33,676 nt of DNA, from the NCBI GenBank assembly GCA_020832005.1, contig JAFIFN010000031.1, positions 1 through 33,676 on the forward strand, read 5' to 3'. The stretch is from Gammaproteobacteria bacterium (lineage in GTDB: Bacteria > Pseudomonadota > Gammaproteobacteria > Steroidobacterales > PWYM01). The notes beneath the pieces are model-generated. The model was not told where the DNA came from. It did no database searches and saw nothing but the letters and a program-made list of their open reading frames with translations. Below, piece by piece: positions 1 to 33,676 of this stretch. The translations under genes were made by a program, and so were the position numbers. Numbering within the stretch: the first letter of the stretch is position 1; every line of letters begins with the position of its first letter.

Positions 1-48
<48 letters not shown>

Positions 49-146
49 CCCCCCAGCCCCTCCCGGGCGCCGGGGGTGTTTCTATGGGGCTGCCGGGTTG
101 GCATTGGCGCAGGGTGCGGCGGGCGCGTAGAGTTGCGGGTTGCGCC

Positions 147-1355
147 ATGGAAGGGGCGGATGATGTGACCACACCACCGACGATGATTGCAGCGGTACCG
201 CCGGGGCGGCAGCTGAGTCTTGTCGCGATCATTGCGTCGATCAGCGTGGTGGGGGTGACCTTTGGCATCACCACGCCGCTGTTGTCCATTCTGCTCGAGC
301 AGATGGGTGCCTCGCGCACGCTGATCGGCTTCAACGCATCGATGCCGGCGGTGGCCGCGATCGGCCTGGCGCCGGTGCTGCCGCGGCTGATCGCCGTGAT
401 GGGGCAGCGGCTGTTCATGGCCCTGTCTCTGGGCGGTGTGCTGGCCACGCTGCTGGCCTTTCCCATGTGGCCTTCGATTCCGGCGTGGTTTCTGATCCGC
501 TTCCTGATGGGTGTCGCGGCCACAGGCCTGTTCATCGTCAGCGAGACCTGGATCAACCAGCTGGCCACAGAGGCCAACCGTGGCCGGGTGATTGCGCTGT
601 ATTCCACCGTATTGTCCCTGGGTCTGGTGATCGGCGCGCTGATTCTGCCGCTCACCGGCGTGGACGGCTGGCCGCCATTTCTTGCCGGTGCGGCGATGAC
701 GGCGCTGGCCGGTGTGCCGTTGTTGTTCGCGCGCGGCGATGGCTCGGTGATGGCGGCCCACGATACGCGCGGCGTGCTGCGCTACGTGCGTGAAGCACCC
801 GATGCCATCGGTGCGGCGCTGCTGATGGGTGTGCTGTACTTCGGGCTGTTCAGCCTGTTGCCGCTGTACGGCCTGGCGCTTGATTTCGATACGCCGCAGG
901 CTGCGCGCATGGTCGCCATTGCCGGCAGCGGCCTGGTGGTCTGCCCGCTGGTGGTGGGCTGGCTGGCCGATCGCATGGACCGGGCGCAGCTGCTGCGCGG
1001 ACTGGTGCTGGTGATGGTGCTGGCGGCGGCGACGCTGCCCTGGGCGATGCTGCACACCTGGCCGCGCTCGGCGCTGCTGTTCCTGATCGGTGGTGGCGTG
1101 GTGGGGGTGTACACGCTGGGGCTGACGCTGCTGGGTCAGCGCTTCCAGGGCGGCCGGCTGGCGGCGGCCAACGGTGCGTTCGTGTTGATGTTCGGTGTCG
1201 GCGAGATGCTCGGGCCACCGTTCATGGGCGCGTTCATGGACCTCGTACCGCCGCACGGTTTCGCCTGGTCGATGGTGTGCGTGTGCGGCGCGTATTATGT
1301 GTTCCTGAGGGTGCGTGCACTGCAGACACCGCCACGATCAGGAGCGAACGCGTGA
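147..1355 (+). CDS. MFS transporter (YcaD-like major facilitator)
   Basis: ORF 84..1355; ~12 hydrophobic segments; start probably at the internal ATG near 147 or 180 (MIAAVPPGRQLSLVAIIASISVVGVTFGITTPLLSILLEQMGAS...). Confidence 0.85.
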   Translation: MEGADDVTTPPTMIAAVPPGRQLSLVAIIASISVVGVTFGITTPLLSILLEQMGASRTLIGFNASMPAVAAIGLAPVLPRLIAVMGQRLFMALSLGGVLATLLAFPMWPSIPAWFLIRFLMGVAATGLFIVSETWINQLATEANRGRVIALYSTVLSLGLVIGALILPLTGVDGWPPFLAGAAMTALAGVPLLFARGDGSVMAAHDTRGVLRYVREAPDAIGAALLMGVLYFGLFSLLPLYGLALDFDTPQAARMVAIAGSGLVVCPLVVGWLADRMDRAQLLRGLVLVMVLAAATLPWAMLHTWPRSALLFLIGGGVVGVYTLGLTLLGQRFQGGRLAAANGAFVLMFGVGEMLGPPFMGAFMDLVPPHGFAWSMVCVCGAYYVFLRVRALQTPPRSGANA

Positions 1356-1912
1356 GGGGACGGCCACATGGCAACTGTTACTGGGTACGTCCCGATACAC
1401 TGCTGGCGGGCGAGTACCCGTCCGCGGCGGACGAGAACGCCGCCCGGGTGCGCCTGGGCCGTGGGGTGGCCCCCGGCGGCCGGCTGCTCGACGCCGGCGT
1501 CGGCAGCTTCATCGATCTGACCGAAAGCCACGAACTGCCGCCCTACCTGCCGATGCTGCAGGCCGAGGCCGAACTGCGTGGCCTGATGCCGCGCTACCGG
1601 CGCATGTCGATCCGCGATCGCGACGTGCCCGGCGAGGCTGCACACATGCAGGCGATTCTCGATCATGTGGACGCGGAACTGGCCGCAGAGCAGCGTATCT
1701 ATCTGCACTGCTGGGGCGGCGTCGGGCGCACCGGCACCGTCGTGGGTTGCTGGCTGGTGCGTCACGGGGTCGAAGGTGAGGAGGCGCTGCGGCGCCTGGC
1801 GCAATGGTGGAAAGACGTCGAAAAGTCCTGGCGCCATGAACGCACGCCCGAGACCGATGCCCAGCATGCCTACGTGTTGGGGTGGGAAAAACGCGGGCAG
1901 CGCGAACCTTGA
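1352..1912 (+). CDS. Dual-specificity/protein-tyrosine phosphatase family protein
   Basis: CWGGVGRTGTVVG matches the CX5R P-loop (HC-x5-R(T/S)G); GTG start at 1352 overlaps the TGA stop of the MFS gene (GTGA). Confidence 0.85.
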   Translation: MRGRPHGNCYWVRPDTLLAGEYPSAADENAARVRLGRGVAPGGRLLDAGVGSFIDLTESHELPPYLPMLQAEAELRGLMPRYRRMSIRDRDVPGEAAHMQAILDHVDAELAAEQRIYLHCWGGVGRTGTVVGCWLVRHGVEGEEALRRLAQWWKDVEKSWRHERTPETDAQHAYVLGWEKRGQREP

Positions 1913-1917
1913 GAGGA

Positions 1918-2391
1918 TCAGGCCGCGTCTTTTTTTCTGACGATCAGGTCGACATCGCAATCCAGTATATGCAGAAGCGTCACGAGTTGCTTCATGGACT
2001 TGCTGGTATTCGTTGGATCGAGCAATCGATACAGCTGAGGCACTGATGTCTTGAGGCGACTGGCCAGTTGACGTCTGCTTAGCTCGCTCCCTTCAAGCCT
2101 CTTCTGGGCTTCGATGGACAATCTGTAGGTCAGCAGGTCAGCAAGATACTTCGGGTCTTCGTTGTACTCCAACACCTGCTCGATGTGAACAGAGCCTTCC
2201 TTGCCAGACCTCAGAGCATACGTGAACGCTTCATTGCCGAGCTCCTTGTCGACGAATAAATCCTCAATAGGATCATCCGCGCTCGGCCTGGGATCAGCCT
2301 TGGAAAACGGAAACGAAAATTCGGCGCCCGCTCGCGTAACGACGGAAAACTCACTCTTCCGAGTGTTGGCAGAAATACTCCGGATCTTCAT
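1918..2391 (-). CDS. XRE-like helix-turn-helix protein with an N-terminal uncharacterised domain
   Basis: C-terminal LSRRQLASRLKTSVPQLYRLLDPTNTSKSMKQLVTLLHILDCDVDL reads as an HTH; lower GC than its surroundings; 13 bp downstream of the metallopeptidase gene on the same strand. Confidence 0.7.
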   Translation of the reverse strand: MKIRSISANTRKSEFSVVTRAGAEFSFPFSKADPRPSADDPIEDLFVDKELGNEAFTYALRSGKEGSVHIEQVLEYNEDPKYLADLLTYRLSIEAQKRLEGSELSRRQLASRLKTSVPQLYRLLDPTNTSKSMKQLVTLLHILDCDVDLIVRKKDAA

Positions 2392-2404
2392 AACGCACCC
2401 TTAC

Positions 2405-4123
2405 CTAAAATGGCCTGCGTCTTGCAGCAAAGCCCAGCATCAGGCCCAGCGCGAGCAGCCACGGCAGGGCGATTGCGCCACCGCCGCCGGAACTGGCAGG
2501 GGCAGGCGGTGGCGGCGGGGGTGCGGTGGCCGTGACGCGTGCCGTGGCCAGATTGTTGGTGCCCGAACTGTCCTCATTGGAGGTCGCGGCGATGGAGATG
2601 TCGCGGGCGCCCGCCGAACTTGCACGCAACCGGTGCTCGATGCTGACACCCGCATCGGCTGACAGGTCGCCGAGCTCGCAGACAATGTCTGCGTTGTTCA
2701 GCGTGCACGCCGCGCCGCCCGTGTCCGCGGTCACGAGCGCGATGCCGGTGGGCAGCGTTGTCCTCAGTGTCACGTCCGTGGCATCCAGCGTGCCCAGGTT
2801 GCTGATGTCGACGCGCAGGCTGAAATCCTGGTTCACGGTCACGTCCAGTTCGCTGACGGGCAGTGACACGGAGATATCTGCGCTGGAGGCAGGCAGCAGG
2901 CAGCCTGCCGCCAGGGCGTTCTGTGCGTAAGGCAGCATGGTGTCGAGGCTGCACTGTGAAAACGTCTCGGCGTTTGTGCTGATACTGGCAGCCATGATGA
3001 AGCCGCTCGAAGGGGTGTCCACGCACAGTGCATCGTCGGCGTCGCCGTCGTGAACGGCGCCGAAATTGTGGCCGATCTCGTGCGAGATGACCAGCGAATC
3101 CAGCGTCACGCCTGTTGTGACACGCGAGGAAGTCAGGCCCGCACCAAATGAGGAATAACTGCTGAACGTACCGCCTGCACCTGTATTGCACAGTACGCCC
3201 GTGCCGCCGCCACTGCTGACGTAGGCGATGCCAAGTGTCTGGCCGTTGGAGTTGCTGCCTTGAAGTGATTTGCCGGTCAACAGGTGAGACAGGGACGTGT
3301 TCTGGATCAGCGACGGGCTGTTGGCCCGGTATTGGCGAAAGCCGGTGAGCAGCTCAGTGGCCGTGGAAGAAGTCAACTGGCTGGGGTTTGCCTGCAGGAC
3401 GCGAATCTCGCGCAGGTCGAAGGCCACGCCCACCTGTTCCTGGTAGATGCCATCGGCATTGTTCATGCGCACAAGCACCTGTTCTTCCGCTTGGTTGAGC
3501 AGCGGGAACCGGTCACGGAACTCGCGGTCGGCGACCACGGAGATGGGGATGGCGGCAAAGACGTTCTGCGAGCCGCGCGCCATGCGGCCGAGTTCGGCGC
3601 CGAGCATGGCCATGGCCATGTCCCCGGGGATCATCCGTGGTGCGGGCCCTGCGCTGGCCGTGGCGCAGCTCATGGCCGTGGCGTCGATCATGGTGTCGGC
3701 GAGGCGATAGATGCCCGTGCCTTCCACGCTGGCCGTCGCCGCGCCGTGGGCGGAAATGGCTGCCATGGGTTCGACGATCCACAGTTCATCGCCGTCGTGG
3801 ACCATGCCCCAAAGCTGGCCGTCGATGCGGGTCAGGCGCGCCCAGGAATCCGGCTGGCCCGGCAACCGGCCTTCCAGTACGGCCGTGCCCTCGTCCCGGA
3901 CGTGGTCGCGAAGTCGTGGATTGGGCCGCATCACCAGCGTCCACTGCCGCCCGGCCGCCTGGAACTCGAAGCGCTCATGGCCGGTGCTGGCGGAGAGCAC
4001 CTCGAAGCGGGCATTCTGAAGGCCCTCGTGATGCAGCACGCGCAGCCCGCCGCCATCGATGGCGCTGGCCTGCGGCATCCATGCCAGCAGCAGCGCAAAC
4101 AGCAGGGCTATCGGTCTTGCCAT
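2405..4123 (-). CDS. Secreted reprolysin-like (M12B-type) zinc metallopeptidase with DUF11-like domain and GlyGly-CTERM-like tail
   Basis: Signal peptide MARPIALLFALLLAWMPQASA; metzincin motif HEIGHNFGAVHD; C-terminus SSGGGGAIALPWLLALGLMLGFAARRRPF (Gly run + TM helix + Arg cluster). ORF track start is 4177. Confidence 0.85.
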   Translation of the reverse strand: MARPIALLFALLLAWMPQASAIDGGGLRVLHHEGLQNARFEVLSASTGHERFEFQAAGRQWTLVMRPNPRLRDHVRDEGTAVLEGRLPGQPDSWARLTRIDGQLWGMVHDGDELWIVEPMAAISAHGAATASVEGTGIYRLADTMIDATAMSCATASAGPAPRMIPGDMAMAMLGAELGRMARGSQNVFAAIPISVVADREFRDRFPLLNQAEEQVLVRMNNADGIYQEQVGVAFDLREIRVLQANPSQLTSSTATELLTGFRQYRANSPSLIQNTSLSHLLTGKSLQGSNSNGQTLGIAYVSSGGGTGVLCNTGAGGTFSSYSSFGAGLTSSRVTTGVTLDSLVISHEIGHNFGAVHDGDADDALCVDTPSSGFIMAASISTNAETFSQCSLDTMLPYAQNALAAGCLLPASSADISVSLPVSELDVTVNQDFSLRVDISNLGTLDATDVTLRTTLPTGIALVTADTGGAACTLNNADIVCELGDLSADAGVSIEHRLRASSAGARDISIAATSNEDSSGTNNLATARVTATAPPPPPPAPASSGGGGAIALPWLLALGLMLGFAARRRPF

Positions 4124-4279
4124 CTTTTCCTGCTCCTGTCGGTTGTCGCGGCGCCTGTGGACCATTCCCTTCGGCACGCAAGAGTTACGCCGCTAACGCG
4201 ATCCTAGACGCAGTGAGACCCTGCGGCGCCGGCGTACGTCACAATCAGACGGGCACCAGGCAGATGCTCACCAACCCGG

Positions 4280-5731
4280 TCAGTCGTCGGCCCGGTAACG
4301 GAACGACTGGCGCAGGCGCGCCCCTGGTGTGGTCACTGGCTGGCCTGCCTCCATGCGCGGCCGATACCGGCCCGTGCGCTCCAGCTGTGCGATGGTGGCG
4401 TCCGTCATCGTGTCTTCCGGCGAGGGTTCCTCGACCTCGATGTCATGGGCCCGACCGTCGCTGCCGATGCTGAAGCGCAACGTCACGGTGCCAATCCTGG
4501 CATCCGGGCGTTGCCCGCCCGGCGGATAGGGTGGCGGTACCAGGTAGAGCGGCGTGGCTCGACCGAACCATTGCTGGCGCAGCGTGTCGTGGCCGTCCAG
4601 GACTTCCCAGGCTTCCTGGTAGAGCGCCAGGGCCTCGTCGGGTCCGCTGTCGAAGATCATGTGCCAGTCACCCCATGCCGCAAGCATTCGGGCGCGCGCC
4701 TCTGCGGACGGGTTCGGCTGCGCATCGAGGACCTGCTGGGCACGCTGCAGCGCGTCGCGGGAGGGCCGCGCGCCGCTGCTGGCGGCGGGACGCAGGCGTG
4801 CGATCTGCAGGGCCGAGCGCCGGTCCATCGGATGACGCATCGCAGCTGCGACCTCACCCTTCCAGGACTCGGCGATGCGCAGCAGCGTATCGACCTGCAG
4901 CATCGGTTCATCAGGATAGTGCTGACGCTGCAGCGCCAGCATCTGCTCGCGGCTGCGCCGCTCGCGAACTGTCAGGCCGCGACTGGCATACCAGTCGGCC
5001 AGTGATTCGAGATGTTCCAGCAGCGCCGGGTCGTCCTCGCCCAGGCGCCTGGCGACGATGTCGAATGCTTCCTCGCGCAGCTCGCGCGCGGCGCGCCGCT
5101 CGCCCAGCCCCGCATGGGCGTCGGACTGCACGTGCATGGGGGCGACCTGCTCGACACCGAAGAGTCCATGGTTGCGGCGGGCGAGATGGCGCGCCTCGTC
5201 GGCCACGACCAGGGCCTGGCCATGCTGTCCGGCGGCATTGAACTGCTCGCCCAGGCCGAGCATCGGCGCGATCATCTGCGGGGCCAGTCTGCCGTGCAGC
5301 GACTCGACCACGTCCAGCACCTCGAGGTAAGTCTCGGCCGCCGCCGCGTGGTCGTCGAGGGCCTCGTGTACGCGTGCGCGCAGCAGCAGGGCCTCGACGA
5401 GTTCCTCCTTGTCAGCGTCGGCGTCCTCGCGCAGCAGCGACAGCCAGCGTTCGCTGGCCGCCAGAGCATCGACCGGGCGTCCGTCCTGCAGCGCCGCATC
5501 GGCAAGAATGCGCTGGTCCAGGCGCGTGTCGGCGGGTGGTGCGTCGGGCGGCGCAGCGTCCTGCGCATCGGGTGCCTGCGTCGTGACATCGCCTGCGATG
5601 CCCTCCTGTGCATCGGCCGGCAATGTTTCTTCCGCGACTGCAGTGCTTGGCAGAGTGCCGGTAGCGCTCACCACGAACGCCGTGACCATGGCACCGGCCA
5701 GTGCAATTGCGCTGCGCTGCGCCAGCGTCAT
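4280..5731 (-). CDS. TPR-containing protein with C-terminal TonB_C-like domain (paralogue of the next gene)
   Basis: N-terminal signal/TM, helical TPR-like repeats, C-terminal GTVTLRFSIGSDGRAHDIEVEEPSPEDTMTDATIAQLERTGRYRPRMEAGQPV typical of TonB C-terminal domains. Confidence 0.7.
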   Translation of the reverse strand: MTLAQRSAIALAGAMVTAFVVSATGTLPSTAVAEETLPADAQEGIAGDVTTQAPDAQDAAPPDAPPADTRLDQRILADAALQDGRPVDALAASERWLSLLREDADADKEELVEALLLRARVHEALDDHAAAAETYLEVLDVVESLHGRLAPQMIAPMLGLGEQFNAAGQHGQALVVADEARHLARRNHGLFGVEQVAPMHVQSDAHAGLGERRAARELREEAFDIVARRLGEDDPALLEHLESLADWYASRGLTVRERRSREQMLALQRQHYPDEPMLQVDTLLRIAESWKGEVAAAMRHPMDRRSALQIARLRPAASSGARPSRDALQRAQQVLDAQPNPSAEARARMLAAWGDWHMIFDSGPDEALALYQEAWEVLDGHDTLRQQWFGRATPLYLVPPPYPPGGQRPDARIGTVTLRFSIGSDGRAHDIEVEEPSPEDTMTDATIAQLERTGRYRPRMEAGQPVTTPGARLRQSFRYRADD

Positions 5732-7191
5732 GGCCTGAATCCGAACTCGAAAACGTAGGTCTGATTGGGTGTGGACACCGGTACACCGTCCTCGAAACGC
5801 GGGCGGAATCGATGCGAGCGCAGGGTGCGCCGCACGGTCGTGTCCTTCAGTCCTGGAGGATGCGAATCAATAATCAGGATGTCCTCGGCCCGCCCCTGGT
5901 CGTTTACCGTGTAGCTTGCCTCCACGCGCCCATCCTCCAGGCCGGGTTCGGCGCCACGCTGTCGTACACCCAGCCAGGAGGGCTGCGGCGAAGTCACCGG
6001 AGATGGTCTGGAGAACCATCGTGCTCGCAGTTCCTCGCCGTTCTCGGCATCCGCGAGCCGCTCCCACGCTTCAGTATAGCGGGTCACTGCCGAGCTTCGG
6101 CGGGTCATCGCCATGCTCCAGTCCCCGAGATCAAGTAACAGCAGGGCCTCGAGCTGCGGTGCCGGCGGCTCCTGTGCACGCGCGATCGCCAGCGCCCGGT
6201 TGAGAGCCTGCTCCGCCGACGGATAGCCCATCGGTGCGTTCCTGGTGGCGCGCGGATCGATGAAGCTGGCCGCGAACTGCATGCTCTTGGCCAGGCCCCG
6301 CAGCGGTTCGATGATGCGTGGATCGTCGCTGCCGCCGTCAGCCTCGAGCAGGCGTATCGCACGCACATACAGCGCGCGTTCTTCCTCGACCCTGCCGCTG
6401 TAGCGATACCACAGGGCCAGGCGGTACATCGCCGGCAGCAGTTCCGGGGCATCGGGACCATAGTTGCGCTCGGCAATCTGGAAGGCTTCGAGCGCACGCA
6501 TGTCTGCCTCTTCCCAGGCCTCGAGTGCGCGCAGGCTGACGCTCATCGCCTCGAGCATGTCCAGCTGCTTCAGATTGAGCAGGCCCAGCAGGCGGCGTGA
6601 CAGCGCCTGGGCCTCGGTGAACGTGGCCACCGCGAGCATGTGTTCTTCCATGTCCGCATAGACGCGTCCGAGTTCAAAGATCGCGCCGAGCTGGCGTTCG
6701 CTGAAGCGACCCTCGAGCTGCTGCGCAAGGTCGATGGCGCCCAGCAGCGAGGTTTCAGCCTCATCGAGCAGATCAGCCTGCCGCTGTGCCGTGCCCAGGC
6801 GTGTCATGGCGTCGACCCGCGATACATGCTCCGGGCCCAGCTCGGCGTCCAGCGCGTCGATCCATTGCGTGCCCAGCTCGGCGGCCAGCGCGAAGTTCTC
6901 ATCTGCTTCGGCACGGGCGAAGGCCAGTTCGAGTTCGACGGACCCCGGTGACATGGGCTGCGCCGCCTGGTGGTCGGCGTCGGGCGCGTCGGTGGCTTCG
7001 GCTTCGTCGGCAAGTCCAGCCGGGGTGTCCGCATCCGTCGTGTCTTGCAGCGCCGCAAGCAACGGCGCCATGACCAGCCACGTGAGCGTGAAAAGGACTG
7101 CGACCCATGGCCCGATCAGGCGGGGACGCAGGGTTGGGGAGCGTGTCGCGTGGTCTGAACGTTGCATTCGGCCTGACCGGACTGGGTTCAT
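5728..7191 (-). CDS. TPR-containing protein with C-terminal TonB_C-like domain
   Basis: VEASYTVNDQGRAEDILIIDSHPPGLKDTTVRRTLRSHRFRPRFEDGVPV C-terminal domain; stop overlaps the start of the downstream paralogue by 4 bp. Confidence 0.7.
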   Translation of the reverse strand: MNPVRSGRMQRSDHATRSPTLRPRLIGPWVAVLFTLTWLVMAPLLAALQDTTDADTPAGLADEAEATDAPDADHQAAQPMSPGSVELELAFARAEADENFALAAELGTQWIDALDAELGPEHVSRVDAMTRLGTAQRQADLLDEAETSLLGAIDLAQQLEGRFSERQLGAIFELGRVYADMEEHMLAVATFTEAQALSRRLLGLLNLKQLDMLEAMSVSLRALEAWEEADMRALEAFQIAERNYGPDAPELLPAMYRLALWYRYSGRVEEERALYVRAIRLLEADGGSDDPRIIEPLRGLAKSMQFAASFIDPRATRNAPMGYPSAEQALNRALAIARAQEPPAPQLEALLLLDLGDWSMAMTRRSSAVTRYTEAWERLADAENGEELRARWFSRPSPVTSPQPSWLGVRQRGAEPGLEDGRVEASYTVNDQGRAEDILIIDSHPPGLKDTTVRRTLRSHRFRPRFEDGVPVSTPNQTYVFEFGFRP

Positions 7192-7351
7192 GATTCTATC
7201 GCTTGGCTGTTAATTTGACAGACCTCGCGGCAGGGAACTGGTTCGCTATACTCGCGGTCTTGTCTTGCGCGGGTCTGCATTCGTGCCGATGTCCCATCGC
7301 GGCGCCCGCACTGCGGCCACGCAGGCCTGAAGTCCCCCGGAGGCCTAACCC

Positions 7352-10300
7352 ATGCCATCAGTCCTGTCCGCTCGCCGCGCGTCGCTAGTCCTGGCGCTGA
7401 CCGCAGTGTTGTTTTCCTGCATCGCCCAGGCCGAAGAGACGCTGCTGCTGCGCTTCCCCACGCTGCACGGCGAGCAGCTGGTGTTCAGCCACGGCGGCGA
7501 CCTGTGGCGCAGTCCGGCCAGCGGCGGCACCGCCGTGCGCCTCACCGCCCATCCCGGGCTGGAGCTTTTCCCACGTTTCTCCCCGGATGGCACGCGCATT
7601 GCGTTCACTGCCCAGTACGATGGCGACGAACAGGTCTACGTGATGCCGGCCGGCGGCGGCGAGCCGCAACGCCTGACCTGGTATCCCGCCATGGGGCCGT
7701 TGCCCGATCGCTGGGGCTACGACAACCAGGTCTACGGCTGGACGCCCGATGGCGAGGGGGTGTTGTTTCGCAGCCTGCGCGACACGCATAACGTGGGGGC
7801 TTCGCGCCTGTACATCGCGCCGGTCGCCGGCGGCATGCCCGAAGCGCTGCCGATGACCCGCGCTGGTGGTGGTGCGCTGTCTCCGGACGGGCGACGCATC
7901 GTCTACTCGCCGCTGTTCCGCGACTTCCGCACCTGGAAACGCTACGAGGGCGGCTGGGCACAACAGCTCTACATGCTGAACCTGGACGGCAGCCAGGCGC
8001 AGCGCATCACCGACCATCCGCGCTCCCATCGCGATCCGATGTGGCTGCCCAGCGGCGTGTATTTCGTCTCCGATCGCGATGGCACGCTGAACATCTACCG
8101 CTATGACCCGGACAGCGGCGAGACCACGCAAATCACGCAGCATGATGAATGGGACGTGCGCTGGCCCAGCGCGGATGGCGGGCAGCGCATCGTCTACGAA
8201 CTCGGCGGGCGTCTGCGTATTCTCGATGTGGTCAGCGGCGAGGACCGTGCGGTGTCGATCACCGTGCCTTCCGATGGTGTGGCCAGGCGGCCCGCGCGCA
8301 TCAGCGTCAGTGACCGTATCCAGGAGGCGGTGCCGGCGCCCGACGGCAAGCGCGTGGCCATCGTCGCCCGCGGCGAGGTGTTCAGCGTGCCCGCCGAGCA
8401 CGGTCTGACCCGCAACCTCACGCGCAGCAGTGATGCCCACGAACGCGAGGTCACCTGGTCGCCCAAGGGTGATCGCCTGGCCTTCATCTCCGATGCCAGT
8501 GGCGAAGAAGAGCTGTGGGTGGTCGAGCAGGCCGGTGGCCAGCCGCGGCAGGTCACGCGTGACAGCGATACCCGTTACTTCCGGCCGCGATTCTCGCCCG
8601 ACGGCGAACGTATCGCGATGGTCAATGCGCGTAACCAGCTGCTGGTCGTCGATGTCGCCAGCGGGCGCATCACAGAAGTTGCGCGCGATCCCATCGAGAA
8701 CAACCGCGACCATGCATGGTCGCCTGACGGGCGCTGGCTGGCCTTCAGCATGAGCCAGCCCAGCGGCTTCAGCCGGCTGCACCTTTGGGAACGCGAGCGC
8801 GGCAGGCTGCACGCACTGGGTTCAGGCATGTTCCACGAACACACGCCGGCCTGGGATCCCGACGGTGGCCTGCTCTACTTCCTGGCGATGCGCGAGTTCC
8901 AGCCGCAGATCTCGCGCATCGAGTGGGACTTTGCGACCAACCGCGACACCGGCATCTTCGCCTACGCGCTGCGCCGCGATGTCGACAATCCCTTCGCACC
9001 GCGCAGCGACGAGGTCGGCGACAAGGCCGAGGGTGCTGACAACGACGACGAGCCTTCGGCGCGCGGCTCGCGTTCGCGTGGCAGCGATACCGGCAATACC
9101 GCGCTGCGCGTGGAACTCGACGGACTCGATCAGCGCGTAATCCGCGTGCCCGTGGAGGCCGATAACTACTCGCAGCTCACCGCCACCGGCACCCACCTGG
9201 TCTATGGTCGCAGCGATCCGTTCTACTACGGGCGTGATCCGGCCACGCGCCCGGCCGTGATGCTCTACGACCTGGAGAAACGCGAGGCCAGAACGCGCCT
9301 GGAGGATGTCGCAGCCTTCGCCGTGTCGGCCGACGGCAAGCAGCTGCTGGCCCGGCAGAACAACAGCTGGAAGCTCTTTCCGCTGGACAACGGCGATGGC
9401 AAGACGGTGTCGCTGGACGGGCTGATGATGGATCGCGTGCCGGCAGAGGAATGGGCGCAGATCTTCGACGAGGTCTGGCGGCGGTTTCGCGATCATTTCT
9501 ACGTCGCCAACATGCATGGCTATGACTGGGAGGCCATTGGTCAGCGCTATCGCGCGCTGCTGCCTCATGTGGCTCACCGTTCGGATCTCAACTACATCAT
9601 CGGCGAGATGATCGGCGAGCTCAATGTCTCGCATGCCTACAAGTCCGGCGGCGACCTGGCCCGGCCGTCGCGACCCACGGTATCGCTGCCGGGCGCGCGT
9701 TTCGAGCTCGATGAACGCGCCGGGCGCTATCGTATCGCCAGCATCTTTGCCGGGCAGAATGCCGAGGCCCGCTATCGTTCGCCGCTCACCGAGGTCGGCG
9801 TCGATGTGTCGGTCGGCGACTACGTGCTGGCGATAAACACCCATCCGCTCAGCGCGCAGGACAACCCCTACAGACTGCTGCATGCGGCGCGCGGCGCACC
9901 CGTGGAGCTGCGTGTCTCGGCCCGGGCCGACGGTCGCGATGCCCGCACGGTGCGCTTCGAGCCCGTCGAAAGCGAGCGCAACCTGATGTATCTGGCCTGG
10001 GTCACCGAGCGCTATCGCCAGGTCAGCGAGGCCACTGACGGCCGCGTGGGCTATCTGCATGTGCCGGACATGGGCGCCGACGGTATCCGCGAGTTCATCA
10101 AGTGGTTCTATCCGCAGATTCGCCGCGAGGGCCTGATCATCGACGTGCGTGCCAATGGCGGCGGCAATGTCTCGCAGATGCTGATCAATCGCCTGAACCG
10201 CGAGCTGCTCGGTGTCACGCATACGCGAAACCGGCAGCAGCCCAGCACCTATCCGAACATGGTCTTCACCGGACCGATGGTGACGCTGATCAACGAGACT

Positions 10301-10648
10301 TCGGCCTCTGACGGCGATATCTTCCCATGGAAGTTCCGCAAGGCCGGTCTTGGGCCGCTGATCGGCAAGCGCACCTGGGGTGGCATCATCGGCATCACCA
10401 ATCGCGGACCGCTGGTCGACGGCGGCGAGGTGTCTGTCCCGGAATTCGGCACCGCCGATGCCGATGGCAGCTGGGCCGTGGAGGGCGAAGGCATTGCACC
10501 TGACATCGACGTCGACAATGATCCGGTCTCCGAGATGCAGGGCCGCGATCTGCAGCTCGAGCGCGCCATCGAGGAGGTAGTTCAACGCATGCGTACGCAA
10601 CCCGCAGCCTTGCCGGCCCGGCCGGCCGATCCGGTGAAAACACCATGA
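7352..10648 (+). CDS. Exported tricorn protease homologue (S41 family, beta-propeller + PDZ + C-terminal peptidase core)
   Basis: Signal peptide; repeated SPDG propeller motifs; TSASDGDIFPWKFRKAGLGPLIGKRTWGGIIG tricorn-type catalytic region. Confidence 0.9.
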   Translation: MPSVLSARRASLVLALTAVLFSCIAQAEETLLLRFPTLHGEQLVFSHGGDLWRSPASGGTAVRLTAHPGLELFPRFSPDGTRIAFTAQYDGDEQVYVMPAGGGEPQRLTWYPAMGPLPDRWGYDNQVYGWTPDGEGVLFRSLRDTHNVGASRLYIAPVAGGMPEALPMTRAGGGALSPDGRRIVYSPLFRDFRTWKRYEGGWAQQLYMLNLDGSQAQRITDHPRSHRDPMWLPSGVYFVSDRDGTLNIYRYDPDSGETTQITQHDEWDVRWPSADGGQRIVYELGGRLRILDVVSGEDRAVSITVPSDGVARRPARISVSDRIQEAVPAPDGKRVAIVARGEVFSVPAEHGLTRNLTRSSDAHEREVTWSPKGDRLAFISDASGEEELWVVEQAGGQPRQVTRDSDTRYFRPRFSPDGERIAMVNARNQLLVVDVASGRITEVARDPIENNRDHAWSPDGRWLAFSMSQPSGFSRLHLWERERGRLHALGSGMFHEHTPAWDPDGGLLYFLAMREFQPQISRIEWDFATNRDTGIFAYALRRDVDNPFAPRSDEVGDKAEGADNDDEPSARGSRSRGSDTGNTALRVELDGLDQRVIRVPVEADNYSQLTATGTHLVYGRSDPFYYGRDPATRPAVMLYDLEKREARTRLEDVAAFAVSADGKQLLARQNNSWKLFPLDNGDGKTVSLDGLMMDRVPAEEWAQIFDEVWRRFRDHFYVANMHGYDWEAIGQRYRALLPHVAHRSDLNYIIGEMIGELNVSHAYKSGGDLARPSRPTVSLPGARFELDERAGRYRIASIFAGQNAEARYRSPLTEVGVDVSVGDYVLAINTHPLSAQDNPYRLLHAARGAPVELRVSARADGRDARTVRFEPVESERNLMYLAWVTERYRQVSEATDGRVGYLHVPDMGADGIREFIKWFYPQIRREGLIIDVRANGGGNVSQMLINRLNRELLGVTHTRNRQQPSTYPNMVFTGPMVTLINETSASDGDIFPWKFRKAGLGPLIGKRTWGGIIGITNRGPLVDGGEVSVPEFGTADADGSWAVEGEGIAPDIDVDNDPVSEMQGRDLQLERAIEEVVQRMRTQPAALPARPADPVKTP

Positions 10649-11589
10649 CGCGCGCAGGGTCGAGGCCATCGGCTCCGGCGGTCAGTCGCCGTGCCGTGCT
10701 GGCGGCCGGGGCGCTGGCCGCAGGCGTCCTGCCACTGGGCGTGCTGCGCGCCGGAGACTCGATGCGCCGCCGGGTCATACCGGCCAGCGGCGAGGCCCTG
10801 CCGGTGATCGGTGTGGGCACGGCGAGAACCTTTGATGTCGGTGATGGCGATACGCAGCGCATGGCAGCGTTGCGCGAGGTGCTCGCAGCCCTGCTGGACG
10901 GCGATGCCAGCGTGATCGATACCTCGCCGATGTATGGCGAAGCCGAACGCGTCATCGGCGAGCTTGCGCGCGAGCTGCCCGGTCGCGAGCGCATGTTCCT
11001 GGCGACCAAGGTCTGGACCCGCGGACGTGCGCAGGGCATTGAGCAGATGCGCCGCTCGCTGGAACTGCTGGGCGTCGATGCCGTTGACCTGATGCAGATC
11101 CACAATCTCGTGGACTGGCGCACGCACCTGGCGACGCTGCGTGCGCAGCAGGAAGAAGGTGTGTTTCGCTATATCGGTATCTCGCACTACCGCGTCGATG
11201 CGTTTTCGCAGGTCGCCGCGGTGCTGCGCGACGAGCCGTTGGATTTCCTGCAGATCAACCACTCGCTGATGACGCCGGAGGCCGAGCGCGAACTGCTGCC
11301 GCTGGCGGCCGATCGCGGCGTGGCGGTGATCATCAATCGACCCTTCGAGAACGGCGCGCTGTTCGCCCGCGTGCGTGATCATGAGGTGCCGGCCTGGGCC
11401 GTGGAAGCCGGCATGCCGACCTGGGGTCAGTACTTCCTGAAATTCATCCTCGCCCATCCGGCCGTTACCTGCGTGATCCCGGCCACACGGCGGCCCGAGC
11501 ACATGCTCGACAATCTGCAGGCAGGCTTCGGCGAGTTGCCTGACCGGACGATGCGTGAGCGTATGCGCGAGCATGTCGTGACGCTGTAG
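10645..11589 (+). CDS. Aldo/keto reductase with Tat-like signal
   Basis: [19 protein letters not shown] twin-Arg N-terminus; [17 protein letters not shown] and [13 protein letters not shown] motifs; ATGA overlap with the tricorn gene. Confidence 0.85.
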
Positions 11590-11600
11590 CGGCGCGTGCG

Positions 11601-11683
11601 GGCGTCACCTGCGGGAGGTCTTTGGCGGAATGGCTCCCTTCGGTCCGCTTTATTTCCGCCAAAGACCTCCCGCAGGCGACGCC
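11601..11683 (+). repeat. 83-bp intergenic palindromic repeat, copy 1 (30-bp arms, 23-bp spacer)
   Basis: GGCGTCACCTGCGGGAGGTCTTTGGCGGAA ... TTCCGCCAAAGACCTCCCGCAGGCGACGCC, 29/30 complementary; near-identical to the copy at 22235-22317. Confidence 0.95.
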
Positions 11684-11765
11684 AGCCGGGGCTCAAGCAA
11701 GTGAGTGTCTCGGTTTACCGGGGTTATCCTGCAGCGCGCGCAGCGGAGATAATCCCGGCATTCCG

Positions 11766-12521
<756 letters not shown>

Positions 12522-12525
12522 CGCC

Positions 12526-14883
12526 ATGAGCGTGCTGCATCGAAAGCTCGGCCGCGAGCTGCTGCGCATGTCCGGCCAGGCACTGGCGATTGCGCTGGTG
12601 CTGGCCAGTGGTGTCATGACCTATGTGCTGACCTCCACGTCACTTGCCTCGCTGCTGACGACCCAGGCGCGCTACTACAGCGAGTACCGTTTCGCCGACC
12701 TGTTCGTCGATCTCAAGCGTGCGCCCGAGCATGTCGGCGAGCGGCTGCGCGACATCGATGGTGTACGCAGCGTCGACACGCGCGTGGTCGCGATGGTGAA
12801 CATCGACGTGCCGGACTTCACCGACCCGGTCAGTGCGCTGCTGGTGTCGCTGCCCGACGAAGGCCAGCCGGCGCTGAATCGCATCTGGGTGCGCGAGGGC
12901 GCGCTGCCCGAGCGCGCCGACGAGGTGCTGATCAGCGATGCCTTCGCCGATGCCCAGTCGCTGGGCCCGGGCGACACGCTGGGGGCCGTCATCAACGGCC
13001 GCTGGCAGCGCCTGAGGATCTCCGGGGTCGGCGCCTCACCGGAGTACATCTACCAGATCAAGCCCGGCGACCTGTTCTTCGACTTCGAGCGCTTCGGCAT
13101 CCTGTGGATGCGCCGTCAGCCGCTGGCCACGGCGTTTGACCTGGATGGTGCGTTCAACAACGCGGTGTTCGCGCTGCGCCCCGGCGCCGATGCCCGCGAC
13201 GTCATCGCGCGCATCGACGACGTGCTCGAACGCTACGGCGGGCAGGGCGCCTATGACCGCGACGACCAGGTCTCGCACGGCTTCCTCGACACCGACCTGC
13301 AGAGCCTGGTGGTCATGAGCCGCGTGTTTCCCGCAGTGTTCTTCGGTGTTGCGGCCTTTCTGCTCAACGTCGTGATTGCGCGCATGCTTGCAGCCCAGCG
13401 CGAGCAGATCGGCATCCTCAAGGCCTTCGGCTACCGCAATGGCGAACTGGCCCTGCATTACATCCAGCTGGTGCTGGTGATCGTCGCGGTCGGCAGCCTG
13501 ATCGGCACGGCGCTGGGTGTGTGGCTGGGCCGCGGCATGGCCGGCATCTACGCCGAGTTCTATCGCTTCCCGTATCTCGACTACAGCCTGGATGTGGGTG
13601 TCGCGGTGATGGCGTTGACGATTGCCGCGCTGGCCGCACTCGCGGGCACAGGCCACGCTGTGCTGCGCGCCGCGCGCTTGCCGCCGGCCGAGGCGATGCG
13701 TCCGGAGCCGCCCTCGCGTTATCGCCGCTCCTGGCTGGAGCGCCTGGGTCTGGGCGGGTGGCTCGACCAGCCCAGTCGCATGGTGTTGCGCCATCTCGGC
13801 CGACACCCGCTGAAGTCCGCGATCACGGTGCTGGGTATCGCCATGTCCGTGGCGATCGTCATGCTGGCCCGCTTCCAGGTGAATGCCGTGGATGCGCTGG
13901 TGGAGTCGGAGTTCGGTCTGGCGGCGCGCGAGGACCTGACGGTGACCTTCACCGAGCCGACAAGCTACCGGGCCATGTTCGCACTGGCTGCCGAGCCGGG
14001 TGTCGGGCAGGTCGAGCCGATGCGCATGGTGCCGGCGCGTCTGCGTGCCGGGCATCGCGAGTATCGCCTGGCTATCCGCGGCCTGGTCGCCGAGCCGGAC
14101 CTGCACCGGCTGCTCGACATCCATCAGCAACCGATACGCCCGCCTGCCGAGGGCCTGCTGCTGACCAGCTACCTGGCCGACACGCTCGGCGTCGTGCCCG
14201 GGGATTCGCTGCAGGTGGAGATTCTTGAAGGCGACCGGCCGGTGCGCCAACTGCCGGTGGCCGGTGTCGTGCCCGAGTACATCGGCATGAACGCCTACAT
14301 GGAGCTCACCAGTCTCAATCGGCTGATGCGCGAGGGCAACGCCATCAGCGGCGTCTATCTGAAGGTCGATGCCGACGAGCGTGACCGGCTGTTCCAGCGC
14401 ATCAAGAACATGCCGCGGGTGGCCGGGGTGTCGATCCAGCGTGAGGCCGTGCGGAGCTTCGAGGAGGACATGGCCGGGACGGTGCTGATCTTTACGCTGG
14501 TGATGACGCTGCTGGCAATGGTCATTGCCGTGGGGGTGGTCTACAACAGCGCGCGCATTGCGCTGGCCGAGCGGGCACGCGAGCTTGCCAGCATGCGCGT
14601 GCTGGGTTTTCGTCGCGCCGAGATAAGTTACATCCTGCTCGGTGAGCTCGCATTGCTGACCCTGCTTGCACTGCCGCCGGGCTTTCTGATCGGCTATGGC
14701 ATGACGCACATGATTGCCACCGCACTGGGCACCGAGCTGTTCCGCATTCCAGCCGTCATCGCGCCGTCGAGCTTCGCGTTCGCAAGCTGCGTGGTGATGG
14801 CAGCAGCCATCGGCTCGGCCCTGCTGATCCGCCGAAGACTCAATCGACTGGACCTGATCGGGGTTCTGAAGACACGCGAATGA
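12526..14883 (+). CDS. FtsX-like ABC transporter permease (MacB-type)
   Basis: Two FtsX-like TM modules; immediately downstream of the ATPase gene. Confidence 0.9.
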
Positions 14884-14890
14884 GGACACC

Positions 14891-16081
14891 ATGAGCAGAA
14901 ACAAACTCCTGTTGCTGGGCTTGCTCACCGCGGCGATTATCGCGCTGCTGGTGATCGGCTTCGCACCGCAACCGGTACTCGTCGACCAGGCCCGCGTGGT
15001 GCGCGGCGCGATGGAGGTGATCATCGAGGAGGAAGGCCGCACGCGCGTGCGGGATCGCTACCAGGTCTCCGCGCCTGTGGGCGGGTATCTGCGGCGTATC
15101 GTCATCGAGCCCGGCGACCCGGTCACCGAAGACCAGGTGCTGGCGCTGGTCGCGCCGCTGCGACCCGAGGCGCTGGATCCGCGTCGGCGGGCGCAGGCGC
15201 AGGCAGCAGTCGCTGCCGCGCGCGCCAGCCTGCGCAGTGCCGAGAACCGCACGCGCGCGCTGGCCGCCGAGTCGACGTTCGCACAGAGTGAACTCGAACG
15301 CATGCGTCTGCTCGCCGTAGACGGCAACGTCTCACGCGCTGAACTGCAGCGTGCCGAGACGCTGGCGCGCAGTGCTGCCGAAGGCTTCGAAGAGGCAGAA
15401 GAACGCGTCGAGGTGGCGCGCCAGGAACTCAATGCCGCGCAGACGCAACTGGCCTATGCGGGCGCCGATGCCGATGACGTCGACAGTCTCGTCAGCGTGC
15501 GCTCGCCGGTCAACGGCCGGGTGCTGCGCCGTCACCGCGAGAGCGAAGGGGTGGTCGCAGGCGGCGAGTTGCTGCTGGAGGTTGCCGACACCGATGTGCT
15601 GGAGGTCGAGACCGATGTGCTGTCGGCCGATGCCGTACGCATCGCGGCAGGTCAGCCGGTACGTTTCGCGCGCTGGGGCGGGCCCGGGGAACTCGAAGGC
15701 GTGGTCCTGCGCGTGGAGCCGGCGGGTTTCACGAAGATCTCGGCGCTGGGGGTCGAGGAACAGCGCGTGTGGGTCATCAGCGAGATCACCGCACCAAGAG
15801 AGGATTGGCGCAGCCTCGGCGATGGTTTTCGCGTGGAGAGCCGGTTCGTTGTCTGGTCGGAAGACGACACGCTGGTTGCCCCGGTCAGCGCGGTGTTTCG
15901 CGAGGCTGACGGCTGGGCTGCGTTTCGTATCGAGAATGGGCGCGCACGCCTGGTGGCGGTGGAGATCGGCGAGCGGTCAGCGCTGCGGGTGCAGGTGCTC
16001 GATGGCCTTGCCGCGGGGGATGTCGTGATACCCCATCCACCGGAGCAATTGACCGACGGCAGTCGGGTCAGATCGCCCTGA
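14891..16081 (+). CDS. HlyD/MacA-type periplasmic adaptor (membrane fusion protein)
   Basis: N-terminal TM, coiled-coil AQAAVAAARASLRSAENRTRALAAE, lipoyl-like VRSPVNGRVLRRHRESEGVV; third gene of the efflux operon. Confidence 0.88.
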   Translation: MSRNKLLLLGLLTAAIIALLVIGFAPQPVLVDQARVVRGAMEVIIEEEGRTRVRDRYQVSAPVGGYLRRIVIEPGDPVTEDQVLALVAPLRPEALDPRRRAQAQAAVAAARASLRSAENRTRALAAESTFAQSELERMRLLAVDGNVSRAELQRAETLARSAAEGFEEAEERVEVARQELNAAQTQLAYAGADADDVDSLVSVRSPVNGRVLRRHRESEGVVAGGELLLEVADTDVLEVETDVLSADAVRIAAGQPVRFARWGGPGELEGVVLRVEPAGFTKISALGVEEQRVWVISEITAPREDWRSLGDGFRVESRFVVWSEDDTLVAPVSAVFREADGWAAFRIENGRARLVAVEIGERSALRVQVLDGLAAGDVVIPHPPEQLTDGSRVRSP

Positions 16082-16089
16082 GGCGTCAC
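16021..16089 (+). repeat. Direct repeat copy A (3' end of hlyD-like gene plus 8 nt downstream of its stop)
   Basis: 57/69 identical by eye to 18548-18616; encodes VVIPHPPEQLTDGSRVRSP*. Confidence 0.9.
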
Positions 16090-16221
16090 TCTGAAGCGAA
16101 CTATTATGTTAATGCGGTTACCTGGTTTTTGCTGGTTGGTCACCGATCAGAGATGCTCGCCGATAGAAGCTCGAAGCGGCGAAAACTTGTCGACGGCAGT
16201 CTGTTTAGTTGAGGGTGCGGA

Positions 16222-17049
16222 ATGGTGACGTCTCATGCAGAGCCTCCCGTCCGGTCCGCCATAACTTTTTTTGGCCTGACTTTCGGTATCGCCTGGGGCG
16301 TCATGGGGCTCGCCCTGGCATTCCAAGACACCGTCGAAGCCGCGCTGGGGCCGATGCGTGCCTCGCATCCGCTGTTTATCCTCGCCGTTTGGTCGCCTGC
16401 CATTTCTGGCATCTTGCTTGTGCTCTGGTATGGCAGGCTGCCCGGCTTGCGCCGCTACTTCTCGCGCCTGCTGCTATGGCGGGCTCCGGTCGGCTGGTAT
16501 CTTTTGCTGCTCATCGGTCTGCCCGCGGTTTCGTACCTTGGGGCTGCACTTGGTGGCACGCTTACGCGCGAAGCATTGGCCCAGCCGCCGCTTCCGGAGT
16601 TGCTGGCGCTGGCCGGCTTCATGCTGATCCTTGGACCCGTGGAAGAACTCGGCTGGCGGGGCTACGCTACACCACTGCTGCAGCGCCGGTTGGCACCGTT
16701 CTGGGCAGGGCTTGTGGTGGGTGTCTTCTGGGCGCTTTGGCATGTCCCGGCTTTTTTCCTCGGCGGCACGCCGCAGAGTGGCTGGGAGGTCATGCCCTTC
16801 CTGCTGGGCGCCACCGCCGTAAGCGTAATTCTTACAGGGTTCTTCAACGCCGCGCGGGGCAGCATCCTGGTGGCGATCCTGTTTCACTGGCAGCTCAACA
16901 TGCCGATGTGGCCAGATGCCCAACCCTGGGACATGTATCTCTTCGTCGTGCTTGCCGCGATTGTCGTCTGGATGAAGCGCGTCGAGATGTTCAGCAGAGA
17001 AGGTGCAGTGACGCAAGTCATGTCGGCCGGCCAAGGAGGACTACGATGA
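16222..17049 (+). CDS. CPBP family intramembrane metalloprotease
   Basis: EELGWRGYATPLLQ, FWALWHVPAFFLGG and FHWQLN motifs in a multi-TM protein. Confidence 0.88.
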   Translation: MVTSHAEPPVRSAITFFGLTFGIAWGVMGLALAFQDTVEAALGPMRASHPLFILAVWSPAISGILLVLWYGRLPGLRRYFSRLLLWRAPVGWYLLLLIGLPAVSYLGAALGGTLTREALAQPPLPELLALAGFMLILGPVEELGWRGYATPLLQRRLAPFWAGLVVGVFWALWHVPAFFLGGTPQSGWEVMPFLLGATAVSVILTGFFNAARGSILVAILFHWQLNMPMWPDAQPWDMYLFVVLAAIVVWMKRVEMFSREGAVTQVMSAGQGGLR

Positions 17050-18251
17050 ACAACCGCCTCCTTCGTATCGCCGCCTGGACCTTCGGAGGGCTCGCCGTAC
17101 TGGCCTTCGCCGGATTCCTGTGGCTGCGCCAGAGTCCCTACTGGGCCGGGATCACGCTGTTTGCAGAGTCGCAGCGGGTCGAGAACTTCCGCGCCATGGA
17201 CCGGGTATTCCCGTCGCGGGCAGTGCCGCACGGCGGTCCGGTCTGGGCCTTCGAGCGCGATCCACGTGCCTTGCCGGAGACCTATGACTTCAATGACGAC
17301 GAGCGCGAGCTGAGCGCCTTTCTGGACCGGACCGTGACCACCGGCCTGCTGGTCGTCCACCGAGGCGCGATTACCCATGAGGAATACCGCCTCGGTGCCG
17401 ATGAAGCCTCGCCCTTCACCTCATGGTCGATGGCAAAGTCATTCCTGTCCGCACTGATCGGCATCGCGCTGGAGGAGGGGCACATTGCCAGCATCCGCGA
17501 CTCCATCGGCCGGTATGTCCCGGCGCTGGCGGGGTCGGGCTACGGCGATGTGTCACTCGAGGATGCGCTGACCATGTCCTCGGGCGTGGCGTTCAACGAG
17601 GACTACGACAACCCGTTTTCCGACATCAACATGCTGGTCTGGCGAGCAATGGCGATGAGCCAAACTGCCGAGCAGACGCTCTCTGGCTTGGGCCGGCTGC
17701 GTGATTCTGGCACGTTCAACGATTACATCAGTTCCGACAGCATTGCGCTGGGTCTGGTGCTGGAGTCCGCTACGGGGATGCCGCTTGCCGAGTACCTGGC
17801 CAGCCGCCTCTGGGGCCCGATGGGGGCCGAGGCGGATGCGACCTGGAGCACCGACCGCACGGGGCGCGAATTCGCGCACTGCTGCCTGAACGCGACCCTG
17901 CGCGATTACGCCCGCTTCGGGCGCCTCTATCTCGAGGGCGGGGCGCGGATGGGGCAACAGATCGTGCCCGCCGAATGGGTCCTGGCCTCGGTCAACCCCA
18001 CGGCCCCGCATCTGCAACCGGGCCAGAACCCGGCCAGCAGCTGGACCTTCGGCTATGGCTACAAGTGGTGGATCCCCGAGCACCCACAGGGCGATTTCAC
18101 CGCCATCGGGGTCTGGGGGCAATACATCTACATTGACCCCGCGCGCGAGGCGGTCATCGTCAAGACAAGCGCCGATCCGGATTTTGACAACAATGATCAC
18201 GAGAGCATCGCCGTCTTTCGCGCAATCTCTCAGGCGCTGGCAGGGCAGTGA
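17046..18251 (+). CDS. Serine hydrolase (class C beta-lactamase/penicillin-binding-protein-like)
   Basis: SMAKSF (SxxK) motif; beta-lactamase-fold sequence; ATG at 17046 overlaps the CPBP stop (ATGA). The ORF track start at 16209 is an upstream out-of-context extension. Confidence 0.85.
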   Translation: MNNRLLRIAAWTFGGLAVLAFAGFLWLRQSPYWAGITLFAESQRVENFRAMDRVFPSRAVPHGGPVWAFERDPRALPETYDFNDDERELSAFLDRTVTTGLLVVHRGAITHEEYRLGADEASPFTSWSMAKSFLSALIGIALEEGHIASIRDSIGRYVPALAGSGYGDVSLEDALTMSSGVAFNEDYDNPFSDINMLVWRAMAMSQTAEQTLSGLGRLRDSGTFNDYISSDSIALGLVLESATGMPLAEYLASRLWGPMGAEADATWSTDRTGREFAHCCLNATLRDYARFGRLYLEGGARMGQQIVPAEWVLASVNPTAPHLQPGQNPASSWTFGYGYKWWIPEHPQGDFTAIGVWGQYIYIDPAREAVIVKTSADPDFDNNDHESIAVFRAISQALAGQ

Positions 18252-18294
18252 CTACCCTGAGAATAATGGTCAGGTTAGCTAAGGTGTATACGTC

Positions 18295-18555
18295 ATGCTG
18301 TTCACAAGGCTGGCTGTGATGATGCTGGTTGAGGAAGGGGTTCTGGACCTGCACGCCGATGTGGCGGGCTACACGCGCGAAACCGAGGTGCCCGGCTTTG
18401 AGCAGCTGACGCTCGCCCAGCTGATGAGCCACCGCCCGGGCTATGAGGATACCTATGAGCAGTTCGTGCAAGCCCGCATCCTCGACCCGCTGGGGATGGG
18501 CGCCACCACCTATAGCGAGGCAACCGCGCGCCCTGACCAGCCGCCGCTGTCGTAA
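18295..18555 (+). pseudogene. Degraded fragment of a second beta-lactamase-family serine hydrolase
   Basis: LFTRLAVMMLVEEGVLDLHADVAGYTRE...LTLAQLMSHRPGYEDTYE then directly QFVQARILDPLGMGATTYSEA; no SxxK start region, central part missing, C-terminus truncated. Confidence 0.75.
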
Positions 18556-18616
18556 TTCCGCATCCGCCGGAACATCTCACCGATGTCAGTCGGGTCAGAT
18601 GACCCTGAGGCGTCAC
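18548..18616 (+). repeat. Direct repeat copy B, relic of a hlyD-like gene 3' end
   Basis: Translates in the matching frame to VVIPHPPEHLTDVSRVR*, versus VVIPHPPEQLTDGSRVRSP* in copy A; most differences are at third codon positions. Confidence 0.85.
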
Positions 18617-18693
18617 GGGGCCCAGACACGACAGCATCGCTCCGAGACCGGCTCCGAGGACTAAAGCGGATTCCGGTCTCTTGTAGCAAGACA

Positions 18694-18709
18694 GATTATA
18701 CGTATAATC
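18694..18709 (+). promoter_or_regulatory. 16-bp perfect palindrome GATTATACGTATAATC overlapping a TATAAT -10-like hexamer; candidate toxin-antitoxin operator
   Basis: Perfect dyad 30 bp upstream of the antitoxin ATG; contains TATAAT at 18703-18708; a weak TTGTAG -35-like hexamer lies 16 bp upstream. Confidence 0.6.
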
Positions 18710-18738
18710 CGGACATCTGCTTTGAAAGGCCAGATGCC

Positions 18739-18993
18739 ATGCCAATAGTTGGGTCGCTTGAGTTCCAGCGCAGGTTCGGAGAGTTCCAGCATCAGGCACA
18801 GCGCGAGCCGGTCGAGATCACCCGGCACGGACGGCGAGAGTTCGTGCTCATGTCGGCCGATCACTATGACTGGCTCAGGGCCGCCGCCCAGCGAAGTCAC
18901 CAAACAGCAGACGCTGCCGATGTGGTGATCAGCGCGGTGGAGCGTGCGGAGATGGACCCGGAGCATGCCCATCTTGATGAACTGCTGAAGTAG
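18739..18993 (+). CDS. Phd/YefM-family antitoxin
   Basis: MPIVGSLEFQRRFGEFQHQAQREPVEITRHGRREFVLMSADHYDWL is Phd/YefM-like; in-frame ATG inside ORF 18583..18993. Confidence 0.8.
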   Translation: MPIVGSLEFQRRFGEFQHQAQREPVEITRHGRREFVLMSADHYDWLRAAAQRSHQTADAADVVISAVERAEMDPEHAHLDELLK

Positions 18994-19003
18994 CGCAAGG
19001 TTC

Positions 19004-19423
19004 GTGGGGCTCCCCGAACCAAGGCCCGGCCTCGTCATCCGCTACGACTACCTCTGGACCCATGAGGCGGCTGCTGGCCGGCCGCAGGGCAAGGACCGCC
19101 CGACCTGCCTTGTTGCAGCGACCGATGCGCTGGTGCGCCCGCGTCATGTCGTCCTGCTGCCGATCACCCACACGCCGCCTTCCGGCGATACGATCGAGAT
19201 CCCGGCGAAGGTGAAGCAAGCTATCGGGCTTGATGACGACGCGAGCTGGGTTATCGTGTCGGAACATAACATCGACGAATGGCCCAACGGCGGGCTGTCA
19301 CCTGTGCCCGGCAAACCGAACACGTTCAGCTACGGCTTCATTCCGCCGGGGCTGTTTGCGAAGATAAAGGCCAGCTTCCTCGCACTGGCCAGAGCGAAGA
19401 AGAGCAACCCCGTCCGCCGCTGA
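19004..19423 (+). CDS. PemK/MazF-like toxin (putative)
   Basis: PRPGLVIRYDYLWTHEAAAGRPQGKDRPTCLVA...VVLLPITHTPP resembles PemK-like plasmid maintenance toxins; 10 bp gap after antitoxin; GTG start. Confidence 0.7.
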   Translation: MGLPEPRPGLVIRYDYLWTHEAAAGRPQGKDRPTCLVAATDALVRPRHVVLLPITHTPPSGDTIEIPAKVKQAIGLDDDASWVIVSEHNIDEWPNGGLSPVPGKPNTFSYGFIPPGLFAKIKASFLALARAKKSNPVRR

Positions 19424-19490
19424 ACGACGCCGGCATCGCGGAATCGATCATGATTCCAAACGCCATAGCGCAAGCTTCGGCCACCCCGTC

Positions 19491-20930
19491 TCAGCTGGCT
19501 GACGCGGCAGCCGTCGGATGTCCGTGCAAGCCCTCGAGTGTCACCAGGTCGATCCCGTCTCCGTGCGCCGGCTCGGTGACCGCCGTGCCAAAGTCATCGA
19601 CCAGGCGCTGCGCCAGTGCTGCGCGCGCAGCGGGTTCGCCATGGATCAGCCAGGTCGGCGGCGCCGGCTCGAAACTCCCATACCAGCGCAGCAGTTCGCG
19701 CTGGCCGGCATGCGCCGACATGCCACCGACGGTATGTACCTGGGCCTCCACGCGCATCGCCTCGCCATGGATGCGCACCCAGGGCTGACGCTCCACCAGC
19801 CGGCGGCCCAGCGTGCCGCGGGCCTGGAAGCCGACGATGACGATATGGCACTCCGGGCGCCAGACATTGTGCTTGAGGTGGTGGAGTACGCGACCGCCAC
19901 TGCACATGCCGCTGCCGGCGATGATGATCGCGCCCGAGCGGACATGGTTCAGGCGCATGGACTCTTCCGGTGATTTGCACAGTGTCAGATTCGGCAGCGG
20001 TGGCATGAAGCTCTTCGCCGTGGACAGCTCACGGGTCTCCTCGTCGTGGAGTTCGGAGTGGCTGATGTAGAGCTGGCTGGCCTGGATGGCCATCGGGCTG
20101 TCGAGGTAGACCTTCCACCGCTCCATGCCCCAGTCATCCCAGTGCTTGCCGAACAGGTAGAGCAGGTCCTGCGTCCGGCCCACGGCGAACGCCGGAATGA
20201 TGATATTGCCGGCATCGTGATCGGCAGAGGTCAGGATGTCCTTGAGTTCGGCCAGCGTGGCCTCGTGGCTGCGATGATCGCGATCACCGTAGGTGCTCTC
20301 CATGATCAGCGCATCGGCCTTCGTGATCGCGGCCGGATCGCGCACGATCGGCATGTCGTAGCTGCCAAGGTCACCGCTGTAGATCAACGTGCGGCGCAGC
20401 CCGTCATGCGTCAATTCCAGTTCGATCGATGCGGCGCCGAGGATGTGGCCGGCCTCGTGCAGGCGCAGGCGTACGCCCGGCAGCAGGTCTTGCCAGGCGT
20501 CGAAATCCAGGCTGCGGAACTGTCGCAGGGTATCGGCGACATCGTCTGCGCCATACAGCGGCTCGACCGGCGGCAGGCCCTTGCGTGCGCGGCGCCGGGA
20601 TTCGAGTTCGGCATCGCGGCGTGACAGCGATGCCGAATCCGGCAGCAGCACGCGGCACAGCCCGCGCGTGGCGCGATGGGTGTAGATCGGTCCGCGATAG
20701 CCGCGACGCACCAGCAGCGGCAGCCGCCCGGAGTGGTCGATGTGCGCATGCGAGAGCACGACGGCATCCAGCCGCGTCGGGTCGAAGGCAAAGTCCTGGG
20801 CATTGCGGGCTTCATCCGCACGCGAGCCCTGGATCAGCCCGCAGTCCAGCAACAGGCGCATGCCGTTGATCTCGACCAGGCAGCACGAGCCGGTGACCTC
20901 GCCGGCCGCGCCGAGAAATTCCACTTTCAA
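19491..20930 (-). CDS. MBL-fold metallo-hydrolase with beta-CASP/RMMBL-type architecture (RNA-processing nuclease-like)
   Basis: LSHAHIDHSGRLPLLVRRGYRGPIYTH, YSGDLGSYDMPIVRDP, ESTYGDRDH, MSAHAGQRELLRW motifs. Confidence 0.9.
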   Translation of the reverse strand: MKVEFLGAAGEVTGSCCLVEINGMRLLLDCGLIQGSRADEARNAQDFAFDPTRLDAVVLSHAHIDHSGRLPLLVRRGYRGPIYTHRATRGLCRVLLPDSASLSRRDAELESRRRARKGLPPVEPLYGADDVADTLRQFRSLDFDAWQDLLPGVRLRLHEAGHILGAASIELELTHDGLRRTLIYSGDLGSYDMPIVRDPAAITKADALIMESTYGDRDHRSHEATLAELKDILTSADHDAGNIIIPAFAVGRTQDLLYLFGKHWDDWGMERWKVYLDSPMAIQASQLYISHSELHDEETRELSTAKSFMPPLPNLTLCKSPEESMRLNHVRSGAIIIAGSGMCSGGRVLHHLKHNVWRPECHIVIVGFQARGTLGRRLVERQPWVRIHGEAMRVEAQVHTVGGMSAHAGQRELLRWYGSFEPAPPTWLIHGEPAARAALAQRLVDDFGTAVTEPAHGDGIDLVTLEGLHGHPTAAASAS

Positions 20931-21104
20931 GATTGCATTCCTCCCGATATGGCGTCCCGCCGCGCGTCAAGACGCTCATCGACCGCCGCGCAGATACAGT
21001 CGCCGAGTCTAGCAGCGCCGCCCCGTGATGTTGTGGACACTGCGCGTCCTGCCTGCATACACTGGCAGCAAGCGCAGCTCGCGCGATGCCACAGGACGGA
21101 TCCC

Positions 21105-22229
21105 ATGGCCAGAAACCTGCAACACGACATGCTGCCGCGCGCGGACGCCGAAGACCTGGCGCGCCAGCGCTATGTGCTGGCGCTGAAGACGCATCTCGGC
21201 CGGCGGCTGCGACCCGGCAACGCGGTGATCTGGGAGCGCGCGGTCAAGCCCGCCTTCGAGCGGGTCCACGGACATGCGCCCACCGAACGCGGCGACATCG
21301 CCGACGCCATGTACGCCCATCCCGGCTACCAGAGCTGGAGTGCGCTCAATCGCGTCGCCCAGGAGCTGATGTGGGAGTCGGTCGGCGAAGCGGTGTTCCG
21401 CGAGTCCGATCGCATGTCCGCCGAATACCGGCGCCTGCATGACAGCCGTCCCGCCGGCGGTTCGCTCGACCTCGACGAGGACTTCGAGGTGCCCAAGGCG
21501 ATCCGGCGCATAAACATCCATCTCCAGCCCGGCGGCTATGCCAGGGATGAAAGCCCGGACGATGTCATCGCAGGCGCGTTCTACGAAGCCGGCGGCGCCC
21601 TGTATTCGATGGGCCAGTCGATCGGCACGCGCGAGTCGAAGGCGCAGATCGTGCAGCGCTACCTGGCCGAGCGCTATCCCGACTTCAAGCCTGGTCGCGT
21701 GCTTGATATGGCCTGTTCGGCGGGCGCGTCGTCGGTGCCCTACGCACTGGCCTGGCCCGAGGCCGAAGTTCACGCCATCGACGTGGGTGCCGGCATGCTG
21801 CGCTACGCCCATGCCCGGGCCGAGGCGCTTGGCGCACGCGTGCATTTTCACCAGCGCGATGTCGCCAGCACGGGTTTCGAGGCCGGCAGTTTCGACCTGA
21901 TCGTCTCGCACAACGCCATGCACGAGATGTCACAGGTCACCCAGGCGGCCATGATGCGCGAGTGCTTCCGGCTGCTGGCCCCCGGCGGGGTGTGCGTGCA
22001 CCAGGACGTGCCGCTGCGCTACGAGGAACTCGACGAGTTCATGCGCTTCGAGCGAGGCTGGGACCTGAAGAACAACAACGAGCCGTTCTGGGAGGCCTAC
22101 GCCACCAACGACCCCGCGCAGATGCTCCGCGACGCCGGCTTCCCCGAAGCCGAAATCCACGTCGGCTACCTCGACCAGAGCGACGGCTCCATGAAGTGGT
22201 TCATCGCCGCAGCACGCAAACCCGGCTAA
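21105..22229 (+). CDS. Class I SAM-dependent methyltransferase
   Basis: VLDMACSAGASSVPYAL (motif I), VHAIDVGAGMLRYAH, FDLIVSHNAMHEM; start at MARNLQHDML inside ORF 20676..22229. Confidence 0.85.
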   Translation: MARNLQHDMLPRADAEDLARQRYVLALKTHLGRRLRPGNAVIWERAVKPAFERVHGHAPTERGDIADAMYAHPGYQSWSALNRVAQELMWESVGEAVFRESDRMSAEYRRLHDSRPAGGSLDLDEDFEVPKAIRRINIHLQPGGYARDESPDDVIAGAFYEAGGALYSMGQSIGTRESKAQIVQRYLAERYPDFKPGRVLDMACSAGASSVPYALAWPEAEVHAIDVGAGMLRYAHARAEALGARVHFHQRDVASTGFEAGSFDLIVSHNAMHEMSQVTQAAMMRECFRLLAPGGVCVHQDVPLRYEELDEFMRFERGWDLKNNNEPFWEAYATNDPAQMLRDAGFPEAEIHVGYLDQSDGSMKWFIAAARKPG

Positions 22230-22234
22230 GGGGG

Positions 22235-22317
22235 GGCGCCACCTGCGGGAGGTCTTCGGCGGAAATAAAGCGGACCGCAGGGAGCCATTCCGCCGAAGAC
22301 CTCCCGCAGGTGGCGCC
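22235..22317 (-). repeat. 83-bp intergenic palindromic repeat, copy 2 (perfect 30-bp arms; inverted orientation by its spacer)
   Basis: GGCGCCACCTGCGGGAGGTCTTCGGCGGAA ... TTCCGCCGAAGACCTCCCGCAGGTGGCGCC, 30/30; reverse-complemented spacer matches copy 1 at 22/23. Confidence 0.95.
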
Positions 22318-22346
22318 GACGAGCCTGAAGTCAGTAGCTACCGAGC

Positions 22347-22766
22347 CTAACCGCGATACGTCTGCAGGTGAATGCTGGTCTCAGTGGCCGTGATCCCCCT
22401 GATCTTGCGCACCCGCTCCAGCGTCTCTGCCAGCGCCTGCAGATTGCCCACCCGCAGCTCGGCCAGCAGATCCCAGCGCCCGTTTGTATCGTGCAGCGCC
22501 TCCACACCAGGCTCACCGAGCAGCGCCCGGATCACCGCCTGCTGATGGCCTTCGACCGCGATGCTGCACCAGGCGCGGATGTCGTCGCGCATGGCATCCG
22601 GGCGCAGCCGCACCGTGTAGCCGGCGATGACACCCTCGCGTTCCAGCCGCGCCATGCGGTTGGTGATGGTGCCGCGTGCCACGCCCAGGTTTTGCGCCAG
22701 CTGCGCGATTGAGGCGCGCGCATCGTGACGCAATTGCGCGATCAGGGCCTGGTCGAGAGCGTCCAT
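22347..22766 (-). CDS. Lrp/AsnC family transcriptional regulator
   Basis: MDALDQALIAQLRHDARASIAQLAQNLGVARGTITNRMARLEREGVIAGYTVRL, classic AsnC HTH plus RAM domain. Confidence 0.93.
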   Translation of the reverse strand: MDALDQALIAQLRHDARASIAQLAQNLGVARGTITNRMARLEREGVIAGYTVRLRPDAMRDDIRAWCSIAVEGHQQAVIRALLGEPGVEALHDTNGRWDLLAELRVGNLQALAETLERVRKIRGITATETSIHLQTYRG

Positions 22767-22913
22767 TCTGTCATTATACCATCAAGCTCTGCTCTTTTAA
22801 TCAGAAAACTGACATTAAATAGCATATTTTGGCGTTTTAAATAACACCGCGCCTTGGGATACTGTGCAGGTCGATTCAACAGTTGCCAGGATTTCATCCC
22901 GCAAGGAGCCCGT
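22767..22913. promoter_or_regulatory. AT-rich divergent regulatory region between Lrp-family and ornithine cyclodeaminase genes
   Basis: Pronounced AT-rich stretch (TTTTAATCAGAAAACTGACATTAAATAGCATATTTTGGCGTTTTAAATAA) in high-GC context, between divergent genes. Confidence 0.6.
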
Positions 22914-23957
22914 ATGACTGCCCTGCTCACCACCCAAGACGTCTCGCGCATCGTCGCCAGCATCGGCCTGCCGGCGTTTCTGGCGCGCATGGTCGACTAT
23001 CTCGAGGCTGACTTCCGGCGCTGGCCGGACTTCGACAAGTGCGCACGTGTCGCAGCGCACTCGGAAGTCGGGGTCATCGAGCTGATGCCGGTGTCCGATG
23101 CCAGCGAATACAGCTTCAAGTATGTCAACGGCCATCCGAAGAACACCCGCCGGGGACTGCCCACGGTGATGGCCTTCGGCGTGCTTGCCGATGTCGAGAC
23201 CGGCGAGCCCACGCTGCTCAGCGAACTGACGCTGACCACGGCGATGCGCACGGCCGCCACCTCGGTGATGGCGGCACGGCCGCTGGCACGCGCCGATGCG
23301 CGTGTCATGGCGCTGATCGGCAACGGCGCCCAGAGTGAGTTCCAGGCGCTGGCCTTCCATCACCTGATGGGTATCGATGAGCTGCGCCTGTTCGACGTCG
23401 ATCCGCGCGCCACCGACAAGCTCATGGCCCACCTGGCCGGCATGCCCGGTCTGCGCGCGATCCGTTGTGCCAGCATCGCCGAGGCCGTGCGGGGTGCGGA
23501 TATCGTCACCACCGTGACGGCCGACAAGACCAACGCGACGATTCTCACCGCCGATATGCTCGAGCCGGGCATGCACATCAACGGCATCGGTGGCGACTGC
23601 CCGGGCAAGACCGAACTTGCCGCCGGTGTGCTCGAGCGTGCGCGCGTGTTCGTCGAGTACGAGCCGCAGACACGCATCGAGGGTGACCTGCAGCAGATGC
23701 CCGCGTCCTTCGCGGTGACCGAGCTCTGGCAGGTGCTCACCGGTGCGGCCGAGGGCAGGACCTGCGCCGACGAGATCACCGTATTCGATTCTGTCGGCTT
23801 CGCGCTCGAGGACTACTCGGCGCTGCGGCTGCTGCGCGACTGTGCACGCGAGCTCGGTCTTGGCGCCGAGGTCGGGCTGATTCCGCAGCTGGCCGATCCG
23901 AGGGATCTCTACGGCCACCTCACGGGCGGGCGGGCCGTAGCACGCAAGGTCGCCTGA
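22914..23957 (+). CDS. Ornithine cyclodeaminase family protein
   Basis: TLTTAMRTAATSVMAARPLARADARVMALIGNGAQSEFQALAF and GADIVTTVTADKTNATIL motifs of the OCD/mu-crystallin family. Confidence 0.9.
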   Translation: MTALLTTQDVSRIVASIGLPAFLARMVDYLEADFRRWPDFDKCARVAAHSEVGVIELMPVSDASEYSFKYVNGHPKNTRRGLPTVMAFGVLADVETGEPTLLSELTLTTAMRTAATSVMAARPLARADARVMALIGNGAQSEFQALAFHHLMGIDELRLFDVDPRATDKLMAHLAGMPGLRAIRCASIAEAVRGADIVTTVTADKTNATILTADMLEPGMHINGIGGDCPGKTELAAGVLERARVFVEYEPQTRIEGDLQQMPASFAVTELWQVLTGAAEGRTCADEITVFDSVGFALEDYSALRLLRDCARELGLGAEVGLIPQLADPRDLYGHLTGGRAVARKVA

Positions 23958-23972
23958 CGCGTTTTCACCCTT

Positions 23973-24033
23973 GGCGACCGCGGCCCTCAGGCGACCGCGG
24001 CCCTCAGGCGACCGCGGCCCTCAGGCGACCGCG
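23973..24033 (+). repeat. 17-bp tandem repeat (GGCGACCGCGGCCCTCA), about 3.5 copies
   Basis: Three exact units at 23973-23989, 23990-24006, 24007-24023 followed by partial GGCGACCGCG; lies between two convergent genes. Confidence 0.95.
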
Positions 24034-24044
24034 ACGTCGATGCT

Positions 24045-26246
24045 TCAGTTCGCCTCGACCTCGATGCCCATGACGTCGAACAGGAACGCGAACTCGCGCG
24101 CGGTATCGCGCAGGCGCTGAAAGCGTCCCGACTGCCCGCCGTGGCCGGCGCTCAGGTCGGTGAACAGCAGCAGGCGGTTGTCATCGGTCTTGCGCTCGCG
24201 CAGCCGTGCCACCCACTTCGCAGGCTCCCAGTACTGCACGGCCGGATCCCACAGCCCCGTGCCGACATAGATGTGCGGATAGTCCTGGGCGGTGACGTTG
24301 TCGTAAGGCGAGTAGGCCAGCATGATCCGGTAGAACTCGGGATCGTTGGGATTGCCCCACTCATCGTATTCAAAGGTCGTCAGCGGGATGCTTTCATCGA
24401 GCATGGTCGTGACCACGTCGACGAAGGGCACACCGGCGATCGCCGCCGTGAACAGGTCCGGCCGCATGTTCAGCACCGCGCCCATCAGCAGGCCGCCGGC
24501 GCTGCGCCCCGAGATGGCCACGCGCTCGGGATCGCCCCAGCCCTGCGCCAGCAGGTGCTCGGTGACATCGATGAAGTCATTGAAGGTGTTCTGCTTGTGC
24601 GCTAGCCGACCACGCTCGTACCACTGCCGGCCCATCTCCTCGCCGCCGCGGATGTGCGCGATGGCATACACGAAGCCACGATCGACCAGTGACAGCCGGT
24701 TGGCGCTGAAGGTGGGATCGATCGAGATGCCGTAGGAGCCATAACCGTAGACGAACAGTGGATTGCTGCCGTCGGGCGTCGTGCCGCGCCGATACATCAA
24801 CGTCACGGGCACCTGCTCGCCGTCGCGCGCGGGGGCATACAGGCGCTCGGTCACGTAGTTGTCCGGATCGAAGTCGCCGACCACCTCGTCGCGCTTGAGC
24901 AGCGTGCGCTCGCCTGTGACCATGTCGTAGTCGTACACCGTATAGGGCGTGGCCATCGAGCTGTAGCTGTAGCGCAGCACGGTGGTGTCCATGGACGGAT
25001 TGACGTCGATCTCGGCGGTGTAGGCGCCCTCATCGCTGTCGATATAGAACTCGTCACCCGCCTCGGGCATATTGCCATCGCCAAGCGGCATCACCCGCAG
25101 CTTGAGCATGCCGCCGGTACGCTCCTCGAGCACCAGGTGCTCACGAAACAGCGAGAAGTCCTCGATCATCGCCGTGTCGCGGTGCGCGATCACCTCTTCC
25201 CAGGTGGACTTGTCGGCGCTGCTGGCGAGAGGGCTGCGCATCAGCCGGAAATTCTCGGCCTGCCAGTTGCTGCGGATCCACAGTGTGTCGCCCACCGGTT
25301 CGATGAAATACTCGTGGTCGCGCTCGCGGGGCAGCACCACGATCGGTTCGGCGTCCGGCCTATCCGTCGGGATCAGTCGCGCCTCGCTCGAGACCGTCTG
25401 CAGGGAATACATGACGATGTACTCATCCGAACGTGACCGCGACAGCACCATGTAGAACTGCGGATCGCTTTCCTCGTAGATCAGCACATCGTCGGCAGGC
25501 TCGCTGCCGCGCCGATGCCGCCAGGCCTGGTAGGGAATCAGCGTGTCGGCCTGCTGGCGTACGTAGAACAGCGTCTCGTTATCATCCGCCCAGGCCAGGC
25601 TGGTGCTGATGTTCTCGATGCGCGTGGGCAACTTGTCGCCCGACTCCAGATCCTTGATGCGCAGCGTCCACTCGCCGCGGCTGACGGTGTCCTCGGCGAA
25701 GGCCAGCCAGCGACCGTCGGGGCTAACCGACAGCGCGCCGACCTGGTAGAAATCATGCTCGGCGGCCAGCGTGTTGACGTCGAGCATGATCTGCTCGGGC
25801 CCCTCGGCGCTGCCACGGCGACGCGCATAGATCGGGTGTTCGCGGCCTTCCTCGTAACGCCGGTAATACCACCACTCACCACGCTGGTAGGGCACGCTCG
25901 CGTCATCCTGGCGGATGCGGCCGACGAGTTCGTCGAAGAGCAGCTGCTGCATCGGCTCGGTGTGCGCCAGCACCGCCTGCGTGTAGGCGTTTTCCGCGGC
26001 CAGATGGGTCAGCACTTCCGGGTCCTGGCGGGAATCGTCGCGCAGCCAGTAATAGGGATCGATGCGCACGTCACCGTGCGCCTCGAGCTCGATCGGGCGC
26101 TGTTCGGCCACCGGGGCGGTGGCCCGGGTCGTGGCGGGCGCGGCGCTGTCGGGGTCGGGCATCTTGTCGGTGTCGGCGTTGGAGCAGGCCGTGCACCATG
26201 CCACGCTGCAGGCCAGTGCGAAAGTGCGCAGGTTCAGGAAGGGCAT
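24045..26246 (-). CDS. S9 family peptidase (oligopeptidase B-like), probably exported
   Basis: RIDPYYWLRDDSRQDPEVLTHLAAEN, GRSAGGLLMGAVLN nucleophile region, AGHGGQSGR His region; N-terminal hydrophobic signal ending in Cys-rich TACSN. ORF track start is 26396. Confidence 0.9.
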   Translation of the reverse strand: MPFLNLRTFALACSVAWCTACSNADTDKMPDPDSAAPATTRATAPVAEQRPIELEAHGDVRIDPYYWLRDDSRQDPEVLTHLAAENAYTQAVLAHTEPMQQLLFDELVGRIRQDDASVPYQRGEWWYYRRYEEGREHPIYARRRGSAEGPEQIMLDVNTLAAEHDFYQVGALSVSPDGRWLAFAEDTVSRGEWTLRIKDLESGDKLPTRIENISTSLAWADDNETLFYVRQQADTLIPYQAWRHRRGSEPADDVLIYEESDPQFYMVLSRSRSDEYIVMYSLQTVSSEARLIPTDRPDAEPIVVLPRERDHEYFIEPVGDTLWIRSNWQAENFRLMRSPLASSADKSTWEEVIAHRDTAMIEDFSLFREHLVLEERTGGMLKLRVMPLGDGNMPEAGDEFYIDSDEGAYTAEIDVNPSMDTTVLRYSYSSMATPYTVYDYDMVTGERTLLKRDEVVGDFDPDNYVTERLYAPARDGEQVPVTLMYRRGTTPDGSNPLFVYGYGSYGISIDPTFSANRLSLVDRGFVYAIAHIRGGEEMGRQWYERGRLAHKQNTFNDFIDVTEHLLAQGWGDPERVAISGRSAGGLLMGAVLNMRPDLFTAAIAGVPFVDVVTTMLDESIPLTTFEYDEWGNPNDPEFYRIMLAYSPYDNVTAQDYPHIYVGTGLWDPAVQYWEPAKWVARLRERKTDDNRLLLFTDLSAGHGGQSGRFQRLRDTAREFAFLFDVMGIEVEAN

Positions 26247-26394
26247 CGGTGGCTCCGGGTCATCAGGGGGGGCATCCAGGCGACCGGGCGGGCGCCTTCG
26301 GCATGATAGGCTTACGCGCATATTTTTTCGAATCACGGTTGCCGTCGGCGCGACAGGTCGCGGCGGATTTTGCAGTTTGCACAAGGAGCGCAGC

Positions 26395-26829
26395 ATGCAG
26401 GGCTTTCCCCATCACTACCATGTCCAGGCCAGCGCGCCGCCGAGTGGCGATGTCACCCTCGCCGCCGATGGCCTGCCGGCGTTGGCCACCCAGCCGCCGG
26501 CCGAGTTCGGCGGTCCAGGTGATCGCTGGTCGCCGGAGACACTCCTGACGGCCGCGGTGGCCGACTGTTTCGTGCTGGGTTTCCGCGCCATCGCGGCGGC
26601 CTCGAAGTTCGAGTACACGCGCCTGGACTGCTCTGTCGAGGGTGTGCTCGACCGGGTCGAGCGCGTCATGCGTTTCACCGGCTTCACCGTGCGCGCCCGC
26701 CTGCTGCTGCCCGCCGGCGCCGATGAGGCGCGCGCCAGGCGCCTGCTCGAGAAGGCTGAAGACAGCTGCCTGATCACCAATTCGCTGTCGGCAGAAACGC
26801 ACCTCGAGGTCGAACTGGCCACGGGCTAG
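26395..26829 (+). CDS. OsmC family protein
   Basis: SPETLLTAAVADCFVLGFRAIA and CLITNSLSAETHLEVEL. Confidence 0.88.
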   Translation: MQGFPHHYHVQASAPPSGDVTLAADGLPALATQPPAEFGGPGDRWSPETLLTAAVADCFVLGFRAIAAASKFEYTRLDCSVEGVLDRVERVMRFTGFTVRARLLLPAGADEARARRLLEKAEDSCLITNSLSAETHLEVELATG

Positions 26830-26841
26830 GCATTCGCACGG

Positions 26842-26870
26842 CCCGGCGTTTCTTCAGTCGGGTTGCCGGG
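26842..26870. terminator. Possible hairpin between convergent genes (CCCGGC...GCCGGG)
   Basis: 6-bp GC stem (26842-26847 with 26865-26870) between the OsmC stop and the aminotransferase stop; no poly-T tract. Confidence 0.3.
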
Positions 26871-28010
26871 TCAGACCACCGGCCGCGCTGTGGCCGCACC
26901 CGGCTGCGCCAGCACACCTGCCAGTACCTCCAGTGCCGTCTGCAGACGCTCGCGCGTGGGCGGTGCCCCGATGCAGATGCGCATGCCCGAGACATTGGCC
27001 GCGTCGATGACGGGCAGCTCCGGCGGCGTCAGTGTCAGTCCGCGTGCCAGGCAGTCCGCATGAATGCGGCGCGCCTCATCCATCGGACAGGGAATCCAGT
27101 AATGCAATGACATCGGCGGGCTGCCAGGCGCCAGCGTGTCGCCGAGCCGCTCCATGGTCAGGCGGCTGCGTGCGCGGATCTCGTCGCGCACCACGGCGGC
27201 CAGGCGGCCTGCCTGGTCGGCCATGACCATCTGCGCGAACAGCCGGTGGCCGATCTGCGGAGAGCCGATGCTGGTGGTCCAGATCAGCTCGCGCAGCGGT
27301 GCGCGGTGCTGCTCGGGGCAGCAGATCCAGCCCACGCGCAGGCCGGGCAGCAGGATCTTCGATACCCCCCCGAGGTAGAACGTGCGGTCGGGTACAAGGG
27401 TCTGAAACGCCGGCAGGGGCTGCTCGGGCCAGGTCAGGGCGCCGTAGATGTCGTCCTCGATGATGTCCAGTGACAGCTGCGCGCAGCTGCGTGCGATCGC
27501 CTCGCGGCGTTCGCGCGGGTAGGTCAGCGCGGTGGGGTTCTGCAGGGTCGGGATCAGCACGACGCTTCGTGCGCCACTGCTGCGTGCTGCGGCCTCCAGC
27601 GCTTCGGGCGTGACCCCGTGTGCGTCCATGGCCACCGGCACCAGGCGCAGGCCGAGCTGCCGTGCGACATCGCGGATGCCGAAAAACGTTGCCGACTCGC
27701 AGAGCACGGCCTCACCGGGCCGGTGCAGGTGATTGAGCACCAGGTAGAGTGCGCTCATGACGCCCGAGCACAGGATGAGTTCGTCGGCGCCGACGTCCGC
27801 CAGCGCTGAGCTTTCGTGCAGCCAGCGCGCCACGGCCTCGCGGGCGACCTGGTCGCCGCCCGTGGGCGGATAGCCGCACAACTCGTCCAGTCCGGGGTCT
27901 GCCGCGGTCCGGTTCAGCGCCTCACGCAGGAACGGCTGGGCGAGGCGGTAGGTGGGGACATTCGCGGACAGGTTGAGCGGGCCTTCCTCCTGCCCTTCGG
28001 CGAGCGTCAC
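26871..28010 (-). CDS. PLP-dependent aminotransferase (MocR-like catalytic domain without the GntR HTH)
   Basis: GYPPTGGDQVAREAVARWL, LIPTLQNPTALTYPRERREAIA, GGVSKILLPGLRVGWI (PLP lysine); GTG start overlaps the upstream S9 stop (GTGA). Confidence 0.85.
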   Translation of the reverse strand: MTLAEGQEEGPLNLSANVPTYRLAQPFLREALNRTAADPGLDELCGYPPTGGDQVAREAVARWLHESSALADVGADELILCSGVMSALYLVLNHLHRPGEAVLCESATFFGIRDVARQLGLRLVPVAMDAHGVTPEALEAAARSSGARSVVLIPTLQNPTALTYPRERREAIARSCAQLSLDIIEDDIYGALTWPEQPLPAFQTLVPDRTFYLGGVSKILLPGLRVGWICCPEQHRAPLRELIWTTSIGSPQIGHRLFAQMVMADQAGRLAAVVRDEIRARSRLTMERLGDTLAPGSPPMSLHYWIPCPMDEARRIHADCLARGLTLTPPELPVIDAANVSGMRICIGAPPTRERLQTALEVLAGVLAQPGAATARPVV

Positions 28011-30112
28011 TGCTGGTCGGCGCCCGAACCGTCGGCAGCTGCCATCAGCGTGCGCTGCAGGTAGGTGTAGACCAGCGCCTGGAGCTTCGCGGTGTGCTCT
28101 GGCGTGGCGGCACCTGCGTGTCCGCCCTCGATGTTTTCGAAGTAGTACACCGGATGTTCATACTCGCGCAGCCGCGCCACCATCTTGCGCGCATGGCCCG
28201 GGTGTACCCGGTCATCCCGCGTCGAGGTGGTGATCAGCATGCTGGGATAGTCGGCCTCCGGATCGATGTTCTGGTAGGGCGAGTAGCGGCTGATCCAGGC
28301 CCACTGCTCGGGGTCATCCGGATTGCCGTATTCGGCCATCCAGCTGGCCCCGGCCAACAGCAGGTGATAGCGACGCATGTCCAGCAGCGGTACCAGGCTG
28401 ACCACGGCGCCGTACAGCTCGGGTCGCTGGGTCACCGCGGCACCGACCAGCAGGCCACCGTTGCTTCCGCCCATGATGCCCAGCCGCGACGGGCGGGTAA
28501 TGCCGCGCTCGATCAGGTCTTCTGCCACGGCCGCGAAGTCCTCGTAGGCGCGCATGCGGTTTTCCCGCAGGGCCGCCTGGTGCCAGGCCGGCCCGAACTC
28601 GCCACCGCCGCGGATATTGGCCACGACCAGCGTGCCGCCGGTCTCCAGCCAGCCCATGCCGCGTGCGGCCGAGTAGACCGGTGTCTCGGACACCTGGAAG
28701 CCTCCATAGGCATACAGCAGGACCGGCGCGTCACCGTCGGCTTCGGCGTCTTCCGGACCGACCAGGAAATACGGCACGCGCGTGCCGTCTGCCGAGGTCG
28801 CCTCGAGCTGACGTACCGCAAGTCCGGTGGCATCGAAGAAACCGGGCTGCTCCATCACCGCGCGTGGTGTCGATCGACCATGAGCCGAAAACAGCGTCAG
28901 CGGTGTGATGAAGTCCTGGTAGGCGAAGAACCAGTGCTCGCTGAAGGCATCGGTGGTGATGTGCCTGACGCTGCCAAGGGGTCTCACGTCGATTTCGCGC
29001 TGCTGCCAGCCCGCCTCGCCAGGCGTGAGCAGATACAGCCGGCTGGTGACATTGTCGAGCATGTGCACCAGCAGGTGCTCGCCGCTGCGCTTGACGTCTT
29101 CGATCGTGGTGCGCGGGTCGGGGCTGATCAGGCGCGCAGGCCTCGGTGTACCCGCCAGCAGTCCGTCCAGCGGCACGGCGAGCAGTTCGCCGGACCGGTA
29201 GGTTTCGTCACCGACGCGCCAGTCCTCGCGTAACCGCACGATCAGCGCGTCGTTGAGGATCGCGTCCACGCCGACCTTCTGGGGCAGCGGCAACAGCTTC
29301 GGGCCTTCGTCGGTCAGCAGGCTGTACTCGATGCTGAAAAAGTCTACCGCCCGCATCAGCAGCGGGTAGCTGCCCTCGGGTGTGCGAACAACTGTTGGAA
29401 ACAGGCCGACGTCGCTGATCGGGATCTCCGCGACCGTCTCGGCTTCATCGATGCCCTCGCCGCGATGCCAGCGCCGCGCCGTGCGTGCATAGCCCGAATC
29501 GGTCATCGTGCCGGGGCCGAAATCGCTGTACACCAGCAGCGTATCCTCATCCAGCCAGCTGCCACCGCCCTTGGCCTCGGGCAGCATGAAGCCGTCGGCG
29601 ACGAAGCGCCGTGTCGCGATGTCGAACTCGCGCAGCACGACCGCGTCGGCCCCGCCGCGCGACAGCGACAGCAGGCAGCGCGAGCTGCCGTTCGGTGCGC
29701 AGGCGGCGCCCTTGAACACCCAGTTTTCCTCCTCGGCCGCGCCGAGTGCATCCAGGTCGAGCAGGGTTTCCCATTCAGGCTTGCCCTCGGCGTAGGCGGC
29801 AACAGGCGTGCGCCGCCACAGCCCGCGAGGGTTGGTGCCGTCCTGCCACAGGTTGTAGACAAAGCCGCCCCTGAGATCGCCGAAAGGGATCCGGGCATCG
29901 GACTCCAGTGCTGCCAGCAGGCGTGCGCGCAGGGCGTCATGATCCTCGCCGACCTGCAGGGTGGCTGCGGTCTCGGCATTGCGCGCCTCGACCCATTCCA
30001 TGGCCGCCGCGTCGTGCACCTCTTCGAGCCAGAGATAGGGGTCGTCGTCCTGGGCCAGCGTCATCTGGACTCCTGCGAGAAGCAAAAAGGCGGGAAGAAG
30101 CGTCCGGTACAT
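28007..30112 (-). CDS. Prolyl oligopeptidase family serine peptidase (S9), exported
   Basis: Signal peptide MYRTLLPAFLLLAGVQMTLAQ; DPYLWLEEV; GIMGGSNGGLLVGAAVTQRPELYGAVVSLVPLLDM; EGGHAG. Confidence 0.9.
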   Translation of the reverse strand: MYRTLLPAFLLLAGVQMTLAQDDDPYLWLEEVHDAAAMEWVEARNAETAATLQVGEDHDALRARLLAALESDARIPFGDLRGGFVYNLWQDGTNPRGLWRRTPVAAYAEGKPEWETLLDLDALGAAEEENWVFKGAACAPNGSSRCLLSLSRGGADAVVLREFDIATRRFVADGFMLPEAKGGGSWLDEDTLLVYSDFGPGTMTDSGYARTARRWHRGEGIDEAETVAEIPISDVGLFPTVVRTPEGSYPLLMRAVDFFSIEYSLLTDEGPKLLPLPQKVGVDAILNDALIVRLREDWRVGDETYRSGELLAVPLDGLLAGTPRPARLISPDPRTTIEDVKRSGEHLLVHMLDNVTSRLYLLTPGEAGWQQREIDVRPLGSVRHITTDAFSEHWFFAYQDFITPLTLFSAHGRSTPRAVMEQPGFFDATGLAVRQLEATSADGTRVPYFLVGPEDAEADGDAPVLLYAYGGFQVSETPVYSAARGMGWLETGGTLVVANIRGGGEFGPAWHQAALRENRMRAYEDFAAVAEDLIERGITRPSRLGIMGGSNGGLLVGAAVTQRPELYGAVVSLVPLLDMRRYHLLLAGASWMAEYGNPDDPEQWAWISRYSPYQNIDPEADYPSMLITTSTRDDRVHPGHARKMVARLREYEHPVYYFENIEGGHAGAATPEHTAKLQALVYTYLQRTLMAAADGSGADQQ

Positions 30113-30145
30113 GTCGGTGTGTCCTTATGGCTTGCCTGTTGCCAC

Positions 30146-31396
30146 TTAATGGCCGGTTTTTCGCCGCGCCAGGGGCAGTTCGTCGAACACTGCCAGCGGG
30201 GTGCCGACCAGGGATTCGCTGATCTCGCGCAGCCGTGCGTAGGTGATGGTCTCGTCGCTTTCGGCCAGTGTGCGGGCGACATCGTCGAGCGAGTGCTCAC
30301 CGTCGCTGGCCTCGCGGATGGCAGCATCGATGCGCACGAACTCACCGACGGCGCGCGCCGTCACCGCGCCGCCGGCACTGGCGACATCGAGGCGTCGCAC
30401 GCTGCGGCCATTGCGCGCATGTGTTTCCAGCGACGCCGCATGGCGCTCCTCGCTGAGCACGCCCGAGCGCCGAAGAATCTCCAGGCTGTAGTAGTCCGCG
30501 AGTCCCTCGACGATCCAGCCGGCACCGCGACCGGTGTGCACGATGCCGGCCACATGAACCATTTCATGCAGCAGTGTCGAGGTGCCGCGCTCATTGATCA
30601 GCGGACGCTCGGCGTGCATGTACAGTGATGACGGACCCGACAGCGCGCCGCGCCACATCGGATCGCCGGCGCTGACCACCAGCAGGCGATCCGGGAAGTC
30701 GGGAAAGATCTCCAGCAGCGTGGGCAGGGTCCAGCGCACCATGGCCAGCGCATCCATGCGACGCACGCCCACGCCCACCGGGCCCGAGATCACGATCTCT
30801 CGCCCGGCGACCTCCTCGCGGCGCGTGCCCAGCGCGCCTGCGACCATCCAGCCGGTGGGGCGTACGAAGCGACGCGTCGGATCTTCGAGTGGCAGCGCTT
30901 CACCGTCCCAGGCGCCATACCGGGTCTCGATCGACCAGCCCTCCGGGGCCGTGAAGCTCAGGCTGGCGCGTGACTCGACGCCGGGCACGCCGCGCATCCG
31001 CGCAGGTGGCACGAGGTGGTCGGCGCGCATCAGCGCCCAGTCGTCGGTGATACGCGCATCGTAGCCACCGGATCCGCGCTGCCGGTCGATGACCATGCGG
31101 AGTGTGAATTCACCGCCCTCGGCGGGTGGTCGCCAGAACACGAACTCATCGTCCTGCTCGATCTCGCCATCGCCTGCAAAACCGTGATGACGATCGGGGT
31201 CAGGCCGGAACCGCAGCTCGCGCAGCTGCCCGTCGGTCTGGCGCACCCGGAGGCTGACCTGCGCCTCGCCATCGGCGGGCGACAGGGTCGCGTGATAATC
31301 GATATCGAAGGTAGGGACCGCTTCGGCGGCGCGCGCAGCGCCTGCGAGCAACACCGCAACAAGCAGTCCGGAAATCCACATCCAGCTGATTTTCAT
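30146..31396 (-). CDS. Exported gluzincin-type metallopeptidase (M61-like)
   Basis: Signal peptide; HEMVHVAGIV (HExxH) followed by WIVEGLADYYSLE (downstream Glu). Confidence 0.7.
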   Translation of the reverse strand: MKISWMWISGLLVAVLLAGAARAAEAVPTFDIDYHATLSPADGEAQVSLRVRQTDGQLRELRFRPDPDRHHGFAGDGEIEQDDEFVFWRPPAEGGEFTLRMVIDRQRGSGGYDARITDDWALMRADHLVPPARMRGVPGVESRASLSFTAPEGWSIETRYGAWDGEALPLEDPTRRFVRPTGWMVAGALGTRREEVAGREIVISGPVGVGVRRMDALAMVRWTLPTLLEIFPDFPDRLLVVSAGDPMWRGALSGPSSLYMHAERPLINERGTSTLLHEMVHVAGIVHTGRGAGWIVEGLADYYSLEILRRSGVLSEERHAASLETHARNGRSVRRLDVASAGGAVTARAVGEFVRIDAAIREASDGEHSLDDVARTLAESDETITYARLREISESLVGTPLAVFDELPLARRKTGH

Positions 31397-31455
31397 GCCT
31401 GTTTCGTGACTCCGTGGACACTTGTGCGGAAATTCTTCATGGCATACTGACCCGC

Positions 31456-31517
31456 GAACCCTGTCACGGGTTCCGGCGCCTGCGCCGCCGGTGACAGCGC
31501 CGGAACCCCGCTCACCG
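31456..31517 (+). promoter_or_regulatory. Cluster of overlapping inverted repeats upstream of fbp
   Basis: GAACCC/GGGTTC, CTGTCAC/GTGACAG, GGGTTCCGGCG/CGCCGGAACCC and CGGTGA/TCACCG pairs within 62 bp. Confidence 0.6.
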
Positions 31518-31539
31518 CTTCACGCCCAAGGTAACCACC

Positions 31540-32568
31540 ATGAACGCCTCTGTCGATCTCGCAGTCCCTACCGGTATCCTCGCTGATGCCGATATCGTCA
31601 CGCTGCAGTCCCACATGCTGGAAGAAAAGCGCCGCGTCGCCGATCCCGGCGATACGCTGTCGTGGATCATCTCGGCGCTGTCAATCTCGGCGAAAATCAT
31701 CTCGGCGCAGCTGCGTCGTGCAGGTCTGGACAACGTGCTGGGCTCGCTGGGCAACCAGAATGTTCAGGGTGAGGACCAGCAGAAGCTCGATGTCATCGCC
31801 AACAACGTGCTGATGCGCGCACTGGGCGCTCGCGAAGGCGTCATGGTGCTGGCCTCCGAGGAGGCCGACGAACCCGTCGTCATCGCAGGCAACCGTGCCG
31901 ATGAGCGCGGCTATTGTGTGCTGTTCGATCCTCTCGATGGCTCATCGAACCTCGATGTCTGCGGCGGTGTGGGCACGATTTTCAGCATCCTGCGCCATGA
32001 TCGACGCAGCACGCGCATTGCCGACTCCGTGCTGCAGCCCGGTGCCCGGCAGGTGGCGGCCGGCTACGTGCTCTATGGGCCCTCGACGGTGATGGTGCTG
32101 ACCACCGGTGCCGGGGTCGACATGTTCGTGCTCGATACCGCGATCGGTGCGTTCATTCGCATCGCACGGGGTCTGCGCATCCCCGAGACCGGCGCGACCT
32201 ATTCCCTGAACGAAGGCAACCGTGCCAGCTTCCCCGCCGGATATCGTGCCTATCTCGACTGGGCCCAGGCCAACGGTTACTCCAGTCGCTATGCGGGGGC
32301 GATGGTCGCCGATGTGCATCGCACCCTGCTCAAGGGCGGGGTGTTTCTCTATCCGCCGACGCAAAAGGCCCCACAGGGCAAACTGCGTCTGCTCTATGAG
32401 GCCAGTCCCATGGCCATGATCATCGAGCAGGCCGGCGGCCAGGCGCTGGCCGGCACACAGCGCATCCTGGATATCCAGCCCACGGCCCTGCACCAGCGCA
32501 CGCCCGTGCTGCTGGGCAGTTCAGCGGAAGTGGCGGGGGTGGCCGAATTCCTGGATCGCGCCGACTGA
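31540..32568 (+). CDS. fbp: Class 1 fructose-1,6-bisphosphatase
   Basis: VLASEEADEPVVI, CVLFDPLDGSSNLDVCGGVGTIFSI, LRLLYEASPMAMIIEQAGGQALAG motifs. Confidence 0.95.
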   Translation: MNASVDLAVPTGILADADIVTLQSHMLEEKRRVADPGDTLSWIISALSISAKIISAQLRRAGLDNVLGSLGNQNVQGEDQQKLDVIANNVLMRALGAREGVMVLASEEADEPVVIAGNRADERGYCVLFDPLDGSSNLDVCGGVGTIFSILRHDRRSTRIADSVLQPGARQVAAGYVLYGPSTVMVLTTGAGVDMFVLDTAIGAFIRIARGLRIPETGATYSLNEGNRASFPAGYRAYLDWAQANGYSSRYAGAMVADVHRTLLKGGVFLYPPTQKAPQGKLRLLYEASPMAMIIEQAGGQALAGTQRILDIQPTALHQRTPVLLGSSAEVAGVAEFLDRAD

Positions 32569-32601
32569 CATCGGCCGGCGCGAGGCGCGCCGCAGCGTGC
32601 C

Positions 32602-33054
32602 TCAGTCGCCGGCGGGCAGCCAGCGCGGGTCGGGTACGAAGGCGTCGCTGACGATCACATTGAGCGTGCCCAGCCCTTCGCGCAGCGGGATCGCCTCGCG
32701 CTGATAGCGCTCCGAGTAATAAAAGTCCCGGGCGTGCTGCAGTGACGGGAACTCGAACACGCGAACCGAGCTGGTGAAGGCCGGGCCCTCGAGGACTTCG
32801 GCGGCATGCTCCTCGCTGATGAACAGCAGACGCCCGCCATATTCAAGCAGCAGCGGGATGGTGGCGCGGGCATATGGTCCCATGCGCGCCGAATCGACAT
32901 TCGTGCCGATGACGATCATGTAACCCGGAGGGCTTGCTGCAGGTTCGGGCTCGTCGACCTGCTTGGCGCCGCCGGCCAGCGCGCCGGCCGGCAGGCCTGC
33001 GCAGCCAAGCGTGGCGGCCAGCGCAATCATCTGCAGGCAACGGTACGTCATCAT
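32602..33054 (-). CDS. DUF1330 domain-containing exported protein
   Basis: Signal peptide MMTYRCLQMIALAATLGCAGLPAGALA; GYMIVIGTNVDSARMGPYARATIPLLLEYGGRLLF...VFEFPSLQHARDFYYSERYQ typical of DUF1330. Confidence 0.85.
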   Translation of the reverse strand: MMTYRCLQMIALAATLGCAGLPAGALAGGAKQVDEPEPAASPPGYMIVIGTNVDSARMGPYARATIPLLLEYGGRLLFISEEHAAEVLEGPAFTSSVRVFEFPSLQHARDFYYSERYQREAIPLREGLGTLNVIVSDAFVPDPRWLPAGD

Positions 33055-33252
33055 GAACTGACTCCCGGCGTGTTCGTATGGGCTATGCCATTGAGCATGC
33101 TGGCGATGTATCGTGCACAGCAATGCAGCGTCATGGCCGGACCGCTGGGTGGACGCGGCTGGGCGGTGGCCAAGTGCGCAGCGATTCCCTATGCTGCTGG
33201 AAAGCTGCGCGAACACGTCGTTTCGCGCTGAAATCAATTCGAGAGGAGACCC

Positions 33253-33676
33253 ATGGGCACGCTTACCTGGCTACTCATCGTCGCTGTCGGGATCATTGCC
33301 GGGGTGGCGATCGGCCGCTTCTGGCCGCTGGATTCCCTGCGCATGCGCACCATCGAGGGCGAGCGCGACAGCGCCCGCGCCGAGCTGCAGCGGTATCGCG
33401 AGGAAGTCAGTACCCACTTCCAGCGCACCGGGCAGCTGTTCGATCGCATCACCTCCGACTACCGCTCACTCTACGAACATCTCGCCAGTGGCGCCGATCA
33501 GCTCTGTGGCCCCTCGCAGGCCGACGTGCTGCAGGCCGAGCCGGAGCAGCGAAAGCTGGCGCTGGCCCATGCCGAAGCCGCTGCGCAGTCCGAAACTGCC
33601 ACGCAGGCTGAAGCTGCCACAAAGTCCGACGCCGCTGCGAAGTCCGACGCCGCTGCGAAGTCCGACGCCGCTGCGA
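33253..33676 (+). CDS. zapG: YhcB/ZapG family (DUF1043) protein, incomplete at window end
   Basis: MGTLTWLLIVAVGIIAGVAIGRFWPLDSLRMRTIEGERDSARAELQRYREEVSTHFQRTGQLFDRITSDYRSLYEHLA; open at the window end, not listed in the ORF track. Confidence 0.8.
   Translation, partial: MGTLTWLLIVAVGIIAGVAIGRFWPLDSLRMRTIEGERDSARAELQRYREEVSTHFQRTGQLFDRITSDYRSLYEHLASGADQLCGPSQADVLQAEPEQRKLALAHAEAAAQSETATQAEAATKSDAAAKSDAAAKSDAAA
33622..33676 (+). repeat. 18-bp tandem repeat (AAGTCCGACGCCGCTGCG) encoding KSDAAA
   Basis: Three exact units 33622-33639, 33640-33657, 33658-33675, running to the last base. Confidence 0.97.

Follow-up and report, generated by a model that had tools for sequence, protein, structure and literature searches.

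Dispersed intergenic hairpins with a conserved apical loop in a gammaproteobacterial genome and its relatives

The window, i.e., the whole stretch of 33,676 nt of contig JAFIFN010000031.1 that was analyzed (Gammaproteobacteria bacterium, assembly GCA_020832005.1), contains two 83-bp palindromes, at 11601–11683 and 22235–22317, each with 30-nt arms and a 23-nt spacer, and raises the question of whether these are terminators of neighboring genes or copies of one repeat family, and if the latter, of what kind. Copy 1 (11601–11683, with its core TAAAGCG...GAGCCAT read on the minus strand) has one arm of its inverted repeat at 11601–11630, on the side of an aldo/keto reductase (AKR) gene (10645–11589, plus strand, PF00248), and the other at 11654–11683, on the side of the downstream ABC transporter ATP-binding gene (11766–12521, plus strand, PF00005). 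Its conserved 23-nt apical core, TAAAGCGGACCGAAGGGAGCCAT, was located by pattern match on the minus strand at 11630–11652 (G000:C187:11630-11652:-). Copy 2 (22235–22317, plus strand), detected both as an inverted repeat and by genome search, has perfect 30-nt arms and carries the conserved 23-nt apical core TAAAGCGGACCGCAGGGAGCCAT at 22266–22288 (pattern match G000:C187:22266-22288:+). It sits between a methyltransferase-domain gene upstream (20676–22229, plus strand, PF13649) and, beyond it, a convergent Lrp/AsnC-type regulator gene (22347–22766, minus strand, PF01037 and PF13404). A repeat search returned the two copies as an 83-nt inverted pair with 93% identity; they are therefore oppositely oriented, a feature absent from the first-pass annotation of this DNA. 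The architecture of arms and spacer described there can be read directly from the sequence at both sites, and the spacer conservation of 22 out of 23 positions holds after reverse complementing. That annotation also described the arm differences between the copies as paired, which is true of GGCGTC/GACGCC versus GGCGCC/GGCGCC and of TCTTT/AAAGA versus TCTTC/GAAGA; one difference, however, is one-sided, because copy 1 has a single non-Watson-Crick position, A11607 versus C11677 (G.T on the opposite strand). Copy 1 does lie downstream of the AKR open reading frame, but it starts 11 nt beyond the end of this ORF and not directly after the stop codon.

The predicted fold of each window copy reached about −75 kcal/mol (z from −8.6 to −9.9), and no shuffled sequence was as good. 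Neither copy has the arrangement of an intrinsic terminator, a G+C-rich hairpin with an immediate T-tract: a terminator scan of 11000–12500 gave nothing at copy 1, and no T-tract was seen by eye beside copy 2, in agreement with the initial reading of the sequence. Rfam returned no family at gathering score, and the sub-threshold hits were mainly microRNA-type hairpins.

Rather than two terminators, the first-pass annotation had proposed a dispersed family that keeps its structure (REP/BIME-like or a small MITE), and had named as evidence against it a genome with only these two copies, or a lack of both covariation and excess 3′ placement. We found about 14 copies in the source assembly, comprising 11 loci that carry all or much of the element (both window copies included) and three half copies; the own-genome search thus gave 12 full, partial or half copies outside the two in the window. 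An 83-column alignment of eight gap-free copies has an almost invariant center. In this alignment 99.2% of the stem cells were paired, 12 of the 30 stem pairs had changed on both sides in one copy or more, a number reached in none of 500 shuffles, and sliding the partner abolished the covariation signal. Placement, described below, was strongly 3′ and convergent, and the proposal of a dispersed family was supported on each of these points. The three half copies (L012, L013 and L014, on C5 and C13) end at the hairpin apex, one of them followed by a long poly-C run, and are probably sequencing or assembly artefacts at strong hairpins. Because of these broken copies and of two further copies located at contig ends, the copy counts are likely too low. 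The element was found in none of four genomes of the same genus that were searched.

In other genomes of the order, matches extended mainly over the loop. The 23-nt core at the hairpin apex can be written as TAAAGCG-S-A-S′-CGNAG-S-GAGCCAT (search pattern TAAAGCGNANCGNNGNGAGCCAT); among 147 genomes of the order it was present in 20, with up to 53 copies per genome. The reversed pattern, used as a control, had no hits in the order genomes, and the core pattern occurred in 0 of 149 genomes of the class outside the order; plasmid and phage records that were searched had no match either. Named carrier records, among the matches listed, were mostly metagenome assemblies of Woeseiaceae. Two records labeled Coxiellaceae (L077 and L124) carry proper hairpins, and certain other differently labeled records do not: a hit in a viral contig (L194) and those in Vreelandella (L123) and Comamonadaceae (L093) were discarded as core matches without a hairpin. 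The invariant part of the element is the apical loop rather than the arms. Since the pattern itself fixes most bases, independent evidence comes from its free positions only. Across 227 copies, position 14 was A in 97%, position 13 varied, and in 217 the bases at positions 8, 10 and 16 were G,C,G or C,G,C; a GNA triloop was present in 219. This base pattern at positions 8, 10, 14 and 16 is what would be expected of a GNA-triloop mini-hairpin with a covarying pair 10:16. Triloops of the GNA type have unusual stability in single-stranded DNA. The isolated core folded only weakly in ViennaRNA. The linkage of positions 8 and 10 makes CGSAS′CG self-complementary around the A, and two loops might pair with each other. 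Recognition of a GGA loop by a CsrA-type protein was considered and dropped, as GGA is missing from one of the two common variants of the core. A literature search by sequence letters gave nothing useful.

We consider the element to be a non-coding hairpin repeat, dispersed and specific to its lineage, that is REP/BIME-like in the way it works and is identified by its apex, and assign this reading a probability of roughly 0.6. Judging from the sequence pattern, a putative trans-acting enzyme would recognize the apex as folded single-stranded DNA, whereby copies would spread; the arms would serve to present the apex, would be kept complementary by fold-back template switching during replication, and would sometimes be lengthened by the same process into flanking DNA. 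Placement after stop codons may simply mark where insertion is tolerated. Transcripts would carry the element as a long 3′ hairpin, with possible secondary consequences for how the RNA is processed or how stable it is. We advance more tentatively, as a possibility, that this is a new class of mobile repeat, in which an enzyme reads a single-stranded DNA mini-hairpin (the GNA triloop with its covarying bases) and the arms are renewed by fold-back copying; were this so, the arms would not be a fixed inheritance, and a copy could contain its own target site duplicated in inverted form.

A functional RNA element at 3′ ends, either a terminator or an mRNA-stability or RNase III hairpin, with an RNA-binding protein reading the apex and selection maintaining the pairing, is a doubtful alternative that nevertheless accounts for several features, namely the strong covariation, the very stable fold and the placement. 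Among 153 element clusters, 64 lay in convergent and 9 in divergent gaps, versus 86 and 70 for other intergenic gaps at the same loci (counts based on simple ORF calling), and the median distance of the clusters to a stop codon was 32 bp; 16 clusters were inside long ORFs. However, at co-directional sites the element was found 16 times in sense and 17 times in antisense, i.e., without orientation preference relative to the gene, which together with the missing T-tract at copy 1 and the lack of an Rfam family argues against an RNA role. Besides, at one site shared by G036 and G140 an ordinary intrinsic-terminator sequence was seen by eye separately beside the element. Site occupancy bears on both sides. 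In a first comparison of homologous loci many sites were occupied in both genomes, and some orthologous sites were occupied in several, as an RNA element would predict, although these loci had been chosen for carrying the element. In an unbiased test, eight G036 sites were followed into eleven other genomes. Six of these sites had full coverage; the closest relative, G140, was occupied at five of them and the ten other genomes at 3 of 60, so that most sites were empty in other species. At three of the six sites G104 had a different hairpin with another loop. These G104 hairpins (sites 2, 5 and 7; L312, L335 and L347) are long, with GGGGGATGTTTCA in the arms and CGAGTTT in the loop, and perhaps represent a sister family. 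The occupancy test and the G104 hairpins indicate that copies are labile and that some intergenic spots are re-used. In the intergenic DNA flanking the element, G036 and G140 did not align with each other, which left no readable junction, and in the same-genus genomes synteny was too diverged for an empty-site comparison.

The covariation itself may have an origin other than selection on RNA. In 184 copies of one register, arm pairing was 85% within a copy and 37% when arms were swapped between copies; the median stem was 29 bp (199 copies), and by eye arms were alike within a genome and unlike between genomes. In other genomes there are often two hairpins in inverted orientation about 110–160 bp apart (29 clusters of the − + type). 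In G071 the outer arms of several such paired elements extend into copy-specific sequence, with identical outer arms of 31 bp in L225, 45 bp in L226 and 40 bp in L232. The 45-bp repeat of L226 takes in the last 14 bases, stop codon included, of a neighboring ORF (1183–2100, minus strand), and its inverted duplicate reappears four bases past the stop of the ORF on the opposite side. Counting outer inverted repeats of 14 bp or more with an identity of 90% or better, one was present in 18 of 156 clusters over all genomes (10 of these 20 bp or longer) and in 0 of 247 controls; some of the 18 belong to other repeat families. About ten copies have an inverted duplicate of their flank. Fold-back template switching at replication is known to make inverted copies and to restore pairing in existing stems (PMC8794818). 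In view of this process and of the inverted flank duplicates, we attribute the compensatory arm changes at least partly to copying of DNA, and they are no proof of RNA selection. The arms are probably kept alike by fold-back copying, and given these signs of it at the DNA level, the paired arm changes need not imply selection on structure.

How the element relates to known repeats was examined for the REP/BIME systems in particular. REPs are 20–40 bp long, with stems of 5–13 bp and an unpaired GTAG or CGTC tag (PMC3733652, PMC2817692). Like REP/BIME elements, the copies described here are dispersed extragenic palindromes, often inverted pairs of two unlike hairpins, occurring in lineage-specific sets of variable copy number and located downstream of genes and between convergent ORFs; the general description of REP/BIME elements as dispersed extragenic palindromes, mostly downstream of genes and often in inverted pairs, applies to them. 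Unlike the GTAG/CGTC superfamilies of REPs, the element is 83 bp long, has a median stem of 29 bp and is conserved in its 23-nt apex. Within 10 nt outside the stem of 199 copies, GTAG, GTGG and CGTC tags were seen 2–13 times per tag and side (about 5.4 expected by chance), a few per cent of copies at most, which is no enrichment. The middle of some GTAG-3 REPs of Enterobacteriaceae (PMC2817692, Table 1), e.g., Citrobacter TAAGCGAAGCGCCA, resembles TAAAGCG...GCGAAGCG..GCCA, a likeness noticed by eye that we treat as a lead only; GTAG-3 REPs share complex loops with GC/GC termini but differ in their short stems, GTAG tag and RAYT association. REPINs, the REP doublets mobilized by RAYTs, are likewise units of two inverted hairpins, with the difference that the element is missing from the flanks of every RAYT gene found here.

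The RAYT link suggested by the first-pass annotation did not hold: RAYT genes occur in most carrier genomes, none with the core within about 1.5 kb. In a first search they were present in 10 of 15 carriers and 10 of 20 non-carriers. The core, with up to 4 mismatches allowed, was absent from 29 RAYT loci over about 1.5 kb on each side where the contig allows, a set from which RAYTs too divergent for both profiles could be missing. The RAYT of the source genome (L371:587-1120, G000:C179) is canonical (177 aa, 194 bits to NF047646) and the single canonical gene there, and has neither the core nor recognizable inverted REPs beside it. RAYT was rejected as the mobilizer on account of the absence of the element from RAYT flanks and of its about equal frequency in non-carriers. 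Near the RAYTs of G055 and G005 there are palindromes of a different type, GGGGACATTCC; TAATGGGGACATTCC-type palindromes adjoin the RAYT genes in these two genomes and occur at one further intergenic site of G055 (L210, L198, L320), and are probably the repeat served by those RAYTs. The search for a recurrent neighboring gene gave ordinary ones only (by eye, ABC transporter, ribosomal protein S10, UroD, a cytochrome oxidase subunit). A 375-aa ORF between two hairpins in L243 was rejected as a transposase, having no Pfam match and occurring in one genome only. At this locus (L243:1012-2680, G120:C15) the orphan ORF is flanked on both sides by direct repeats of about 30 bp, GCGGCCGGTGGTGG.G.GCCCTCTGCC, as if a cassette had been inserted into a third hairpin. 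No mobilizing enzyme emerged from these searches, and it is possible that a conventional transposase escaped them.

Such a transposase is the premise of the next alternative, a conventional MITE, i.e., a deletion derivative of an insertion sequence moved through recognition of its terminal inverted repeats, which we regard as unlikely. The bacterial MITEs NEMIS, ERIC, RUP and Bcr1 are likewise dispersed and non-coding, 70–300 bp long and capable of forming long hairpins in transcripts (PMC3733652), and the size of about 83–190 bp and dispersed copies of the present element would fit. In several own-genome copies the hairpin is also enclosed by a second, imperfect inverted repeat, CAATGGCACTTGCTCAAGCC with its partner. 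At copy 1 a weak match to its right half, AGCCGGGGCTCAAGCAAGTGAGTG, was seen by eye at 11684–11707 in comparison with the flanks of L004–L014; the left half is not recognizable beside the AKR stop codon, and copy 1 seems to retain the right half only. However, this outer repeat is absent from elements of other genomes, which have different outer sequences. MITEs are defined by terminal inverted repeats in common with a transposon, whereas the present element is variable at its ends and conserved at its center; a search of the own genome with the outer repeat alone gave no transposon, though in an assembly of 278 contigs an absent one could be missed. The two weak extra matches (L263 and L264) had nothing resembling the element. 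No terminal inverted repeats common to an autonomous transposon were found in these 278 contigs, and no direct target duplication was seen, there being no alignable empty site in which to read one. By these comparisons the element falls outside the tagged REP families and the RAYT-linked REPs, and its membership in the MITEs is unsupported.

That replication errors alone created and spread the hairpins, with neither enzyme nor function, is very improbable: the inverted flank duplicates and the known ability of template switching to create and mend hairpins (PMC8794818) speak for it, but it explains neither the almost invariant 23-nt apex across many genera nor the dispersal to many sites. Template-switch (quasipalindrome) mutation at hairpins has several features in common with the element (arms copied alike, paired multi-base changes, inverted nearby DNA), but it is a mutation process and by itself accounts for neither a conserved apex nor dispersal. 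An assembly artefact at hairpins is scarcely credible: the half copies broken at the apex, one with a poly-C run, and the two copies at contig ends speak for it, but it can account for the half copies only and not for 227 distinct copies with paired arm changes in many independent assemblies.

With the apex-identified dispersed repeat as the preferred reading, the identifying part of the family is the loop, whereas in REPs and MITEs it is the ends. The family provides hundreds of natural hairpins in whose arms covariation is traceable to the copying of DNA and not to selection on RNA, and is a warning for methods in which covariation counts as proof that an RNA is functional. A putative reader of folded DNA or RNA is also implied for this common, mostly uncultured group of marine bacteria.

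Other repeats were observed in the same material. In L073:1339-1741 the element lies amid several copies of a REP-like repeat, GTGGGAGGCCGCCATGCGGGCGAC, so that two palindrome families are present in one intergenic region. The window itself contains a 69-bp direct repeat (16021–16089 and 18548–18616, 83% identical, 2.5 kb between) and, between two minus-strand ORFs at 23973–24033, a 17-bp unit, GGCGACCGCGGCCCTCA, repeated in tandem about 3.6 times.

Follow-up and report, generated by a model that had tools for sequence, protein, structure and literature searches.

An orphaned 3' end of an efflux adaptor gene in a mosaic accessory region of a gammaproteobacterial genome

Introduction

Orphaned 3' ends of genes are known from T6SS modules and from Rhs loci, for which both a model of their formation by homology-facilitated illegitimate recombination and the rarity of such events have been described (PMC5361080). 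The homology-facilitated process has been demonstrated experimentally, at low frequency, and single-crossover integration of circularised incoming DNA has been reported in E. coli (PMC3240628). A gene end may also be left beyond an integrated prophage: prophage e14 in the E. coli icd gene leaves a 163-bp pseudo-icd end (PMC6379469).

A locus that resembles these systems is described here. It lies in a window of 33,676 nucleotides, i.e. the whole stretch of DNA that was analysed, and consists of two tails from a single gene family, with coding-type divergence between them and non-ancestral cargo enclosed by them, all within a variable region. The scar is real, it is of a known and ordinary kind, and it is situated inside a mosaic accessory region.

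The adaptor gene and its repeated tail

The intact gene at the left of the scar (14891–16081, plus strand) encodes a periplasmic adaptor of the HlyD_3/RND_mfp type (PF13437, 53 bits) and is the third gene of an operon in the order ABC, FtsX/MacB-type permease, adaptor. The adaptor scores 103.6 bits against TIGR01730 (RND/MFP-type periplasmic adaptor), above the curated cut-off of 94.9, and 62.6 bits against the MacA equivalog NF008606, below the curated cut-off of 342. The operon order is kept in relatives, with the ABC gene in 87 and the FtsX permease in 96 of 98 homologous loci. The closest adaptor among the matches listed is about 53% identical in amino acid sequence, and the adaptor versions of same-genus genomes are 44–45% identical to the present one.

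The last 19 codons of this gene, its stop codon and the 8 nt that follow constitute copy A, or tail A (16021–16089, plus strand). At a spacing of 2527, and on the same strand, they are matched by copy B, or tail B (18548–18616), with 57 of 69 positions identical in an ungapped alignment; the coordinates and the count given in the original prediction were exact when recomputed. Overall identity is 83%, and the repeat includes two fully identical 14-nt blocks, 14 nt being also the longest identical run. As had been noticed earlier, identity spans the stop of copy A and 8 nt beyond it, after which the alignment ends abruptly. The flanks outside the repeat are unrelated (18/60 identical on the left and 24/130 on the right), and no weak homology past the repeat was found in the two downstream flanks. 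The divergence within the repeat is uneven, with 10 differences in the 39 positions of the left part and two in the 30 of the right part (Fisher P = 0.055).

The view that copy B is not a random repeat was confirmed by a best ungapped score of 242 for the pair, whereas 40 Markov shuffles reached no more than 121; when the pair is masked, the best score in the window drops to 84. The right part of the repeat, 30 nt in length, has exactly two occurrences in the window; the shuffles contain none, even with three mismatches allowed. In a search of the whole 4.18-Mb genome copies A and B were the sole two, and nothing else similar was present. An assembly artefact is an unlikely source of the repeat, the longest identical run being shorter than what would confuse assembly at common word lengths.

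Translated in the HlyD frame, copy B reads VIPHPPEHLTDVSRVR*, which is taken as the stranded 3' terminus of another adaptor gene homologous to the first. The differences between the copies (n = 12) are distributed over the codon positions as nine third, two second and one first (binomial P = 0.005), in agreement with the earlier remark that most of them are third-position changes. This distribution shows that copy B diverged from copy A as protein-coding sequence under selection in the adaptor frame. Tail B today has no expected or evident function.

Origin of tail B among adaptor tails

A match of this kind might reflect no more than a common adaptor-protein motif, as the original prediction had itself allowed. 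One part of that objection stands, in that adaptors across the family, as seen in the homologous loci, end in a conserved motif, HPx(D/E)x(V/L)xDGxRV. It applies weakly, because the DNA of the two tails agrees at 43 of 55 nt, whereas the other tails in the 98 homologous loci reach at most 34/55 to A and 32/55 to B; tails A and B are mutually nearest in this set. Likewise, a degenerate pattern fitting both tails, used in a tail-specific search of 369 genomes of the class, returned two matches only, namely A and B. Tail B therefore derives from a close homologue and not from the family motif; the gene that it terminated resembled the present adaptor far more than do the homologues found, the 44–45% identical same-genus versions included. 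The probability that chance similarity or the shared motif accounts for the match is practically negligible: conservation of the motif at the C terminus is what speaks for it, but the score is twice the shuffle maximum, every other family tail falls well short of the DNA identity between A and B, and this identity runs beyond the stop codon. For the match at the DNA level, chance and motif were both ruled out by the shuffles together with the 98 homologous tails. The proposal that copy B was once coding sequence of a homologous adaptor gene is thus upheld by the third-position bias, the shared frame and the mutual nearness of the two tails.

The cargo between the tails

Three coding features, all on the plus strand, are found between the tails. 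The first is a CPBP-family (Rce1-like) intramembrane protease gene (16222–17049; PF02517, 1.8e-13), whose best relatives are 46–52% identical; a relative on an Acaryochloris plasmid is 51% identical. Its stop is overlapped (ATGA) by the start of a serine hydrolase gene (17046–18251; PF00144, 4.9e-30; best relative in the order 49%), like a coupled pair. The third is a relic of another PF00144 protein (18295–18555; PF00144, 1.5e-13 over 49 residues), which lacks its N terminus, has suffered an internal deletion and has a frame that closes at a TAA created by the junction with tail B. Compared with the adjacent serine hydrolase, the relic shows no significant similarity (z −0.2) and is not alignable. 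It was also tested as a remnant of a hydrolase that had been the partner of the CPBP gene, and the similarity was at family level only.

The codon usage of the CPBP gene is atypical (0.07, compared with 0.24–0.42 for core genes), that of the serine hydrolase is not, and GC content is low (51%) in 16082–16221. Profile tests of open reading frames detected no integrase, excisionase or phage gene on either strand of the 2.46 kb between the tails, where no replication or mobilisation gene was found either; inverted repeats in this interval are few and weak. No RNA families were detected within 15900–19500.

The CPBP relatives on the Acaryochloris plasmid (L199), in genome G410 (L204) and on another contig (C132) of the genome described here are 46–51% identical, and each is followed by a PF00144-type hydrolase. 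These three hydrolases, mutually 50–68% identical, belong to a subfamily other than that of the hydrolase described here, and in G479 the CPBP relative has no PF00144-type hydrolase after it. Judging from these pairings, the CPBP–hydrolase pair thus recurs, and the one between the tails represents a recurring unit with exchangeable hydrolases, here a different one. The CPBP gene on C132 (L205, G000:C132:4367-5146), i.e. the second of this genome, is 46% identical to that between the tails and precedes a PF00144-type hydrolase of the other subfamily.

The variable region and its neighbours

The scar is part of a larger segment that differs between related genomes. A TonB2-type gene (5728–7191) and an MBL-fold gene (19491–20930) are direct neighbours in G001, G003 and G004, all of the same genus, and the DNA between them here, 7192–19490, is therefore a variable region. 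Only the left part of it is kept in a fourth genome, G002, in which a tricorn-type protease 67–68% identical to the present one is located beside the TonB2 gene (contigs C172 and C162) and is apparently followed by unrelated genes, the protease gene itself being split by a contig break; the variable region was so probably built in at least two steps. The tricorn-type protease gene of the window occupies 7352–10648 and adjoins the TonB2-type gene.

CPBP, serine hydrolase, relic and toxin–antitoxin genes were found beside the adaptor in none of the 98 homologous loci. An arrangement in which CPBP and hydrolase genes are ancestral neighbours of the adaptor, which had been named at the outset as a finding that would speak against an insertion, is ruled out by this count.

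To the right of tail B lies a toxin–antitoxin module (18695–19423 with its upstream sequence, plus strand), formed by a Phd/YefM antitoxin gene (18739–18993; PF02604) and a probable PemK-like toxin gene (19004–19423). The putative toxin has no Pfam or NCBIfam match; the name rests on plasmid neighbours, a related plasmid protein being called PemK-like. The stretch 18695–19423 is 82% identical in DNA to plasmid pBEN of the alphaproteobacterium Paracoccus versutus over exactly that length, with sharp borders, and a Rhizobium plasmid matches the greater part of it at 72%. The match with pBEN starts 78 bases after tail B and stops at the stop codon of the partner gene. On sequence evidence the module was acquired independently, and the DNA bordering the scar on the right can therefore not be taken simply as ancestral.

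Other differences from the sister genomes occur outside the variable region. Two blocks lack a counterpart in the short spacers that separate the MBL, OsmC and M61 genes of G001, G003 and G004, namely 21090–26396 (methyltransferase, Lrp regulator, ornithine-cyclodeaminase-like gene and prolyl oligopeptidase) and 26871–30112 (PLP aminotransferase and a second prolyl oligopeptidase). An XRE-like gene (1918–2391) has a low GC content (52%) and atypical codon usage, and its neighbours are about 130–200 bp apart in sister genomes; it looks like another small acquisition.

Formation of the scar

Tail B is read here, with about an even chance of being right, as what remains of a resident adaptor gene, namely its 3' end, displaced when the gene recombined with incoming DNA. 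The incoming DNA would have carried a related ABC–permease–adaptor operon together with other genes. Its left side would have paired with the resident operon by homology, and its right side would have joined by illegitimate or short-homology recombination within the last codons of the resident adaptor gene. The incoming adaptor would have replaced the resident one, and the resident remnant of 69 nt (last coding and stop-flanking bases) would have been pushed downstream of the new cargo. The toxin–antitoxin module, and possibly the serine hydrolase too, would be separate arrivals. The identity of the resident tail, the direction of replacement and the mechanism of recombination are what we infer from this arrangement.

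Several observations support displacement: a leftover 3' end, diverged as coding sequence, is located 2.5 kb downstream of the intact copy on the same strand; the cargo is not an ancestral neighbour (none of the 98 loci) and is missing at the syntenic place in G001, G003 and G004; and the atypical codon usage of the CPBP gene and the 51% GC in 16082–16221 are accompanied by a plasmid-type right neighbour with sharp borders. The extension of about 8 nt beyond the stop fits displacement without requiring it. On the other hand, the adaptor operon has a codon usage normal for the genome, and nothing marks it as newly arrived; the rarity of the known mechanism also counts against displacement. Neither a donor nor a resident allele was found in the genomes searched. 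No uninterrupted adaptor running into the sequence after 18616, and no close relative of this adaptor, was present in 397 genomes of the order, searched at both the protein and the DNA level, or among the species-level GTDB matches listed from single-protein and alignment scans of genome contigs (best about 53% in amino acids among the matches listed); the tail pattern in the 369 genomes of the class had the same outcome. The original prediction, in which the DNA between the copies had been inserted at the hlyD end, is thus retained for the non-ancestral nature of the cargo and partly supported as regards an insertion, a single insertion of 16090–18547 being conjectural: the unit absent from most sister genomes is larger (7192–19490) and the DNA on the right was acquired separately. 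It had left a choice between homology-facilitated integration and the loss of a duplicate; integration is favoured, and the loss of a duplicate is kept as a rival.

A duplicated operon that was later lost would account for many of these observations as well, and is a possible, if unlikely, origin of tail B. The adaptor, or the operon, would have been duplicated or acquired twice side by side, and both copies would have stayed functional until they differed to about 80% DNA identity; a deletion would then have left the last 69 bases of the second copy, fusing the hydrolase relic to the tail. A period with both copies functional is what the coding-type divergence of B from A needs, and local deletions are indicated by the relic that adjoins tail B on the left, itself shortened and with part of its interior lost. 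Against this, the 98 homologous loci include no tandem adaptor pair or tail repeat (best self-match 36/60 nt), and no trace is left of a second ABC or permease gene. Site-specific integration at the gene end, of the e14/icd type, seems rather improbable. The element would have supplied a gene end of its own (tail A), repairing the gene by way of synonymous changes, and tail B, the original end, would have been moved to the far side. It would give the same geometry of repaired gene end, cargo and displaced near-synonymous tail, and the two identical 14-nt blocks could serve as a crossover core, but no integrase, excisionase or phage gene accompanies the cargo and the inverted repeats are few and weak. 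Site-specific integration sites at gene ends are usually in conserved genes, unlike the adaptor gene, which is accessory.

A Campbell-type event is very improbable. If a circle with no more of an adaptor gene than a 3' fragment had integrated by a single crossover, a full gene, the cargo and a second 3' fragment would result, and the repeat would break off sharply on its left against unrelated cargo, which is what is observed at 18547/18548; the single-crossover integration reported in E. coli was counted in its favour. It requires, however, a circle with short homology of 83% identity, poor for RecA, and replication and mobilisation genes were not found between the tails. Finally, tails A and B would be the ends of a small, undescribed mobile unit that targets the 3' ends of efflux adaptor genes, sparing the host gene by means of a near-synonymous gene end; this is hardly credible. 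Displacement of a resident tail thus remains the preferred reading.

Comparison with known systems

A small scar as well preserved as this one suggests that accessory efflux operons may be swapped or extended by recombination that leaves tails behind, as is known for polymorphic toxins, and an orphaned tail is useful for reading mosaic regions.

In gene order and domains the operon is like other ABC – FtsX/MacB-type permease – HlyD-type adaptor operons, but its nearest adaptors among the matches listed are at most about 53% identical and the MacA equivalog score is not reached. The likeness to e14 in icd is striking, since in both cases a near-synonymous duplicate of the gene 3' end lies beyond inserted DNA while the main gene is functional. 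However, e14 is a 15-kb prophage with site-specific attachment, whereas here 2.5 kb of unrelated genes are present, with no integrase and no demonstrated empty site. The orphaned ends of Rhs/CDI and T6SS effector–immunity loci share with this locus an intact family gene, new cargo and a leftover homologous 3' end. Those loci encode polymorphic toxins; the present one encodes an efflux adaptor, its orphaned tail measures only 69 nt, no immunity gene is kept, and a single locus stands in place of a strain series showing the steps.
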